Of a stretch of 64,000 bases of DNA, positions 1 through 64,000 are shown one piece after another. The stretch's first letter is position 1, and every line of letters starts with the position of its first letter. The translations under genes were made by a program, and so were the position numbers. The stretch is from Burkholderiales bacterium (GTDB lineage: Bacteria; Pseudomonadota; Gammaproteobacteria; Burkholderiales; Burkholderiaceae_C): contig JAECRO010000004.1 in the NCBI GenBank assembly GCA_016000195.1, positions 1 through 64,000 on the forward strand, in the 5' to 3' direction. The notes under the pieces are model-generated. The model searched no databases. It saw only the letters and a program-made list of their open reading frames with translations, and was not told where the DNA came from.

Positions 1-694
1 CTACCAGACAGAGTCTTGAATTTCAATATGGGTACTGGGCGGACGGTTACATCCGAAGGCCTACGCCGAACTTATCAAAGCAGTGACTGAGGGCGACGAT
101 GGCAAGCCAAGCATTCTTGCGGAATGGGAGCGTAAAGCCGTCGCAGGTGAGTCGCTTGACTTGAAGGCACCTTGGGATGCGGCATTCATAACTGAATGGT
201 TGAGGCTTGCTCCGCAAGTGGGGGACCGTGACCTTCGCGGAGCTTTGTACGTAAGTCGTGAGCATGCACCGTTGATTACTCCGGAGGATCGCTTAACGGC
301 CGAGGCCGCAGACCTGTTAGAAGCCCTCCTTGAACATCCGGATATGGCTTCGAGTATCAAGGATCGGCTCTTGACTCTGCCTCGTCCAGAAATGTCCGTG
401 ATCATGGATCGGTTGCTGTCGCGTGCGCGGCAGGCGCAGGAATGGGGCACGCCACCAATTTTGGAGGCATGCATGGTTGTAGCGACCACTGACCCATCGC
501 AGGGGCAACGGCTAGCAGGATTCCTAATGGAGCGTCCTGCTCCGCAAATCAAACCCAGCATCATCCCCAAGATTGGCGACGAGCCTTGGTCCAAGGGGGT
601 CTTCGTCGCTTGGGACCAGGATGACGATGTTAGTAAAACGGTGAAAGCTGCAATAAAAGCGAGGCGAGGGAATGGGAACGTCACAGTCAAGTAA
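1..694 (+). CDS. qatA: QatA C-terminal part (KAP-type P-loop NTPase), cut by window edge and possibly frameshifted
   Basis: This is the distal end of a gene whose ATPase core would lie before the window. The readable frame runs from about position 50 to the stop at 694 and contains a segment resembling the KAP family end region (EWLRLAPQVGDRDLRGALYV). Its position just before qatB, qatC and qatD is the main reason for the name. The frame has an in-frame TGA at 17-19, so it cannot be continuous with upstream coding DNA unless a frameshift lies between about 20 and 80. The +3 frame reads plausible protein (YGYWADGYI) up to about 53, so a single-base change near 50 would join the two. The 3' end overlaps qatB by 23 bases. 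The family role is the ATPase of the Qat anti-phage system. Whether this copy is functional is uncertain. Confidence 0.6.
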
Positions 695-1550
695 TGGCTC
701 ACCATCAGGCGTGCCAATGGTTCCGCCATGGGTGCCAGATATCCCGCTGCCGCCAGCGTCCGCTGATGGCACTGACGTCGGATCGGAATCTGATGTAGAG
801 ACTGACGCGGCAGTTCAGCCCTCAACATCACCGTCTGACTCCAGCACTGCGCCGAGGCAACCGGTTCCAATAGCTCCCGCTCGACGGTTTTCGGGTGCGA
901 ACAGGAACTTAGGTGAATTCGCTAAGAGAGGTGATCAAGGCTGCATGCGTCGCGGCCTCGGACAGTATGTCAAGAAGGGTTACGGCGGCAGTGGAACTGC
1001 GACTCGCCGTATGGGGGGTACCGCCCAGACCGCACAGGCGTTGTACTCCGCGTTGAGTGGTGGTTCTACCAATCCCTTCACTTCTCCAGGCGGTGCGCTG
1101 GACCCGAGCCTCACTGCGGGTCGATCGGCTGATGAGGTCATGGATGCCGTCGTCGAGGCTGTATGCCCCGTCAATGGGACGCAAGATGTTGAAGCCAGCC
1201 GGACATCTATCAAAGATGCGCTAGCAGATGTACTCAATCAATACCCTGATGCCGACTTGCTCAATCTTCAGCAAGTGCAACGGGAACTCGCCATCGAAAG
1301 GTTCGTGTCGGCTGACGTTTTCAGGCGAATTGACCTTGATCTTGGAAAATCCATACGAGACAAAGCACCAAACGCAGCAACAGGGCTCGGTCGCCTGAAA
1401 GAAGTTCGCGAGTATGTTCGTGAAACCGTGGCCGCTTCTTTCAGAAAGTTGCGCGAAGCTGGCCAGCGACTTGTCGCAGGACGCATTACCGCAGTCGCAC
1501 AAAGTGCGATCCGTGAAGCTTTCCAAGTATTTGAAGGGTATGCAGAGTGA
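672..1550 (+). CDS. qatB: QatB-like anti-phage defence protein
   Basis: A 292-residue protein of the second Qat position. The N-terminus is low-complexity and rich in Ser, Pro and Gly (residues 1-60), followed by an alpha-helical C-terminal region. No catalytic motif is visible and the biochemical role of QatB is not established. The start overlaps the end of qatA by 23 bases and the stop overlaps the qatC start by four bases (ATGA), which fits a translationally coupled four-gene operon. Identification rests on operon position and overall architecture, so it is good at the system level and weak at the level of mechanism. Confidence 0.72.
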   Translation: MGTSQSSNGSPSGVPMVPPWVPDIPLPPASADGTDVGSESDVETDAAVQPSTSPSDSSTAPRQPVPIAPARRFSGANRNLGEFAKRGDQGCMRRGLGQYVKKGYGGSGTATRRMGGTAQTAQALYSALSGGSTNPFTSPGGALDPSLTAGRSADEVMDAVVEAVCPVNGTQDVEASRTSIKDALADVLNQYPDADLLNLQQVQRELAIERFVSADVFRRIDLDLGKSIRDKAPNAATGLGRLKEVREYVRETVAASFRKLREAGQRLVAGRITAVAQSAIREAFQVFEGYAE

Positions 1551-2824
1551 AAATCACATGTGCACTTTCCGATTTTGATTTCGCCGGAGTTCCTAGCGAT
1601 TTGAACATAGTGTTATATGGCCACAATAGTGATCCGACACGCGGATCGGCCGGGACTGCTCTAAAGCAAGCCATCGTTCGAGAGAAGGTCGTTCCTGCTG
1701 CCCGTGCATGGGATTTATTGTCCATTGCCTTGGCTGTTGTCTCCGCTGACTTAGCAGGCCATCGAGATAGAAGCCCAGATGGTTGGACGAGAGAGTTTGA
1801 ATTGACGGTTTCAGTTGTTGATGCTCCATTCTGGAGCGCGAACGCTGGAATACTGCAACAAATGCTTGCCGTTCTGAGCACCGATCGTTGGACTCTTCAA
1901 TTCGTTGAGGGAGGAATTCTTCCGCAGCCCGACAAACAGGCAGTTCATCCTACAGAGGACTGCGTTGTGCTTCTATCAGGAGGGTTGGATAGCTATATTG
2001 GAGCGATTGACTTGGTAGAGAAGGGACTGAAGCCTTTCGCAGTTAGCCAAATGGTTCGCGGTGATGGCGAGAAGCAGATTGCGTTCGCCGGAGAGATCGG
2101 TGGTGGGTTACGGCACTTTCAGGGGAATCACAACACTGATGTACCAGACCCGGAGAATCCTCCCTCCCAGAGAGCGCGGTCGATAGTCTTTCTCGCTTAT
2201 GGCGTGCTCATGGCTACGACGCTTTCACGTTATCACGCTGGCGATGAGGTGACGCTATATTTGTGTGAAAACGGATTTATTGCCATCAATCCACCACTAA
2301 CTGGCGGGCGTATCGGTAGCTTGAGTACACGAACCACGCATCCCGTTTTTCTGGTGTTATTACAACAAGTCCTGACTGCGGCTGGGCTCCGCGTGAAGGT
2401 GGAAAACCCGTATCAATTGAAGACCAAAGGAGAGATGATGGTCGAATGCCTAAATCAAATGTTGCTTGACGCACACGCTCATCAAACCACGAGTTGCGGC
2501 CGATTTCTCAAGTTTGGGTACAAACATTGTGGCCGTTGCGTTCCATGCCAAGTACGCCGTGCCGCCTTTAAAGCATCGGGAAAGGTAGATCAGACGTTCT
2601 ATGTTTACGAAGACTTAGGGATTGACGACGAGGAACATGCTGGCTTCGATGACGTTCGTTCTGCCCTCATTGGCATCGCAGAGCGCCGTGAAACTGGAAC
2701 AAGACGTTGGATTGGTTCTTCTTTGAGTTCCGCCCTTGTCGATAATAAGGACCAGCTGGCGCAGACTATAGAGCGCGGCTTAGCCGAGATCGAATCATTG
2801 ATGACTGCAATGAGGGTTCAGTGA
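1547..2824 (+). CDS. qatC: QatC, QueC-like enzyme of the Qat defence system
   Basis: A 425-residue protein with a PP-loop ATP-pyrophosphatase motif SGGLDS at residues 144-149 and a four-cysteine zinc cluster (Cys317, Cys328, Cys331, Cys334) of the kind found in QueC, the 7-cyano-7-deazaguanine synthase. QueC itself is about 220-230 residues, so the extra N-terminal domain of about 135 residues is typical of defence-associated QueC-like proteins rather than queuosine biosynthesis. The gene overlaps qatB and qatD by four bases each. The nucleobase or protein modified in Qat defence is not settled. Assignment to the QueC superfamily is firm and the Qat role follows from context. Confidence 0.85.
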   Translation: MKITCALSDFDFAGVPSDLNIVLYGHNSDPTRGSAGTALKQAIVREKVVPAARAWDLLSIALAVVSADLAGHRDRSPDGWTREFELTVSVVDAPFWSANAGILQQMLAVLSTDRWTLQFVEGGILPQPDKQAVHPTEDCVVLLSGGLDSYIGAIDLVEKGLKPFAVSQMVRGDGEKQIAFAGEIGGGLRHFQGNHNTDVPDPENPPSQRARSIVFLAYGVLMATTLSRYHAGDEVTLYLCENGFIAINPPLTGGRIGSLSTRTTHPVFLVLLQQVLTAAGLRVKVENPYQLKTKGEMMVECLNQMLLDAHAHQTTSCGRFLKFGYKHCGRCVPCQVRRAAFKASGKVDQTFYVYEDLGIDDEEHAGFDDVRSALIGIAERRETGTRRWIGSSLSSALVDNKDQLAQTIERGLAEIESLMTAMRVQ

Positions 2825-3606
2825 TCGATTTTCACGCTCATTTAGACTTGTATCCTGACGTTTTGGAAGTTGTCCAAGAGGTTACGAAACGCGGTATTTA
2901 TGTGCTGTCGGTGACAACGACGCCAAGTGCGTGGAAGGGTACATCTGCTCTGGCCCACGGAAGTTCTCGAATACGCACCGCATTGGGACTTCATCCCCAA
3001 CTTGCGCATTTGCGTGTCAGCGAATTGCCGTTATTCGACCAGCTATTCTCAGAGGCGATGTACATTGGAGAGATTGGCCTTGACGGTGCTCCCGAATATA
3101 AGCGTCACTGGGAACTGCAACTCCAAGTCTTTGATCACATTCTCGGCCGATGCCAATCGGCCGGCGGTCGTGTTATGTCGATACACAGCCGTCGTGCTAC
3201 CACCGCCGTACTTGATCGATTAGAAAAATTTTCGGGAGCAGGATTGCCCATCCTTCACTGGTTCTCAGGCTCCAGCCGAGAGTTAGATCGAGCGATCGCC
3301 GCTGACTGTTGGTTCAGCGTGGGGCCTGCCATGCTTGCATCACAACGCTCCCGAGAGTTTGTCATGAAGATGCCCCGAGACCGAATTTTGACTGAGACTG
3401 ACGGCCCCTTCGCGCAGATCGAAGGGCAGAGTGCGAAGCCATGGGATTGCGAAAAGGCGACAGTGAAGTTGGCAACACTCTGGGCAATTTCTGAGCTTAA
3501 GGTAGATAAATTACTGTCTGACAATCTGCGCTCGCTTGGCGCAGCGGCAGAGCGAATGGTCGCAAGCGACTTGCTCTCGCACCAAGTCAAATCTAATATG
3601 CAATAG
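2821..3606 (+). CDS. qatD: QatD, TatD-like metal-dependent nuclease
   Basis: A 261-residue TatD-family hydrolase. Expected metal ligands are present: His5-x-His7 (FHAH), Glu in YIGEIGLD, a His in SIHSRR, a His in LHWFSG and the Asp in TETDGP. TatD proteins are deoxyribonucleases with a TIM-barrel fold. This one is the fourth and last gene of the Qat operon and overlaps qatC by four bases. Length is normal for the family. The intact metal site suggests an active enzyme even though qatA upstream may be damaged. Confidence 0.85.
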   Translation: MIDFHAHLDLYPDVLEVVQEVTKRGIYVLSVTTTPSAWKGTSALAHGSSRIRTALGLHPQLAHLRVSELPLFDQLFSEAMYIGEIGLDGAPEYKRHWELQLQVFDHILGRCQSAGGRVMSIHSRRATTAVLDRLEKFSGAGLPILHWFSGSSRELDRAIAADCWFSVGPAMLASQRSREFVMKMPRDRILTETDGPFAQIEGQSAKPWDCEKATVKLATLWAISELKVDKLLSDNLRSLGAAAERMVASDLLSHQVKSNMQ

Positions 3607-3633
3607 GAGGTGGCTGCTTACGACTTTAATTCA

Positions 3634-3652
3634 TCACTATTGCCAATAGTGA
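3634..3652. terminator. Possible shared terminator hairpin
   Basis: A perfect eight-base inverted repeat (TCACTATT, three-base loop, AATAGTGA) lies in the 49-base gap between the converging qatD and ygjP-like genes. There is no strong T-run, so termination is only suggested by position. Confidence 0.35.
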
Positions 3653-3655
3653 AGA

Positions 3656-4339
3656 TCAAATATCTTCTTCCAGCAGTTGCCCATGCTCTTTGAGCCAGGT
3701 TTTGGCTTTTTCCGAAAGAGGCGCTTTGGCACGCACAATATTCCAGAAGCGCGGTGTGTGATTGGCCTCAAGGAGGTGCGCCAGTTCATGCACGATCACG
3801 TAGTCAATCACGAACATCGGGGCCTTGATGAGCCGCCAGTTGAAATTAACATGATCTTTCGGGGTGCAGGAACCCCAGCGAAAGCGGTTATCCGCAATGT
3901 TAGCTTGGACAACAGTTACGCCAAGCTCATCGGCATGGCGATTGACACGAGGAAGAATGACTTCCTGAGCGCGCGCCAGATACCAGTCTTTAAGAACCTC
4001 TTTTCTTTTCAGCTGGTCCGCCAAAGGGATGAGAAATCGGCGAGAGAACTCCACGCCGCCGCTCGCTGTATCCGTCAAACTAATAGCATATTCCCTTCCG
4101 AGATAAAGCGCGGATTCACCATTGACCACTTCTTTTCCTGGGGCGTGGGGAAGGTCTTGGTACTTCTGGACATGATTGACCTTGTCAAACAACCACTGAC
4201 GCTTGCCCTCGACAAGCTGAAAAATTGCTTCTTCAGTCATTCCTTGCGGGGCATGAACCACAATTGATCTGTCCCGCTCCACAGAAATTGTCAGCGTTTT
4301 ACGTCGGGTGGAACGAACAATTCTGTAGTTCAGGTCCAT
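3656..4339 (-). CDS. YgjP-type (DUF45) zinc metallopeptidase
   Basis: A 227-residue protein with the family signature RWGSC at residues 154-158 and the zinc motif HELAH at 184-188, plus a downstream His in NHTPRFW (His194). It belongs to the YgjP/WLM-like metallopeptidases. Genes of this family often sit beside type I restriction genes. Here its start shares one base with the stop of the hsdR remnant (TGATG), so it was probably the last gene of an hsd operon. The role in restriction loci is not established. The protein looks full length and intact. Confidence 0.8.
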   Translation of the reverse strand: MDLNYRIVRSTRRKTLTISVERDRSIVVHAPQGMTEEAIFQLVEGKRQWLFDKVNHVQKYQDLPHAPGKEVVNGESALYLGREYAISLTDTASGGVEFSRRFLIPLADQLKRKEVLKDWYLARAQEVILPRVNRHADELGVTVVQANIADNRFRWGSCTPKDHVNFNWRLIKAPMFVIDYVIVHELAHLLEANHTPRFWNIVRAKAPLSEKAKTWLKEHGQLLEEDI

Positions 4340-5877
4340 CAGGCTGCGTATTGAATGACATCGTTGTTCTTCTGGGCAATCTCCATCAGGCGACTGATGA
4401 TGAGTTTGCGATTCACTACGAGTTTGGGTAGCTTGGCAAACTCGGGCTGCAAAAGCGTTTTTTGAAGATCAGCCATCAGCTTGTTGCGTGCCGGGATGCT
4501 TTCCCAAAATCCGGTAAGTTTCAGCTCACGCTCAATTTCCATGTACAGGTGCTGCGTCAGCGCCACGAGCTTGCCAATTTTTTCCTCTTCCTGCATGCTA
4601 CACGGCGCAACCGGCTCGGCCGCCGTGACTGGCGCATCGCCAGAGAAGGGTTCCCCAAAAATCTCCCGCTTCAACATCCGAAAAATCGGCATTTGTTTCT
4701 TGCGGTGCAGGCCATATGTCGGCTCCTTGCCAGCATTGATGATGCGCTGGCGCAGCTTCTCCAGCGCTTCATGAATCTTTGTCCAGTTGTTCGCAAACTC
4801 CTCGAATATTTGCTGCAGTGCTTCGGCAAAAGACGCCTGCAGTTCCGGGTCGTCGTTCAACTCAACATCCAGATGATGGCGAACCGCATGCTCAATCTCG
4901 GCGGCTTTGGTCTTGTTGCGGTCGTGCTTTTTAACCTCCTTCTGGAAGTCTTCATCAAGAATCGAAATCGGTTCGACTTTCACGTCAATGCCACGCGACT
5001 CCAGAAAAGCATCAGTGATTGTGCGTAGCTTGGGCGGAATGCCTTTCATGCTCAGCCGGGCGTCGCGGAAGTGTTTTGCGGCCAGGACGTTGATCTCCAC
5101 CAGCGCTTGGTAGTCGCCCATGTAATCCAGCGCCTCCTTGGCCGGGAAAACAAGGTTCAGGTTCTTCGTGAACTGCTTGAACAGGCTCATGAACTCAAAG
5201 CGCAAATCTTCGTCGTAAAACACGTCAAAAAAAGCATCGTGATCGGTCAAGTCCGTCAAGCCATGCTGTTCCAGCAAGGCAAAGATGGCGTCGTGGCTGG
5301 CCTTTAGCTCAAGCAATTCCTGTTCGGGAAAGCTCAGCACGTCCACCACCTCTTTTTGTTCCCGCTCGTCGTAGTTATCGAGTGCCTTTTTCAAGTGGTG
5401 GCCGATGCCGACGTAATCAATCACAAAGCCCTTGTCTTTCGACTGGCCGCCCACGCGGTTGACGCGAGCAATCGCCTGCAGCAGGCCGTGGGCGACGATG
5501 ACCTTGTCCAGGTACATCACCTGCTCCACGGGTGCATCAAAACCCGTCAGCAGCATGTTGTTGACAATCACGATGCCCACATCGCCATTCACACCCTCGT
5601 CGTCCTTGCCGAAGGGCAGCTTGAAGCTCTTGAGCGTCGTTTTGTGTTTGGCTGCGTCGGTGTAGTCCTTCAAATGCAGCTCGTCATTGTGGCTGCCGGA
5701 AATCACTACATCGCTAGTCGGGTCAGCGAATTCTCTGCCCAGCGAGCTTCTGCTGATTTGGACATATCCTTTGTCATGCAATCCAAGTATGGCATCAGCG
5801 TATGAAGTCTTGCATACACTATCGTTCCCATCTTGCATGCCTTGGCAATAGCTGTCACGATAGATTCTCCATGGCAA
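4339..5877 (-). pseudogene. hsdR: Type I restriction subunit HsdR, 5'-truncated remnant
   Basis: This open frame of 512 codons encodes only the distal half of a type I restriction endonuclease R subunit. Recognisable are the late helicase segments NMLLTGFDAP and HGLLQAIARVNR followed by the all-helical C-terminal domain. The N-terminal nuclease domain and helicase motifs I-III (Walker A, DEAD-box) are absent. HsdR-like sequence fades out around 5710-5780. Codons further upstream in the frame do not look like HsdR and run into AT-rich DNA. HsdM and HsdS are not present in the window. The gene is therefore judged non-functional, probably cut by a deletion or insertion. Confidence 0.75.
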
Positions 5878-6008
5878 GTGTCTGCTGTGAATACATGCTG
5901 ACGAATTCCGGCGACGCCTTTTTTATAATTCGGAAAATCATTAAGAATGGATATTCTGCCTACGTGTCCACGGCAAAACTCATCGGGTAGTGGCAGAGCA
6001 ATCAGCAT
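5706..6008 (-). CDS. Small open frame of unknown status at the hsdR break point
   Basis: A 100-codon frame overlapping the 5' edge of the hsdR remnant in another frame. The composition is less GC-rich than the neighbours and contains several Cys and Met residues. I recognise no domain. It may be a real short gene brought in with the AT-rich segment, or a chance frame in rearranged DNA. Start and coding status are both uncertain. Confidence 0.2.
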   Translation of the reverse strand: MLIALPLPDEFCRGHVGRISILNDFPNYKKGVAGIRQHVFTADTCHGESIVTAIAKACKMGTIVYARLHTLMPYLDCMTKDMSKSAEARWAENSLTRLAM

Positions 6009-6424
6009 GAAAAATTTCTTTAATTTTTAGTTGTATTTTTTTGGTATAAATATTTTACAAAATAACCCAAATCTTGTAGGCTTTCTTGATGTGTCTGCTC
6101 AGTTTTCTTTCGATCGTATAATTTTAAGATGAATGAAAATGGCTAACAATAAATGTTATGAATATGAAAAAGCAAAGCATCACTGAGAAATATAGGGTCA
6201 TAACGTCATACGTAAGTCAAAACTTTTTTAAAAATCAACAGTTTAATTTTGCAGTATCGTTGGTTTCGTTAAGTTTTTTGACTTGGGTATTAAATGATAA
6301 TTTAAAAAGAAGTCGATGTGATTTTTAAAAGATAAGTGTATCAAATATTGGAAATAGACTGCATTGCTATGTTCGTAAAAAATAATCAAGAAGGCTTGTG
6401 TTAACGCACCAAGGCGGTGCAGGC
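6009..6424. other. AT-rich stretch without a recognisable gene
   Basis: About 415 bases of strongly AT-rich sequence with many stop codons in all frames. It contrasts with the GC-rich background and is probably foreign or degraded DNA between the hsdR break and the IS630 remnant. Confidence 0.5.
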
Positions 6425-6880
6425 TTGACTCGATGAGCATTACCCTGTCATTGAGGCACACGCCAAGGTACAGAAATTCACTGGAGCGATTGATGCAGCG
6501 CTGGTAAATACGATACGCGAATGAACAATTGCGCGCCTGCAGGCAAGATGTGGGTAGCCTTTGTTCCGAACGGATCGCACCACAAGTTGTCCATGTTGAC
6601 CACCATGACCAGTTCGGGCAAGCATGCTGGATGATCCTTGACAAGGCGTGCAACTCGGGAATCGACTGATCGAATTTTGAAGTGCTCGTGAAGGATACCA
6701 GCGAAAAAGACCGGTTGATTCTGGATAATTTATACGTGCATCACAGCCGCCGGTCAAGGTCTTGGTGGCCGAAGGTGCCAATAAAATTGAACTGTTTTAC
6801 CTGCCCAGTTAACCCCGGAACTCAATCCCGAGGAGCCTGTGAGTATTCGCAAGATTAATACGAAAACTTCAAAAGTTGAT
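6425..6880 (+). pseudogene. Degraded IS630-family transposase
   Basis: Frame-by-frame reading on the + strand gives pieces of an IS630-type DDE transposase in the correct order, separated by indels and stops: LDEHYPVIEAHAK (about 6430), a segment resembling the WxDE region, WMILDKACNSGI (about 6628), FEVLVKDTSEKDRLILDN followed by LYVHH (about 6675-6735), KIELFYLPS, and PELNPEE (about 6815-6835). LILDN-LYVHH carries the second catalytic Asp and PELNPEE the third acidic residue. At least three frameshifts are needed to join them, so the element is dead. Terminal inverted repeats were not identified. Confidence 0.7.
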
Positions 6881-7024
6881 GAGATAAATGTGGTTGCCGT
6901 GGGAGTCTTGAAGATTTCTCGGGCTTGAGAAATGTTGATCCAGTCATTTTTTGTGGGACGTTTTCAAATGCAGCCCAAGTGCTTATGATGGTACTCATTG
7001 AGTTCTATTCATGATGGGTGGCGC
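6881..7024. other. Short spacer before the Uma2-family gene
   Basis: Non-coding sequence that probably contains the promoter of the two-gene unit beginning at 7025. No clear -10/-35 pair could be assigned. A weak AT-rich segment lies around 6940-7000. Confidence 0.3.
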
Positions 7025-7585
7025 ATGGCAGTTCCATTGCAAAAAATGACTTTGGCCGATTTCCTGGCTTGGGAGGAGCACCAACCCGAGCGGCATGAGT
7101 TCTTTCACGGGGAAACCTTTGCAATGGTCGGAGGAACTGCCCGGCATAACCGCGTGATTCTGAACCTGGCCAGCCGCATCGGGGACCATCTGGATGACAC
7201 CGGATGCCAGGTCTTTGCAGAAAGCATGAAGGTGCAAGTTGCCGATGGGGTGCTGTACCCTGACGTGATGGTGACTTGCGGTAAAGCCGAAGCCGGTGAT
7301 GAACAAACAGTGACCGACCCCAGGCTCATCGTCGAGGTTTTATTTCCCAGCACCCAGGGTTATGACAAGCGAGACAAGTTCATTGCCTATCGCACTTTGG
7401 CATCGCTGCGCGAGTACGTTCTGATAGATCCAGCGAAGCGGGAGGTGGAGGTTTTCACCTTGGTCGATACCGGCGCGTGGTTGCTGATGGACCAGACCAC
7501 GGCTGGTGTGCTTTGCCTTGCCAGTATTGATTGCAGGCTTTCGATGGAATTGGTTTTCAAGGGCGTGGAGAGTGAAGCGCAATGA
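7025..7585 (+). CDS. Uma2-family (DUF820) PD-(D/E)XK-like nuclease
   Basis: A 186-residue protein of the Uma2 family, expanded in cyanobacteria and scattered in other bacteria. Visible features are the N-terminal MTLADFLAWEE segment, the conserved GG-x-x-x-H stretch (VGGTARHNRVI), the Asp of VLYPDVMV, and a PRLIVEVLFPST block carrying the Glu-x-x-x core of the restriction-like fold. An ATG at 7025 is preferred over an earlier in-frame GTG-type start because MAVPLQKMTLADF begins at the domain edge. The stop overlaps the next start (ATGA). The function of the family is unknown and it is often linked to mobile DNA. Confidence 0.75.
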   Translation: MAVPLQKMTLADFLAWEEHQPERHEFFHGETFAMVGGTARHNRVILNLASRIGDHLDDTGCQVFAESMKVQVADGVLYPDVMVTCGKAEAGDEQTVTDPRLIVEVLFPSTQGYDKRDKFIAYRTLASLREYVLIDPAKREVEVFTLVDTGAWLLMDQTTAGVLCLASIDCRLSMELVFKGVESEAQ

Positions 7586-7830
7586 GTGTCGAGCAAGCCC
7601 AGAGCCAGCAGTTATTTCTTCAAGCTGCCAAAGCAGAGCTTGGTATGACATGGGATGCGTTGGCAGTTGCTGCCGGTATTGAGCCACGCGCCTTAAAAAA
7701 CTATCGAATGCCAGATGGCTCACAAAACCATCGCGGGATGCCCAAGCTGGCCCGTCGCACTATTGAGCAACTTGCTGTTGGCGCACGAGAAAAAAATTGC
7801 AAGAAGATCACCTGTGATGGTACTCAATGA
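7582..7830 (+). CDS. Small helix-turn-helix-like partner of the Uma2 protein
   Basis: An 82-residue protein overlapping the Uma2-family gene by four bases. The segment LGMTWDALAVAAGIEPRALKNYRMP resembles a helix-turn-helix. A tight two-gene pairing of a nuclease-like gene and a small DNA-binding gene is consistent with co-regulation or a toxin-antitoxin-like relationship, but this is inference. No characterised homologue is recognised. Confidence 0.5.
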   Translation: MSVEQAQSQQLFLQAAKAELGMTWDALAVAAGIEPRALKNYRMPDGSQNHRGMPKLARRTIEQLAVGAREKNCKKITCDGTQ

Positions 7831-7897
7831 GTGCCATTGTGGAGCCCTCTAGCATTGCTGTGTCAAGGAAATTGATTCAAGAATGGAGTGAAGAACA

Positions 7898-8090
7898 ATG
7901 GAAGAAAAACTGACGACCTATGATCCTGCAACTGCCTTGGTCAGCGATGAGGAAATTGCCTTTTTCATGGCCGACGCGCTGCAGACGGGTAATGCTGCCT
8001 ACATCACCAAGGCACAAGAAATTGTTGCCCGTGCCAAATCGATGTTTGAAATTTCAGGCCAAGCTCTTGCTACTAGTGGGTCAGTTGGCA
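7898..8090 (+). pseudogene. HigA-like addiction module antidote, 3' end lost
   Basis: The first 55-60 codons match the start of the putative addiction-module antidote family: EEKLTTYDPATALVSDEEIAFFMADAL, then an ITKAQEIVARAKSM segment leading into the helix-turn-helix. Homology stops abruptly around 8080-8090, where reverse-strand transposase sequence begins. The open frame runs on to 8188 with unrelated residues. The partner toxin, usually just upstream in this family, is not seen. The gene was most likely broken by insertion of the neighbouring element. Confidence 0.65.
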
Positions 8091-8606
8091 ACTGGATAGT
8101 GATTTCTGCAGTGCCGATGGCCGATGTCGCAGTGGCAGGCGTGTGCAGGCGCCCGAGCCGGCCAGGGCATGTTGTCTTTGCCTGCTGAGCAAACGCCGTG
8201 CATGGCGCTTGCCGCCCCAGTGAAAAGGCGTCGGATCCCGGTTCCAGCCTTTGACCGTCGCTTCCAAGGTATCGATGATCTGCTGCGGTGTCTGCAGGTA
8301 CTGCCCGGCCAGCGCCCTGCGGCTGATGATGCGTTGAATCGACTCGGCCATGTTCAGCCACGAGCCGCTCAGCGGCGTGTACAAGGGCATCACGCCATGA
8401 CTGAACAGCCACAACACCAGCGCTGACGTCAAATGTCCTTGCAGGTTATCCCACACCAGCAGCAGGCGCAGCGCTGGCAAGAGGGCAGGCAGGGTGATGG
8501 GCATTTTCAGCCCATGCTGCCACTGCTCCCACACGGCATGATTGTCAGCAGCATCTACAGGATCTGTCAAAGGCGCTGGTGGCAACTGATCGAGCACCTC
8601 TGTCAA
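8073..8606 (-). mobile_element. IS630-type transposase fragment (C-terminal half)
   Basis: The reverse strand encodes the C-terminal part of a DDE transposase of the IS630/Tc1-mariner type: [19 protein letters not shown] (second Asp and downstream His), then [23 protein letters not shown] (third acidic residue) and the typical tail [19 protein letters not shown]. The N-terminal DNA-binding domain and first catalytic Asp are missing, and no start for a complete gene exists. It abuts the truncated antitoxin on one side and an unrelated AT-rich gene on the other. It is a different subfamily from the 6.4-6.9 kb remnant. Confidence 0.75.
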
Positions 8607-8682
8607 TTCCTGCTGCAGCCATGGCCGAAACTCACGTTAAAACTTGGTCAGTGACCGGTAGTAATGCAGCGGACGCTGCTAC

Positions 8683-9567
8683 TCACGTCTCATGAGGGTT
8701 TTTTAGAGAAATTCTGTCGTATTTAATATTCAATGGAATAATGGATTTATCAACCTCGTCAAAATCACCATTAGATATGTGATTCAGAAACCCTATAAGC
8801 CCCTCTGAGTATCTTAATATATGGACTTTCCCTCCCTCTGTGGCTTCGATTTTTTTGGGAAATGTCAAAAGCTGTAGATGGTTCTGATCTGCAACTATAA
8901 AATAGTAAGCACCCAATTTAAAATAAACCAAAGGAATTGGTGATAATGTTGCACAACAATTAATATCATCATATATTAAATAGTGAGCAAAAATTCCCTG
9001 TCGCACAGAAAAGTTAAGCAAGTTAGCTTTGTAATATTGTGCAGCTAGATTTGCGGAGATTTCGTTGGCATAGAAGACGTACACATCAATCTTGGCGCGT
9101 TCATTAGGTTGAAGTAGGTAGGCCTTGACGATATCTCTCAGTTCCCTGAAATATTTTTCGCTGTTCTCTTCACCTTGCATCATTGGCGTAGAAATCATAA
9201 TTCGCCATGCTATTGATAGCGCAAAGAAGTAAATGTCACCGCTGATCTCTGCAGGAGGTGTTTTTCGATAGTGCCTCTTGAAATATTGATCGGTGAAAAA
9301 TTTCTCGTGCTCGGAAAAGATATCTTCACATTTATTGCACAACATCTTCAGTGCGAGTGTGTCGGCTACCTTTACTGCCGTGTTGTTAAGATAGAACTCC
9401 TCTTTCTTACTCGCACGCTTCAGCCAGCGCATCACGAACTTTGGAATTATATGGCCGAGTTCGCCCAGCGCACCTTCTGAGCAAAGAAGGCACGAGGATG
9501 GTAGTTTATTGTAATTAATCTGGTTGTCATAAATGTGTTTATTGTTTGATAAATTAGTTGATTTCAT
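8683..9567 (-). CDS. Unknown protein with HNH-like zinc motif, AT-rich gene
   Basis: A 294-residue protein whose N-terminus carries CLLCSEG, then a GHIIPKF block, and later LCNKCEDIF. The C-x-x-C, H-I-I-P-K, C-x-x-C order resembles the treble-clef zinc site of HNH-type endonucleases found in restriction and phage-defence proteins. The remaining 200 residues are mixed and have no recognised domain. The gene is much more AT-rich than the background, uses AT-ending codons and is flanked by an IS fragment and a broken nuclease gene, all signs of transfer. Nuclease function is a hypothesis. Confidence 0.55.
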   Translation of the reverse strand: MKSTNLSNNKHIYDNQINYNKLPSSCLLCSEGALGELGHIIPKFVMRWLKRASKKEEFYLNNTAVKVADTLALKMLCNKCEDIFSEHEKFFTDQYFKRHYRKTPPAEISGDIYFFALSIAWRIMISTPMMQGEENSEKYFRELRDIVKAYLLQPNERAKIDVYVFYANEISANLAAQYYKANLLNFSVRQGIFAHYLIYDDINCCATLSPIPLVYFKLGAYYFIVADQNHLQLLTFPKKIEATEGGKVHILRYSEGLIGFLNHISNGDFDEVDKSIIPLNIKYDRISLKNPHET

Positions 9568-9860
9568 TGGGTGATATCTGTAATATTGGTTTATGATTTA
9601 AGAGTAATTAACTTTGGCTAAAAATCCGTGAAATTAAATCGTTTAAAAATTTGATTTACGAAAAACAATGATATATCCAATATTATTAAATGGTTTAGAT
9701 TTTTTCAAAGAAGATATTTTTATGTTGTACTTGGCAGGTGTTTGATTTCAAGTAAGAAATTTTAAAAATGTAAATATATCAATATATAGAAGATATTGTT
9801 ATTTTGTTTTGGTAAGCAGCTCAGTCCCACCCGATTCTTCAAAAAGCCTTGCGACAACCC
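9568..9860. other. AT-rich spacer without a recognised gene
   Basis: Roughly 290 bases of very AT-rich DNA between two divergently oriented genes. It probably contains the promoter of the leftward 8683-9567 gene. No RNA gene, repeat or frame of note was seen. Confidence 0.4.
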
Positions 9861-10345
9861 ATGCGTACAACCAACCCCAACCCTCCAGCCCTCGTCCCAC
9901 AAGCCGACTTCGACGACATCACGGAGCTGATCAGCGCCGCCCGCCAGCGCGCCGTGCAAGCCGTCAACACCACCCTGATCGAGCTTTATTGGCAGGTGGA
10001 CCAGACCATCAGCCGAAAAATCGGGCAGGCGCAATGGGGCGATGGCGTGGTGGCCCAGCTAGGCGGGCATCTGGCCCGTATCCAGCCGGGGCTGCGCGGT
10101 TTTACCCGTGCGAACTTGTTTCGAATGCGGCAGTTTTACGAGGCCTATCACGATGATGAAAAGTCGCACCACTGGCGAGACAATTGCCCTGGACGCACAA
10201 CCTCATCATCCTCAACCAGAGCAAACGGCCCGAAGAGCGCGAGTTCTACCTGCGCCAGGCCATCCGCGAGCAGTGGAGCAAGCGCGAGCTGAAGTGCCAG
10301 TTCAAGACCGCGCTGTTCGAGTGCACCGTACTCCGCCCGTGCGGG
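9861..10345 (+). pseudogene. DUF1016 (YhcG-type) PD-(D/E)XK nuclease, frameshifted and truncated
   Basis: The frame from 9861 encodes the DUF1016 N-terminal domain (a TELISAARQRAVQAVNTTLIELYW block, then a GFTRANLFRMRQFYEAY block). Near 10180 the reading frame breaks, and the following family segment (WTHNLIILNQSKRPEEREFY, REQWSKRELKCQFKTALFE) continues in another frame from about 10184 to 10330. The C-terminal nuclease domain is missing altogether. Intact family members are about 330-380 residues. The gene is dead through at least one frameshift and a 3' deletion. Confidence 0.8.
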
Positions 10346-10739
10346 CCATCCACAGCAGGGCATCGAAAAATGTCCTGTGCGCCCCGCCGGGGCGGCCCTT
10401 GCAAGGCGGCATCAGCGGCGCGATACGCTGCTACTTCTCATCGGTGAAGGCATGTCGTTCTTGAGTCATTGTGCTGGCCGAAACGAGTGATTGCATCACT
10501 GCCGCAGCGCTCAAGAAGCGTGCGGCGGTCATGCGAAGCTTTTCCTTGAGCTTGCACAACATCAGCACATCAAACTTTCCGAACACGGCCTAAAGACGAT
10601 TTGAGATTTAAGAAACTCGTTTTTATTCTTTTGAGTTTGAATTCCAGGTATTTAAAGTCCCCATTCATTGATGCCGGCTGCTGGTCATACCCATCGAAAT
10701 GGCGGCTGATCTGGGTTTTCTTCAACCAAACTCTTGGAA
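10346..10739. other. Intergenic region without a recognised gene
   Basis: About 395 bases between the DUF1016 remnant and the rhodanese gene. It marks the change from mobile-island DNA to the sulfur-related block and probably contains the promoter of the encapsulin operon in the AT-richer part at 10600-10660. No clear promoter motif or conserved coding segment was identified. Confidence 0.4.
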
Positions 10740-11216
10740 ATGGCGATGGCCTCTGAAACAACTGAACTGGTTTTGCCTTTAGCGCTTGATGTTGCACGGG
10801 AAGACGCGCGGGAAGCCGGCTTGTCTTATGCGGGCGGGGTGCCTCCGGCCGTGGCGTGGCAACTGTTTTCTACCGGCCATGCGCTGTTGGTGGATGTTCG
10901 CTCGGGCGAAGAGCGCAAGTTTGTCGGCCATGTGCCGCAAAGCCTGCATGTGCCCTGGGCCAGCGGCACCAGCCTGACGCGCAATCCGCGCTTCGTGCGC
11001 GAACTTGAAGCGAAAACCGGCGGCAAGGAGACGGTGGTGCTTTTGCTGTGCCGCAGCGGCAAGCGTTCGGCGCTGGCCGCAGAGGCCGCAGCCAAGGCCG
11101 GTTTCACGCAGGTTTACAACGTGCTCGAAGGCTTTGAAGGCGAAATTGACGAACAGCAACATCGCGGCGCGGCCGACGGCTGGCGTTTCCACAGCCTGCC
11201 CTGGGTGCAGGACTGA
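10740..11216 (+). CDS. Rhodanese-like sulfurtransferase of the encapsulin operon
   Basis: A single-domain rhodanese of about 158 residues. The active-site loop CRSGKRS is present with the catalytic Cys at about residue 104, and the CH2A-type LLVDVRSGEE segment near residue 50 is conserved. Such enzymes carry a sulfane sulfur as a cysteine persulfide. It precedes serine acetyltransferase, encapsulin and cysteine desulfurase genes, a set known from family 2A encapsulin loci, so it may deliver or accept sulfur there. The start is ambiguous between ATG at 10740, ATG at 10746 and a TTG at 10734. No strong ribosome binding site separates them. Confidence 0.8.
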   Translation: MAMASETTELVLPLALDVAREDAREAGLSYAGGVPPAVAWQLFSTGHALLVDVRSGEERKFVGHVPQSLHVPWASGTSLTRNPRFVRELEAKTGGKETVVLLLCRSGKRSALAAEAAAKAGFTQVYNVLEGFEGEIDEQQHRGAADGWRFHSLPWVQD

Positions 11217-11369
11217 AAAAAGCTCGCTTGAATCTGCGAACAGCGCTGTCCCGTTTACCGTCCGTTCACTGAGCGGGGCACGCCCTGGCGTCTGAGGTGG
11301 TCAGGGCCGCTGCGCCAGCGGCTTCAGGACGGCCGTATTTACACCACTAAATTTCTCTGGGAGCCTGTC

Positions 11370-12296
11370 TTGGCTGTTTTTGACATTGAGCATATTGTGG
11401 GCGCGCTGCATGCGGTGCGCCAGGACTGGCGCGAATCGCAAAAGCGCTCGCGTGAGCCCGGCGGGCGCGAACTTCCATCGCGTGATGCACTGGCGCAGGT
11501 GGTCGAGGCGCTCAAGGGTGCGCTGTTTCCCATGCGGCTGGGGCCGCTGGACCTGCGCCAGGAAAGCGAGGACATTTATGTCGCCCATACGCTGGACTCG
11601 GCGCTGCACCAGCTTTTGGCGCAAATCCGGCTGGAGCTGACTTACAGCGCACGTCATCAAATGCGCAATGGCGCCGACCTGGAGGCCGAGGCATTGGCCA
11701 CCACGCGCAGTTTCGGCGCCGCGTTGCCCGAGATTCGAAACCTGCTCGACAGCGACGTTCTGGCGGCCTATCACGGCGACCCGGCGGCGCGCAGCGTGGA
11801 CGAAGTACTGCTGTGCTATCCCGGCATCCTGGCCATGATTCACCACCGGCTGGCGCACCAGCTCTACCGGCTGGGCCTGCCTTTGCTGGCACGCATCGTG
11901 GCCGAACTGGCGCACTCCGTGACCGGCATCGACATTCATCCGGGCGCGCAAATCGGCGCGAGTTTTTTCATCGACCACGGAACGGGCGTCGTGATTGGAG
12001 AAACCGCCGTGATCGGCCAGGGCGTGCGGCTGTACCAGGCCGTCACGCTGGGCGCCAAGCGCTTTCCCACCGATGAGGAGGGCAACCTGCAAAAAGGCCT
12101 GCCGCGTCACCCGGTAGTCGAGGACGACGTGGTGATTTACGCCGGCGCCACCGTGCTGGGCCGGGTGACGCTGGGCCGAGGCGCGACCATCGGCGGCAAT
12201 GTCTGGCTGACCCATGACGTGCCGCCCGGAGGCAACGTGACACAGGCTGTTTCCCGCGAAGCAGGACAAGGCAGCGCTGCCAGGCAGCGGCCGTGA
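11370..12296 (+). CDS. Serine O-acetyltransferase, EpsC/SrpH type
   Basis: A 308-residue acetyltransferase of the long EpsC/SrpH class. After an alpha-helical N-terminal half comes a left-handed beta-helix with hexapeptide repeats from about residue 190 and the catalytic segment GASFFIDHGTGVVIGE. It makes O-acetylserine from serine and acetyl-CoA, the acceptor used by CysK (gene at 35091) to fix sulfide into cysteine. The start is TTG at 11370, supported by a CTGGGAG ribosome binding site just upstream. The C-terminal tail is Ser/Arg/Gln-rich and overlaps the next start by four bases. The neighbouring family 2A encapsulin mirrors the cyanobacterial srpH-srpI arrangement. Confidence 0.88.
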   Translation: MAVFDIEHIVGALHAVRQDWRESQKRSREPGGRELPSRDALAQVVEALKGALFPMRLGPLDLRQESEDIYVAHTLDSALHQLLAQIRLELTYSARHQMRNGADLEAEALATTRSFGAALPEIRNLLDSDVLAAYHGDPAARSVDEVLLCYPGILAMIHHRLAHQLYRLGLPLLARIVAELAHSVTGIDIHPGAQIGASFFIDHGTGVVIGETAVIGQGVRLYQAVTLGAKRFPTDEEGNLQKGLPRHPVVEDDVVIYAGATVLGRVTLGRGATIGGNVWLTHDVPPGGNVTQAVSREAGQGSAARQRP

Positions 12297-12565
12297 GGCC
12301 CACGCTGGTTGAGTGTTTCGGCATTGCCCTTCGTCAGTCGCGCGAGGCTAGGAACTGGTCGCAGGAACAACTCGCTGAGCACTCCAACCTCAACCGCTCC
12401 TATGTCGGCGAGATTGAACGGGGCAGCGCGATTGCATCGCTGGCGACGGTCGAAAAACTCGCTCTGGCCCTGGGCATCAGTCCGTCTGCGCTGGTCGGTC
12501 GCGGCGAGGCGGTGAGCCAGGCCAATGTGGTTCGAGGGATCAGGTTGATGGCTATAGCATGTTGA
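12293..12565 (+). CDS. Small XRE-family regulator
   Basis: A 90-residue protein with a complete XRE/Cro-type helix-turn-helix: IALRQSREARNWSQEQLAEH, then NRSYVGEIERG, then ATVEKLALALGIS. It starts with GTG inside the end of the serine acetyltransferase gene and precedes the encapsulin gene by 70 bases. It is the only regulator in this operon and may control it. No operator was identified. There is no sensor domain. Confidence 0.75.
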   Translation: MRPTLVECFGIALRQSREARNWSQEQLAEHSNLNRSYVGEIERGSAIASLATVEKLALALGISPSALVGRGEAVSQANVVRGIRLMAIAC

Positions 12566-12635
12566 AGCCTGCGCCCTGACAACACACACTCCTGTTCATC
12601 CATTTTTATTTTGTTTCATTTTTAGAGGATTTCCT

Positions 12636-13568
12636 ATGTCAGCAACAGTGGGCGGCACCACCGCATTGGGCGATAGCGCCGCACGGCAACTAGCCAATGC
12701 CACCAAGACCACGGCGCAGCTCGAAACCATCTCGCCACGCTGGCTCACCCACCTGCTGCAATGGGTGCCAGTCGAGGCCGGTATCTATCGCCTCAACAAG
12801 GTCAAGAATCCCGAGTCGATCAAGGTCAAATGCACGGCGCGTGAGCAAGAAGGCCAGTTGCCGCGCACCTTTGTGGACTACGAGGAAAATCCGCGCGAAT
12901 TTTTCCTCAACGCCGTCAGCACCGTGCTCGACGTGCATACGCGCATCTCCGACCTCTACAGCAGCCCGCACGACCAGATCAAGGAGCAGCTTCGCCTGAC
13001 GATTGAAACCATCAAGGAAAACCAGGAAAGCGAGCTGATCAACAACCCCGACTACGGCCTGCTCTCGCAGGTATCGGACGAGCAGCGCATCTTTCCATTA
13101 ACCGGCGCGCCCACGCCGGACGACCTCGATGAGTTGCTGACCAAGGTGTGGAAAGAACCGGCATTTTTCCTGACCCACCCGCTGGCCATTGCCGCCTTCG
13201 GGCGCGAAGCGACCCGGCGCGGAACGCCGCCGCCAACGGTCAGCCTGTTCGGCTCGCAGTTCATCACCTGGCGCGGCATTCCCTTGATTCCTTCCGATAA
13301 GGTGCCGGTGGCCGACGGCAAGAGCAAAATCCTGCTGCTGCGCGTGGGCGACAAGCGCCAGGGCGTGGTCGGCCTGTTCCAGCCGGGTCTGACGGGCGAG
13401 CAGGGGCCGGGCCTGTCGGTGCGCTTCATGGGCATCAACAACCACGCGATTGCGTCCTACCTGATCTCGCTGTACTGCTCGCTGGCCGTGCTGACCACCG
13501 ACGCGCTGGCCGTGCTCGACGATGTCGAGATCGGCAAGTACCACGATTACGCTGACACCTACAAATAA
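12636..13568 (+). CDS. Family 2A encapsulin shell protein (SrpI-like)
   Basis: A 310-residue HK97-fold shell protein of the family 2A type. Recognisable family segments are SPRWLTHLLQWVPVEAGIYR near the N-terminus, VDYEENPREF, the E-loop region, LFGSQFITWRGIPLIPSDK and the C-terminal GINNHAIASYLISLYCSLA block. There is no inserted cyclic-nucleotide-binding domain, so it is 2A rather than 2B. Family 2A shells assemble into protein nanocompartments that enclose a cysteine desulfurase and have been linked to sulfur storage. The desulfurase gene follows nine bases downstream. A good RBS (AGAGGA) precedes the ATG. Confidence 0.9.
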   Translation: MSATVGGTTALGDSAARQLANATKTTAQLETISPRWLTHLLQWVPVEAGIYRLNKVKNPESIKVKCTAREQEGQLPRTFVDYEENPREFFLNAVSTVLDVHTRISDLYSSPHDQIKEQLRLTIETIKENQESELINNPDYGLLSQVSDEQRIFPLTGAPTPDDLDELLTKVWKEPAFFLTHPLAIAAFGREATRRGTPPPTVSLFGSQFITWRGIPLIPSDKVPVADGKSKILLLRVGDKRQGVVGLFQPGLTGEQGPGLSVRFMGINNHAIASYLISLYCSLAVLTTDALAVLDDVEIGKYHDYADTYK

Positions 13569-13576
13569 GCCGCGCC

Positions 13577-15622
13577 GTGAGCATGCTTGCAACCAACCCC
13601 AGCGCCGCGCCTGCGGCCTTTGAGTCGCCCCTGGACACGGCGCTGCTCTCGCGCATGGCAACGGCGCTGTTTGCCGCCTTGCCGGGCGAGGTGGCCGCGC
13701 CGGCAGGCCTGCATTCCGCCGCTGGCCTGCCTTCGACGCCGCCAGCATCGTTGCCCGGTTTGCCGGCAATCCCGCTGGGTGTGCAGGCGCCGCTGCAACT
13801 CGCGCCAGCCGGATCGCCGCTGGCCAGCCCGGCGGGCTTTGGCCCCGGTGTGCCGGGCACCCCGATTCCGCAAGGCCAGATACCGGGCGCCAACCTGATT
13901 CCGGCATCCCCTGCGCAGGTGCCGTCGCTGGGCAACCGTGCGCCCGCGCTGCTGCCGCATGCGGTAGCGGGCAATGGCGTGCCCGACAAACTGGTGAGCG
14001 CCGTGCCGGCCTACGAACCGCGCCTGGCCGGCGCGACGATTGGTGTGCCTGAAGCATCCGCAGCCACGGTGTCGCAAGCCGGACGGAACCCGGCGGCAAA
14101 CGCTGTTCCGTTCTATTTTCTGGGCGCGCAGCACGGCCATCCGTCACCCGGTGGGCGTGATGCCGGTAGCGTACCGGCTGCCGATGGCAGCCTTGATTCG
14201 CTGGCGACCTTGCCGTTTGAGCAGCCGGCCGTTCCCGCCTTGGCCGCGCCTGCCGCGCCTGTCCATGCGCCCGAGGCCGCGTCCGGCGAGCCGAAGTTCT
14301 ATTTCGTCGATTCGGTAGTGTTGCCCAGTGGCTATGTGACGCCCGCCAAGCCCGCGCCGCATGCGGTCGAGCCGCTGGCGGGCCGCTCGGCGCATCCGGC
14401 TTTCGATGTGCAGGCGGTGCGCCGCGATTTCCCCATCCTGCAGGAGCGCGTCAATGGCCGCCAGCTGGTCTGGTTCGACAACGCCGCCACGACGCACAAG
14501 CCGCAGTCGGTGATTGACCGCGTCTCGTATTTTTACGAGCACGAAAACTCCAACATCCACCGCGCTGCCCATGAACTCGCCGCCCGCGCCACCGACGCCT
14601 ACGAAGGCGCGCGCGAGCGGGTCAGGAAGTTCATCAACGCCCCGGACGTGAACGAGGTGATCTTCGTGCGCGGCACCACCGAGGCCATCAACCTGGTGGC
14701 CAAGAGCTGGGGCGGGCAGCATGTCGGTGAAGGCGATGAAATCATCGTCAGCCACCTGGAGCACCACGCCAACATCGTGCCCTGGCAGCAGCTCGCTGCC
14801 GCCAAGGGCGCCAAGCTACGCGTGATTCCGGTGGACGACAGCGGGCAGGTGCTGCTCGATGAATACGGCAAGCTGCTCAACGACCGCACAAAAATCGTCG
14901 CTGTCACGCAGGTGTCCAACGCGCTGGGCACCGTGGTTCCCGTCAAGGAAATCGTGGCGATGGCGCACCGGGCCGGCGCCAAGGCGCTGGTCGATGGTGC
15001 GCAGGCGATTTCGCACATGCGCATCGACGTGCAGGACATCGGCGCCGATTTCTTTGTGTTCTCCGGCCACAAGGTGTTCGGCCCGACCGGCATCGGCGTG
15101 GTCTGGGGCAAGCGCGAAGTGCTGGAGGACATGCCGCCCTGGCAGGGCGGCGGCAACATGATCGCCGACGTGACGTTCGAGAAAACCGTGTTCCAGCCGA
15201 TTCCAAACAAGTTTGAAGCCGGCACCGGCAACATCGCCGACGCCGTGGGCCTAGGCGCGGCCATCGACTACGTGAGCCGCGTGGGCATCGAGAACATTGC
15301 CCGCTACGAGCACGAACTGCTGTGCTACGGCATGCAGCACCTGGGCGAGATCAAGGGCGTGCGCCTGATCGGTACGGCCAGCGACAAGGCCAGCGTGATG
15401 TCTTTTGTGCTGGCGGGCTACACCACCGAGGAAGTGGGCAAGGCGCTCAACGACGAGGGCATTGCCGTGCGCACCGGCCACCACTGCGCGCAGCCGATTT
15501 TGCGGCGGTTCGGGGTCGAAACCACGGTGCGGCCTTCGCTGGCGTTTTACAACACCTTTGGCGAGATTGACCGACTGGTCGCCGTGGTGAAGCGGCTGGC
15601 GGACCAGAGACGCACGTTTTAA
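13577..15622 (+). CDS. Encapsulin cargo cysteine desulfurase with long disordered N-terminus
   Basis: A 681-residue SufS-like, PLP-dependent cysteine desulfurase. The catalytic part starts near residue 275. It has the PLP lysine in FSGHKVFGPTG (Lys498) and the catalytic cysteine in RTGHHCAQP (Cys637). It takes sulfur from L-cysteine as a persulfide and releases alanine. Residues 1-270 are Ala/Pro/Gly-rich and predicted disordered, as in family 2A cargo enzymes, where this region directs loading into the shell. Two similar aromatic motifs, PFYFLG (178-183) and KFYFVD (240-245), stand out in it. The start is GTG at 13577, with an ATG at 13583 as alternative. Free SufS is only about 410 residues. 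Confidence 0.92.
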   Translation: MSMLATNPSAAPAAFESPLDTALLSRMATALFAALPGEVAAPAGLHSAAGLPSTPPASLPGLPAIPLGVQAPLQLAPAGSPLASPAGFGPGVPGTPIPQGQIPGANLIPASPAQVPSLGNRAPALLPHAVAGNGVPDKLVSAVPAYEPRLAGATIGVPEASAATVSQAGRNPAANAVPFYFLGAQHGHPSPGGRDAGSVPAADGSLDSLATLPFEQPAVPALAAPAAPVHAPEAASGEPKFYFVDSVVLPSGYVTPAKPAPHAVEPLAGRSAHPAFDVQAVRRDFPILQERVNGRQLVWFDNAATTHKPQSVIDRVSYFYEHENSNIHRAAHELAARATDAYEGARERVRKFINAPDVNEVIFVRGTTEAINLVAKSWGGQHVGEGDEIIVSHLEHHANIVPWQQLAAAKGAKLRVIPVDDSGQVLLDEYGKLLNDRTKIVAVTQVSNALGTVVPVKEIVAMAHRAGAKALVDGAQAISHMRIDVQDIGADFFVFSGHKVFGPTGIGVVWGKREVLEDMPPWQGGGNMIADVTFEKTVFQPIPNKFEAGTGNIADAVGLGAAIDYVSRVGIENIARYEHELLCYGMQHLGEIKGVRLIGTASDKASVMSFVLAGYTTEEVGKALNDEGIAVRTGHHCAQPILRRFGVETTVRPSLAFYNTFGEIDRLVAVVKRLADQRRTF

Positions 15623-15630
15623 CGACCGCT

Positions 15631-15666
15631 GCCGGTTTTTTTGCGCTCCGAGGCGAAAAAACCGGC
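15631..15666. repeat. Inverted repeat after the desulfurase gene
   Basis: An 11-base inverted repeat (GCCGGTTTTTT and AAAAAACCGGC) with a 14-base loop, directly after the operon. The T-run is on the inner side of the left arm rather than after the hairpin, so it is not a standard intrinsic terminator for either strand. Confidence 0.45.
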
Positions 15667-15702
15667 GTTCTGACGACATGCCGCCAGGCTTGTCTGCGCA
15701 AG

Positions 15703-15718
15703 TGTTCAGCAATCAACA
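15703..15718. promoter_or_regulatory. Putative SfnR-type enhancer site
   Basis: Palindromic element TGTTC-N6-CAACA about 85-100 bases before a sigma-54-type promoter, the usual distance for an enhancer-binding protein. The same TGTTN-N6-CAACA form occurs before sfnG and msuD. The link to SfnR is inferred. Confidence 0.5.
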
Positions 15719-15802
15719 GTTGTTCAGCATTTTGTCGATTCCAGGGTATTTGAAAAATCAGCTCTATCAAGCTATCTCCTTGATTTAAAAGAGCTTGTTC
15801 AG

Positions 15803-15819
15803 TGGCAGGGTTCCTGCTA
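15803..15819 (+). promoter_or_regulatory. Sigma-54-type promoter before the first ABC importer
   Basis: TGGCAGGGTTCCTGCTA shows the invariant GG (15804-15805) and GC (15816-15817) exactly ten bases apart, with near-consensus flanks. A transcript would start near 15829, about 110 bases before the importer gene. Confidence 0.7.
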
Positions 15820-15937
15820 TGCAGGATTGAAGCAACGCGCCATGCCCTCAGTGCATTCTGATGGGCTGGCCCGCCTGCGTAACTGCATGCAGCCGACGAC
15901 TACGGCTTAAATTGAAACCCAGATGGAAATCTTCCCC

Positions 15938-16927
15938 ATGACACTGAATCGACGTACCCTTCTTTCGCTCACTGGCGGCCTGGCTGGCGCAGTGATCGCC
16001 CCCGCAACGCTGCGCGCGGCCGATCTGCCGCAGGAAGTGCGTATCGATTACGCCACCTATTCGCCCACCAGCCTGGTGCTCAAACGCTTCGGCTGGCTTG
16101 AAGAAGACCTCAAGCGTGACGGCGTGGCGGTGAAATGGGTGTTCAGCGCGGGCAGCAACCGGGCGCTGGAATACCTGAACGCCAAAAGCCTGGACATCGG
16201 CTCTGCGGCTGGGCTGGCCGCCTTGCTGGCGCGGGCCAATGGCAACCCGATCCGCGCCCCCTACATTTTTTCGCGGCCCGAATGGACCGCGCTGCTGGTG
16301 CCCAAGGACTCGCCGATCCGCACGCTGGCGGACCTCAAGGGCAAAAAAGTGGCTGCGACCAAGGGCACCGATCCTTATTTGTTCCTGCTGCGCGCGCTGC
16401 AGACGGTCAAGCTCAAGCGCAGCGACATCGAACATGTCTCCCTGCAGCACGCCGACGGCCGTGCGGCGCTGGAGCAGGGGCGCGTGGACGCCTGGGCCGG
16501 CCTGGACCCGCACATGGCGGCCAGCGAACTCACGGCCGGCTCCCGCCTGCTCTACCGCAACGTCGCCTTCAACACCTATGGTTTTCTGAATGTGCGCGAA
16601 GACTTCCAGCAGCGCCACCCGGAACTGCTCAGGCGCGTCATCGGCGCCTATGAACGCGCCCGCCTGTGGACGCTGGCCAATACCGGCGAAGCGGCCCGCA
16701 TCCTGGCCGACGAGGCCAAGGTCAGCCTGCAGGTGGCGCTGCTGCAACTCAAGCTGCGCACCGACCTGAGCAATCCGCAGCCTTCCGCCGAACATGTGAA
16801 GGCGCTGCAGGCAGCCACGCCGATTCTGCTGGACGAGCAACTGGTCAAACCCGGCACCGACCTGCTCAGAACCGTCGAAGCGCTGGTGGACACGCATTTT
16901 GCGCAGGGACTGATTCGCCAGGCCTGA
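15938..16927 (+). CDS. Periplasmic binding protein of a sulfonate/nitrate-type ABC importer (SsuA-like)
   Basis: About 329 residues with a signal peptide (NRRTLLSLTGGLAGAVIAP, cleavage after about ALRAA) and an SsuA/TauA-type periplasmic binding fold (LADLKGKKVAATKGTDPYLF, LEQGRVDAWAGLDPH). It would bind an organosulfur compound, probably an alkanesulfonate or similar. The substrate cannot be read from sequence. ATG at 15938 is preferred over ATG at 15923 because GGAA precedes it. It heads a three-gene transporter unit with permease and ATPase, under a sigma-54-type promoter. The mature protein has one Met and no Cys, consistent with expression during sulfur limitation. Confidence 0.8.
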   Translation: MTLNRRTLLSLTGGLAGAVIAPATLRAADLPQEVRIDYATYSPTSLVLKRFGWLEEDLKRDGVAVKWVFSAGSNRALEYLNAKSLDIGSAAGLAALLARANGNPIRAPYIFSRPEWTALLVPKDSPIRTLADLKGKKVAATKGTDPYLFLLRALQTVKLKRSDIEHVSLQHADGRAALEQGRVDAWAGLDPHMAASELTAGSRLLYRNVAFNTYGFLNVREDFQQRHPELLRRVIGAYERARLWTLANTGEAARILADEAKVSLQVALLQLKLRTDLSNPQPSAEHVKALQAATPILLDEQLVKPGTDLLRTVEALVDTHFAQGLIRQA

Positions 16928-16934
16928 GCCGGCC

Positions 16935-17864
16935 ATGCCCACCATTTTTTCAAAGACCGCCATGTCTGCCAAGCCATTGACCATTGCCCCCCATGATGTG
17001 CGGGAGACGCCTGCATCGGTATTCCCGGGCCGTCGGGCTTATCCGGCCCGCCCAGTCGCTGAAGCCGATCAGGCCGATGCGTTGCGTGAAATTCGCCCCG
17101 CGCGGCACTGGCCGGGTATCGGCCTGGTCATCCCCTTGCTGGCGCTCGTGCTGGGCGAGGCTGCGCCGCGCCTGGGCTGGATCAGCCCGCACCTGTTGCC
17201 GCCGCCCAGCACCGTGCTGCAGACCCTGCGCGACTGGGGGCCGCTGACACTGGCCACGCATATCGGCGCCAGCGCGGCGCGGGTAGCCGCCGGGTTTGCG
17301 CTGGGCGCCGCGCTGGCGGTCGCCATCGGGGCGCTGGTGGGCCTGTCCCGGCTGGGCGAGCGCCTGTTGGCGCCGAGCTTTCAGGCCCTGCGCGCCATTC
17401 CCTCTCTGGCTTGGGTGCCTTTGCTGCTGCTCTGGCTGGGTATTGACGAGGCGCCGAAGATCGTTCTGATCGCCATCGGCGCTTTTTTCCCGGTCTACAT
17501 GGGCGTGGCCTCGGGCTTTCGCGATGTGGACCGCAAGTTGGTGGAAGTCGCCCGCATGGCGCGGCTCTCGCCGCTGGCGCTGGTGCGCCGGGTGCTACTG
17601 CCTGCGGCGCTGCCCGCCGTGCTGACCGGCCTGCGTAATGGCCTGAGCCTGGCTTGGATGTTCATGGTGGCCGCCGAGCTGATTGCCGCCAGCCGTGGGC
17701 TGGGCTATTTGCTTACCGACGGCCGCGAGACCAGCCGCGCCGACATCGTGCTGGCTGCGATCTTGCTGCTGGCGCTGCTGGGCAAGCTGACCGACAGCGC
17801 CATGCAGTGGCTCGAACACCGGCTACTGTCCTGGCGCGACACCTTTGACGGCGGCCAGTCATGA
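16935..17864 (+). CDS. ABC importer permease, SsuC-like
   Basis: A 309-residue inner-membrane permease of the BPD type. The first 55 residues are hydrophilic and Arg/Ala/Pro-rich, longer than usual. Membrane segments start at about residue 60, and the EAA-type coupling loop is seen in VEVARMARLSPLALVRRVLLPAALP (about residues 195-220). It follows the binding-protein gene by seven bases and overlaps the ATPase gene by four. An internal ATG at 16962 could also be the start. Confidence 0.85.
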   Translation: MPTIFSKTAMSAKPLTIAPHDVRETPASVFPGRRAYPARPVAEADQADALREIRPARHWPGIGLVIPLLALVLGEAAPRLGWISPHLLPPPSTVLQTLRDWGPLTLATHIGASAARVAAGFALGAALAVAIGALVGLSRLGERLLAPSFQALRAIPSLAWVPLLLLWLGIDEAPKIVLIAIGAFFPVYMGVASGFRDVDRKLVEVARMARLSPLALVRRVLLPAALPAVLTGLRNGLSLAWMFMVAAELIAASRGLGYLLTDGRETSRADIVLAAILLLALLGKLTDSAMQWLEHRLLSWRDTFDGGQS

Positions 17865-18598
17865 GCACGGCACTACTGGACATCGAGGTGCGCCGCAAGA
17901 CCTTTGGCGATGCTACCGTGCTGCAGGGCATTCGTCTGCAAATCAGCGCGGGCGAAATTGTCAGCCTGGTTGGCGCCAGCGGCTGCGGCAAGAGCACGCT
18001 GCTACGCATCGTGGCCGGACTCGAAACGGCTTATCAGGGGCGCATCACGCTGGGTGGCCAGCCGCTGGCCGGACTGAGCCGCGATGTCGGTTTTATTTTT
18101 CAGGAGCCGCGCCTGTTTCCCTGGCTGAGCGTGGCGCAAAACGTCGCCTTCAGCGCCGGAGCGCAAGGCGCACGCGATCCGCGCGTGGCGCAGTTGCTCG
18201 CCGAAGTGGGACTGGCCGGCCTAGCCGATGCGCTGCCCAAGCAGCTCTCGGGCGGCCAGGCGCAGCGCGTGGCCATTGCGCGCGGCCTGTTTGGCCAGCC
18301 GCGCCTGCTGCTGCTGGACGAGCCGTTTTCAGCCGTCGATGCCTTTACCCGCATGCATCTGCAGGACATGCTGCTCGACATTGCGCGGCGCCACGGCACC
18401 ACGCTGCTGCTGGTGACGCATGACATTGACGAGGCGGTCTATCTGGCCGACCGGGTCTGGGTGCTCGACAGCAAGCCCGGCCGCCTGTCGGCCGACATGG
18501 CCATTGACCTGCCCCAACCCCGCCAGCGCGATACCGAGGCGCTGGCGCAGCGGCGCATTGGCGTGCTGCACGCGCTCCAGGCAGTTCACGCCATTTGA
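17861..18598 (+). CDS. ABC importer ATPase, SsuB-like
   Basis: A 245-residue ABC ATPase with Walker A GASGCGKS (39-46), Q-loop VGFIFQEPRLFPWLSV, signature LSGGQAQRVAIARGL, Walker B LLLLDEPF and the switch His in LLVTHDIDE. The Q-loop form (FQEPRLFPW) is typical of the nitrate/sulfonate/taurine subfamily. It completes the three-gene importer with overlapping permease. No terminator is evident after it. Confidence 0.9.
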   Translation: MSTALLDIEVRRKTFGDATVLQGIRLQISAGEIVSLVGASGCGKSTLLRIVAGLETAYQGRITLGGQPLAGLSRDVGFIFQEPRLFPWLSVAQNVAFSAGAQGARDPRVAQLLAEVGLAGLADALPKQLSGGQAQRVAIARGLFGQPRLLLLDEPFSAVDAFTRMHLQDMLLDIARRHGTTLLLVTHDIDEAVYLADRVWVLDSKPGRLSADMAIDLPQPRQRDTEALAQRRIGVLHALQAVHAI

Positions 18599-18744
18599 GG
18601 CTGACAGCGCCTGCGCCAGCGCAGCAGGCCAGCGTGATGCCGCCGCAGATCGGACAGACAACGCCGCGAGTCACAAGGCAGCGAGACAGCGAAGAGGCCA
18701 GGTAGCGTCCCTTTCCGGCTGATTCGTTCTTTTTTGAATGATTT

Positions 18745-18800
18745 AAGCCTCTAGCGCAATCTCCATCTGTACAAGCTGCTATGTTTTTAATAGCGATATT
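18745..18800 (+). repeat. Dispersed intergenic repeat, copy A
   Basis: Member of a short repeat family with a GCCTCTAGCGC-like left end and an AAGCTGCTAT-N6-AATAGC right end that forms a small hairpin. Five other copies are listed (28293, 28437, 32511, 47105, 61016). Confidence 0.6.
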
Positions 18801-18916
18801 GATGGCAACTTTTGTTTCCAGGCTCTGCCATCAAACCATCCAGACTCCGGTCTATCACTGAACCCTGTGTGTACTGTTCGCCTGTATGAACCGTGCGTCG
18901 GCGGGTGTCGTGCAAC

Positions 18917-18932
18917 TGTTGCCCAGCCAACA
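18917..18932. promoter_or_regulatory. Putative SfnR-type enhancer site before sfnG
   Basis: TGTTG-CCCAGC-CAACA, a perfect TGTTG/CAACA palindrome with six-base spacer, 86-102 bases before the sigma-54 element. The flanks extend the symmetry (CAACTGTTG facing CAACAGTTG). Confidence 0.6.
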
Positions 18933-19018
18933 GTTGATCAGCATTTTGTGGTTTCGGCAGGCACTGAAAAATCTTGAGTTTTTAAGCTAAGTTATTGAAT
19001 TTAAAAGATTTTTATGTA

Positions 19019-19034
19019 TGGCATGGTTGCTGCT
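19019..19034 (+). promoter_or_regulatory. Sigma-54-type promoter of sfnG
   Basis: TGGCATGGTTGCTGCT has GG at 19020-19021 and GC at 19032-19033, exactly ten bases apart. Transcription would start near 19045, 50 bases before the sfnG ATG. Sigma-54/SfnR control of sfnG is known in Pseudomonas putida. Confidence 0.8.
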
Positions 19035-19095
19035 ATTGAAAGGATGAAGCGCACGCATCGTGCAATCCAACCACCCTTCAGAAGGACTTCATGCC

Positions 19096-20205
19096 ATGAG
19101 CCAGGAACAGATCAAATTCGCCTACTGGGTGCCCAACGTCAGCGGCGGCCTTGTTGTCAGCAAGATCGAGCAGCGCACCAGCTGGAACATCGACTACAAC
19201 CGCAAACTGGCGCAAACCGCCGAAAAAGCCGGCTTTGAATACGCGCTGTCGCAGATTCGTTTCACCGCCGGTTACGGCGCTGAATTCCAGCACGAGTCGG
19301 TGGCCATCAGCCACGCCTTACTGGCGGCCACCGATAAACTGCGCGTCATCGCCGCGATTCTGCCCGGCCCCTGGAATCCGGTGGTGCTGGCCAAGCAGAT
19401 TGCCACCATCGACCACCTGACCAATGGGCGCGTCGCCGTCAACATCGTCTCCGGCTGGTTCCGGGGCGAGTTCCAGGCGATTGGCGAACCGTGGCTGGAG
19501 CATGATGAGCGCTACCGCCGCTCCGAGGAGTTCATCGAGGTGCTCAAGGGCATCTGGACCACCGACAACTTCAGCTACCAAGGCGACTTTTACCGCATTC
19601 ACAACTACAGCCTCAAGCCCAAGCCGCTGCAGCAAGCGCCGCATCCTGAAATTTTCCAGGGCGGCAGCTCACGCGCGGCGCGCGACATGGCTTCGCGCGT
19701 GTCCGACTGGTACTTCACCAATGGCAACACAGTCGAAGGCATCCAGGCCCAGGTGGACGATATCCGCGCCAAGGCTGCAGCCAATGGCCACAGCGTCAAG
19801 GTGGGCGTGAACGCCTTCATCATCGCCCGCGACACCGAGGAAGAAGCGCGTGCCGTGCTGGCCGAGATCATTGAAAAGGCCGACCCGGAAGCTGTCAACG
19901 CCTTTGGCCACGAGGTCAAACAGGCCGGCAAGGCCAGCCCGGAAGGCGAGGGCAATTGGGCCAAGTCCACGTTTGAAGACCTGGTGCAGTACAACGACGG
20001 CTTCAAGACCAACCTGATCGGCACGCCGCAGCAGATCGCCGAGCGCATCGTCGCGCTCAAGGCCGTCGGCGTGGACCTGATACTCAGCGGCTTTTTGCAC
20101 TTTCAGGAAGAGGTCGCCTACTTCGGCGATAAAGTGCTGCCGCTGGTGCGCGAGTTGGAGCGCGAGCTGGAAGCCGAACCGGTTCCCCTGAAGCTGGCAG
20201 CCTGA
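19096..20205 (+). CDS. sfnG: Dimethylsulfone monooxygenase SfnG
   Basis: A 369-residue bacterial luciferase-like flavin monooxygenase. The N-terminus IKFAYWVPNVSGGLVVSKIE and the RFTAGYGAEFQHESV block are those of SfnG, which uses FMNH2 and O2 to split dimethylsulfone into methanesulfinate and formaldehyde. MsuE (31703) could supply FMNH2 and MsuC (30434) use the product. ATG at 19096 is chosen over 19060 because a GAAGGA ribosome binding site precedes it and the homology begins there. It contains only two Met and no Cys in 369 residues, which suits a sulfur-starvation protein. Confidence 0.93.
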   Translation: MSQEQIKFAYWVPNVSGGLVVSKIEQRTSWNIDYNRKLAQTAEKAGFEYALSQIRFTAGYGAEFQHESVAISHALLAATDKLRVIAAILPGPWNPVVLAKQIATIDHLTNGRVAVNIVSGWFRGEFQAIGEPWLEHDERYRRSEEFIEVLKGIWTTDNFSYQGDFYRIHNYSLKPKPLQQAPHPEIFQGGSSRAARDMASRVSDWYFTNGNTVEGIQAQVDDIRAKAAANGHSVKVGVNAFIIARDTEEEARAVLAEIIEKADPEAVNAFGHEVKQAGKASPEGEGNWAKSTFEDLVQYNDGFKTNLIGTPQQIAERIVALKAVGVDLILSGFLHFQEEVAYFGDKVLPLVRELERELEAEPVPLKLAA

Positions 20206-20221
20206 GCGGCGCAGACGGGCC

Positions 20222-21433
20222 ATGACTCAGACCGTCAACGCCGCATCAGCAGCGCCTGCCACGCTGCCGCACTGGCTGCTGTGCCAGTCGCATCAGCAGG
20301 CCGGGCGCATTGCCCTGCGCCACAAGCGCCTGGGCGTGTGGCAGCAGCGCTCCTGGCGTCAGGCAGCTGACGAGGTTCACCGTCTGGCCACGGCGCTGCG
20401 GGCCAGCGGTTTTGCCGAGGGTTCGACGCTGGCGATACTGAGCCGGCCGCGTCCCGAAGCCCTGCTGGCGGCGTTGGCCGCCCAGTGGCTGGGCGGCGTG
20501 GCGGCGCTGCTGGACCCGCTGGAAGCGGCGGCCGGGCAGATTGCGCTGCTGCGCGCCTTGCAACCCCAGGCGGTTTTTGCCGAAGGACTGCAGGAGATCG
20601 AACGTCTGCAGGCCAGTGCGCTGACGTCAGGGCTGGTGTTGTATGCCGATGGACGCGGTGTGACCAGCCCGAACCCGGCAGGCCTTGCGCTGGCAGACTA
20701 TACCCAACTGGCACTGCGCGAGACCGACTGCCCCTGGCCGGTGCAAGCGCATGCCGAGCGCACGGCTTTTGCTTTTTACAGGCATGCCGCCAGCGGCCAG
20801 ATTGAGCAGCAGCGCATCACCCATGCCGAGCTGCTGCAGCAAGGACGGCGCCTGGTGCTGGCCGAAAAGCTGGGTGCGGATGAAGAAGCACTGGCCGCAC
20901 GCGCTTTTGCCGCCAGTGGTCAGGCCCGCTACCTGTTGGCGCCGTGGCTGATAGCCGGCTTCTGCCTGAATTTCCCCGAGAACCTGGCCACCCGCGACAA
21001 CGACCGGCGCGAACTGGGGCCGACGCTGGTGGCCGGCACCCTTGAAACCTATACGCGCCTGCATGAACTGGTGCAGTCCCGCCTGCCGCAGCCGGGCAGC
21101 GTGCAGCGGCGCCTGGTGGACTGGGCGCTGACCGCGCAGCCGGGCGCAGCGCGCAGGGTGCTGGGCGAATGGCTGGTGCGCCGCCCGCTGCGCGACGTGA
21201 TCGGTTTCACCCGAACCCGTGCGCCGCTGCTTGTGGGCGAGCCCTTGTCCAACAATGCGCAGGCTTTCTTTGCCGCGCTGGGCATCGAGGTGCGCGCCTG
21301 GCCAGATCCGGCGCAGTGGCACAGCCCGGCCGTCGCGCCAGCCGTACCAGTCCCGCCCACTGCGCCAGCCACGCCATCCTTGACAACACGGCAGCCCGGC
21401 GGCTGGAACCCTCACGGCGCACAGGCCGCCTGA
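20222..21433 (+). CDS. Degenerate acyl-CoA ligase-like protein (AMP-binding fold, motifs lost)
   Basis: A 403-residue protein that aligns by eye with the N-terminal domain of long-chain acyl-CoA/AMP ligases (HWLLCQSHQQAGRIALRHK, then GSTLAILSRPRPEALLAALA). The phosphate-binding loop, normally YTSGTTGxPKG, reads FYRHAASGQIEQQRI, so the Thr/Ser/Gly and Lys are gone. The adenylation motif and the small C-terminal domain with the catalytic Lys are also absent. It probably cannot form acyl-adenylates. Intact ligases of this type commonly sit in the same position beside branched-chain-amino-acid-type ABC genes, so this is an inherited but decayed or repurposed member. The frame is open, which argues for retention. 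Confidence 0.7.
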   Translation: MTQTVNAASAAPATLPHWLLCQSHQQAGRIALRHKRLGVWQQRSWRQAADEVHRLATALRASGFAEGSTLAILSRPRPEALLAALAAQWLGGVAALLDPLEAAAGQIALLRALQPQAVFAEGLQEIERLQASALTSGLVLYADGRGVTSPNPAGLALADYTQLALRETDCPWPVQAHAERTAFAFYRHAASGQIEQQRITHAELLQQGRRLVLAEKLGADEEALAARAFAASGQARYLLAPWLIAGFCLNFPENLATRDNDRRELGPTLVAGTLETYTRLHELVQSRLPQPGSVQRRLVDWALTAQPGAARRVLGEWLVRRPLRDVIGFTRTRAPLLVGEPLSNNAQAFFAALGIEVRAWPDPAQWHSPAVAPAVPVPPTAPATPSLTTRQPGGWNPHGAQAA

Positions 21434-21447
21434 AAGCAGAGCCACCC

Positions 21448-22245
21448 ATGTCCGAAGTGATTTCCCCGCCCGCGTCCGCTTTGCCCCTGCTCACGCTAAA
21501 CAACATTTCCCTCTCATTCAAAGGCGTGAAGGCCGTCACCGACATCAGCTTTGCCGTTGCGCGCGGCGAAATCTGCGCCCTGATCGGCCCCAATGGCGCG
21601 GGTAAAAGTTCATTGCTCAACGTGATCAACGGCGTCTACCAGGCGCAGGAAGGCCGCATCAGTTTCGAGGGCGAAACCTGCCGGCGCATGCGCCCGCACG
21701 ACGCGGCCGTGCGCGGCATTGCCCGCACCTTCCAGAACCTGGCGCTGTTCAAGGGCATGAGCGTGCTCGACAACGTACTGACCGGGCGCAACCTCAAGCG
21801 CCGCAGCAACTGGCTGGAGCAAGCCCTGCGCCTCGGCCGCGCCGCGCCCGAAGACGACCGCCAGCGCGAAGCGGCCGAGCGGGTGATCGAGTTTTTGCAT
21901 ATCCAGCCCTGGCGAAATGCCCTGGTCGGCAAGCTGCCCTACGGCCTGCAAAAGCGCGTCGAACTGGCTAGAGCCCTGGCGTCCGAGCCGAAATTGCTGC
22001 TGCTCGACGAGCCGATGGCCGGCATGAATGCCGAGGAAAAACAGGAGATGAGCCGCTTCATCCTCGACATCAACCGCGAGTTCGGAACCACCGTGGTGCT
22101 GATCGAGCACGACATCGGCGTGGTCATGGGCCTGTCCCACCATGTCGTGGTGCTGGACTACGGCCGAAAAATCGGCGACGGCACGCCGCAGGAGGTGCGC
22201 TCCAACCCCGAGGTGATTGCCGCCTACCTCGGCACCCGCCATTGA
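21448..22245 (+). CDS. Branched-chain-amino-acid-type ABC ATPase, LivG-like
   Basis: A 265-residue ATPase of the LivG type. Walker A GPNGAGKSS, the LivG-specific RGIARTFQNLALFKGMSVLDN segment, signature LPYGLQKRVELARAL, Walker B LLLLDEPMAGM and switch His LIEHDIG are all present. It pairs with LivF (28512), LivH and LivM (22267, 23161) and the binding protein at 24282. ATG at 21448 is chosen because the homology and a plausible RBS begin there. The substrate in this organosulfur cluster is unknown. Confidence 0.9.
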   Translation: MSEVISPPASALPLLTLNNISLSFKGVKAVTDISFAVARGEICALIGPNGAGKSSLLNVINGVYQAQEGRISFEGETCRRMRPHDAAVRGIARTFQNLALFKGMSVLDNVLTGRNLKRRSNWLEQALRLGRAAPEDDRQREAAERVIEFLHIQPWRNALVGKLPYGLQKRVELARALASEPKLLLLDEPMAGMNAEEKQEMSRFILDINREFGTTVVLIEHDIGVVMGLSHHVVVLDYGRKIGDGTPQEVRSNPEVIAAYLGTRH

Positions 22246-22266
22246 CCCCGCAAGGAACGAAAGACC

Positions 22267-23148
22267 ATGGAATTTTTTTTTGAAGTGCTGATCGGCGGGC
22301 TGCTGGCGGGGGTGATGTACTCGCTCGTGGCCATCGGCTTTGTGCTGATTTACAAGGCTTCGGGCGTGTTCAATTTCGCCCAAGGCTCGATGGTGCTGTT
22401 TGCGGCGCTGACCTTTGTCAGCCTGCACGAGCGCGGCATGCCGTTCTGGCTGGCGTTCGCGGTCACGCTGGCGGCGATGGTGGCGATAGCCCTGCTGGTC
22501 GAGCGCCTGGTGTTGCGCCCGCTGGTGAATCGCTCGCCCATCACCCTGTTCATGGCGACGCTGGGCCTGTCCTACATGATCGAGGGCGCGGCCCAGGCCT
22601 TGTGGGGCGCGCAGGTCCACGGGCTGGAGCTGGGCATCAGCGACGAGCCGCTGGCGCTGGGCGGCGTGCTGCTTTCGCAGTTTGACCTGTTCGCGGCGGG
22701 CACGGCGGCGGTGCTGGTCACGGCGCTGTCGCTGCTGTTCAGCAAAACCCGCATCGGCCTGTCGCTGCGCGCCGTGGCCGACGACCCGTTGGCTGCGCTG
22801 GCGGTCGGCATTCGCCTGCAGCGCATCTGGGCGGTCGTGTGGGCGGTGGCCGGTTTTGTCGGGCTGGTGGCCGGGCTGCTCTGGGGCGCGCGGCTGGGCG
22901 TGCAGTTTTCGCTCTCGCTGGTGGTGCTCAAGGCGCTGCCGGTGCTGATCATTGGCGGCTTCTCGTCGATAGGCGGAGCCATCGTCGGCGGCCTGATCAT
23001 CGGCGCGTCGGAAAAGCTGGCCGAAATCTACCTCGGCCCGGTCATCGGCGGCGGCCTGGAGAACTGGTTTCCCTATGTGCTGGCGCTGCTGTTTTTGCTG
23101 GTGCGCCCGGCGGGCCTCTTTGGCGAACGCGCCATCGAGCGGGTCTGA
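22267..23148 (+). CDS. ABC permease, LivH-like
   Basis: A 293-residue hydrophobic permease of the LivH family with about eight membrane segments. The N-terminal GGLLAGVMYSLVAIGFVLIY followed by ASGVFNFAQGSMV, and the late LPVLIIGGFSSIGGAIVGGL block, are hallmark segments. It forms the membrane channel with the LivM-like protein encoded 12 bases downstream. Confidence 0.92.
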   Translation: MEFFFEVLIGGLLAGVMYSLVAIGFVLIYKASGVFNFAQGSMVLFAALTFVSLHERGMPFWLAFAVTLAAMVAIALLVERLVLRPLVNRSPITLFMATLGLSYMIEGAAQALWGAQVHGLELGISDEPLALGGVLLSQFDLFAAGTAAVLVTALSLLFSKTRIGLSLRAVADDPLAALAVGIRLQRIWAVVWAVAGFVGLVAGLLWGARLGVQFSLSLVVLKALPVLIIGGFSSIGGAIVGGLIIGASEKLAEIYLGPVIGGGLENWFPYVLALLFLLVRPAGLFGERAIERV

Positions 23149-23160
23149 GGAGGCATCGCC

Positions 23161-24228
23161 ATGCTCTACAACGAAGCCGGCCAGTTCAGCATTTCCTACG
23201 CGGGCGAGAGGCGCCTTTTCCGCTTGCGCCAGGACCGCCGTGCGCTGGCGCTGCTGCTGGCCTTTGCCTTTGTCGTCGTGCCCTTCGTGGGCAATGACTA
23301 CTGGTTCAGCGCCATCCTGATTCCCTTTCTGGTGCTGTCGCTGGCCGGTCTGGGCCTGAACTTGCTGACGGGTTACGCGGGCCAGCTCTCGCTCGGGTCG
23401 GCGGCTTTCATGGCGGTCGGTGCGTTTGCCGCCTACAACTTCGGGCTGCGCCTGCCGGGCCTGCCGCTGCTGGCCAGCCTGTTTCTGGGCGGCGTGACGG
23501 CGGCGCTGGTGGCCGTGGTGTTTGGCCTGCCCAGCCTGCGCATCAAGGGCTTTTACCTGATTGTCTCCACGCTGGCGGCACAGTTCTTCGTGTCGTGGGC
23601 GCTGACGAAATTCGGCTGGTTTTCCAACGACAACGCTTCGGGCGTCATCAGCGCGCCGCCGCTGACCATTTTCGGCGTCGATTTCAGCGCGCCCGTGGGT
23701 CGCTACCTGCTCACACTGAGCGTGGTGGCGGCGCTGTTCTGGCTGGGCAAGAACCTGGTGCGCAGCGAACTGGGCCGAAACTGGATGGCGGTGCGCGACA
23801 TGGACACGGCCGCCGCCGTCATCGGCATTCCGCTGCTCAAGACCAAGCTGCTGGCGTTTGCGCTGAGCGGCTTTTTCCTCGGCATTGCTGGCTCGCTCTG
23901 GGCTTTTACCTACCTGGGCACGGTGGAGCCGCACGGCTTTGACCTGAACCGCTCTTTCCAGGTGCTGTTCATCATCATCCTTGGCGGGCTGGGAAGCATC
24001 CTGGGCAACTTTCTGGGTGCGGCCTTCATGGTGCTGTTTCCGCTGCTGCTGTCGAACCTGGCCGGTGCGCTGCCCGTGGGCCTCATCGATCCGGGCCAGC
24101 TGGAGAATCTGCAGAAGTTCATTTTTGGCGCGCTGATCATCGCCTTCCTCATCAAGGAGCCCGAAGGGCTGGCGCGCCTGTGGCAGCGTTTTCGAGAGCG
24201 CGTCCGCCTGTGGCCGTTGCGCTACTGA
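23161..24228 (+). CDS. ABC permease, LivM-like
   Basis: A 355-residue permease with a 35-residue polar N-terminus and about ten membrane segments. GLNLLTGYAGQLSLGSAAFM and the coupling segment IGIPLLKTKLLAFALSGFF are typical of LivM. The C-terminus IKEPEGLARLWQRFRERVRLWP matches family ends. It is co-transcribed with livH and followed by the binding protein gene after 53 bases. Confidence 0.92.
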   Translation: MLYNEAGQFSISYAGERRLFRLRQDRRALALLLAFAFVVVPFVGNDYWFSAILIPFLVLSLAGLGLNLLTGYAGQLSLGSAAFMAVGAFAAYNFGLRLPGLPLLASLFLGGVTAALVAVVFGLPSLRIKGFYLIVSTLAAQFFVSWALTKFGWFSNDNASGVISAPPLTIFGVDFSAPVGRYLLTLSVVAALFWLGKNLVRSELGRNWMAVRDMDTAAAVIGIPLLKTKLLAFALSGFFLGIAGSLWAFTYLGTVEPHGFDLNRSFQVLFIIILGGLGSILGNFLGAAFMVLFPLLLSNLAGALPVGLIDPGQLENLQKFIFGALIIAFLIKEPEGLARLWQRFRERVRLWPLRY

Positions 24229-24281
24229 TTTTTTTAGCTCTGTTTTTCATCATTTCATCATCCAACAAGGAAACCCTCCCC

Positions 24282-25607
24282 ATGTTCAAATCCACTTTCG
24301 CCCGCAGTCTCGTCCTGGCGCTCAGCCTGGCCGCCGCCGCTGTCACTGCCCAGGCCGAGCCCGAGCAGTATTTCCCGCTGCAAAGCTACCGCGTTGGCCC
24401 CTATGCGGCGGGCGGCACCGGATTTTTCGGCGGCTTCATCGACTACATGCAATACGTCAATGCCAACGGTGGCGTCAACGGCGTCAAGCTGACCTGGAGC
24501 GAATGCGAAACCGAGTACGTGGTCGAAAAAGGCGTGGAATGCTACGAACGCCTGAAAAAAGGCCTGAACGGCGCTCCGGCTGCGGCCACCAACCCGCTGT
24601 CCGTCGGCATTGCCTACGCCACGCTGGACCGCTCGACCGCCGACAAGCTGCCGCTGATCACCATCAACCACGGCCGCACCGATTCGACCGACGGCAGCGT
24701 GTTTCCGTATGCTTTCCCGCTGCAACTCAATCCGTATTCCGAGGTGTCGGCCATCGTCAACTACATCGGCAAGCAGGCCGGGGGGCTGGACAAGCTCAAG
24801 GGCCAGAAGATCGTCACGCTCTACCACGGCTCGCCCTACGGCAAGGAAACCATTCCCGTTCTCGATCTGCTGGCCAAAAAATACGGCTTCACGGTCGAGC
24901 ATGTCGAAGTGCCGCACCCCGGCAACGAGCAGCAATCGCAGTGGCTCAACATCCGCCGCGCCAAGCCGGACTGGGTGATTTTGCGCGGCTGGGGCGTGAT
25001 GAACCCGGTGGCGCTCAAAACCGCGCAGAAGGTGGGTTTCCCGGCCAACCGCATCATCGGCAACATCTGGAGCAATTCCGAGGACGACGCCGCTCCTGCC
25101 GGTGCCGCCGCCAAGGGCTTCATCTCCATCACCACGCACCCGTCGGGCACGGAGTTTCCGGTGCTCAAGGGCATCAAGAAACAGGTGGTCGATGCCGGCA
25201 AGGGCAACCTGGCCGATCCCAAGCGCTTCGGCTCGGTCTATTACAACCTGGGCGTGGTCAACGGCATCTTGAACATCGAGGCGCTGCGCATCGCCCAGGA
25301 CAAGTTCGGCAAGAAACCCTTGAGCGGCGAGCAGGTGCGCTGGGGTTTTGAAAACCTCAAGCTCGACGACGCCCGCCTCAAGAGCCTGGGTGCGCTGGGA
25401 CTGGTGCAGCCACTCAAGCTGTCCTGCGCCGACCACGAAGGCGGCGGCGCCGTGCGCTTTCAGCAGTGGGACGGCCAGAAGTGGAGCGTGATCAGCGACT
25501 GGGTGCAGGCCGACCGGGCCTTGCTGCGCCCAATCATTGAGGAATCTGCCCGCAAGTACGCCAAGGAAAAAGGCATCACGCCGCGTGACTGCGGCAAGGA
25601 AGGCTGA
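24282..25607 (+). CDS. Periplasmic binding protein, LivK/amide-binding type
   Basis: A 441-residue type I periplasmic binding protein with signal peptide (MFKSTFARSLVLALSLAAAA, cleavage after AQA) and the two-lobed Leu/Ile/Val-binding fold (GVNGVKLTWSECETEYVVEK, then VTLYHGSPYGKETIPVLDLL). It belongs to the long branch seen with acyl-CoA ligase-containing ABC loci rather than the amino acid LivK itself. Its ligand here may be an organosulfur or aromatic compound, which is inference. ATG at 24282 has an AAGGAAA RBS. Upstream in-frame starts would add an implausible extension. Confidence 0.85.
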   Translation: MFKSTFARSLVLALSLAAAAVTAQAEPEQYFPLQSYRVGPYAAGGTGFFGGFIDYMQYVNANGGVNGVKLTWSECETEYVVEKGVECYERLKKGLNGAPAAATNPLSVGIAYATLDRSTADKLPLITINHGRTDSTDGSVFPYAFPLQLNPYSEVSAIVNYIGKQAGGLDKLKGQKIVTLYHGSPYGKETIPVLDLLAKKYGFTVEHVEVPHPGNEQQSQWLNIRRAKPDWVILRGWGVMNPVALKTAQKVGFPANRIIGNIWSNSEDDAAPAGAAAKGFISITTHPSGTEFPVLKGIKKQVVDAGKGNLADPKRFGSVYYNLGVVNGILNIEALRIAQDKFGKKPLSGEQVRWGFENLKLDDARLKSLGALGLVQPLKLSCADHEGGGAVRFQQWDGQKWSVISDWVQADRALLRPIIEESARKYAKEKGITPRDCGKEG

Positions 25608-25694
25608 ATCCTGCGCCCAGTCTGAAATATCTCCTGATTGATCCACCCCGGCGGCGGGCGCAAGAGCCCGCCGCCAGCAACCCCCGACACCACC

Positions 25695-26936
25695 ATGAGC
25701 CACAACTCTCTTCTCTTCACCCTGTCCATCGGCACCGACTACGAACGGCTGGCCAGCCGCTTTCGCCCGATTTTTGCGCGCATCGCTGAAGGCGCGGTCG
25801 AGCGCGAGCGCTCGCGAAGCCTGCCTTACGAGCCCATCAAGTGGCTCAAAGAAGCCGGCTTTGGCGCGGTGCGCGTTCCGGTCGCCCACGGCGGCGCGGG
25901 CGCTTCGGTGCCGCAGCTGTTTCGCCTGCTGATTGAACTGGCCGAAGCCGATTCCAATGTGCCGCAGTCGCTACGCGGCCATTTCGCCTTTGTCGAGGAC
26001 CGCCTGAACGCGCCGCCCAGCGCCGAGCGCGACATCTGGTTCCAGCGCTTTGTCGCCGGCGAACTGGTGGGCAATGCGTGGACCGAAATCGGCAGCGTCA
26101 AGATGGGCGACGCCATCACCCAGGTCAGCCCGGTAGAGGAGGGCGGCTGGCGGCTCAACGGCACCAAGTTCTACAGCACGGGCAGCATCTTTGCCGACTG
26201 GATCGACGTGTACGCCAAGCGCAGCGACACCGGCGGCGATGTGATTGCCGTGGTCAGCACGCGCCAGGACGGCGTGACGCTGAGCGACGACTGGGACGGC
26301 TTTGGCCAGCGCACCACCGGCAGCGGCACCTCGGTCTTTGTCAATGCCCAGGTCGAGGCGGGCAACGTCATCGACTTTGCCACTCGCTTCAAATACCAGA
26401 CGGCGTTTTACCAGCTGGTGCTGAACGCGGTGCTGGCTGGCACCGCCAGGGCGGTGGAGCGCGATGCGGCGCGGGAAGTGCGCGAGCGCACCCGCATCTT
26501 CAGCCACGGCAACGCCACCAGCGTGGCGCGCGACGTGCAGGTGCAGCAGGTGGTTGGCCGCATCTCGGCGCAGGCCTACGCGGCCGAGGCGGTTGCCATC
26601 CGCGCCGCCGAACCGGCGCAGCGCGCTTATGAAACCCGCTTTGGCGGCAACGACGAGGCCGAGCACCAGGCCAACATCGACGCCGAAATCGAGTCGGCCA
26701 AGGCCCAGGTGGTGCTGGCCGATCTGGTGCTGCGCGCCGCCTCTGACCTGTTCAACGCGCTGGGCGCCTCGGCCGCCCGCGAAGCCAAGGCGCTGGACCG
26801 CCACTGGCGCAACGCCCGCACCGTCGCCACGCACAACCCGCTGATCTACAAGGAAAAGATCATCGGCGACTGGGTGATCAACGGCACCGAGCCGCCCTAT
26901 GTCTGGCAGATCGGCGCGGGCACGCCGGGCAAATAA
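25695..26936 (+). CDS. SfnB-like acyl-CoA dehydrogenase-fold flavoprotein 1
   Basis: A 413-residue protein of the SfnB/DszC branch of the acyl-CoA dehydrogenase fold (FGAVRVPVAHGGAGASVPQL, WRLNGTKFYSTGSIFADW, then TARAVERDAAREVRERTR). In sulfur clusters these flavoproteins act on reduced flavin and O2 or as dehydrogenases for organosulfur compounds. The exact reaction of SfnB is not established. The C-terminal LDRHWRNARTVATHNPLIYK block is typical of the branch. It lies between the LivK-like gene and a second paralogue at 27000. It has only two Met and no Cys. Confidence 0.8.
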   Translation: MSHNSLLFTLSIGTDYERLASRFRPIFARIAEGAVERERSRSLPYEPIKWLKEAGFGAVRVPVAHGGAGASVPQLFRLLIELAEADSNVPQSLRGHFAFVEDRLNAPPSAERDIWFQRFVAGELVGNAWTEIGSVKMGDAITQVSPVEEGGWRLNGTKFYSTGSIFADWIDVYAKRSDTGGDVIAVVSTRQDGVTLSDDWDGFGQRTTGSGTSVFVNAQVEAGNVIDFATRFKYQTAFYQLVLNAVLAGTARAVERDAAREVRERTRIFSHGNATSVARDVQVQQVVGRISAQAYAAEAVAIRAAEPAQRAYETRFGGNDEAEHQANIDAEIESAKAQVVLADLVLRAASDLFNALGASAAREAKALDRHWRNARTVATHNPLIYKEKIIGDWVINGTEPPYVWQIGAGTPGK

Positions 26937-26999
26937 ACCGCGTCGCTGACGCCTGATCCACGCGCCAACCCATTTCAAGCTTGATTTCAAGGAACTCTT

Positions 27000-28253
27000 A
27001 TGACTGCCACAGCCACCCTGGAACGCCCACGCGTCAACTCTCCCGCGCCTTTCGCGCCGCGCCCCCGCCCTGTGAAGGCGGCCCACCTCATCCGCAGCGA
27101 CGCCGAGGCGATTGAGATTGCCCACCGCCTGGCCGCCCGCTTTGCCCCCGAATCGGCACTGCGCGACCGTGAAGGCTTTTTGCCGATTGACGAGATCGAC
27201 GCCTATTCGCAAAGCGGCTTGTGGGGACTGAACGTGCCCAAGGCTTATGGCGGCCCCGGCGTGTCCTACGCCACGCTGGCCGAAGTGGTGGCGATCATTT
27301 CAGCGGCCGATTCGAGCATTGCCCAGATCAGCCAGAACCATTTCGTGCTTGTCGCCCATGTCGGCCTGGACGCCAGCGAGGCGCAAAAACAAGAGCTGTT
27401 CGGCTTGGTGCTCCAGGGGCACCGCTTCGGCAACGCCTTTTCCGAACTGAACAGCCGCAACGTGGCCGCTTTTGAAACGAAAGTGGTGGTGCACGGCGAC
27501 GAGGTGGAAGTGAACGGCCAGAAGTTCTACACCACCGGGGCGCTGCTCTCGCACATCGTTCCCATCGTCGCCGTGAATGAAGCCGGCAAGGGCTACATCG
27601 TCTTTGCCGACCGCGACACGCCCGGCCTCACCGTGATCAACGACTGGTCGGGCTTTGGCCAGCGCACCACCGCATCGGGCTCGGTGAAGATCGAGCGGGT
27701 GCGCGTGCCCCAAAGCCGCGTCGTGCCGATTGACGCCTTTGACCACCCGAGCGCCGCCGGGCCGATTTCGCAGATCATCCAGGCCGCGATTGACGCGGGC
27801 ATCGCACGCGGCGCGCTGGCCGACTCGATTGACTTCATCCGCAGCAAGAGCCGGCCCTGGATCGACAGCGGCAAGGAAACCGCTGGCGAAGACCCGTTCA
27901 CCATCGCCGCCATCGGTGACTTGCAGATCAGGCTGCACGCTGCCGAGGCGCTGCTGGAGCGCGCCGGCCGCCTCGTCGATGCGGCGCTGGCGAATGCGAC
28001 TGAAGCCACGGTGGCCGCAGCCACGGTCGGCACGGCCGAAGCCAAGGTGCTGACCACGCAGGTAGCAATTGAAGTGACCAACCGCCTGTTCGAGCTGGCC
28101 GGCACCCGCTCTGCGCTGACGGTTCACAACCTGGACCGCCACTGGCGCAATGCCCGCATCCACACCCTGCACGACCCGGTGCGCTGGAAGTTTTTCCATA
28201 TCGGCAACTATTACCTGAACGGCGTGAACCCGCCGCGCCATCCGTGGAACTAA
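27000..28253 (+). CDS. SfnB-like acyl-CoA dehydrogenase-fold flavoprotein 2
   Basis: A 417-residue paralogue of the protein at 25695, sharing the flavin-site segments (VNGQKFYTTGALLSHI, then VINDWSGFGQRTTASGSV) and the end block LDRHWRNARIHTLHDPVRWK. The first 35 residues are a Pro/Arg-rich extension. Apart from the initiator Met I find no Met or Cys in the whole protein, which is extreme for a cytoplasmic enzyme and fits synthesis under sulfur starvation. An AAGGAAC RBS precedes the ATG. The reaction is unknown. Oxidation or desulfurisation of an organosulfur substrate is the natural guess. Confidence 0.8.
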   Translation: MTATATLERPRVNSPAPFAPRPRPVKAAHLIRSDAEAIEIAHRLAARFAPESALRDREGFLPIDEIDAYSQSGLWGLNVPKAYGGPGVSYATLAEVVAIISAADSSIAQISQNHFVLVAHVGLDASEAQKQELFGLVLQGHRFGNAFSELNSRNVAAFETKVVVHGDEVEVNGQKFYTTGALLSHIVPIVAVNEAGKGYIVFADRDTPGLTVINDWSGFGQRTTASGSVKIERVRVPQSRVVPIDAFDHPSAAGPISQIIQAAIDAGIARGALADSIDFIRSKSRPWIDSGKETAGEDPFTIAAIGDLQIRLHAAEALLERAGRLVDAALANATEATVAAATVGTAEAKVLTTQVAIEVTNRLFELAGTRSALTVHNLDRHWRNARIHTLHDPVRWKFFHIGNYYLNGVNPPRHPWN

Positions 28254-28292
28254 AGAGGCTCGTTGTTTGATGGAGGCTGCACGGGTTTGCAG

Positions 28293-28344
28293 ATTGCTAT
28301 TGAAATAATAGCTGCTTGCGCCCGTGCAGTATGTGCTACAGGCC
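28293..28344 (-). repeat. Dispersed intergenic repeat, copy B (inverted relative to C)
   Basis: Reverse-oriented copy of the family: read on the minus strand it starts with AGGCCTGTAGCAC and ends with GCGCAAGCAGCTAT-N6-AATAGCAAT. It is about 80 percent identical by eye to copy C 93 bases away in opposite orientation, giving a long inverted pair. Confidence 0.7.
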
Positions 28345-28436
28345 TAAATTGTCTAAAAACAGGCCGCTTGAGCGACGGCTTGGAGCCCTAGTTGCGGCTG
28401 CGACCGGCAAAACGGCCTCTATTTCAGGGTCATTTA

Positions 28437-28490
28437 AGGCTCTAGCCAAATATCCACATGCGCAAGCAGCTATCACTTCAATAGCAATTA
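28437..28490 (+). repeat. Dispersed intergenic repeat, copy C
   Basis: Forward copy, AGGCTCTAGCCAA start and GCGCAAGCAGCTAT-N6-AATAGCAAT end. Together with copy B it frames a 92-base spacer just before the livF-like gene, an arrangement like a composite REP doublet. Confidence 0.7.
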
Positions 28491-28511
28491 ACGAGGCAGA
28501 ACCAAAACCCC

Positions 28512-29273
28512 ATGCCAAGCCATCCCATTTTGCAGATCGACGACATCGAGGTCGTCTATGAGCAGGTCATCCTGGCCTTGCGCGGCGTCTCGCTGTCGGT
28601 CCGGGCTGGCCAGATCGTCGCGCTGCTGGGCGCCAACGGCGCGGGCAAAAGCACCACCCTCAAAGCCGTTTCACACTTGATCCGCGCCGAACGCGGCGAC
28701 CTGACGCGCGGGCGCATTCTGTACCGGGGCGAGGACATCGGCCAGCATGACCCGGATGCGCTGGTGGCCGGCGGGCTGGTGCAGGTGCTCGAAGGGCGGC
28801 ATTGCTTCGCGCACCTGACGGTGGAAGAGAACTTGCTGATCGGGGCGTTCGTGCGCAAGGTCTCGCGACGGGCGATGCAGGCGGACCTGGAGCGCATCTA
28901 CGGCTATTTTCCGCGCCTCAGGCTGCGGCGCAAAAGCCTGGCCGGCTACACCTCGGGCGGCGAACAGCAGATGGTGGCCATCGGCCGGGCGCTGATGGCG
29001 CAGCCGCGCCTGGTGCTGCTCGATGAACCGTCGATGGGCCTGGCACCGCAGATCGTCGAGGAAATCTTCGACATCATAGCCCGGCTCAACCGCGACGAGG
29101 GGGTCAGCTTTTTGCTAGCCGAGCAGAACATCAGCATTGCGCTGCGCTATGCCCAGTACGCCTATGTGCTGGAAAGCGGCCGCGTCGTCAGCCAAGGCCA
29201 AGCGCAGGAACTGGCGCAGCGCGAGGACATGCGTGACTTTTACCTGGGCGGGCAGGTGGCGATCGCTGCTTGA
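28512..29273 (+). CDS. Branched-chain-amino-acid-type ABC ATPase, LivF-like
   Basis: A 253-residue ATPase of the LivF type, with Walker A GANGAGKST, VQVLEGRHCFAHLTVEENL, signature TSGGEQQMVAIGRAL and Walker B LVLLDEPSMGL. It is the fifth component of the importer but is separated from the other Liv genes by two SfnB-like genes and the repeat doublet. It converges on sfnR with a 40-base gap. Confidence 0.9.
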   Translation: MPSHPILQIDDIEVVYEQVILALRGVSLSVRAGQIVALLGANGAGKSTTLKAVSHLIRAERGDLTRGRILYRGEDIGQHDPDALVAGGLVQVLEGRHCFAHLTVEENLLIGAFVRKVSRRAMQADLERIYGYFPRLRLRRKSLAGYTSGGEQQMVAIGRALMAQPRLVLLDEPSMGLAPQIVEEIFDIIARLNRDEGVSFLLAEQNISIALRYAQYAYVLESGRVVSQGQAQELAQREDMRDFYLGGQVAIAA

Positions 29274-29313
29274 GGCGCACGCCCGCGTGAAAGGGCAAAC
29301 CGCCCGGCGCGGC

Positions 29314-30417
29314 TCAGAGTGACAGGTTCGCCAGCCGGGCCTGCGGGATGCCCGGCGCGGGCCGGCGCTTGTTGACCACCAGCTCCCCCGCCTTGATCAG
29401 CTGGGCGCGGATGATGTTGCGGCTCAGGCCAAGCAGTTGGGCGGTGTGGACCTGGTTGTAGTGGCAAAAGCGGTAGGCGGTGCCGAGCAGCACTTCCTGC
29501 ACTTTTTCATGCAGCGCGCCGCTTTCTTCCTCGAACAGCTTTTGAAAGGCGCGCTGCAGCAGGGCGTCGGCCGATTCGTCTTGCGGGCGGCTGCTGTCGT
29601 CCTGGCGCTCCAGGCGCAGTTTGGACAGGTGCAGGTCTTCGGCGCGGATCAGGTTGGCGCGGCAGATCAGCAAGGTGTGGTGAATCACGTTTTCCAGCTC
29701 GCGGATATTGCCCGGCCACGAATAGCCGATGAGCTTTTGCTGGGCTTCGGGGTGCAGCGTGATGTCCGTATAGCCCAGGCGGCGGCTGTACTCGGCGATG
29801 AAATGGCGCGTCAGCGGCAGGATGTCGCCCGGCCGCTCGCGCAGCGGGCTGAGTTCGAGCGTCACGACGCTCAGCCGGTAGTACAGGTCTTCGCGGAAAT
29901 TGCCGGCATTGATGGCTTTTTCCAGCTGGACGTTGGTGGCCGCCAGCACCCGCACATTGATCGGAATGCTCCTGCGTGAGCCCAGGCGCACCACTTCGCG
30001 CTCTTGCAGCACACGCAGCAGCTTGACCTGGATGGGCATCGGCAGGTCGCCGATTTCGTCGAGGAACAGCGTGCCGCCGTTGGCTTCCTCGAACCAGCCG
30101 GCCTTGGAACTCAGCGCGCCGGTGAACGCGCCTTTTTCGTGGCCGAAGAGTTCGGCTTCCACCAGGTTTTCCGAGAACGCCCCGCAGTTGACCGCCATGA
30201 ACGGCCCGCCGCGCCGGGCGCTAAGTTCGTGCAGGTGGCGGGCCACCAGTTCCTTGCCGGTGCCAGTCTCGCCAATGATGAGCACGCTGGCGTCGCTGGG
30301 CGCGACCTGCTGCAGGTGGGCCAGCAGGGCCTGCGATTTCGGATCCTCGAACACCTGGGCGGTGGCGCGGATCGAGGTGGCGAGGGCAGGAGACGGAGGC
30401 AGGGTGAGCAAGTGCAT
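29314..30417 (-). CDS. sfnR: Sigma-54-dependent activator SfnR
   Basis: A 367-residue enhancer-binding protein consisting of a short N-terminus, an AAA+ domain and a Fis-type DNA-binding domain. Walker A GETGTGKE, the sigma-54 contact loop GAFTGA, Walker [12 protein letters not shown] and the C-terminal HTAQLLGLSRNIIRAQLIKAG helix-turn-helix are visible. The absence of an N-terminal sensor domain is characteristic of SfnR, whose activity follows its expression level. It is the last gene of an msuE-msuC-sfnR unit, 16 bases after msuC. ATG at 30417 is used because the longer frame reads into msuC. Confidence 0.88.
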   Translation of the reverse strand: MHLLTLPPSPALATSIRATAQVFEDPKSQALLAHLQQVAPSDASVLIIGETGTGKELVARHLHELSARRGGPFMAVNCGAFSENLVEAELFGHEKGAFTGALSSKAGWFEEANGGTLFLDEIGDLPMPIQVKLLRVLQEREVVRLGSRRSIPINVRVLAATNVQLEKAINAGNFREDLYYRLSVVTLELSPLRERPGDILPLTRHFIAEYSRRLGYTDITLHPEAQQKLIGYSWPGNIRELENVIHHTLLICRANLIRAEDLHLSKLRLERQDDSSRPQDESADALLQRAFQKLFEEESGALHEKVQEVLLGTAYRFCHYNQVHTAQLLGLSRNIIRAQLIKAGELVVNKRRPAPGIPQARLANLSL

Positions 30418-30433
30418 GGCGTTGGCAAATAGG

Positions 30434-31621
30434 CTAGGAGTAGAAAGAGGGCGCCGGCAGTGATGCATTGAGCGCCCAGTCGCCCAGTTCCTGCAGCTTG
30501 TAGTCCACCGGATCGTGCAGGGTCTGGGTGCGCAGGTTGCGCCAGTGGCGGTCCAGCCGCAAGGCAGCATGGGTGGCGCGCGCGCCGGTCACTTCGAACA
30601 GCCGGCTGGTCACATCGAGCCCGCAGCGGGTGGCGGCGACCTTGGCGGTGGCGATGGCCACGGCCAGGTGGCCGCGTTCCTCTGCGCCCAGCCGGTTTTC
30701 CTTGCGCCAGGCCTCGTCGAGCAGGTTGTTGGCCCGTTCGGTAAGCAGTCGCACGCCCTCCAGACCGACCCAGAACTCGCCGTAGTGGCGCAGCGTGTAC
30801 GGGTCTTCGCTGACGTGGGTGGCCTTGGACTTGAACCAGACGCGCGACTCCTTGAGTGTGTAATGCCGTGCTTCGTCAAAAGCGCCTTCGGCAATGCCGA
30901 GGAACAGGTTGGCAAAGGTCAGCTGGGCAATCAAGGGGCGCAGACAGGCAAAGGGTGTGCTCAGCGGCCCCGGGTCCAGCAGCAACTCGTTTTCTTCGAC
31001 CCGCACGCGCTCGAAGGTGGCGCTGCCGCTGTCGGTCTGTCGCTGGCCCATGTTGTCCCAGTCGCCATGCAGGGTGATGCCGCTGCGGCCGCTGGGAATG
31101 GCCGCGATCAGCAGCTTGCCGCTGCTGGACTCGTCGAGCGCCGAGGCGATCAGCATTTCCGAGTCGGCCGAGCCGGAGCAAAAGCTCTTGCGCCCGGAAA
31201 ATTCGCGCCAGCCGTTGAGCTTTTTCGACACCGTGCGGGTGTCCAGCGGGTTCAGCGCATTGCCCCAAAACCAGTCGTTGCGGGCGGTCTGCTCGAACCA
31301 CGGCTCCCACTGGTCGGGCCGCGCGAACAGGCGCACGGTGGCCAGCATCAGGTGCTGAAAGCCATAGACATGGGCAATCGAGCTGTCCACGCGGGCAAAT
31401 TCGCGCACGATCTGCAGCGTTTCGCTCCAGCTGGCGCCCAGGCCGCCGTATTGCCGGGGGATGCTTAGGGCGAGCAGGCCGCTGTGGCGCAGGGCGTCGC
31501 GCTCGGCCTTGGGCGTGCCGCCGCGCAGGTCGCGCTCGGCGGCGGTTTCGGCAAACCGGGCGGCGAGCTGGCGGGCGATCTGGAGAGGCGCAATGGCCTT
31601 GAGTTGATGAGTGGCGGTCAC
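30434..31621 (-). CDS. msuC: Methanesulfinate-oxidising flavoprotein MsuC/SfnC-like
   Basis: A 395-residue acyl-CoA dehydrogenase-fold protein of the DszC/MsuC branch (LLALSIPRQYGGLGASWSET, REFARVDSSIAHVYGFQHLM, then TTLHGDWDN-type flavin site GDWDNMGQRQTDSGSA). MsuC converts methanesulfinate to methanesulfonate with FMNH2. Its substrate would come from SfnG and its product goes to MsuD. It sits between msuE and sfnR in one operon. Distinguishing MsuC from SfnC by eye is not secure. Confidence 0.8.
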   Translation of the reverse strand: MTATHQLKAIAPLQIARQLAARFAETAAERDLRGGTPKAERDALRHSGLLALSIPRQYGGLGASWSETLQIVREFARVDSSIAHVYGFQHLMLATVRLFARPDQWEPWFEQTARNDWFWGNALNPLDTRTVSKKLNGWREFSGRKSFCSGSADSEMLIASALDESSSGKLLIAAIPSGRSGITLHGDWDNMGQRQTDSGSATFERVRVEENELLLDPGPLSTPFACLRPLIAQLTFANLFLGIAEGAFDEARHYTLKESRVWFKSKATHVSEDPYTLRHYGEFWVGLEGVRLLTERANNLLDEAWRKENRLGAEERGHLAVAIATAKVAATRCGLDVTSRLFEVTGARATHAALRLDRHWRNLRTQTLHDPVDYKLQELGDWALNASLPAPSFYS

Positions 31622-31702
31622 ACGCTGTTTCCTGAAAAGAGGTTGAAAGAAAGGCCGGGGCGATACGGGCAGCCGGGCACAAGCGCGGCCACTGCTGCGT
31701 CT

Positions 31703-32263
31703 TCAGGCCGCTTGCAGTTCCTCCGTCTTCTGGCCCAGCAGGGGCAGGGCGTGCTTGACCGCCAGGCGGATGCGCGCCTGCAGCAGTTCGCTGCTGATCT
31801 GGTAGTCGCTGAAATCGGCCTCCGAGGCATACACGCCGGTGGGCAGGGTGAGCGCCTGGAAAAAGCTGAACAGCGGGCGTAGCTGGTGGTCAATCACCAG
31901 CGCGTGGCGCTCGCTGCCGCCGGTGGCGGCGAACAGCACTGGTTTGCCGATCAGCGCATCCTGGCCGATCAGGTCGAACAGGTGCTTGAACTGGCCGGGG
32001 TAGGAGGCGCGATAGACCGGCGTGGCGGCAATCAAGAGGTCGGCCGACTCGATGGCGCGCAGCTCGCGCTCGACGGCGGGCGTGAGTTCCTTGCGCGACA
32101 GGGCGCTGCCCAGCGGCCGGGCAATGTCGCCCAGCTCGATGATGTGGCTGTCGATGGCCAGGTGTTTGCCCAGCTCGGCGACGATGGCCTGGGTTAGCAC
32201 CAGGGTGCGGGAAGGGCGGAAGGTGCCGCCGGAAACGGCGACGATTTTCAAGGGAGTGCTCAT
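31703..32263 (-). CDS. msuE: NAD(P)H-dependent FMN reductase MsuE/SsuE type
   Basis: A 186-residue flavodoxin-like reductase (KIVAVSGGTFRPSRTLVLTQ phosphate loop, ATPVYRASYPGQFKHLFDLI, then LFAATGGSERHAL). It supplies FMNH2 to the two-component monooxygenases SfnG, MsuC and MsuD in this cluster. It is the first gene of the leftward operon and has a sigma-54-type promoter about 75 bases upstream. ATG at 32263 is preferred as the family N-terminus begins there. Confidence 0.88.
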   Translation of the reverse strand: MSTPLKIVAVSGGTFRPSRTLVLTQAIVAELGKHLAIDSHIIELGDIARPLGSALSRKELTPAVERELRAIESADLLIAATPVYRASYPGQFKHLFDLIGQDALIGKPVLFAATGGSERHALVIDHQLRPLFSFFQALTLPTGVYASEADFSDYQISSELLQARIRLAVKHALPLLGQKTEELQAA

Positions 32264-32336
32264 GGGATGGAATCCTGCTTGGGAAGTGGTTGATATGGCT
32301 GCGCTGGCTGTTTGGGCTGGCAACTGGAACAGCCAT

Positions 32337-32353
32337 CGCAACAGTTATGCCAA
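32337..32353 (-). promoter_or_regulatory. Sigma-54-type promoter of msuE-msuC-sfnR
   Basis: On the minus strand the sequence reads TTGGCATAACTGTTGCG, GG and GC ten bases apart and close to the TTGGCAC-N5-TTGC consensus. Transcription would start near 32326. This would make sfnR part of the regulon it controls. Confidence 0.7.
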
Positions 32354-32510
32354 GGTGAAAATGCCTTCCGGGCCGGTGCGCCGCACTCTCCCATTCATCG
32401 GCCGCAGTCCTGCGGAATGCTTCAATCGACGCCTGTGCATCCGGTCTCGGGGTTGTGTGGCGCTGTTGCCGGGCTTGCAGTTCATCAGGCATGTATTTTT
32501 AGATGTAATC

Positions 32511-32563
32511 GGCACTATGCGCACGCTGCATAAGCATAAGAAGCTATTTTTTTAATAGCATTT
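32511..32563 (+). repeat. Dispersed intergenic repeat, copy D
   Basis: GGCACTATGCGCA start with AAGAAGCTAT-N7-AATAGCA end, matching the hairpin part of the repeat family. Confidence 0.55.
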
Positions 32564-32761
32564 TGAGTGCCGATTTTTCCCTTTCCATCGCTTCTCATTC
32601 AGGAATTCACGCCGGAATCAGCGCCTTGACACCTGAAGAGCTTGTAATCTAAATCATATAACGATGTTTGTTTAAATACTTTTTAGCTATTTACTAAGGG
32701 CGTCGCTGCCATTTTTTTTGGCCTGGTTTGCCTCTCGTCCACACATGGCAGCGGCAGGAGC

Positions 32762-32777
32762 TGTTTGCCTGGCAACA
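32762..32777. promoter_or_regulatory. Putative SfnR-type enhancer site 1 of msuD
   Basis: TGTTT-GCCTGG-CAACA. It is 31 bases, about three helical turns, from the second site at 32793, so both would face the same side of the DNA. Confidence 0.5.
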
Positions 32778-32792
32778 GTGGATTGGTCAAAG

Positions 32793-32808
32793 TGTTGCGG
32801 CGCCAACA
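32793..32808. promoter_or_regulatory. Putative SfnR-type enhancer site 2 of msuD
   Basis: TGTTG-CGGCGC-CAACA, a fully palindromic element about 140 bases before the msuD sigma-54 promoter. The outer bases are the same as the site before sfnG. Confidence 0.55.
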
Positions 32809-32945
32809 CCAGCGCGCAGCGCGCGAACGAAGGCGCAATGGCGCGGCGCGCCGACACGTTTTTTCATGCGCCGCAGAGCCGGAAGCGGCCTTTTCCATGC
32901 TCTCGAATCCCTTCGCGAACAGGCCGGTTCCGGACCTTTTCCGGC

Positions 32946-32962
32946 TTGGTACGGACCTTGCG
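32946..32962 (+). promoter_or_regulatory. Sigma-54-type promoter of msuD
   Basis: TTGGTACGGACCTTGCG has GG at 32948-32949 and GC at 32960-32961, ten bases apart. It lies 40 bases before the msuD start. Confidence 0.72.
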
Positions 32963-33001
32963 GACAGGCGGGGCGTTCATCCTTGAAATTGAGGCTATCC
33001 C

Positions 33002-34216
33002 ATGAGTTTTGAAGTTTTCTGGTTTCTTCCCACGTCCGGCGACACCCGCTATCTGGGCAAGTCCAATTCCGGCCGTCCCGCCACCAATGCCTACATGCGC
33101 CAGATCGCAGTCACGGCCGAAAGCCTCGGCTATGACGGCCTCCTGATCCCCACCGGTAGCAGCTGCCTGGACCCGTGGGTCACGGCCTCCAGCCTGATTG
33201 CGGTGACCCAGCGCATCAAGCTGCTGGTGGCGCTGCGCACCTCCGTCACCGGCCCCACGGCCAGCGCGCGCCAGGCGGCGACGCTGGACCAGGCGCTCAA
33301 TGGCCGGCTGCTGCTCAATGTCGTGCCCGGCGGCGATGCGGCCGAACTGGCCGCCGAAGGCGTTTACCTCGACCACGACCAGCGCTACGAGGCGGCCGAT
33401 GAATTCATCACCGTCTGGCGCGACCTGATGGCCGGCAAGACCGTTGATTTCACAGGCAAGCACGTCAACGTCAAGCAGGCCAGGAACTTCTTTCCGCCGG
33501 TGCAGCAGCCTGCGCCACCGCTGTACTTTGGCGGCTCCTCGCCAGCGGCGCATGAGCTGGCCGCCAAGCACGTCGATGCCTACCTGACCTGGGGCGAGCC
33601 TCCAGCGGCCGTCGCCGAGAAAATCGCCGATGTGCGCCGCCGCGCCGAAAAATACGGGCGCACGGTGCGCTTCGGCGTACGCCTGCATGTCATCGTCCGC
33701 GAGACCAATGAGGAAGCCTGGGCCGCCGCCGAGCGCCTGATCAGCCGGCTCGACGACGACACCATCGCCAAGGCCCAGAGCAACTACGCCAGCATGGACT
33801 CCGAAGGCCAGCGGCGCATGGCCGCGCTGCACGGCGGACGGCGCGACCAGCTCGAAGTCAGCCCGAACCTGTGGGCTGGTGTCGGCCTGGTGCGCGGCGG
33901 CGCGGGCACGGCGCTGGTGGGCGACGCGCAGACCGTGGCGGCGCGCCTGCAGGAATACGCCGACCTGGGCGTGGACACCTTTGTGCTGTCGGGCTACCCG
34001 CACCTGGAGGAATCGATCCGCTTCGCCGAACTGGTGTTCCCGCTGCTGCCGGGTAAAGAGCCGGTCACGCTGATCGACCAGGTGCTGACCGGCGGGGCGT
34101 TCGACGTGCGCGCCACCGCCCCGGCCGTTGCGCCGCAAAGCGCTGAAAAAGCCGCCGAAAAGCCCGCTTCCGCAGCCGGCCAGGCCATCGCTGCTGAACG
34201 CGCAGTAGCCGTATGA
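33002..34216 (+). CDS. msuD: FMNH2-dependent methanesulfonate/alkanesulfonate monooxygenase MsuD/SsuD
   Basis: A 404-residue luciferase-like monooxygenase ([34 protein letters not shown], then [18 protein letters not shown]-type segment). It cleaves the C-S bond of alkanesulfonates to an aldehyde and sulfite. Adjacent msuC and msuE favour methanesulfonate as substrate, but SsuD-type range cannot be excluded. The last 35 residues are an Ala/Pro/Lys-rich tail not typical of SsuD. The stop overlaps the next start by four bases. Its sigma-54-type promoter lies 40 bases upstream. Confidence 0.88.
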
Positions 34217-35064
34217 AAGTCATCGACCTGCGCTGCCGTCCGGCCTACCTGCACGATTTTTTCGGCGCCAACCCCGGTTCGCCCGGCTACGAGACGGCGC
34301 GCTGGCTGAACCGCCGCGTCGGCACACGCGGCAGCGACGAGCATTTCGCGCGCTCGCTCACACCCGAGGGCTTTCTGGCCGAGGTGCGCGATGCCGGCCT
34401 GAGCAAGGCCGTCGTCGTCGGCCGGAACACGCCCGCCCAGCACCTGCCCAACGACCTGATCCACCAGATCACCCATGCGCACGAGGAATTGCTGGGCATT
34501 GCCGGCATCGACCCGGCGCTGCAGGGTGTGGACGGCGCGCTGGCCGAGATCGACCGGGCCATCGACCAGCTCGGACTGGCTGGCATCGGCCTGGAGCCGG
34601 GCTTTGGCGCGCCCGCCCGGCATCCGGACGATGCGCTGTATTTTCCGGTCTATGAACACCTGAACCGCCGTGGCCTGCCGCTGTTCCTGATGTCCGGCCC
34701 GACGACGCCGGACCCGGCCTTCAACGACCCCGGTCGGCTGGCGAAAGTGGCCCAGGCTTTTCCGCAGCTGCGCATCGTCTGCTACCACGGCTACTACCCG
34801 AACACCCAGCAGCTGGTGGGCGTGGCTTTCCGCTACGAGAACATCTCGGTGGTGCCCGACATGTACCAGTTCCTGCCCGGCAGCGAGGTCTTCGTGCAGG
34901 CGGCCAACGGCTTCATGGGCGACCAGCTTTTGTTCGGCTCGTCCTATCCGTTTCGCCCGATCCGCCAGTCGATTGACGATTTTCTGGCGCTCGGCTTCAG
35001 GGGCAAGGTGCTGGACAAACTGCTCTACGGCAATGCGGCACGCCTGTTCGGGCTGGCTGCCTGA
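34213..35064 (+). CDS. Amidohydrolase-2 family protein coupled to msuD
   Basis: A 283-residue TIM-barrel hydrolase of the amidohydrolase-2 (ACMSD-like) group. Segments seen include [15 protein letters not shown] at the N-terminus, [32 protein letters not shown] with a possible metal-binding His, and [11 protein letters not shown]. The usual HxH at the first strand reads RCR, so the full metal site is not intact. ATGA overlap with msuD indicates coupled translation and a role in the same sulfonate pathway, but no reaction is assigned. Confidence 0.65.
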
Positions 35065-35090
35065 AAAAAAATTAACCAAGGAAATTCACC

Positions 35091-36080
<990 letters not shown>

Positions 36081-36088
36081 AAAACCCC

Positions 36089-36169
36089 CTAACCGCACAC
36101 AGCAGCCAGTGCGCCAAAGTTGAGGGCCGCAGCAGCGGTGAGGATGTAAAAAACTTCGCCCAGCGCCAT
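36089..36169 (-). CDS. Possible 26-residue hydrophobic peptide
   Basis: A tiny frame (MALGEVFYILTAAAALNFGA, then LAAVCG) with a single hydrophobic, membrane-like stretch, convergent with cysK. There is no good RBS. The residues look protein-like rather than random, and it could be either a small membrane peptide or the last remnant of a deleted membrane protein. Confidence 0.25.
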   Translation of the reverse strand: MALGEVFYILTAAAALNFGALAAVCG

Positions 36170-36296
36170 GTGCAGGGCGGTTGTATAAAAATGAAAATCT
36201 TCTTTACAAATGAGAATTTAGTCGTTCCAGTTCTATAGCTCAACCATGAGAATTCAATGCATCGCACTATTGCGTTGCAATTTTCTGGAGCTTTTC

Positions 36297-37322
36297 ATGG
36301 CTGAACGCCGCACTTTTCGCCGTCCCTTTCTGAAAATCGCCTTGGCAACCACGCTGGCGGCGGCGTCATGGGGCGCCATCGCCCAGCAGGCCGTCAACCT
36401 GCTCAACGTATCGTATGACCCGACCCGCGAACTTTATGTGGAATACAACGCCGCGTTCATCAAATACTGGAAAGCAAAAACCGGCCAGGACGTGACCATC
36501 AAGCAATCCCACGGTGGCTCGGGCAAGCAGGCGCGGTCGGTGATTGACGGACTGGATGCAGACGTGGTGACGCTGGGGCTTGCCGGTGACATCGACGCGC
36601 TGGTCAACAACGGCGGGTGGATTCCCAAGGACTGGCAAAAGCGCCTGCCGCACAACTCGTCTCCCTACACCTCCACCATAGTGCTGGTGGTGCGCCAGGG
36701 CAACCCCAAAGGCATCAAGGACTGGGATGACCTGATCAAGCCCGGTGTCAGTGTCATCACGCCCAACCCCAAGACCTCCGGCGGCGCGCGCTGGAATTAC
36801 CTCGCCGCCTGGGAGTTCGCCAAACGCAAATTCGGCGGCGATGCCAAGGCCAAGGATTTCGTGGCCAAGCTCTACGCCAACGTGCCCGTGCTCGACACTG
36901 GCGCGCGCGGCTCGTCGATCACGTTCGCGCAGCGCAACCAGGGCGATGTCTTCATTTCCTGGGAAAACGAAGCCTACCTGCTGGAGAAGGAGTTCGGCAG
37001 CAAGGTCGATGTGGTCTATCCCTCCCTCAGCATCCTGGCTGAACCCCCGGTCAGCGTGGTGGACAAGAACGTGGACCGCAAGGGCACCCGCGCCGTGGCC
37101 GAGGAATACCTGAAATACCTCTACACCGAAGAAGGGCAGGACATTGCCGGCAAGAACTTCTACCGCCCCGCCGTTTCCGAAAAGGCCAAGGCCAAGTACG
37201 CCAAACAATTCCCCAATCTCAAGCTGTTCACCATCGAGCAAGGCTTTGGCGGCTGGACCAAAGCCGATAAGGAACACTTTGCCGACGGCGGCTCCTTTGA
37301 CCAGATTTACCTGAAAAAGTAA
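36297..37322 (+). CDS. sbp: Sulfate-binding protein Sbp/CysP
   Basis: A 341-residue periplasmic binding protein with a twin-Arg-like N-terminus and cleavable signal ([19 protein letters not shown]). The sulfate-binding family segments [36 protein letters not shown] and [16 protein letters not shown] are intact. It binds sulfate or thiosulfate for a CysTWA permease that is not in this window. ATG at 36297 has a CTGGAG RBS. An in-frame ATG at 36246 is upstream. Beyond the initiator there is no Met or Cys in the protein. It is followed by the regulator at 37376. Confidence 0.92.
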
Positions 37323-37375
37323 GTCCTGCCGCTCTCCTGCCCGGTTCTTGCCAATCTGGCGCTACCAGGAAATCC

Positions 37376-38554
37376 ATGAACCAACTACTGACCTTTCCCG
37401 ATGCGGGCAAACATGCCTTGTCCATTCGCGCCAAGGCACTGGTGTTTGACGACCCCCAGTCCCAGGCCTTGCTCGCACGCCTGGACCAGGTGGCGCCCAC
37501 CGAGGCCACCGTCGTGATCATCGGTGAAACCGGCACCGGCAAGGAACTGCTGGCGCGCCGCATTCACCAGGGCAGCGCACGGCGCGGCCCCTTCGTGGCG
37601 GTCAACTGCGGTGCGTTCAGCGAATCGCTGATCGATGCGGAGCTGTTTGGCCACGAGAGCGGGGCCTTCACCGGCGCCAGCCAGGCCCGGGCCGGCTGGT
37701 TCGAGGCGGCCAATGGCGGCACCTTGTTTCTCGATGAAATTGGCGACTTGCCGCTGGCGCTGCAGGTCAAGCTGCTGCGCGTGCTGCAAGAGCGCCAGAT
37801 TGTGCGAATCGGCTCGCGCAAGCCCATCGAGTTGGATGTGCGGCTGATTGCCGCCACCAACGTGGACCTGCGCGACGCGGTGAACGCAGGCCACTTTCGT
37901 GCCGACCTTTACTACCGGCTCAGCGTGGCGACGCTGGAGCTGCGTCCGCTGTGGGAGCGGCCGGGCGATATTCTTCCGCTGGCCCGGCATTTTCTGGCCA
38001 GCTACGCCAAACGCCTGGGGATTGAGGGCAGCACGCTGACGCCGGGTGCCGAGCAGGCGCTGCTGGCGCATGACTGGCCGGGCAATATCCGGGAGCTGGA
38101 AAATGTCGTTCACTACGCGCTGATTGTGGCCCCCGCAGCCGCCATCCACGCGAGCGACCTGCAGTCGATCCAGCGATCGGCGCGCAGCCGGGCGCGTCAG
38201 CCTTCGGCCTTGCCGCCAGCGGTGGCGGACAGCAGCGCCAGCGTGGTGCCAGAAGTGGCCGCCGTCCCCACGCTGCGGCAAACGCTGCGTGAACTGCTGC
38301 TCAAATCAATGAAGCTCAACCAGCCGTTGCTCTTTGAACAGGTGCAGGCAACGCTGGTTTGCACCGCTTTCGAGTTCTGCCACAACAATCAGGTGCAGAC
38401 CGCACGTCTGCTCGGCCTGTCGCGCAATGTGCTGCGCACCTTGCTCAAACAGCATGGGCTGCTGGCGGTGCATGAAGACAGCAGCCCAGATATCGGCGAC
38501 TTTGCCGCAGACCTGCTCGTCGGGCAGCCGGTTGCGGCTTCTTCCATGGCTTGA
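37376..38554 (+). CDS. Second SfnR-like sigma-54-dependent activator
   Basis: A 392-residue activator with no sensor domain, an AAA+ core ([27 protein letters not shown]) and a C-terminal Fis-type helix-turn-helix ([20 protein letters not shown]). It is a clear paralogue of the protein at 29314 and has an Ala/Pro/Ser-rich linker of about 40 residues between core and DNA-binding part. It starts 53 bases after sbp, so it may be read with it. Two such regulators could divide the six sigma-54 promoters between them. Confidence 0.85.
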
Positions 38555-38647
38555 AAAGCCTTTCGCAAACACACATGCCCGCAGGGCCAGAGTTGGCGCG
38601 CGCAAGCAACCGATATCAAACGGTGGGGACAAACAACAAGGAATACT

Positions 38648-40828
38648 GTGAGCAGGCACTGGAACACTGAAGCGCGCGGGATGCTGCTGGGGATCGGGTT
38701 AGGGTTGGCTGCGGCATGCGTGCAGGCCGCGCCGGACGAAGCCGCCACGCAGCAGGTGCGCGCCCGGCTCGTCGCCTCGGCGGGCGCCGTGCATGCGGGA
38801 GACCGTCTGGTGCTGGGAGTGCATCAGCAAATCGCGCCCGAGTGGCACACCTACTGGCTCAACCCGGGCGACACCGGCCTGGCCACCCGAATCGACTGGA
38901 CCCTGCCTCCAGGGAGTGCGGCGGGCCAGATCCAATGGCCGACGCCGCAGCGCTTTCAGCTCGGCGCCATCACCAACTTTGGCTATGCCGGAGATGTCAC
39001 CCTGCTGACCGAGATCGACGTACCGAAGGGGCTGCAAGCGGGCCAGCAGTTCCCGCTCCAGGCCAGGGTCAGCTGGCTGGTGTGCCGCGAGAGCTGCATT
39101 CCGCAGAACGTCGAGCTGCGCCTGAGCCTGCCGGTGCTTGAGCCCGGCCAGCCCGCCGGCGCGGGCAGCCCGCTGATCGACGCGGCCCGTGCCCGCCTGC
39201 CGGTGGCCAGCCCCTGGCCCGTCGACGTGCAGTACGCCGCCGGCCATGTGACCCTGCGCCTGGCGGACCCAGGGTTGTCCAGAGCCGCGCTCGATACCCT
39301 TGCATTCTTCCCGGCCCAGCGCCATCAACTGTCCAATGAGCTGCCGCAAACGGTCAAGGTGGTCGATGACGAGGTGCTGCTGCGATTGCCCTACGGCGAC
39401 GAGCCGCCCTCGGCACAGGCGGCGTTGACCGGCGTGCTGGTGGTCCGCGACCCCGCCCAGCCCGCCAGTGCCGCCCGTGGCTATGCGGTCAACAGTGCGG
39501 CCTCGCCGCTCGCCAGCATGTCCATCGCCGCCGCCCAGGCGCCTGCACCGGCGTCATCATCCATCACGACCCTGGGCTCGGTGCTGCTGCTCGCGCTGCT
39601 CGGCGGCATCGTGCTGAACCTCATGCCCTGCGTGTTTCCGGTGCTGTCGCTCAAAGCCCTGTCGCTGCTGCAGCACGCCGAGCGCCCGGCGCGCGAAACA
39701 CGCCGGCATGGACTGGCCTACACCCTGGGCGTGCTGGCCAGCTTCGCGCTGCTGGGCGGGCTGCTGATCGTGCTCAAGCAAGGCGGCGCGCAGATCGGCT
39801 GGGGCTTTCAGTACCAGTCGCCCGGCTTTGTGCTGCTGGCCGCTTACCTGATGTTCGCGGTGGGCCTGAGCCTGTCGGGCGTGTTTTCGGTGGGCGCCTC
39901 GGTGGCGGGATGGGGCTCCTCGCTGGCATCTCGGCGGGGCTACAGCGGCAGTTTTTTTACCGGCGTGCTGGCCGCCGTGGTCGCCAGCCCCTGCACCGCG
40001 CCCTTCATGGGCGCCGCGATAGGCTATGCGCTGACGCAGCCGGCGGCCATTTTGCTGGCCGTTTTCCTCACCCTGGGGCTGGGCCTGGCGCTGCCCTACC
40101 TGCTGCTGACGCACTGGCCCGCGCTGCAGCACCGCCTGCCCCGGCCCGGACGCTGGATGGAGCGCGTCAAGCAGGGCCTGGCGTTTCCGATGTATGCCGC
40201 CGCCGTCTGGCTGGCCTGGGTCTTGGCCCAACAGGCAGGCCCCCATGCGGTGGCAGCCGCGCTGGGCGGCATGGTCGCCATCGCCTTTGCAGCCTGGGTT
40301 TTTGACGCCACGCGAGGCCATGCCCGCGCGGGCGTCCAGCGCAGCGGCGCCGGCCTGGCCCTGCTGGCGGTGACAGCGGCATTGCTCGGCGGCCAGACCG
40401 GCTTGCGGGCGCAGCCTGCGCCGCCAGTCCAGCAGCCGGCGATGGGCAAACCGTCGCACGGTGCCGAACCCTACAGCGCAGAGCGGCTGCAAAGCCTGCG
40501 CCGTCAGGGCCAGCCGGTCTTTTTGAACCTGACGGCGGCCTGGTGCATCACCTGCCTGGTCAACGAGCGGGTTGCGCTCAGCGATGCCAGCGTGCAGCAA
40601 GCGTTCGAGCGCGCCGGCATCCATTACCTCAAAGGCGACTGGACCAACGAGGATGCGCAGATCACGCGCAAGCTGGGGGAGTTCGGGCGCAGTGGCGTAC
40701 CCCTGTATGTGTACTACCCCGCGCATGCCGACGCCGATCCGGTGGTGCTGCCGCAAATCCTGACGCCGAAAATGGTGCTGGACGTCTTGCAGTCACCCGC
40801 AGCGGTGTCGGTGGCCCGCACGCCCTGA
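38648..40828 (+). CDS. ScsB/DsbD-like thiol-disulfide reductase
   Basis: A 726-residue membrane protein with signal peptide, a DsbD-alpha-like periplasmic domain with Cys146 and Cys150 (CRESC), a membrane domain of about eight segments with LMPCVFPVLSLKAL and VASPCTAPFMG cysteines, and a C-terminal thioredoxin domain with Cys633/Cys636 (AAWCITC). These pass electrons from cytoplasmic thioredoxin to periplasmic partners. The N-terminal domain form is that of ScsB rather than E. coli DsbD. Start is GTG at 38648 after AAGGA. The cytochrome, peroxiredoxin and CcmG proteins encoded nearby are possible clients. Confidence 0.85.
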   Translation: MSRHWNTEARGMLLGIGLGLAAACVQAAPDEAATQQVRARLVASAGAVHAGDRLVLGVHQQIAPEWHTYWLNPGDTGLATRIDWTLPPGSAAGQIQWPTPQRFQLGAITNFGYAGDVTLLTEIDVPKGLQAGQQFPLQARVSWLVCRESCIPQNVELRLSLPVLEPGQPAGAGSPLIDAARARLPVASPWPVDVQYAAGHVTLRLADPGLSRAALDTLAFFPAQRHQLSNELPQTVKVVDDEVLLRLPYGDEPPSAQAALTGVLVVRDPAQPASAARGYAVNSAASPLASMSIAAAQAPAPASSSITTLGSVLLLALLGGIVLNLMPCVFPVLSLKALSLLQHAERPARETRRHGLAYTLGVLASFALLGGLLIVLKQGGAQIGWGFQYQSPGFVLLAAYLMFAVGLSLSGVFSVGASVAGWGSSLASRRGYSGSFFTGVLAAVVASPCTAPFMGAAIGYALTQPAAILLAVFLTLGLGLALPYLLLTHWPALQHRLPRPGRWMERVKQGLAFPMYAAAVWLAWVLAQQAGPHAVAAALGGMVAIAFAAWVFDATRGHARAGVQRSGAGLALLAVTAALLGGQTGLRAQPAPPVQQPAMGKPSHGAEPYSAERLQSLRRQGQPVFLNLTAAWCITCLVNERVALSDASVQQAFERAGIHYLKGDWTNEDAQITRKLGEFGRSGVPLYVYYPAHADADPVVLPQILTPKMVLDVLQSPAAVSVARTP

Positions 40829-40830
40829 GC

Positions 40831-40844
40831 TGATCAGCTGATCA
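40831..40844. repeat. Perfect 14-base palindrome between converging genes
   Basis: TGATCAGCTGATCA sits in the 79-base gap between the ScsB-like gene and the leftward RND operon. There is no T-run. It may act as a bidirectional stop or be incidental. Confidence 0.4.
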
Positions 40845-40907
40845 CGCAAGGTCAGCGGGCCACCACTGCTGATGCCTCCCGCATTCCCGCTATTCGAAAA
40901 TGCTGGC

Positions 40908-42473
40908 TCAGCGCTGGCCAAGCAAGGCCTGCTCCAGTTCGCCGGGCTGCCAGCCGCCGCCCAGCGCCTTGACCAGGTAGGCCGTGGCCTGCAGCTGCTG
41001 GCCGCGCAGCTGGCTGGACAGGCGCTGGTTGGTCAGCACGTTCTGCTGGGCGGTGACCACGTCGAGGTAAGTGGACAGGCCGCCCGCATAGCGGTCCTGC
41101 GCGATGTCCAGCACCCGCTGGGCGCTGGCGCTGGCGGCCTGGGACTGGGACTGGGCGCTGGCCAGGGCGTTGAGCGCCAGCAGGCCGTCCTCCACCTCCT
41201 GCAGCGCGCGCAGCACCACCTGGCGGTAGCTGGCTGCGGCCAGTTCCTGGCCGGCTCTGGCCTGTTCTTCTCTGGCGCGCAGGCGCCCACCATCGAACAC
41301 GGCCTGCGTCAGGCTGCCGCCCAATGCCCACAGCAGGCTGGGTGCGTCGATCAGGCTGGCGATGTTTTTCGCTTCCCAGCCGCCCGAGGCGCTCAAGGTC
41401 AGGCTGGGAAACCAGGCTGCTTTGGCCAAGCCAAGCTGGGCATTGGCCACGGCCACGGCGCGCTCTGCGGCGGCGATGTCGGGCCGGCGCTGCAGCACCT
41501 CGGACGGCAGGGCCACCGGCAGGCCCGGAACGCCTGCGGGCAGGGCCGCCACCGGCAGCGTGAACTGGCTGGCCGGCGTGCCGACCAGCGTGGCCAGCGC
41601 GTGTTCGAGCTGCCCGCGCTGTTTGCGCAACAAAGTGAGCTGCGTGCGTGTGGCATCGAGCAGCGCCTGCTGCTGCGCCCGGTCCAGGCCGGAGGCGGCG
41701 CCGCCTTCGTGGCGCGCTGCGAGCACATCAGCGGCGCGGCTCTGGACCTGCAGGCCCTGCTCGACCACGGCAATTTCGGCATCGAGCGAGCGCAGCGTGA
41801 AATAAAACGCCGCCAGATCGGCGCTGAGCACCAGTTGCGCGTTCAGCTGGTCCGCTTGCGCCTGCTGCTCGAAAGCCAGCGCGGCCTGCTGCTCGTGGCG
41901 CTGGCGTCCGAACAGGTCCAGCTCGTAGCTGACCGTGCTGCTCAGCACGAAATCGTTCTGCACGGACGCGCTGGCTTGGGCGCCCGCCGTGGCCGCTGGC
42001 CGGTTGGCGGAGGTGCCGGTGCGCGCGCCGCGCAAGCCCGCATCGACTCTGGGCAGGCTGGATGCCCCGGCGATGTCCACCAGGGTATGGGCCTGGCGCA
42101 GACGGGCTGCGGCCACTTGCAGGCTCGGGCTGGCCTGGCGGGCTTGCGCCTGCAAGGCGTCCAGGCCGGCGTCCTGGAACAGGCGCCACCAGGCGCCCTT
42201 GTCCAGGCCATCGCCCGGCTGGGCCAATCGCCAGGGCGCGGCGCCCTGCGCCGCTGCCAGGTCAGCCGGCGTCTGCCATGCGGGGGGTGCCTCGCTTAGC
42301 GCCACCGGGGGCGGCGCGACGCTGCCGCAGGCGGCCAGGGCCAGCGCCATCAGGCCTGTGCATCCCGCCCAAGACAGACGCAGGCGCCAGCGGCCTTGAC
42401 AGTGCTGGCGCCCGCGTTGCCCTCTCCCCACTTCCCCTACTTCTCCTCCTACTTCCACTTGCTGGTGTCTCAT
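40908..42473 (-). CDS. RND-type outer-membrane efflux lipoprotein (OprM/NodT family)
   Basis: A 521-residue outer-membrane channel with a lipobox (LALAACGS, acylated Cys near residue 49) and the two TolC-like repeats: LQVAAARLRQAHTLVD and YELDLFGRQRHEQQAA in the first half, [20 protein letters not shown]-type (QRRPDIAAAE) and DGGRLRAREEQA in the second. The signal region is longer than usual, but the start overlaps the end of the adaptor gene by four bases, supporting it. It exports whatever the pump at 43769 handles. Confidence 0.9.
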   Translation of the reverse strand: MRHQQVEVGGEVGEVGRGQRGRQHCQGRWRLRLSWAGCTGLMALALAACGSVAPPPVALSEAPPAWQTPADLAAAQGAAPWRLAQPGDGLDKGAWWRLFQDAGLDALQAQARQASPSLQVAAARLRQAHTLVDIAGASSLPRVDAGLRGARTGTSANRPAATAGAQASASVQNDFVLSSTVSYELDLFGRQRHEQQAALAFEQQAQADQLNAQLVLSADLAAFYFTLRSLDAEIAVVEQGLQVQSRAADVLAARHEGGAASGLDRAQQQALLDATRTQLTLLRKQRGQLEHALATLVGTPASQFTLPVAALPAGVPGLPVALPSEVLQRRPDIAAAERAVAVANAQLGLAKAAWFPSLTLSASGGWEAKNIASLIDAPSLLWALGGSLTQAVFDGGRLRAREEQARAGQELAAASYRQVVLRALQEVEDGLLALNALASAQSQSQAASASAQRVLDIAQDRYAGGLSTYLDVVTAQQNVLTNQRLSSQLRGQQLQATAYLVKALGGGWQPGELEQALLGQR

Positions 42474-43744
42474 GCCTTGCCACCCTTGGCGTCCTTGTCA
42501 CCGTCAGCCTTGGCCTCGGCAGGGCGCGAGGCGCCGCCTGCCGGTTTCGGCGCCGGCTTGTCCTCGGGCGCTTTGCGGGCCAGCACGCGCTCACCCTCTT
42601 CAATCGTGTCGGGCGGGTTCAGGATGACGCTGTCCTTGGACGAAATGCCCGCAATCACCTCCACCGAGCGCCCCAGGTCACTGCCCAGCTTGACCTGGCG
42701 CAGGCTGACCTTGCCGTCCTCGCCCACCACGGCCACCTGCGCGCCGTCCTGGCGGAACTGCAGCGTGCTGGGCGAGAGCAGCAGGGTCTTGGCCGCGCCG
42801 CTCAGCGGCAGGGCCACCTCCACATAGGCGCCGGGCAGAAAGTCTCCCCTCTGGTTGTCCAAGCTGACCTCGACCAGAACCGAGCGCGTGGCCACGTCCA
42901 CCCCGCCCGAGACCCGCGTGATCTGGCCCTTGCCCGGCGCATTCGGGCGCTCCAGCAGCTTGATGCTGACTTCCTTGCCCACCGCCACATCGGCCGCATA
43001 GACCTGCGGAATCGCCACCGTCAGGCGCAGGGCGTCGGACTGCGCCAGGTAGAACAGCTCGCGGGTAGTCGTGGCGCTGCCGGCGGCCACCAGCGCGCCT
43101 ACCTCGACATTGCGCTTGATCACCACCCCGTCAAACGGCGCGGTAATGCGGCCGAAGTCGTGCATCTGCCGCAGGCGCCGCACATTGGCCTGCGAGGCGG
43201 CCAGATCGGCCAGCGCCTGCTGCTGGGCGGCGCGCCGCTCATCGAGTTCCTGCTGCGACACCGCGTCGCGCTGGCGCAGGCCTTCCCAGCGCGCTAGGGA
43301 CGACTGGGCCAGGGCCAGCCGGGCCTTGATCTGCTCCTGCGTGGCCTGCGCCTGGGCCAGATCCTGGTCCACCTCGGGCGTGTCGATCAGGGCCAGCACA
43401 TCGCCCTTGCTCACTTTGTCGCCGATGTCCCGGCTCCAGGCCCGGACATAGCCGTTGGTGCGCGCATAGAGCGCCGCTTCGTTGCGCCCGCGCAGCGTGG
43501 CCGGCAGGGCCACCGTGCGCAGGCTCTGGCCGGCCTTGGCCTGGGTGGTCAGCACCGATCTGATGGCGCTGCGCTCGGTGCGCTCCTCCACGGATTTGGC
43601 GTGGGCCGCGTTGACATAGGCGCGCACGCCGGCGCCGCCCAGCAGCAGCGCCAGCACACCGAGCCCAATCCAGCGCGCCCGGCGTAGCGGGCGGCCCGCC
43701 TTAGGGTGGATGGGCTCATGATTCAGGGAAGGGGAAGAACGCAT
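42470..43744 (-). CDS. RND membrane fusion (periplasmic adaptor) protein
   Basis: A 424-residue adaptor with one N-terminal membrane segment (WIGLGVLALLLGGAGVRAY), split lipoyl halves (ARTNGYVRAWSRDIGDKV and FGRITAPFDGVVIKRNVEVG), a coiled-coil hairpin rich in Gln/Ala, a beta-barrel domain and a charged low-complexity tail rich in Lys, Ala, Pro and Asp. It links the inner-membrane pump to the outer channel. Confidence 0.92.
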   Translation of the reverse strand: MRSSPSLNHEPIHPKAGRPLRRARWIGLGVLALLLGGAGVRAYVNAAHAKSVEERTERSAIRSVLTTQAKAGQSLRTVALPATLRGRNEAALYARTNGYVRAWSRDIGDKVSKGDVLALIDTPEVDQDLAQAQATQEQIKARLALAQSSLARWEGLRQRDAVSQQELDERRAAQQQALADLAASQANVRRLRQMHDFGRITAPFDGVVIKRNVEVGALVAAGSATTTRELFYLAQSDALRLTVAIPQVYAADVAVGKEVSIKLLERPNAPGKGQITRVSGGVDVATRSVLVEVSLDNQRGDFLPGAYVEVALPLSGAAKTLLLSPSTLQFRQDGAQVAVVGEDGKVSLRQVKLGSDLGRSVEVIAGISSKDSVILNPPDTIEEGERVLARKAPEDKPAPKPAGGASRPAEAKADGDKDAKGGKA

Positions 43745-43768
43745 AAAGGGGCAACTCGGTTCGGTAGA

Positions 43769-46700
43769 TCAGGCCGGGAACGGCTCGACAGGGGAAGCGC
43801 CGGGCAGATGCACGCGGGCGGACAGGCGGCGATGCACGCCGGCAAAGACCAGCGGCACGAACACCAGCGTTGAAAGGGTGGCAAACAGCAGGCCGCCAAT
43901 CACGGCGCGGCCCAGCGGGGCGTTCTGCTCGCCGCCTTCGCCCAGGCCGATGGCCATGGGCACCATGCCGATGACCATGGCCAGCGCCGTCATCAGCACC
44001 GGGCGCAGCCGGGTCGATCCGGCTTCCAGCGCGGCGGTGAGCGCGGGAACGCCCTCGGCCAGGCGCTGGCGGGCAAACGACACCACCAGGATGCTGTTGG
44101 CCGTGGCCACGCCGACGGTCATGATGGCGCCGGTCAGGGCGGGCACCGACAGCGGCGTGCCGGTCAGGTAAAGCATCCAGGCGATGCCGGCCAGCGCGGC
44201 GGGCAGGCCGGAGACGATGATCAGCGCGTCCAGCCAGGACTGGAAATTGACCACCAGCAGCAAATACACCAGCACGATGGCCAGGGCCAGGCCCCAGATC
44301 AGCGAGGAAAACGCCGTGCGCAGCGTCTCGATCTGGCCGCGCACGGTGATTTCGGAGCCGCGTGGCAGCTTTTCCCGCGCCTTGACAATCAGCTTTTCGA
44401 TGTCGGCATAGGTGCTGGCCAGATCCCGGCCATCGACGCTGACGTAGAGGTCGATGACTGGCGCGATGTTGTAGTGCGACACATTGGCCTGCTGGCTGGC
44501 CGATTTGATCGACACCACATTGCCCAGCAGCTGCGGCTCGCGCGGCTGGCCATTGCTGCCCGGCGCATTGACCGGGATGCCGAGCATCGCGCCCAGGCTG
44601 TCGATGTCGTACTGCGGCACCTGCACCGCGACGTTATAGACGCTGCCGTTGGCCGGATTCATCCAGTAAGTCGGCGAAGTCTGAAAGCTTGAACTCAGCG
44701 AGACCATTACGTTCTGCGCCACGTCGCGTGCCACCAGGCCGGTCTGCGCCAGGCGCGAGCGGTCCATGTCCAGTTGCAGCGCCCGGCGGTTGAAGCGCTG
44801 GTACAGCACCGTATCGACCGCGCCGGGCACCTGGCGGATCTGGTTCAGCAGCGTGGCGGCCACGGCCAGGTTTTCAGCCGTCTTGGTGCCCTGGATCTGG
44901 ATGTCGATGGGCGCGCTCAGGCCGAAGTTCAGCGTCTGGCTGACCATGTCGGCGCTCTGGAAATAGAACTCGTTGCCCGGAAAATCGCGCGCCAGCGTCT
45001 CGCGCAGCGCGCGGATATGGCCTTGCGTGGGCTGGTGGTCCGGTGTCAAGGCCACCATGATTTCCACGTCGCTGCTGTCGATGGTGCCGTTGTTGTTATA
45101 GACCGTGTTGTAGGGCGTGTACGGGCCGCCAACGATATCGACGATGCTGGCCACTTCGCCCGCGCCCACCACCTCGCGGATGCGCCGTTCAATTTTGTCC
45201 ACGAAAGGCGGCATCTCGTCCAGGCTGGTGCCCGCCGGGGCGCGCACATGCAGGCGGATCTGGCCGGCGTCCACCGTGGGGAAAAAATCCCGGCCCAGCG
45301 CCGCGTACAGGCCGCTCGAAAGCAGCGCAAAAGCCATAAAACCGCTGCCGAACAGCGCCTTGCGCTGCAGCAGGGCCGCCAGCACCACGGCGTAGCCATG
45401 GCGAAAATGCTCGAACCAGGCATCGAAAACCAGGTGGATGCGCCGCAGCCGTCCGGGCTGGTGCTGCGCCTGGGTTCCATGGCGTGCCTGGTGGCGCATC
45501 AAATACATCACCAGCGTCGGCACCAGCGTGCGCGACAAAATATAGGAAGCAGCCATCGCAAACACCACGGCCTGGGCCAGCGGCATGAACAGCTTGCCAG
45601 CCACGCCGGGCAGGAAAAACAGCGGCACGAAGGCGATGCAGATGCAGGCAGTGGCCACCAGTGCGGGCGTGGCAATCTCGGCCGCGCCGTCCAGGATGGC
45701 CTGGTGCGGCGTCTTGCCCAGGTGCAGATGGCGCTCGACGTTTTCGATCTCCACCGTGGCGTCATCGACCAGAATGCCCACCGCCAGCGCCAGACCGCCC
45801 AGCGTCATGATGTTGATGCTCTGGCCGATCAGGTGCAGCGTGATCAGCGAGCACAGGATGGACAGCGGAATCGAGATGGCGATGATGGCCGTGCTGCGCC
45901 AGTTGCCCAGGAACAGCAGCAAGAGCGCGGCCGTCAGCGCGGCCGCAATCAAGGCCTCATGCACCACGGATTTGATGGCGGCCGAAACGAACACCGACTG
46001 GTCCGCCAGCGGCGTGACCGTGATGTCTTCGGGCAGCGCCAGCAGCGCCTTGGGCAGCTCGGCCTTGATGGTGTCGATGATGTCCAGCGTCGAGGCACCG
46101 CCGTTTTTCAGCACGGTCATCAACAGGCCGCGCTCGCCGTCGCGGCGAACGATGTTGGTCTGCGCCTGGGCGCCGTCGCGCACCTGCGCCACGTCGCGCA
46201 CATAGACGGTGGCGCCGTTGACCGTCGTGATCGGGATGTCGCCCAGCTCGGCGATGCTGGCTGGCGAGCCATTGAGGGCGATGGCGATTTCCTGCCCGCC
46301 TATCTTGGCCGTGCCCGAGGGAAGCATCAGGTTTTGCACCTGCAGCGCGTTGACCACGTCGATGGCGCTCAGGCCGCGCGCGGCCAGCGCCGGACCGTTG
46401 ATGTCGATGGAAATCTGGCGGAAACGCCCGCCGTAAGGCGCGGTCACCGCCGTGCCTGGAATCGTGATCAGCTTGGTGCGCAGCACGTTGAAGGCCTGCT
46501 CGTTGAGTTCCTGCACACTGCGCACCGGGCTGCTGAAGCCGAGCTGCAGGATGGGCAGATCGGTGGCGCTGTACTTGATGATGGTGGGCGGCTGCGCGCC
46601 GGCCGGCAGCGAGCGCAGCGAAGCCTGGGTGCTGGCCACCACCTGGGCGATGGCCGCCGCCTGATCCACCTGCGGCTGGAAAAACACCTTGATGATGCCC

Positions 46701-46966
46701 AGGCCGCCCAGCGTCTGGGACTCGGTGTGCTCCATGTCGCTGACTGAGTTGGCCAGGTTGCGCTCGATGGGCGTGGTGATGCGGTTCGTCATCTCCTCGG
46801 CGCTCAGGCCGTTGTAGCTCACCAGGATGGCCACCACCGGGATGTTGATTTCCGGGAACACATCGACGGGCGTCTTGCGCAGCACGAAGGGCGTCGCCAG
46901 CAGGATGAGCAGGGCCGCCACGATGAAGGTATAGGGGCGCCGCAGGGCGACTTGAACAATCCACAT
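43769..46966 (-). CDS. RND efflux pump, inner-membrane transporter
   Basis: A 1065-residue transporter of the HAE/AcrB-like superfamily with twelve membrane segments and two large periplasmic loops. LRKTPVDVFPEINIPVV, the TM4 motif ALAVGILVDDATVEIENV with the proton-relay Asp pair, GRDFFPTVDAGQIRLHV and the late RLRPVLMTALAMVIGMVPMA block are all present. It is the first gene of a three-gene pump operon. Substrate cannot be predicted. Unlike the neighbouring sulfur-responsive proteins it is rich in Met, so it is unlikely to be part of the sulfur-starvation set. Confidence 0.95.
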   Translation of the reverse strand: MWIVQVALRRPYTFIVAALLILLATPFVLRKTPVDVFPEINIPVVAILVSYNGLSAEEMTNRITTPIERNLANSVSDMEHTESQTLGGLGIIKVFFQPQVDQAAAIAQVVASTQASLRSLPAGAQPPTIIKYSATDLPILQLGFSSPVRSVQELNEQAFNVLRTKLITIPGTAVTAPYGGRFRQISIDINGPALAARGLSAIDVVNALQVQNLMLPSGTAKIGGQEIAIALNGSPASIAELGDIPITTVNGATVYVRDVAQVRDGAQAQTNIVRRDGERGLLMTVLKNGGASTLDIIDTIKAELPKALLALPEDITVTPLADQSVFVSAAIKSVVHEALIAAALTAALLLLFLGNWRSTAIIAISIPLSILCSLITLHLIGQSINIMTLGGLALAVGILVDDATVEIENVERHLHLGKTPHQAILDGAAEIATPALVATACICIAFVPLFFLPGVAGKLFMPLAQAVVFAMAASYILSRTLVPTLVMYLMRHQARHGTQAQHQPGRLRRIHLVFDAWFEHFRHGYAVVLAALLQRKALFGSGFMAFALLSSGLYAALGRDFFPTVDAGQIRLHVRAPAGTSLDEMPPFVDKIERRIREVVGAGEVASIVDIVGGPYTPYNTVYNNNGTIDSSDVEIMVALTPDHQPTQGHIRALRETLARDFPGNEFYFQSADMVSQTLNFGLSAPIDIQIQGTKTAENLAVAATLLNQIRQVPGAVDTVLYQRFNRRALQLDMDRSRLAQTGLVARDVAQNVMVSLSSSFQTSPTYWMNPANGSVYNVAVQVPQYDIDSLGAMLGIPVNAPGSNGQPREPQLLGNVVSIKSASQQANVSHYNIAPVIDLYVSVDGRDLASTYADIEKLIVKAREKLPRGSEITVRGQIETLRTAFSSLIWGLALAIVLVYLLLVVNFQSWLDALIIVSGLPAALAGIAWMLYLTGTPLSVPALTGAIMTVGVATANSILVVSFARQRLAEGVPALTAALEAGSTRLRPVLMTALAMVIGMVPMAIGLGEGGEQNAPLGRAVIGGLLFATLSTLVFVPLVFAGVHRRLSARVHLPGASPVEPFPA

Positions 46967-46996
46967 TCGGTTAACCGTCCAGACAGGCCATCAGTC

Positions 46997-47029
46997 AAAA
47001 AAAGGCGGGCAAGGCGGGGTGCCCTGCCC
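46997..47029 (-). terminator. Intrinsic terminator of the leftward secreted-protein operon
   Basis: On the minus strand a nine-base stem with one mismatch (GGGCAGGGC, loop ACCCC, GCCTTGCCC) is followed by GCC and seven T. It lies after the cytochrome at 47194 and before the RND gene, so it separates the two operons. Confidence 0.65.
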
Positions 47030-47104
47030 GTTCGGCATCGCTTGCCTGGCAGCGAAGCAATCAAAGCGCATCCGTTTTAACCAGCAAACGAATTTTTAGC
47101 ATCA

Positions 47105-47162
47105 AATAGGCCTTTTGCGCATGCCTAGTCTGCACAAGCAGCTATAAATTCAGTAGCAAAAA
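47105..47162 (+). repeat. Dispersed intergenic repeat, copy E
   Basis: AATAGGCCTTTTGCGCA start and ACAAGCAGCTAT-N6-CAGTAGC end. It is located in the 227-base gap between the cytochrome and RND genes. Confidence 0.6.
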
Positions 47163-47193
47163 CCATCACGCATCGCGTGATGGGCGCATCGCC

Positions 47194-47670
47194 TCAATCC
47201 TTCCTGCGGAAGTCGTCGTGGCAGGACTTGCAGGTGCCCTGCACTTTGGCCAGTTGGGCCTTCACCACCGTCAGGTCACCCAGCAGCGCCACGCGGGCCA
47301 GCTCATTGGCTTCCTTGCTGAAGTGGCCGGCGATCTCGCCCGCCTTCGGGTCGGTGAACAGCTCGGGCTTGACGGCGGTTTCCCGCCAGCCCTTGCCGGT
47401 TTCGGTGCCGGGGGCATAGAGCGCACCCAGGCCGGAATTGGCCAGCGCCGCAATCGTGTTGGCGGCCTTGATCACGTCGTCCTTGTTGTACTGGCCATCG
47501 ACATTGGCCTTGACGCGGCCGACGTTCCAGGCCAGAACCTGGTAGGCCGACTGGCGCCACTTGATCAGTTGCTCGGGCTTGGGCGCCTGCTGGGCGATGG
47601 CCGTGGCCGTCGCGGCCAGGGCGCCTATCGACAGCACGGCTGATGCGATCAGTTTGAGAGGTTTGTTCAT
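47194..47670 (-). CDS. Cytochrome c' (class II c-type cytochrome)
   Basis: A 158-residue secreted four-helix-bundle cytochrome with signal peptide (LKLIASAVLSIGALAATATAIA) and the single haem site CKSCH at residues 147-151 near the C-terminus, as in cytochromes c'. The tail CKSCHDDFRRKD is family-typical. It is the last of seven leftward genes. After signal removal it has no Met and only the two haem Cys. Its partner in electron transfer is unknown. Confidence 0.88.
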   Translation of the reverse strand: MNKPLKLIASAVLSIGALAATATAIAQQAPKPEQLIKWRQSAYQVLAWNVGRVKANVDGQYNKDDVIKAANTIAALANSGLGALYAPGTETGKGWRETAVKPELFTDPKAGEIAGHFSKEANELARVALLGDLTVVKAQLAKVQGTCKSCHDDFRRKD

Positions 47671-47756
47671 CTGTTTTCCTTCATTTTTTCTTCGGGGGTT
47701 GGAGAGGCCTGGCGTCAATACCAGGCAGGCGGGGATGGGTTTTGAATCTGGGCGGC

Positions 47757-48761
47757 TTACTTGGCGCGCCCGGCATAACCGGCGGTCAGCACCGGCAGGC
47801 GGTAGGCCGCGCCGCGACCGACGACATACAGGGTCTTTTTGCCCTCGCCGGCAAAGGCCAGGTTCTGCGGTTTTTTCGGCAGGGCGATGCTGCCCAGCGC
47901 CTCGCCCTGGCTGCTGAACACCTCGATGCCCTTGTTGCTGGCCACATAGACGCGGCCCGCCTCGTCCACAGCCAGGCCATCGGCGCCACTGGAGTTGCCG
48001 GTGTCGGTCTTCTGCCAGCCGTCTAATTTGGCAAAGTTGCGGCGCGGCCCCAGCGCGCCGTCGGGCGCGATGTCATAGGCCAGCAGGTGCTCGCCCAGGG
48101 TGTTGGCCACATACAGCACTTTTTCGTCCGGGCTGAGCTGGATACCGTTGGGGCGCTCGATGTCAGCCAGCAGGCGCTTGAGTTCACCCTTGGCCGAGAT
48201 GCGGTAAACCGCAGGCTTGGCTGGCGCGGTCGCCTGCACGGGCGGCGCCGGCTGTCCGGCCGCAGGCGGGTTCACGCCGGAATCGGTGAAATAGACATTC
48301 CCCTTGCTGTCCACCACCAGGTCATTGGGACGGCCAAACGGTGCCCCCTCAAAGTTGTCGGCCAGCACCCTGGCCTTGGGCGGCGGAAAGATGATGCCCA
48401 CGCGCGGTTTGAGTACCTGCACTGCGTACAGGTCGCCGTTGGCGGTGAAGCCCAGCCCATTGGCGCCGTTGCTGCCCTCCACAAAAGTAGAGGTCGAGCC
48501 ATCGGGCGCGATGCGGGTCACGCGGTTGGCCGTGGTCTCGGTGAAGATCAGACTGCCGTCGCTCAAGGCCACCGGACCCTCGGTGCCGGTGAAACCCTCC
48601 CTGATCAGCTCAATCGGGGTTCCCGCCGCCACCACGCCGACAATGGCCGGTGTCACCGCCCCGGAGGGCTCGGGGCTTTGCGCCTGAGCCGCTGCCGAGG
48701 CGAAAGCCCCGGCCACGCTGGCGGCCAGCAGGGCGCGGCAAAGAATGTGTTTTGTCTTCAT
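47757..48761 (-). CDS. Secreted SMP-30/gluconolactonase-like beta-propeller
   Basis: A 334-residue secreted protein (signal ends near AAAQAQ) with the SMP-30/gluconolaconase/LRE propeller: GTEGPVALSDGSLIFTETTAN, GRPNDLVVDSKGNVYFTDSG, ERPNGIQLSPDEKVLYVANT and GADGLAVDEAGRVYVAS. The Glu, Asn and Asp metal ligands of these lactonases appear conserved. It could hydrolyse a lactone or ester, or bind a ligand. The mature protein has neither Met nor Cys. Short gaps of 29 and 86 bases to its neighbours place it in the operon. Confidence 0.85.
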   Translation of the reverse strand: MKTKHILCRALLAASVAGAFASAAAQAQSPEPSGAVTPAIVGVVAAGTPIELIREGFTGTEGPVALSDGSLIFTETTANRVTRIAPDGSTSTFVEGSNGANGLGFTANGDLYAVQVLKPRVGIIFPPPKARVLADNFEGAPFGRPNDLVVDSKGNVYFTDSGVNPPAAGQPAPPVQATAPAKPAVYRISAKGELKRLLADIERPNGIQLSPDEKVLYVANTLGEHLLAYDIAPDGALGPRRNFAKLDGWQKTDTGNSSGADGLAVDEAGRVYVASNKGIEVFSSQGEALGSIALPKKPQNLAFAGEGKKTLYVVGRGAAYRLPVLTAGYAGRAK

Positions 48762-48790
48762 GCGTTCTCCTGTCTTGATGTCCAACAAGT

Positions 48791-49396
48791 TCAGGACTTG
48801 GACGCAGCCGCCCTGGCCGCCAGGCCCTGGACCACTTCCAGCGCCTTCTCGACATTGGCGGCCGGCGTCAGACCGCCCACGGTCGCGGCAATCTTGCCGT
48901 CGGGCGTCACGATGAAGGTGGTGCGCTCCACTCGGGCATGATCGATGTCGGCGCCGCGCGTGTCCTTGCGGCCCGCAGGCGTGTCGCTCACGCTCAGGTC
49001 AAAAGCCTTTGAAACTTTACCCCCGGCATCCGAGGCCACGGCGACCTTGCCGGCGCAATACTCTGGGTCGGCCGAGAAGGTATTGAGCCGCCCGATGTTG
49101 TCGAGCGAGACGCCGATGATGGAAGTGCCCGCTGCCGCGAACTTTTCCGTGTTCACGGCAAAACTGCGAGCCTGAATGTTGCAGCCGCCGGTGTAGGCCG
49201 ACGGGTAGAAATAGACCACCACCGGGCCTTTTTTCAGCGCATCCTTCAGCGAGTAATTGAACTCCTTGCCGGCCAGAGAGGCTTTCAGCTTGAAGTCCGG
49301 CGCCGCATCGCCTTCTTTCAGTGCTGCGGCGGCCGGCAGGGCCAGCAGGGTGGACATGAGCGCGGGCAGGGCCGCCTTGAAAATCCGGTGTTTCAT
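48791..49396 (-). CDS. Periplasmic peroxiredoxin-like protein (AhpC/TSA, Bcp type)
   Basis: A 201-residue secreted thioredoxin-fold protein with signal peptide (ALMSTLLALPAAAALKEGD). The peroxidatic motif YPSAYTGGCNIQARSF has the Thr-x-x-Cys form. A second Cys in PEYCAGK may be a resolving Cys. It would remove peroxide, perhaps made by the oxidative chemistry of the operon, with electrons from a DsbD/ScsB-type donor. It is encoded between cytochrome c4-like and SMP-30-like genes. Confidence 0.85.
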   Translation of the reverse strand: MKHRIFKAALPALMSTLLALPAAAALKEGDAAPDFKLKASLAGKEFNYSLKDALKKGPVVVYFYPSAYTGGCNIQARSFAVNTEKFAAAGTSIIGVSLDNIGRLNTFSADPEYCAGKVAVASDAGGKVSKAFDLSVSDTPAGRKDTRGADIDHARVERTTFIVTPDGKIAATVGGLTPAANVEKALEVVQGLAARAAASKS

Positions 49397-49427
49397 GTTC
49401 GTTCTTTCAGTTCGTTCAAAAAGTGAT

Positions 49428-50111
49428 TCAGATACCCGAGAGGTAATTCGCCAGGGATTCAATGTCGGCGTCGGTCAGCGCCTTGGTGGCCTGGCTCATG
49501 ACGCCGCCATCGCTGTTGCGCCGCTCGCCCGAACGCCAGTCGCGCAGTTGCTGGTCGAGGTAGCGCCATTCCTGTCCGCCTATCACCGGCGCCAGCGGGC
49601 TGGCTGCCAGGCCCTTGCCTTTGACACCATGGCAGCTGCTGCAGGCCACGACGCCACGCGCAGGATCGCCGTTCTCGTACAGCGATTTCCCCAGCGCATG
49701 GCGCTCGCCGTCCTGCGCATTCATGGCCGGCTGGCTGCCGAAATAGGCTGCGATGTCGCGCATGTCCTCGTCGGACACGCTGCGGGCCATGATCTGCATC
49801 TGGTCGTGCTTGCGCGCGCCGGAACGGAAGTCCCGGATCTGCTTGAGGATGTAATCCGGGTACTGACCCGCGAGCTTGGCGAACTTGCCTTCCGGCCCAT
49901 TGGAATGGCCGGCGCCATGGCCGTCCACGCCATGACACTCCATGCAGCGCTCCGATTCGGCCTTCTCGCGGCCCAGTACCGGATCGCCCTTGACGGGCAG
50001 CGACCTGGCCGGCGCCGCATCAGCCGCCCGCGCCTTGCCGGCAGGAGTTGCCGCCATCACAGAGGGCAGCAGGCAGGCCGACACCAGCAGGCTGTAAAAC
50101 AGGATTTTCAC
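49428..50111 (-). CDS. Dihaem cytochrome c4-like protein
   Basis: A 227-residue secreted protein with two class I haem sites, CMECH (56-60) and CSSCH (157-161), each followed by a Met-containing segment suitable for the axial ligand. The two-domain layout with FAKLAGQYPDYILKQIRDFRSGAR repeats (PVIGGQEWRYLDQQLRDWRS in the second half) is that of cytochrome c4. It would carry electrons in the periplasm, for instance to a terminal oxidase. Confidence 0.9.
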   Translation of the reverse strand: MKILFYSLLVSACLLPSVMAATPAGKARAADAAPARSLPVKGDPVLGREKAESERCMECHGVDGHGAGHSNGPEGKFAKLAGQYPDYILKQIRDFRSGARKHDQMQIMARSVSDEDMRDIAAYFGSQPAMNAQDGERHALGKSLYENGDPARGVVACSSCHGVKGKGLAASPLAPVIGGQEWRYLDQQLRDWRSGERRNSDGGVMSQATKALTDADIESLANYLSGI

Positions 50112-50126
50112 AAGCGGTCCTTGACT

Positions 50127-50510
50127 TCAGGACTTCTTGTAGAAGTTGTGGCAAGTCTTGCAGGCCCTGGAGATGTTTCCGGCCAGTTCCGCAGCGTGGT
50201 CAAACTGCTGGGAATCGACTGATTTGACAATCTCGCCGGCCCAGTCCTTGCTCTTCTTGGACAGGTCCACTGCGTCAGCCGCATCGCCCTTGGCCACGAA
50301 ATGTGCCTCCACCTGCGTGAACATACGGTGCAGCTCGGCCGCCTCGGCCTTGCTGCGCTTGGCATCCTTCAGCGCAATGTTGGAGGCCAGGCTCAGGTTG
50401 GTGTCCTCGATGGTCTGCATCAGGTCTGTATCCAGCTCGGCGTCGGCGGCGCGCACCACCCCCGCCAGCAGCATCACCAAGCAGCCCATCACGATCAGCA
50501 TCTTGCGCAT
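50127..50510 (-). CDS. Small c-type cytochrome, c'-like
   Basis: A 127-residue secreted all-helical protein with a C-terminal haem site CKTCH (117-121), resembling a short cytochrome c' or cytochrome b562-like bundle. It lies 15 bases before the c4-like gene. Its length, short of cytochrome c' by about 25 residues, and the separate c' gene at 47194 suggest a specialised partner of the DUF1501/DUF1549 proteins. Confidence 0.8.
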   Translation of the reverse strand: MRKMLIVMGCLVMLLAGVVRAADAELDTDLMQTIEDTNLSLASNIALKDAKRSKAEAAELHRMFTQVEAHFVAKGDAADAVDLSKKSKDWAGEIVKSVDSQQFDHAAELAGNISRACKTCHNFYKKS

Positions 50511-50568
50511 AAAGCAAAAATTCCTTCCAGCGGGGCATCACGCCCCGCTTCTTCAGCTATGTAAACGA

Positions 50569-52020
50569 TCAGGCCAGCAGGTCCTTGACCACCTTGCCAT
50601 ACACCACCGTCGGGCGCTCGGAGCGGCCGTTGTTCAGGAAGGTGGTTTTCATGTGGTCCAGGCCCATCAGGTGCAGGATGGTGGCGTGTAGGTCGTAGGT
50701 GTCCACAGCCTTGTCCTTGTCGGCCGTCTGCAGGCCGATGTCGTCGGTCTCGCCGTAGGTGAGGCCTGCCTTGAGGCCGCCGCCGGCCATCCACTGGGTG
50801 TAGCCCCAGGGGTTGTGGTCGCGCCCGCTGCCGCTCTCGCCCCAGGAGGTGCGGCCAAATTCCGAGGCCCAGACCACCAGCGTGCTGTCTAACAGGCCGC
50901 GCGACTTCAGGTCGGCCAGCAGGCCGGCGATTGGCTTGTCCACCATCTTCGAGAGCAAGCCGTGGTTTTGCTCCAGTTCGTCGTGGGCATCCCAATTGCG
51001 GCGCTCCGAGTCAAGGCTCTGCGGCACGGCCGAGACCACCTGGATGAAGCGCACACCGTTTTCCACTAGGCGGCGCGCGCGCAGCAGCACCTCGCCGTAG
51101 CTCTGGCTGGTCTTGTCGTTCAGGCCGTACATCTCCTTGGTGGCGGCGCTTTCCTTGCTGATATCGACAGCGACGGGCGCGGCGGCCTGCATGCGGTCGG
51201 CCAGTTCGTAGGACTGGATGCGGGCGCGCAGCTCGGTGTCGGACGGATAGCGTTCGGCGCCGGCCGAGTTCAGGCGCTTGAGCAGGTCCAGCGACTTGCG
51301 CTGCTGCTGGGCCGTGCGCAGCTCGGGACGGTCCAGGTACAGGATGGGGGAATCGCCTGGACGGAAGGCCGTTCCCTGGTACACCGCCGGCAAAAAGCCC
51401 GAACTCCAGTTCACCGAGCCGGCCTGGGGCTCGCGGTCGCCGTTGTACAGCACCACATAGGGCGGCAGATCCTTGTTGGCCGAACCCAGTGCATAAGTGA
51501 TCCACGCGCCCAGGGACGGGCGCCCCGGGTTGAGGTCGCCGGTGTTGAGCTTGAGGATCGAGATGTCGTGCGTTGCGCCCACCGTCACGCTGGACTTGAT
51601 GAAGGTCATGTTGTCGGCCTGCTTGGCCAGGTTGGGCAGCAGGTCCGAGAACCAGGCGCCGCTTTGGCCATGCTGCTTCCACTCGCGCTTGGACGCATAC
51701 AGCTTGCCGACCCCCCCTTGGGTACTGGTCTTGATGCCCTTGAGGAAGGAGGCCGGAACCTCCTTGCCGGCCAACTTGATCAGCTCGGGCTTGTAGTCAT
51801 ACAGGTCCAGCGTGCTGGGCGCGCCGTCCTGGTGCAGCCAGATCACCGATTTTATTTTTCCAGGGAAATGCGGCGACTTCAGCGCCAGCGGATCGACCAG
51901 ATCGGCCGCATGGGCGGCAGAAAAGCTGCCCAACCCCGGTATCACACCGCTCAGGGCGGCGGCGCCACCGAGGTACACTCCGGATTTGCGAAGAAAGTCG
52001 CGGCGGGAATCATGGCTCAT
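50569..52020 (-). CDS. DUF1501 secreted protein with Tat signal
   Basis: A 482-residue DUF1501 protein. The Tat signal is SRRDFLRKSGVYLGG with cleavage near AHA, suggesting export in a folded state with a metal or cofactor. DUF1501 proteins belong to the alkaline phosphatase/sulfatase-like fold. IWLHQDGAPSTLDLYDYKPE, WVVWASEFGRTSWGE-type (VVWASEFGRTSWGE) and GLDHMKTTF are recognisable. They are very common in Planctomycetes next to DUF1549/DUF1553 proteins, as here, and have no established reaction. It contains no Cys. An upstream GGAGAT RBS supports the ATG at 52020. A sulfatase-like or sulfonate-related role is a hypothesis from context. Confidence 0.85.
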   Translation of the reverse strand: MSHDSRRDFLRKSGVYLGGAAALSGVIPGLGSFSAAHAADLVDPLALKSPHFPGKIKSVIWLHQDGAPSTLDLYDYKPELIKLAGKEVPASFLKGIKTSTQGGVGKLYASKREWKQHGQSGAWFSDLLPNLAKQADNMTFIKSSVTVGATHDISILKLNTGDLNPGRPSLGAWITYALGSANKDLPPYVVLYNGDREPQAGSVNWSSGFLPAVYQGTAFRPGDSPILYLDRPELRTAQQQRKSLDLLKRLNSAGAERYPSDTELRARIQSYELADRMQAAAPVAVDISKESAATKEMYGLNDKTSQSYGEVLLRARRLVENGVRFIQVVSAVPQSLDSERRNWDAHDELEQNHGLLSKMVDKPIAGLLADLKSRGLLDSTLVVWASEFGRTSWGESGSGRDHNPWGYTQWMAGGGLKAGLTYGETDDIGLQTADKDKAVDTYDLHATILHLMGLDHMKTTFLNNGRSERPTVVYGKVVKDLLA

Positions 52021-52057
52021 GGGAATCTCCTTGTCGTTTGTCAGTAATGGTTGATGG

Positions 52058-54406
52058 TCAGAAGCGGTAGGCGAACTCGTTGGAATTGGCGACGGTGTGA
52101 ACCAGATCGACAAACGCTGCGGACTTCACCGGGTCAAATTTCGTGGTGTCCTTCAGGCCGGAGGGCACGGCCACCTCGAACTTGCCGTTGGCCGCCTTGT
52201 GCTGGACCACGATCTTTTGCTCGGCCAGGAAAGACTTGAGCGCGAGGCGCTCGGTCTGGTTGGGCTCGCGTGAGTACAGGATCTGGTAGAGCCGGTTGAT
52301 CTGCGCCGTCTCGTCGCCGCCCGCCTCGTTGATCACGCGGCCGGCCAGGGCCTGCGACCAGTCGAACACCACCTCGCTGTTGAACAGCGTCAACGCCTGC
52401 AACGCCGTGGTCGTCACATCGCGCTTGTGGTGCGGCTGGTTCGGGTTGGCCGGGTCGAAGTTCTGCGTGATCGGGTAGCTGAAGCTGCGGCGCGTGAAGA
52501 TGTAGAGGCTGCGGCGGTTCCAGTCTTCCTTGTCGGTCGAAACAGCCCAGACGCGGTTGCCCTGGAAATCCTCCGCCTTGCCCACCACGTCGCCGGTCTT
52601 GACCACCGGCGGGAACACGGAAGGGCCACCGACCTTGTCGCTCAGCAGGCCCGAGGCATACAGCAGCGAGTCGCGGATCACCTCGGCTTCCAGGCGCTTG
52701 CGCGGATAGAAGGCCAGCAGCTTGTTTTCCGGATCGGCCTTGACCACGTCCAGGCGCTCGTCGGACGACTGGCGATAGACGCTGGACAGCAGGATTTCGC
52801 GGTGCAGCTTCTTGACGCTCCAGCCGTTTTTCACGAAGTTGGTGGCCAGGTAGTCGAGCAGCTCGGGGTTCGTCGGCTTGGTTCCAGCGCGGCCGAAGTC
52901 CTGCACCGTGGAGATGATGCCCTTGTCGAAGTACTGCGCCCAGACGCGATTCGCATAAACGCGCGCCGTCAGCGGGTTGCTGTCGCTGCTCAGCCAGTTG
53001 GCCAGCGCCGTGCGCCTGCCCGATGAGCTTGCGGTCGGCGTGATCGCCACTTCACCCTTGCCGCCCCACAGCGCGGGAATGGCCGGCTGCACGGCTTCGA
53101 GCGGGCGCTCGTGGATGCCGCCGAAGCGCACATGGGTGGGCGGCACTTCTTTGGTCAGTTCCAGCGCGGCGGTGAACTGGCTCGACCCCTTGGCCGGCTT
53201 GATCTTGTCGAACTGCTTGAGTTCTTCCCGCAGGGCCTTGTAGGTCTTCCACTTCTCTGCGTTGTCGGGGTTGTAGTAAACAACGCTCGGTTTCGTGCCA
53301 CTGTCTTCCAGATAGCTTGCGATTTCATTGTCGGTCGCCACAGCCTGCTTGCGCCAGTTGACCCAGCGGTCCAGCGGCGTCCACTGCGCCTCGGGCTTGA
53401 AGATCGCCTCGCGGCTGTCGGTCAGGTAACGCTCGTTGTAGTACTTGCGTCCGGCCTCGCGCACAGTGTCGAGAATGGCCTTTTGCTTGGCGCGTATGTC
53501 CTTGGTAGCCTCCTGGTAAGCCGCCTGCTGCTGCTCGTAGGCCTTGTCCCATTCGGTTTCAGTGCCCTTGGCCAGCGGCGTCTGCTCATTGAAAGCCGTG
53601 TTGGCCAGGAAGGCCTGCAATTGAAAATATTCCTTCTGGCTGACCTTGTCGGACTTGTGGTTGTGGCAGCGCGCGCAACCGACGGTGGCGGCCAGGAAGG
53701 TCTCGCCCACCAGGTCGGTCATGTCGGTCTCGATCTGGTACTTGCGCTGCACCAGGTCGCGCGAGTTGCGGTTGTCGGGGTAGCCGGCCAGGAAGCCGGT
53801 GGCAATCCTGGCGTCCTGGCTTTCTGGCCAGAGTTCGTCGCCGGCCACCTGCTCCTGAATGAAGCGGCTGAATGGCCGGTCCTGGTTGAAGGCCTTGATC
53901 ACATAGTCGCGGTAGCGCCAGTTGTTCGGACGGGTGTTGTCGTTCTGAAAACCCGTGCTGTCGGCGTAGCGCGCCAGATCGAGCCAGCGCCGCGCCTGCC
54001 GCTCGCCATAGTGCGGCGAGGCCAGCAGGCGGTCAGCCAGCTTTTCATAGGCCGTGGGCGACTTGTCGGCCACGAAGGTTTTGACCTCTTCGGGCGTTGG
54101 CAAGAGTCCCCAGGCGTCCAGCGTGGCGCGCCGGATGAAGGTGGCCCGGTCAGCCTCCTTCGAGGGCTTGAGGCCCTTGGCTTCGAGCTGGGACAGCACG
54201 AAAGCGTCGATGGGCGTGCGCACCCAGGCCTTTTGCCTGACCTCGGGCGCCTGCGGCGCCTGCACCGGCTGGTAGGCCGACCAGGCCTTGGGCGCCGCTC
54301 CTTGCGCGGACCTGGCCGCGTCAACGACCGCCTGGGTCTGCGCCAGCACTGCAGGCCCAGCCAGAACGCCGAGCATGACTGACAGATATATCGCCTTGTT
54401 CTTCAT
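52058..54406 (-). CDS. DUF1549/DUF1553 secreted protein (planctomycete-type PSD1)
   Basis: A 782-residue secreted protein with an N-terminal signal (AIYLSVMLGVLAGPAVLAQ), DUF1549 (about 60-270, including the conserved CARCHNHK with Cys244, Cys247 and His248) and DUF1553 (about 440-720, TALANWLSSDSNPLTARVYA and RRSLYIFTRRSFSYP). The PSCyt1 cytochrome domain often found in front of DUF1549 is missing, but separate cytochromes are encoded in the operon. CARCH could bind haem or another metal. The mature protein has a single Met and only those two Cys in about 760 residues, strongly suggesting selection for low sulfur. First gene of the operon, under a sigma-54-type promoter. Function unknown. 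Confidence 0.85.
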   Translation of the reverse strand: MKNKAIYLSVMLGVLAGPAVLAQTQAVVDAARSAQGAAPKAWSAYQPVQAPQAPEVRQKAWVRTPIDAFVLSQLEAKGLKPSKEADRATFIRRATLDAWGLLPTPEEVKTFVADKSPTAYEKLADRLLASPHYGERQARRWLDLARYADSTGFQNDNTRPNNWRYRDYVIKAFNQDRPFSRFIQEQVAGDELWPESQDARIATGFLAGYPDNRNSRDLVQRKYQIETDMTDLVGETFLAATVGCARCHNHKSDKVSQKEYFQLQAFLANTAFNEQTPLAKGTETEWDKAYEQQQAAYQEATKDIRAKQKAILDTVREAGRKYYNERYLTDSREAIFKPEAQWTPLDRWVNWRKQAVATDNEIASYLEDSGTKPSVVYYNPDNAEKWKTYKALREELKQFDKIKPAKGSSQFTAALELTKEVPPTHVRFGGIHERPLEAVQPAIPALWGGKGEVAITPTASSSGRRTALANWLSSDSNPLTARVYANRVWAQYFDKGIISTVQDFGRAGTKPTNPELLDYLATNFVKNGWSVKKLHREILLSSVYRQSSDERLDVVKADPENKLLAFYPRKRLEAEVIRDSLLYASGLLSDKVGGPSVFPPVVKTGDVVGKAEDFQGNRVWAVSTDKEDWNRRSLYIFTRRSFSYPITQNFDPANPNQPHHKRDVTTTALQALTLFNSEVVFDWSQALAGRVINEAGGDETAQINRLYQILYSREPNQTERLALKSFLAEQKIVVQHKAANGKFEVAVPSGLKDTTKFDPVKSAAFVDLVHTVANSNEFAYRF

Positions 54407-54562
54407 TACCGTGTACCCCAAAAAACATAAATCGATTTATGCATTTACTTACTCCATTTGCGAGCGCAAGCCCATGCCTTTTTCAAATGCCACCACTCGT
54501 CCGCGACACACACACAAAAGAGCGTGCAGACAGATGAAAAATGGCAAATCCGAAGAAGCAAT

Positions 54563-54580
54563 ATGCAACCATCATGCCAA
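54563..54580 (-). promoter_or_regulatory. Sigma-54-type promoter of the DUF1549/DUF1553 operon
   Basis: Minus strand TTGGCATGATGGTTGCAT: GG and GC exactly ten bases apart and an almost perfect match to TTGGCAC-N5-TTGCA. Transcription would start near 54553, leaving a leader of about 145 bases. Confidence 0.75.
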
Positions 54581-54630
54581 CCAACAATCACTCTTGAAAT
54601 AAACAAAAATTACACATAACTCATTGTTTT

Positions 54631-54655
54631 AAATGAATATTTTTTTATTTCATTT
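54631..54655. promoter_or_regulatory. AT-rich inverted repeat between the divergent promoters
   Basis: AAATGAA and TTCATTT arms with an 11-base AT spacer. It could be an operator or an architectural (for example IHF-like) bend site between enhancer and promoter. No protein can be assigned. Confidence 0.35.
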
Positions 54656-54704
54656 GAATATTTAATATTTAACTAAAACAATATCAAGCATCAATGACGA
54701 GGCC

Positions 54705-54720
54705 TGCCTGAATATCAACA
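54705..54720. promoter_or_regulatory. Possible SfnR-type enhancer site of the divergent operons
   Basis: TGCCT-GAATAT-CAACA keeps one full half of the TGTTN-N6-CAACA pattern. A second TGAATCTCAACAG lies 23 bases further, forming a direct repeat of TGAATMTCAACAG. The first site is about 75-90 bases before the rightward promoter. Confidence 0.35.
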
Positions 54721-54792
54721 GGCCAATAGCTTGAATCTCAACAGTGCCGTTAAATAATCAGCACAAATAGGTAAAAACCCATCAAAAAAGCA

Positions 54793-54809
54793 TGGCATAA
54801 ATCCTGCTA
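54793..54809 (+). promoter_or_regulatory. Sigma-54-type promoter of the porin-importer operon
   Basis: TGGCATAAATCCTGCTA with GG (54794-54795) and GC (54806-54807) ten bases apart. Transcription would start near 54819, 40 bases before the porin GTG. Confidence 0.72.
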
Positions 54810-54858
54810 AATCTTGCCGGTAAATCATTTTCCAGCCACCAAAGAAGGGTTATTCAAG

Positions 54859-56373
54859 GTGCCATCTTTTAAAACAACAGCGCTGGCCACGGCCGTGCTG
54901 CTCGCTTTGTCGAGTGGTGCGGTGCAGGCGCAGGCGCAGCCAGCCAATGAAATCCAGTCCCTGAAGGGCACCGTCGAGGATCTTCGCAAGCAGTTGGAGG
55001 AACTGCGCGGATTGATACAGCAACGGGGCGCTGTCGCGCCAGCGCCGGGTGGCGCCACCGCCGCCAGCGCAGGGGAAAGCCAGGAGTCCGTTGATGCCCG
55101 GACGGCGGCGACCAAGGCCGACATCCAGGGCATGCGCACCGACCTGGAGAACTACAAGTACGACCAGTCGCGCCTGCAGGAGCGCAACATCCCCAGCGTG
55201 ACGCGCAACACCAAGATCGGTGGCTCGGTCACGGTCCGCTACGACATCCAGAATCCGGAGGCGCCGCCGTCGAGCGCCTCCAGCGGCTTCGGTCCGACCG
55301 ACCCGCGCCACAGGGGTTTCAACGCCTCGGCCTTCGGCCTGAACTTTGCCGGCAACCTCTACCGCGACTACGCTGAAGGCCGCAACCTCACCTACCGCCT
55401 GGCCCTGACCAGCCAGAACACCGCCAGCAGTTCATCGACCAGCGTCAACCTGACCGATGCCTATCTGCGCTACAGCTTCCAGCCGGCATCGGGCAATGCG
55501 GAAGATCCGCTGGGCACCATCACCCTGGGCCAGCAAACCGTGCCCTTCGGGCAGGACGCACAGGCGCAGGATCCTGAAGTCAAGGCTGTCATTGGCAACG
55601 CGGGCTTCGTCTCCGGCCTGGGCCTGAACACGCGCCAGACGGGCCTGGTCCTTTCCGGCGATTACGACCCCTATGTCGATTTCACCAACAACTACCGCGC
55701 GCCCTTGCTGGCCTACTCGCTGGGTTTCTTCAATGGCAATGGCGCCAACAAGGCCGACAACAACAACTACATCGACACCGTCGGCCGCTTGGTCTATACG
55801 CTGCCGGTGGACTACAGCAGCTGGCTGCGTCAGTTGCAGATTGGCGGCTCCTACTACCGCGGATACACGTCGCTCGGCACGGCCAGCACCACGGCCACCA
55901 CCGCCGCCACCAGCAAAGGCCATAACAATCGTTACGGCATGGACGTCAACTGGACCCATTTACCCTATTCGGTTGCCTACGAGCGGGCCTATGGCAAACA
56001 GGAGCTGCTGGCTGCCACAGCCGCGAACCCCGACCGCTACCAGCGCGGCATGGGCCAGTACATCAACTTCGGCTACACCTGGGGCGAGCAGTTCCTCGCC
56101 AGCTCCAGGCAGCAGGGCAAGTTTGACGACTACTGGCCGAAGTCCTTCCAGACCTTCATCCGGTTTGACGAGTGGGATCCCAACCGCAGCGGCTCTGTCG
56201 TCAATGACAAGCAATTCGTCACCACGCTGGGCCTGAATGTGTTTTTTGCTGAAACCACCAAGTTCCAGATCAACTACCTGCACATCCGCAACCAACTCGG
56301 CGGCGCTGCGCCGACGGCGGCCCGACCGGCTTCGGTCAACGCCATCCAGGCCCTGCTGAACGCCACGTTCTAA
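54859..56373 (+). CDS. Outer-membrane porin with coiled-coil stalk
   Basis: About 504 residues with signal peptide (FKTTALATAVLLALSSGAVQAQA), a short coiled coil (EIQSLKGTVEDLRKQLEELR, about 30-55), a linker, and an approximately 370-residue beta-barrel rich in alternating aromatic strands ending in Phe, as in putative phosphate-selective or sulfate-starvation porins. GTG at 54859 is chosen because AAGAAGGG lies at the right distance and the signal peptide begins there. An in-frame ATG-type start at 54814 would add an unlikely 15 residues. It has four Met and no Cys. First gene of the operon with the SsuABC-like importer. Confidence 0.85.
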   Translation: MPSFKTTALATAVLLALSSGAVQAQAQPANEIQSLKGTVEDLRKQLEELRGLIQQRGAVAPAPGGATAASAGESQESVDARTAATKADIQGMRTDLENYKYDQSRLQERNIPSVTRNTKIGGSVTVRYDIQNPEAPPSSASSGFGPTDPRHRGFNASAFGLNFAGNLYRDYAEGRNLTYRLALTSQNTASSSSTSVNLTDAYLRYSFQPASGNAEDPLGTITLGQQTVPFGQDAQAQDPEVKAVIGNAGFVSGLGLNTRQTGLVLSGDYDPYVDFTNNYRAPLLAYSLGFFNGNGANKADNNNYIDTVGRLVYTLPVDYSSWLRQLQIGGSYYRGYTSLGTASTTATTAATSKGHNNRYGMDVNWTHLPYSVAYERAYGKQELLAATAANPDRYQRGMGQYINFGYTWGEQFLASSRQQGKFDDYWPKSFQTFIRFDEWDPNRSGSVVNDKQFVTTLGLNVFFAETTKFQINYLHIRNQLGGAAPTAARPASVNAIQALLNATF

Positions 56374-56400
56374 CCCCCACATCGACTCCGGAGTACCCCC

Positions 56401-57489
56401 ATGAAACGTCGCTTATTCAATTCAACCCTGCTTGCCGGGCTGGGCGCCCCCGCCCTCATCGGCCTGGGCGGCCAGGCCCGCGCGGCTGGCAAACCCACCA
56501 CCATCCGCATCGGTTTCCCCGGTGCCGGTACCGGCGGTCGTCCTTTGCCCACCTCGGGCTTTCCCGCCAATTCGGTCTTCCGCGGCGAGATCGAACAGGA
56601 ATTCGCAGCAGAGGGCATCAAGATCGAGTGGAAATATTTTGTCGGCGCCGGCCCGGCCCTCAATGAGTCCTATGCCAACGGCCTGCTGGACTTCTGCTTC
56701 GGCCACGGCGACCTGCCGCTGATCGTCGGCCGCTCGACCGGCCTGAAGCACAAGATCCTGCTGTCATCGGGCCGGGGCGGTGACGTGTACGTGGTGACAC
56801 CGGCATCGTCTCCTGCCAAGTCGGTCGCTGACCTCAAGGGTAAGACGCTGTCGGTGCAAAAAGGCACGGCAGGCCAGCTGACGCTGTACCGCGTGCTGGC
56901 CAAGTACGGCTTCAACGATCCGGAAAAAGAGTTCCGCATCATCAGCCAGATCCGCGACGACCGCGTGGCCTCTCTGGCCACGGGCGACATTGCCGGCGCC
57001 ATCGAATCCCCGTTCGGCCTAGAGGCGCGCGGCGTGGCCAAGCGCGTGGCCGAAATCTTCGACGATCCGGCCATCAACGCACCCGGCTCGGTCTGGGTGG
57101 GCGAGGCCTTTGAGCAGCAGTACCCGGACATCGTGCAGCGCATCGTGACCCGCCTGGTGAAGGTGGCGCACTGGAGCACCCAGGAAGCCAACCGCGAGAC
57201 GCAGTACCAGCTGTGGACACGCTCGGGTACGAGCACCTACATCGACAACAAAAACAGCTGGGACCGCGTCAAGGATCTGCGCACGCGCATCAACCCGCTG
57301 CTGGACGACTACTACCTGGCGGCCATCAACAAGTCCATCGAGGAAACCAAGAAGTACAAGCTGACCCGCAGGCCGGTCAGCCTGGACGGCTGGATCGAAC
57401 GCAAGTACCTCAACAACGCCCTGCGCGAGCTGAAGCTGGAGAACTACTGGCCCACGCAGGACGCGGCGGGCAAGTTCATCGCGGCCTGA
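56401..57489 (+). CDS. Sulfonate-type ABC binding protein (SsuA-like) 2
   Basis: A 362-residue periplasmic binding protein with a signal peptide (NSTLLAGLGAPALIGLGGQA) and the SsuA/TauA fold: IRIGFPGAGTGGRPLPTSGF, LDFCFGHGDLPLIVGRST and KTLSVQKGTAGQLTLYRVLA. The mature part has one Cys and no Met. It is a distant relative of the binding protein at 15938 and pairs with two permeases. The ligand is unknown; alkanesulfonates, sulfate esters or a sulfur-containing product of the secreted enzymes are possible. Confidence 0.85.
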   Translation: MKRRLFNSTLLAGLGAPALIGLGGQARAAGKPTTIRIGFPGAGTGGRPLPTSGFPANSVFRGEIEQEFAAEGIKIEWKYFVGAGPALNESYANGLLDFCFGHGDLPLIVGRSTGLKHKILLSSGRGGDVYVVTPASSPAKSVADLKGKTLSVQKGTAGQLTLYRVLAKYGFNDPEKEFRIISQIRDDRVASLATGDIAGAIESPFGLEARGVAKRVAEIFDDPAINAPGSVWVGEAFEQQYPDIVQRIVTRLVKVAHWSTQEANRETQYQLWTRSGTSTYIDNKNSWDRVKDLRTRINPLLDDYYLAAINKSIEETKKYKLTRRPVSLDGWIERKYLNNALRELKLENYWPTQDAAGKFIAA

Positions 57490-57564
57490 AGAGCCAAGCC
57501 CCGAAGCGAATCGGCCATCGGCGCCCAGCCGGTGGCCATCTGACAACCCACTGGAGTCAGTGCC

Positions 57565-58428
57565 ATGAGCGCATCCACCGCCGATATCAACGTCTTTCCT
57601 GTTTCCTTTGCGCGAGCCGAATCGGCCCGCTGGCATCGGCATGCGCTGGGTGCCGCCAAGGCCGGCCTGAAGGCAGCGCACACGCTGCTGCTCGGCCTGA
57701 TCCTGCCCGTCTTGCTGTTTGCGCTGTGGTGGATCGCCACCGAGCACCACTGGGTGGCCGAGCAGATATTGCCGCCACCGGCTTTCGTCTGGGACTCGCT
57801 CAAAGATGTGCTGGCATCGGGCGAGTTGCAGGGCCATGTCATGTTCAGCGCCGCGCGCGTTGCCTGGAGCCTGCTGATCGGCGGCTCGGTGGGATTGCTG
57901 CTGGGCTTTGGCATGGGCCTGTCACGCACTTTCAAGGCTTACGTTTTTCCCACCTTCGATGTGCTGGCCCAGTTGCCGGTTCTGGGCTGGATTCCGCTGC
58001 TGATCATCTTTGTCGGCATCGAGGAGCCCCTGAAAGTGACCGCCGTGTCCATCGCGGTGGTCGTTCCGGTGGCATTGAGCACGCTCAGCGGCATTGCCAA
58101 CATTCCGCAGGCCCTGCTCGAAGTCGGGCGGGTTTACCAGTTCAGCGCTTTGCAGACCATCCGCCGCATCGTGCTGCCCGCCGCCGCGCCCAGCCTGTTC
58201 ACCGGCCTGCGCCAGGGCGTGATGCAGGCCTGGATTTCCGTCATCTTTGTCGAGCTGCTCTCGTCCAGCGAAGGGCTGGGCTTTTTCATGGCCTACAGCC
58301 GCTCGCTCAGCCAGATCGACATGGTGATCGTGGCCATGCTGGCCATCGGCGTGGTTGGCATCGTCATCGAACTGGGCCTGCGCCTGATTGAGTCGCGCCT
58401 GCAAGGCTGGCGCCGTTCGGCTTTTTGA
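57565..58428 (+). CDS. ABC permease, SsuC-like (first of two)
   Basis: A 287-residue BPD-type permease with six membrane segments. The coupling loop LLEVGRVYQFSALQTIRRIVLPAAAP is intact. A GCCATG start follows a 75-base gap from the binding protein gene with little else in it. A second different permease follows after 15 bases, so the channel is probably a heterodimer. Confidence 0.88.
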   Translation: MSASTADINVFPVSFARAESARWHRHALGAAKAGLKAAHTLLLGLILPVLLFALWWIATEHHWVAEQILPPPAFVWDSLKDVLASGELQGHVMFSAARVAWSLLIGGSVGLLLGFGMGLSRTFKAYVFPTFDVLAQLPVLGWIPLLIIFVGIEEPLKVTAVSIAVVVPVALSTLSGIANIPQALLEVGRVYQFSALQTIRRIVLPAAAPSLFTGLRQGVMQAWISVIFVELLSSSEGLGFFMAYSRSLSQIDMVIVAMLAIGVVGIVIELGLRLIESRLQGWRRSAF

Positions 58429-58443
58429 CTGCAAGCAAACACC

Positions 58444-59262
58444 ATGTCCGATACCGCACCCCTTGTTTCCGCCGGCATCTCATCGGCCACATCAGACAGC
58501 AAAACCGCCTTCGATTGGCGTGGGCTGGTGTTGCCCATCGCCTTCGTGATCGTCTGGTACGCCGTCACTGCGCTTGAGCTGGTCAACACCAAACTGATCG
58601 TGCCGCCCGCCGGCGTCGTGGCCCAGGGCCTGAAAGAGCTGGCCAATGGCAGTTTTTACCTCGGCATCGGCCTGAGCCTGTGGCGCGACCTGTCCGGCTT
58701 CACGCTGGGCGCGCTCGCTGGCATCGCCGTGGGCGCGCTGATCGGCGTCTCGCACCTGGCCGACAAGGTCATCGGCCCGACGTTTCACACCGCGCGCCAG
58801 ATCTCGCTGTTTGCCTGGCTGCCGTTGCTGTCGGCGCTGGTGGGCACGGGTGAGCTGTCCAAGATCATCTTCATCGGTTTTTCGGCTTTTTACCCGGTGG
58901 TGCTGGGCACGCTCGAAGGCGTGCGCGGCGTGAGCAAGGCGCATGCCGAAGTCGCCCGTGTCTATGGCTTCACCCCGGCGCAGGTGTTCTTCAGGCTGAT
59001 CCTGTCGGCCGCCTCGCCGCAAATCCTGGCCGGGCTGCGCCTGGGCCTGATCTACGCCTGGCTGGCCACCATCGGCGCGGAGTACCTGCTGGTCAACGAC
59101 GGACAGGGCATTGGCAACATCGTCTTCAAGGGCCGCATGGCCTTCAACGTGGAATTGATCATCTTTGGCCTGCTGGCCATCGGCCTGGTCGGCAACGTAT
59201 TCAACCGCATCGCGGCCGTGGCCGAGCGCCGCCTGCTGCGCTGGCGCGCCCCGGCTCGCTGA
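58444..59262 (+). CDS. ABC permease, SsuC-like (second of two)
   Basis: A 272-residue permease of the same family, with the coupling loop AEVARVYGFTPAQVFFRLILSAA. It differs enough from the first that the pair looks ancient rather than a recent duplication. The usual SsuC/TauC importers use one permease gene. Confidence 0.88.
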   Translation: MSDTAPLVSAGISSATSDSKTAFDWRGLVLPIAFVIVWYAVTALELVNTKLIVPPAGVVAQGLKELANGSFYLGIGLSLWRDLSGFTLGALAGIAVGALIGVSHLADKVIGPTFHTARQISLFAWLPLLSALVGTGELSKIIFIGFSAFYPVVLGTLEGVRGVSKAHAEVARVYGFTPAQVFFRLILSAASPQILAGLRLGLIYAWLATIGAEYLLVNDGQGIGNIVFKGRMAFNVELIIFGLLAIGLVGNVFNRIAAVAERRLLRWRAPAR

Positions 59263-59322
59263 GCCCTGCCTTCTTCTCATGCCCATGCTGTCACATTCAC
59301 CTTTTTTGAAAGAAGCCCCGCC

Positions 59323-60120
59323 ATGCCCCAAGCCGGCACCATCGAGATCAAAAACCTCAACAAGTATTACGAAGTCAAGGGCCAGCCGCTCAAGGTTCTG
59401 GAAAACATTTCCCTGTCCATCCGGCCCGGCGAATTCATCAGCATCGTCGGCTCCAGCGGCTGCGGCAAATCGACGCTGCTGCGCCTGCTGATCGGACTGG
59501 AGAGCGGCTACGAAGGCCAGATACTGCTGGACGGAAAACCCATCACCGGCACCAGCCTGGAGCGAGGCATTGTGTTCCAGGAGCACCGGCTCTTCCCCTG
59601 GCTCACGGCCGAACAGAACGTCAGCCTGGGCCTGCTCAACGCGCCCGGCACGCAGGCTGCCAAGAACAAGAGCGTGCAGGAACACATCAATCTGGTGGGC
59701 CTGAAGGGCTTCGAGAAAGCCTATCCCTACCAGTTGTCCGGCGGCATGTCGCAACGCGTGGCGATTGCCCGCGCGCTGGTCAATCGCCCGGAAGTATTGC
59801 TGCTCGACGAGCCGTTCGGCGCCCTGGACGCCCTGACGCGCTCGCACCTGCAGCAGGAGCTGCAACGCATCTGGCAGGCTGAAGGCATCACCGCCATCCT
59901 GGTGACGCACGATGTCGAGGAGGCCGTCTTCCTGGGCGACCGCATCGTGGTGATGCAGCCGCGCCCCGGCCGCATCAAGCGCATCGTCGATGTGCCGCTG
60001 GCGCGCACGCGCGAGCGTGGCAGCTACGACTTCGCCGCCATCAAGGACGACGTTCTGGGCGAGTTCAGCCACGAGCCGCGCGCCCCAGACCCTGCCACGG
60101 CCTTGGCGCTTGCAGCCTGA
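59323..60120 (+). CDS. ABC ATPase, SsuB/TauB-like
   Basis: A 265-residue ATPase: Walker A GSSGCGKST, Q-loop GIVFQEHRLFPWLTAEQN, signature LSGGMSQRVAIARAL, Walker B VLLLDEPFGAL, switch LVTHDVEEA. The FQEHRLFPW form is that of the sulfonate/nitrate/taurine subfamily. It energises the two-permease importer. Confidence 0.92.
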   Translation: MPQAGTIEIKNLNKYYEVKGQPLKVLENISLSIRPGEFISIVGSSGCGKSTLLRLLIGLESGYEGQILLDGKPITGTSLERGIVFQEHRLFPWLTAEQNVSLGLLNAPGTQAAKNKSVQEHINLVGLKGFEKAYPYQLSGGMSQRVAIARALVNRPEVLLLDEPFGALDALTRSHLQQELQRIWQAEGITAILVTHDVEEAVFLGDRIVVMQPRPGRIKRIVDVPLARTRERGSYDFAAIKDDVLGEFSHEPRAPDPATALALAA

Positions 60121-60188
60121 TGGATCCGCCCGCTTTTTCTCCCCCACCTTCAACCTCAACCCTTTCCTTCTTCTGAAGACAAGCGCCC

Positions 60189-60935
60189 ATGACTCCTTCT
60201 TTCAAGACTTCCCCATTCAAGGCATCCAAAGCGCGCACTGTCGCCTGGGTGTTCGCTGCCGTGGCAGCCGTCCCGCTGTTCGCACTGGCCCAATCGGCCA
60301 GTCCTCCTCCTCCGGCCCCGGTGTCAGCCGCTGAAGCGGCCAAACTCTTCAGCTTTTTCATCACCAGCCAAGGCGCCGGCAAGGGTGCCGACCTCGGTGG
60401 TCTGGCGGGAGCCGACGCCCATTGCCAGAAGCTGGCCAGCGCCGTTGGCGCGGGCAACAAGACCTGGCACGCCTACCTGAGCACCCAGGCCAGCGGCGGC
60501 CAGGCAGCCGTCAATGCACGCGACCGGATCGGCCATGGCCCCTGGTACAACACCCGTGGCGCGGTGGTGGCCAAGGATCTGGTCCATCTCCATGGCGACA
60601 CCCTGGAGACGGCGCGCCTGGGCAACAACCTGAGCTGGGCCACGGCCTTTTCTGAAAAGAATGAGCCCGTCAAGCGCGCGGGCGACAAGCCCAACGAGCA
60701 CGACATCCTGACCGGCTCGCAGCCCGACGGGCGCGCCTACACCGACGACGCGGACCACACCTGCAAAAACTACACCAGCAGCGCAGCCGATGGCTCCGCG
60801 CAATTGGGCCACTTTGACCGCACGGGCGGCGGCAACACGTCGTGGAATTCGACGCACCGCAGCCGGGGTTGCGGACAGGACAACCTGGTGAGCACCGGCG
60901 GCGCGGGCCTGCTTTACTGCTTTGCCGTGAATTGA
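60189..60935 (+). CDS. Secreted lectin-like/endostatin-like domain protein
   Basis: A 248-residue exported protein with signal peptide (VAWVFAAVAAVPLFALAQ) and a domain starting FFITSQGAGKGADLGGLAGADAHCQKLAS. The pattern of GADxHC, NNLSWATAF, YTDDADHTCKNYTSS and the final CGQDN with LYCFAVN suggests a C-type-lectin or endostatin-like fold with two disulfides (four Cys). Such proteins are annotated as lectin or DUF1554-like in related bacteria without known ligand. It is the last gene of the porin-importer unit and is followed by a terminator. There is no Met after the start. Confidence 0.65.
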   Translation: MTPSFKTSPFKASKARTVAWVFAAVAAVPLFALAQSASPPPPAPVSAAEAAKLFSFFITSQGAGKGADLGGLAGADAHCQKLASAVGAGNKTWHAYLSTQASGGQAAVNARDRIGHGPWYNTRGAVVAKDLVHLHGDTLETARLGNNLSWATAFSEKNEPVKRAGDKPNEHDILTGSQPDGRAYTDDADHTCKNYTSSAADGSAQLGHFDRTGGGNTSWNSTHRSRGCGQDNLVSTGGAGLLYCFAVN

Positions 60936-60954
60936 GAGAAGGGGGAGCCTCGCA

Positions 60955-60987
60955 GGCCCGGCGACCGCAAGGCGCCGGGCCTTTTTT
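60955..60987 (+). terminator. Strong intrinsic terminator of the porin-importer operon
   Basis: A perfect nine-base GC stem (GGCCCGGCG and CGCCGGGCC, nine-base loop) followed by six T, 20 bases after the lectin-like gene. Confidence 0.88.
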
Positions 60988-61015
60988 AGGGCTGCGGCGC
61001 ACATTTTTTAAGTTA

Positions 61016-61066
61016 TTTTGGCCTCTGGCGCACTATGGACGGGCGTTAGCAGCTATCAATAAAGGA
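61016..61066 (+). repeat. Dispersed intergenic repeat, copy F
   Basis: TTTTGGCCTCTGGCGC start and GTTAGCAGCTATCAATAA end. It lies between the operon terminator and the converging ccm genes. Confidence 0.6.
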
Positions 61067-61105
61067 GCGTTTCTCAAGCTGCATAGGACGCGCCCACGTC
61101 AGGAT

Positions 61106-61774
61106 TTATCTGGCACGCCCCGCCAGCGACTCGGCCTTGGCGATGCTGTCGGCGATGGCCGCTGCCACGGGCGAGTCCGCAGGCGCATGCAGCAGCACCT
61201 GCCGCCACAGGGCCACCGCGCCAATATAGTCCTGGCGCTCGAAGCGAACGCTCCCAGCCAGAGCCAGTGCCTGCACGTTCTGCGGCGCCAGGGCCAGGGC
61301 CTGCTCGATCAGCTGCTCGGGTTCGCCGCCGAGCTGCTGGTTGCCGCTCATGGCCAGGGTCACTGCATAGTCCAGCAAGGCATCGGCATCGCTCGGTGTC
61401 AGCTTGACGAGTTGCCGATAGGTCTCGACCGCCTCATTGAAGCGCTGCGCCGACTCGTAGGCCCGCGCCAGCCGGCGCCAGGCAGCGGCATCGCCGGGAT
61501 TGGCTTTCAGGTGTTGAACCAATTCTGGAACAGTTTCTGGCGTGCGCGGGGCCTGGAGGGAAGCGGGGGCGCCCACCGCCGCATAAACCAGCGCTGCGCC
61601 AGCCACCAGCGCCACGGCCAGGCCCACGGCAAGCCCGCGCTGCGGATCACCGGGTGGCGCTGCATGCACAGGATCAACGCCGGGCGGCGCCCGCTGCGCG
61701 CGCAGCAAGGCTGGCAACACAAAGCCCAAGGCCAGCAACAGCAGCAAGGCCGCCAGAACAGCAAAGGTGGTCAT
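61106..61774 (-). CDS. ccmI: Cytochrome c maturation protein CcmI (TPR part)
   Basis: A 222-residue inner-membrane protein with two membrane segments (residues 3-22 and about 48-67) and C-terminal TPR-like repeats (DAAAWRRLARAYESAQRFNE, LALAPQNVQALALAGSVRFE). CcmI presents apocytochrome c to the haem-ligation complex. It overlaps ccmH by four bases. It is shorter than enterobacterial CcmH-CcmI fusions, as expected for the separate form. Confidence 0.85.
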   Translation of the reverse strand: MTTFAVLAALLLLLALGFVLPALLRAQRAPPGVDPVHAAPPGDPQRGLAVGLAVALVAGAALVYAAVGAPASLQAPRTPETVPELVQHLKANPGDAAAWRRLARAYESAQRFNEAVETYRQLVKLTPSDADALLDYAVTLAMSGNQQLGGEPEQLIEQALALAPQNVQALALAGSVRFERQDYIGAVALWRQVLLHAPADSPVAAAIADSIAKAESLAGRAR

Positions 61775-62172
61775 GCTGCGTGCGTCTCCCCGGCGGAATC
61801 AAGGGCATCGCCCTGCGCCTGGCGCTGGCGCACCTTGACGAAAAGCAGGCCCAGGCCGGCGAGCAGCATCGCCAGCGGGCCAAACCACAGCAGCCAGGTA
61901 CTGGGCTTGACGGGCGGGCGGTAGAGCACGAAGTCGCCATAGCGCTGCACCATGTAGTCCAGCACTTCCTGATCCGATGCGCCTGCGGCCAGCTGCTCGC
62001 GCACCTGGTTTTTCAGATCGATGGCGAGCTGGGCGTGCGAGTCGGCAATCGTCTGGTTCTGGCACACCAGGCAGCGCAGCTGCTCGCTCAGCCGCGTCAC
62101 ATGCTGTTCGAGCGTGGGCTCGGCCAGGGCCGGCGCGGCGGCCAGCATCAGACACAGCAAGAGGCTACGCAC
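61771..62172 (-). CDS. ccmH: Cytochrome c maturation protein CcmH
   Basis: A 133-residue protein with signal peptide, the redox motif LRCLVCQNQ (Cys34, Cys37), helical domain (EQLAAGASDQEVLDYMVQRY) and a C-terminal membrane anchor (WLLWFGPLAMLLAGLGLLFV). It keeps apocytochrome c haem cysteines reduced. Its start overlaps the end of ccmG by eight bases. Confidence 0.93.
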   Translation of the reverse strand: MRSLLLCLMLAAAPALAEPTLEQHVTRLSEQLRCLVCQNQTIADSHAQLAIDLKNQVREQLAAGASDQEVLDYMVQRYGDFVLYRPPVKPSTWLLWFGPLAMLLAGLGLLFVKVRQRQAQGDALDSAGETHAA

Positions 62173-62692
62173 GGTTCAGCTCCTTGATCAGCGGCAGCAG
62201 TTTTTTCTCGATGATCTCGGCGGTGACCGGCCCGGCGAGCTTGAGGCGAATCACGCCGCGCTTGTCGATCACAAAGGTTTCCGGCACGCCGTAAACCCCG
62301 TAGTCAATGCCGACTTTGCCATCGGTGTCCAGGATGGAGAGCCGGTACGGGTTGCCATGCTTTTCCAGCCACTTGGCCCCGTCAGCGCGCGCATCCATGT
62401 AGTCCATCCCGACGATGCTCACCTGGTTTCGCCCGGCCAGTTCCAGCAGCAGCGGATGCTCCTGCCGGCACGCGGTACACCACGAGGCCCAGACGTTGAG
62501 CAGCCAGACCTGGCCCTGCATGTCCTGCGGGCCAAAGGTTTTATCGGGCAGCGCCAGCTGCGCCAGCGCGAAAGCCGGGGCGGGCTTGCCGACCAGGGGC
62601 GAGGGGATTTCCTGCGGATTCAGGCGCAGCCCGGCCCCGAGGAGGCAGACCAGCGAAAAAAACAGACCCAGGGGAAACAGAAAACGTCGCAT
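62165..62692 (-). CDS. ccmG: Thioredoxin-like cytochrome c maturation protein CcmG/DsbE
   Basis: A 175-residue membrane-anchored thioredoxin with N-terminal hydrophobic anchor (LFPLGLFFSLVCLLGAGL) and active site WASWCTACR (Cys72, Cys75). GVYGVPETFVIDKRG carries the cis-Pro. ATG at 62692 is used, since the longer frame runs into ccmF. It receives electrons from a DsbD-type protein such as the one encoded at 38648. Confidence 0.92.
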   Translation of the reverse strand: MRRFLFPLGLFFSLVCLLGAGLRLNPQEIPSPLVGKPAPAFALAQLALPDKTFGPQDMQGQVWLLNVWASWCTACRQEHPLLLELAGRNQVSIVGMDYMDARADGAKWLEKHGNPYRLSILDTDGKVGIDYGVYGVPETFVIDKRGVIRLKLAGPVTAEIIEKKLLPLIKELNRA

Positions 62693-62700
62693 AACAGTCT

Positions 62701-64000
62701 CTAGGTGGCAGGTTGAACGGAAGGCGTGACGGTGGCATCGGCCAGCGGGCGTTTGGCGCTGCGCTTGCGGCCCCTGCCGTAGCGCCGGTCCGAGGCCGCC
62801 AGCGCCCCGCCCAGCGCCATGAACAGTGTCCCGCCCCAGACCCAGTTCATGAACGGTTTGTGCTGCAGGCGAACCACCCAGGCGCCGTCCTTGGTGGCCT
62901 CGCCCAGCGACACGTAGAGGTCGCGCAGCCATCCCCGGTCAATGGCCGCGTCGGTCAGCGGCATCTGCTGCACAGTGTAAAAGCGCTTTTCGGGGTACAG
63001 GATGGCCACCGGGCCGGCCCCCCGCGTGACCTCGAAACGTGCCCGCGCCGCGATGTAGTTTTTCCCTTCCACACGCTCCAGCCGGGCAAAGGTGAAGCGG
63101 TAGTCGCCCAGGGTGGCGCTGTCGCCCACGCGCATGCTGTGGTCGCTCGATGCGTCCAGTCCCCTGACCATGGTGACGCCGATCACGAACACGCCGACGC
63201 CCGCGTGGGCCAGCAGCATGCCCCAGTAGCTGCGCGGCAACCCGGCCAGGCGGCGGCGCAGCGGCATTCCCGCCGACGCATGGCGCAGGCGCCCGGCCAG
63301 CTCCGCGGCGGTGCCGAGCAGAACCCAGGCCGCCAGCGCCAATCCCACTGCCACCATCACCGAGGTGTTGAGCGCCAGCGCCACCCCCAGGGCAAACAGC
63401 ACCGCCCCCACGGCGATCCGGCGCAGCCGGCGCAACACCCCTTTGAAGGAGGCCTGCTTCCACGAAGCCAGCGGCCCCACCGCGATCAGCAGCAGGAAGG
63501 GCAGCATCAAGGGCACGAAGACGGCCTCGAAATACGGCGCGCCGACCGAAATCTTGCCCAGGCCCAAGGCATCGAGCAGCAGCGGGTACAGCGTGCCGAG
63601 CAGCACCGTGCCAGCCGCCACGACCAGCAGCACGTTGTTGACCAGCAGCAGCGACTCGCGCGAGAACAGCGCAAAACGCCCGCCCAGGCCCACGCCGGGA
63701 GCGCGCCAGACGTAGAGCGCCAGCGCACCACCCACCACGACGGCCAGGAAGACCAGGATGTAAATACCCCGGCGCGGGTCGCTGGCAAACGCATGCACAG
63801 AACTGAGCACGCCCGAGCGGACCAGGAAGGTGCCGAGCAGCGACAAAGAGAACGCCAGAATCGCCAGCAGCACGGTCCAGTTCTTGAAGGTGTCGCGTTT
63901 CTCGGTCACCGCCAGGGAATGGATCAGCGCGGTGCCCACCAGCCAGGGCATGAAGGAGGCGTTTTCCACCGCGTCCCAGAACCACCAGCCGCCCCAGCCC
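62701..64000 (-). CDS. ccmF: Cytochrome c haem lyase subunit CcmF, 5' part beyond window
   Basis: The C-terminal about 430 residues of CcmF. The frame is open to the window edge, and just at the edge encodes WGGWWFWDAVENASFMPWL, the haem-handling WWD motif (usual form has Pro where this has Ala). Eight or more further membrane segments and a large periplasmic loop (GDYRFTFARLERVEGKNYIA, then VQQMPLTDAAIDRGWLRDLY) follow. CcmF ligates haem to apocytochrome c. The remaining 5' part should lie to the right of this window. Confidence 0.93.
   Translation of the reverse strand, partial: GWGGWWFWDAVENASFMPWLVGTALIHSLAVTEKRDTFKNWTVLLAILAFSLSLLGTFLVRSGVLSSVHAFASDPRRGIYILVFLAVVVGGALALYVWRAPGVGLGGRFALFSRESLLLVNNVLLVVAAGTVLLGTLYPLLLDALGLGKISVGAPYFEAVFVPLMLPFLLLIAVGPLASWKQASFKGVLRRLRRIAVGAVLFALGVALALNTSVMVAVGLALAAWVLLGTAAELAGRLRHASAGMPLRRRLAGLPRSYWGMLLAHAGVGVFVIGVTMVRGLDASSDHSMRVGDSATLGDYRFTFARLERVEGKNYIAARARFEVTRGAGPVAILYPEKRFYTVQQMPLTDAAIDRGWLRDLYVSLGEATKDGAWVVRLQHKPFMNWVWGGTLFMALGGALAASDRRYGRGRKRSAKRPLADATVTPSVQPAT

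Follow-up and report, generated by a model that had tools for sequence, protein, structure and literature searches.

Divergent redox and importer operons

The window, a 64,000-nt stretch of DNA from a Burkholderiales bacterium, contains two divergent operons. The redox operon comprises seven leftward genes on the minus strand, running from 54406 to 47194. The first gene (52058..54406, likely start ATG 54406) encodes a PSCyt2 (DUF1549) and PSD1 (DUF1553) protein (hereinafter designated PSD1), assigned to its family by both Pfam domains (PF07583, 272 bits; PF07587, 298.9 bits) and by a CXXCH sequence. The protein carries one haem-c motif, CARCH, which is unchanged across 26 aligned rows. It is followed by a DUF1501 protein (50569..52020; PF07394, 444 bits against a gathering score of 27) with a twin-arginine (Tat-type) N-terminus, RRDFLRK, and no cysteine in its sequence; a small c'-like cytochrome (50127..50510) with a CKTCH motif, for which a Pfam search returns no match; a dihaem c4-like cytochrome c (49428..50111) matched by Pfam Cytochrom_C in two stretches; a peroxiredoxin (48791..49396; AhpC-TSA, 84 bits); an SMP-30/gluconolactonase-like lactonase (47757..48761; SGL, 139 bits); and a cytochrome c' (47194..47670; Cytochrom_C_2, 97 bits). 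A terminator-like hairpin lies 3' of the cytochrome c' gene at 47183-47163, and hairpins of this kind are not enriched in the window relative to shuffled sequences (10 found, 13.4 expected).

The importer operon lies on the plus strand. Its first gene (54814..56373, start TTG 54814 or GTG 54859) encodes a porin-like outer-membrane protein, so named from its sequence by eye, as a Pfam search of it gives no match. Downstream are an SsuA-like substrate-binding protein (56401..57489), two permeases (57565..58428 and 58444..59262, both Pfam BPD_transp_1), an ATPase (59323..60120; ABC_tran, 128.5 bits) and a LenA/DUF1554-like, lectin-like protein (60189..60935) that appears secreted and is named from two weak matches, both under cut-off. 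The substrate-binding protein matches SsuA in the PDB (3uif, E 2.9e-36) and scores 92.7 bits with the curated NCBIfam SsuA_fam profile, under the 163.5 cut-off.

Profiles from Pfam and NCBIfam, together with the sequence, bear out the gene content, order, strands and coordinates that an initial sequence-only reading had given for both operons. Its statement that the leftward operon encodes secreted proteins only rests on the N-termini, which were judged by eye for PSD1, the peroxiredoxin and the lactonase, as for the lectin-like protein. Its sulfonate-type importer stands as to components (an SsuA-like binding protein, two BPD_transp_1 permeases and an ATPase) and falls short at the SsuA cut-off.

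Sigma-54 elements at both operon starts

Each operon start carries a sigma-54-type –24/–12 element, as the sequence-only reading had proposed. The element of the redox operon, TGGCATGATGGTTGCA (54564..54579, minus strand, read 54579-54564), scores 15/15, a value reached nowhere else on the two strands of the window; that of the importer operon, TGGCATAAATCCTGCT (54793..54808, plus strand), scores 14/15. Both recur in relatives. A score of at least 14 is found within 300 bp upstream of PSD1 in 26 of 32 loci (0.37 expected), with no score of 13 in that interval in three of the 32, and a score of at least 13.5 lies upstream of the porin in 16 of 17 (0.24 expected).

An enhancer-like palindrome accompanies sigma-54 sites elsewhere in the window, as CTGTTG-N6-CAACAG (18916..18933) upstream of the sfnG site and GTGTTG-N6-CAACAC (32792..32809) upstream of the ssuD site. 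These two are not fully independent support, because five window promoters were included in the pool from which the pattern was derived. Perfect copies number three in the whole genome, the third lying within a 393-aa ORF, and the divergent promoter region itself has only a degenerate copy with four mismatches. Allowing up to three mismatches, 30 of 51 promoters, in 17 of 30 loci, have the palindrome; a fixed pattern would be expected at 0.7 of 51, a figure that ignores the palindrome's derivation from these promoters. Genome-wide counts equal those of the control, both in the own genome (3 versus 3) and in the genomes of six relatives (15 versus 15). In one relative (G061), two of three palindromes lie about 160 bp or less from strong sigma-54 elements, one before a dienelactone hydrolase homologue and the other before a cupin gene that has an arylsulfotransferase-like gene next to it; in three others no match to the query genes was found near the palindromes (G401, six; G424, one; G024, three of five). 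The palindrome evidence rests on position, not on enrichment.

Sulfur genes and low Met/Cys content

Several sulfur genes are encoded on the plus strand of the window, including SfnG, the dimethylsulfone monooxygenase (19060..20205; TIGR04021, 633 versus a cut-off of 383), an SfnB family member (27000..28253; TIGR04022, 625 versus 431), the alkanesulfonate monooxygenase SsuD (33002..34216; TIGR03565, 607 versus 518) and a sulfate-binding protein (36246..37322; TIGR00971, 453.8 versus 155.5). Adjacent to the last is a sigma-54 activator without an N-terminal sensor domain (37376..38554, plus strand; Sigma54_activat, 229 bits, residues 24-187), which we take to be SfnR-like; a second activator at 29314-30570 also has Sigma54_activat near its N-terminus. 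CysK and an encapsulin 2A shell with its cysteine desulfurase cargo score above their cut-offs. In a cyanobacterium, sulfate starvation is reported to induce an encapsulin/cysteine desulfurase pair (PMC8049743). Possible partners of the module are an RND efflux pump on the minus strand (40908..46966; ACR_tran, 686 bits), made up of RND (43769-46966), MFP (42470-43744) and OMF (40908-42473) parts, and a DsbD-like protein (38648..40828, plus strand). The predicted sulfur genes elsewhere in the window make a sulfur reading stronger than it would be from the two operons alone.

The products of the two operons are poor in sulfur-containing residues. The near absence of Met and Cys reported for several of them holds up clearly for PSD1 (1 of 757 residues, haem motif excluded), the lactonase (0/309), the porin (3/479), the substrate-binding protein (1/337) and the second permease (1/247), and marginal for cytochrome c' (0/133). 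Within the window, depletion is not significant for the peroxiredoxin, the c4-like and c'-like cytochromes, DUF1501, the first permease, the ATPase or the lectin-like protein. Pooled, the 13 proteins have 36 Met/Cys in 3925 residues, compared with 89.3 expected from 13 hand-chosen control proteins of the same window and 60.8 expected when the median over the loci's 286 other ORFs is applied. The low content extends to relatives: PSD1 has 0.13-0.53% in 26 rows versus 1.72-2.64% in five homologues elsewhere, and DUF1501 0.22-1.61% in 29 rows versus 2.41-3.72% in four. Trimming of long ORF starts leaves both contrasts unchanged.

A conserved redox core with variable partners

To compare relatives, we used 34 named loci, all found via PSD1 and several ending at contig edges. 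PSD1, DUF1501 and the peroxiredoxin are present in all 34, although only the DUF1501 half of the pairing is a test, the loci having been found by PSD1. The c'-like and c4 cytochromes are each present in 33 and cytochrome c' in 27, followed by the rhodanese-like protein and the lectin-like homologue (25 each, the latter on the redox side in 24 and 8.5 kb off in L040), cytochrome b561 (23), the homologue of the activator at 37376..38554 (18), and the lactonase, dienelactone hydrolase and porin (17 each). The sulfate-binding protein occurs in 10 loci, the RND homologue in 10 (one weak, L045, 26%) and the DsbD-like protein in four. In 399 genomes drawn evenly across the order, six loci were found besides the own one; all six retain PSD1, DUF1501, the c'-like cytochrome, the peroxiredoxin and cytochrome c', and two have the RND homologue. 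The rhodanese-like protein was considered as a catalytic sulfur transferase and dropped, 14 of 15 rows being without cysteine.

The Ssu-type importer is present in 15 of the 34 named loci and one of the six even-draw loci, a TonB receptor in 12 of the 34 (one weak, L045, 28%), and the two never share a locus (0/34). The importer is not seen in 19 loci, some ending at contig edges, and such absences of importer or receptor are not firm because several loci are cut in this way. Mapped on the PSD1 tree, importer presence takes three changes, at least two of them forced; the window and two cut loci showing the porin only (L013 and L020) were also scored as importer carriers. We therefore rejected the importer as a defining part of the system and regard it as optional. 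The linkage anticipated from the window thus persists for the cytochromes, which are conserved with DUF1501 and PSD1, and only in part for the importer. Other sulfur-related genes accompany individual loci, namely sulfatase relatives close to the module (L035 and L040), an arylsulfotransferase (L040), and cysK with serine acetyltransferase (L036).

DUF1501 and the sulfatase fold

S1 sulfatases carry a C/S-x-P/A-x-R formylglycine motif. DUF1501 resembles members of this family, in the alkaline phosphatase superfamily, weakly by profile and fold (best E 0.0088). A search of 29 DUF1501 rows for the [CS]x[PA]xR nucleophile motif finds no match within DUF1501 proper; the only two matches precede the start Met by 27-28 residues and belong to ORFs called too long. 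From residue 26 of the window's protein on, 28 of the 29 rows have no cysteine and one row has a single cysteine, and DUF1501 has SEFG where sulfatases have SDNG. The AlphaFold models of DUF1501 (mean pLDDT 53.7, pTM 0.64) and PSD1 (mean pLDDT 58.4, pTM 0.38) are poor, probably because the alignments are shallow and close. Foldseek with the DUF1501 model gives 547 matches at E 10 or below, of which one is below E 0.001, and no TM-score exceeds 0.35 in the 50 listed; these weak scores are therefore used only as agreement with the weak profile matches. PSD1 has no significant match among PDB sequences (one match each for the two comparisons, E 0.62 and 0.37).

A candidate periplasmic route for organosulfur compounds

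Taken together, the data point to a sulfur-starvation-induced periplasmic redox module that oxidises an organosulfur compound, a reading to which we assign a probability of about one half. Its control by sulfur starvation and its conserved cytochrome linkage appear well supported by the sequence comparisons. These are the parts of the sequence-only interpretation (oxidation, desulfonation or desulfation of an external compound, with import of the product) that stand; its importer linkage is partial, the core also occurs amid non-sulfur genes, and DUF1501 lacks the sulfatase nucleophile motif.

In the pathway that we infer, both as to the reaction and its direction and as to the substrate and the route of the electrons, sulfate limitation would lead an SfnR-type activator and sigma-54 to switch on the divergent operons, as the sites and gene setting suggest. 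DUF1501 and haem-c PSCyt2/PSD1 would form a catalytic pair oxidising an organosulfur compound from outside, which would come in through the porin or, in other species, a TonB receptor; as a first guess, this would be a sulfated or sulfonated sugar-like compound. Electrons would reach the respiratory chain by way of the c'-like cytochrome, cytochrome c', the dihaem cytochrome and cytochrome b561, although cytochrome b561 could instead supply electrons, in which case the reaction would be reductive or oxygen-activating. The SMP-30-type lactonase or dienelactone hydrolase may open an oxidised, lactone-like product, the peroxiredoxin may clear peroxide, and the sulfur-bearing product may be imported by the Ssu-type transporter, or released sulfate caught by the sulfate-binding protein. 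We tentatively raise the further possibility that the pair represents a new two-subunit periplasmic enzyme class, whose substrates would be sulfur-bearing sugars, opened or desulfurised by oxidation outside the cytoplasm.

The same core might serve a different purpose. A carbohydrate (for example, uronate) oxidation module for carbon or energy could merely have been put under sulfur-starvation control here, the sulfur link residing in freed or neighbouring compounds rather than in the module's reaction itself. The nearest outside relative found, from a pectin-degradation locus on a Saccharobesus litoralis plasmid, fits such a module, as do the lactonase-type partners and, in PMC5615132, verrucomicrobial PSCyt genes near sulfatase genes, some with carbohydrate-binding modules. 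The promoter elements, the near-total loss of Met/Cys from PSD1 and the sulfur genes in the loci fit sulfur shortage better, and we consider this alternative rather unlikely. DUF1501 might otherwise be a sulfatase-like hydrolase releasing sulfate from ester substrates, the cytochromes serving a separate step. Such a desulfating system would accommodate the weak sulfatase matches, the sulfate-binding protein in 10 of 34 loci, the sulfatase relatives of L035 and L040 and the arylsulfotransferase of L040, but the scarcity of cysteine in DUF1501, the confinement of the nucleophile motif to the region before the start Met and the SEFG sequence make it improbable. A periplasmic antioxidant or electron-sink set, produced in sulfur-poor form during starvation to protect the cell rather than feed it, would account for a peroxiredoxin in every locus, and cytochrome c' can bind NO. 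Antioxidant enzymes, LsfA and Ohr among them, increase when Pseudomonas aeruginosa is starved of sulfur (PMC12581299). We give this explanation little credence, since it leaves unexplained the porin or TonB receptor, the importer, the lactonases and the DUF1501/PSD1 pair kept in 34 of 34 loci.

Comparison with known systems

Neither DUF1501 nor PSCyt2/PSD1 has a known reaction, and a literature search of open-licence papers, to which our claim of novelty is limited, found none treating DUF1501 and DUF1553 together. According to the respective papers, PSD1 and PSC2 domains occur 41 times each in Rhodopirellula baltica (PMC2754498), nothing was known in 2017 on PSCyt gene functions, and sulfatase genes are often near PSCyt genes in freshwater Verrucomicrobia (PMC5615132). 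Here the pair occurs in a small, regulated proteobacterial setting that is also present in cultured species, such as Aquabacterium commune DSM 11901 and Massilia kyonggiensis JCM 19189, and has sulfur shortage as its probable cue, so that the planctomycete question becomes a simple growth test. If a new enzyme class is indeed present, its physiological role here would offer a first handle on two families that recur by the dozen in the genome of a model planctomycete.

The PSCyt2/PSD1-DUF1501 pairs of Planctomycetota and Verrucomicrobiota likewise have both families adjacent, as on a Singulisphaera plasmid. PSD1 is shorter here (782 aa, versus 815-1125 aa in Singulisphaera, Haliscomenobacter and Catenovulum copies), and near-zero Met/Cys, cytochrome and peroxiredoxin partners and sigma-54 elements set the present pair apart. 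The Saccharobesus locus shares PSD1 (53.8% identical), DUF1501 (65%), the c'-like cytochrome (37%), a cytochrome c' and a cytochrome b (b561, 36%) in the same relative order; it differs in higher Met/Cys and in nearby GH88, pectate lyase and TonB receptor genes. None of the 15 genes listed for it has a sulfur-related annotation, and therefore the core chemistry need not be sulfur-specific; the GH88 and pectate-lyase setting suggests carbohydrate.

The importer resembles SsuABC, and probably AtsRBC, in its SsuA-like binding protein, permeases and ATPase. The AtsRBC-SftP system for sulfate-ester uptake has a fused double permease and the TonB receptor SftP, whereas two separate permease genes are found here and the binding protein lies below the SsuA cut-off. 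DUF1501 is like the S1 sulfatases in its weak fold and profile match and unlike them in lacking the Cys/Ser nucleophile motif and SDNG. The Pseudomonas sfn/msu/ssu regulon for sulfate starvation (SfnR, sigma-54) is matched in the window by sigma-54 elements, a sensor-less activator, sfnG, sfnB and ssuD. Its enzymes are cytoplasmic flavin monooxygenases, whereas those described here look periplasmic and cytochrome-linked; if the scavenging reading is true, they would constitute a periplasmic, cytochrome-linked organosulfur route beside the cytoplasmic one.

Gene content and sulfur setting of the divergent module

The divergent redox and importer operons put forward in the sequence-only reading are confirmed by the gene calls in the window, and Pfam searches together with a sequence check uphold the content and order of both. 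The minus-strand redox operon starts with PSCyt2/PSD1 (DUF1549/DUF1553; hereafter PSD1; start ~54406) and continues with DUF1501 (start 52020), a c'-like cytochrome, a dihaem cytochrome (c4), a peroxiredoxin, an SMP-30-like lactonase (SGL) and cytochrome c' (ending at 47194), separated by gaps of ~15-90 bases with the starts that we chose. The plus-strand operon, ending at 60935, encodes in order a porin-like protein, an SsuA-like substrate-binding protein (SBP), two permeases, an ATPase and a LenA/DUF1554-like (lectin-like) protein. Among solved structures, the SBP comes closest to 3uif, which was deposited as SsuA (E 2.9e-36); in a profile search it scores under the NCBIfam SsuA cut-off. Cytochrome c maturation genes (CcmF, CcmH-type TPR and Redoxin/DsbE-like; 61106-63969, minus) directly adjoin the module, as does an RND efflux pump (40908-46966, minus), a homologue of which is divergent from PSD1 in two related loci (L051 and L052).

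The gene setting of the module in the window is one of sulfur. SfnG (19060-20205), SfnB (27000-28253), SsuD (33002-34216), CysK (35091-36080), a sulfate-binding protein (36246-37322) and, on the plus strand, a Family 2A encapsulin shell (12636-13568) with its cysteine desulfurase cargo (13577-15622) all score over curated cut-offs; two SfnB/DszC-like proteins (25638-26936 and 30434-31621) and SsuC/SsuB-like proteins (16935-18598) match below cut-off, and two genes for sigma-54 activators occupy 29314-30570 and 37376-38554. Near the module in relatives are sulfatase relatives (below cut-off; L035 and L040), an arylsulfotransferase (L040), and cysK with a serine acetyltransferase (L036). Two defence systems flank this sulfur island. 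On the left, at the window's edge, are Qat anti-phage genes (QatB, QatC and QatD; 672-3606, plus; over curated cut-offs); on the right, just past the window, is the anti-phage protein Avs3a (AVAST type 3; L058:7070-13501, plus; G000:C70 ~71070-77501; 3000 bits, cut-off 2800).

A conserved core with a variable uptake part

We compared the window and neighbour proteins by tblastn with 34 named loci, the yield of one scan of genome contigs whose peptide patterns favour close relatives; since contig ends truncate some of these loci, the counts are lower bounds. PSD1 is present in all 34 by construction, DUF1501 and the peroxiredoxin are found in 34/34, and the c'-like cytochrome and c4 in 33/34 each. 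Cytochrome c' follows (27/34), then lectin-like and rhodanese-like proteins (25/34 each), cytochrome b561 (23/34), an SfnR-like sigma-54 activator (18/34), SGL, dienelactone hydrolase (DLH) and porin (17/34 each), importer SBP and permeases (15/34), TonB receptor (12/34; weak in L045, 28%), sulfate SBP and RND pump (10/34 each; the pump of L045 weak, 26%), CcmF (9/34) and a DsbD-like protein (4/34). A less biased, even draw of the order gave six loci besides our own, one of which (L049) is apparently L026 of the 34 (Derxia); all six keep PSD1, DUF1501, c'-like cytochrome, peroxiredoxin and cytochrome c', five keep c4 and five SGL, three have the TonB receptor, two the RND pump and one the importer. 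The proposed linkage to cytochromes thus holds across genomes, that to an Ssu-type importer only in part.

The importer and the TonB receptor occur together in none of the 34 loci, and the PSD1 tree requires two or more changes of the importer label; from these sequences, the uptake part looks interchangeable. The lectin-like gene, in the importer operon here, lies on the redox side in all but one of the 25 relatives showing it, so its product is probably part of the system.

In the window's own genome, b561 and the rhodanese-like protein are encoded a short way beyond the window (L058:3432-4733, minus). Pfam confirms the former; the latter has no Pfam match and is named from 57% likeness to an L015 protein, whose own Rhodanese match is under the cut-off (20.1 vs 22.2 bits). 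Rhodanese-like ORFs of relatives (cluster C10, e.g. L015:3623-4114) have signal-like N-termini, and 14/15 contain no Cys and hence miss the active-site Cys of the usual rhodanese motif.

PSD1 is scarce and patchy, within the genus too: PF07587 occurs in 2/398 Pseudomonadota genomes and a match to the window's PSD1 in 7/399 genomes of the order (even draws), and in 4/61 nearer relatives (three full-length, of 37 same-genus genomes, and one weak fragment), own genome (3.09 Mb) included each time. An identical PSD1 occurs in one same-genus genome (G024), the next nearest being from a Polaromonas MAG (89%).

Sigma-54-type promoters and Met/Cys depletion

The sigma-54-type promoters noticed at the redox and porin starts recur in relatives. 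With our own weights for GG-N10-GC (maximum 15) and expectations from first-order Markov shuffles, scores of >=14 occur within 300 bp of PSD1 in 26/32 loci (two of the 34 had too little upstream sequence) vs 0.37 expected, and scores of >=13.5 before the porin in 16/17 vs 0.24. Upstream of such sites, a palindrome near GTGTTGA-N4-TCAACAC (<=3 mismatches) accompanies 30/51 promoters, with 0.7 expected for a fixed pattern, the pattern being derived from the same pool; as divergent promoters overlap, we also counted by locus (17/30, tallied by eye). In the window itself, the divergent region holds only a copy with 4 mismatches. Perfect copies of the inner form TGTTG-N6-CAACA number three in the own genome, which does not exceed the control; two of the three lie before sfnG and ssuD. 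In genome G061, a cupin-like gene (L068:874-1377, minus) is preceded by a sigma-54 element of full score and by a perfect palindrome; beside it are an arylsulfotransferase-like gene and DUF6607. The predicted control of the module by sulfur starvation is well supported by sequence.

For the Met+Cys counts we left out haem motifs and residues 1-25 of every called ORF. PSD1 contains 0.13-0.53% in 26 full-length rows (the window and 25/34 loci, near copies L016 and L039 dropped), vs 1.72, 1.77, 1.83, 1.91 and 2.64% in five outside homologues (Saccharobesus, Singulisphaera x2, Haliscomenobacter and Catenovulum); DUF1501 contains 0.22-1.61% in 29 rows (the window and 28/34 loci) vs 2.41-3.72% in four homologues elsewhere. 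Trimming over-long starts changes little (0.13-0.53 and 0.22-1.53%). The 13 cluster proteins of the window hold 36 Met+Cys in 3925 residues. From 13 hand-picked control proteins 89.3 would be expected, and from the median of 286 other ORFs in the loci, some of them perhaps false calls, 60.8. The hand-picked controls exclude sulfur enzymes as well as two pump components that are likewise Met/Cys-poor, MFP (0.25%) and OMF (0.60%).

Possible chemistry

Periplasmic oxidation of an organosulfur compound by the module is plausible, at about even odds. DUF1501 weakly resembles the sulfatase/alkaline phosphatase fold, and we do not name it a sulfatase because the sulfatase nucleophile motif is absent. 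The smallest core seen outside Burkholderiales, in Saccharobesus litoralis, comprises PSD1, DUF1501, c'-like cytochrome, cytochrome c' and cytochrome b, and has GH88 genes and a pectate lyase gene on either side; a TonB receptor is encoded there too. This core and its setting argue that the enzyme works with cytochromes and is coupled to the quinone pool, and that its substrate may be carbohydrate-like. Were a ring sugar oxidised at C1, lactone-type hydrolases would be expected as partners; SGL and DLH often accompany the core in sulfur loci. The Saccharobesus cytochrome c' shares its Pfam family with the sulfur-locus protein, with no BLASTP match at E 0.001, and DUF1501, c'-like cytochrome and cytochrome b match their sulfur-locus counterparts at 65, 37 and 36% (BLASTP), respectively.
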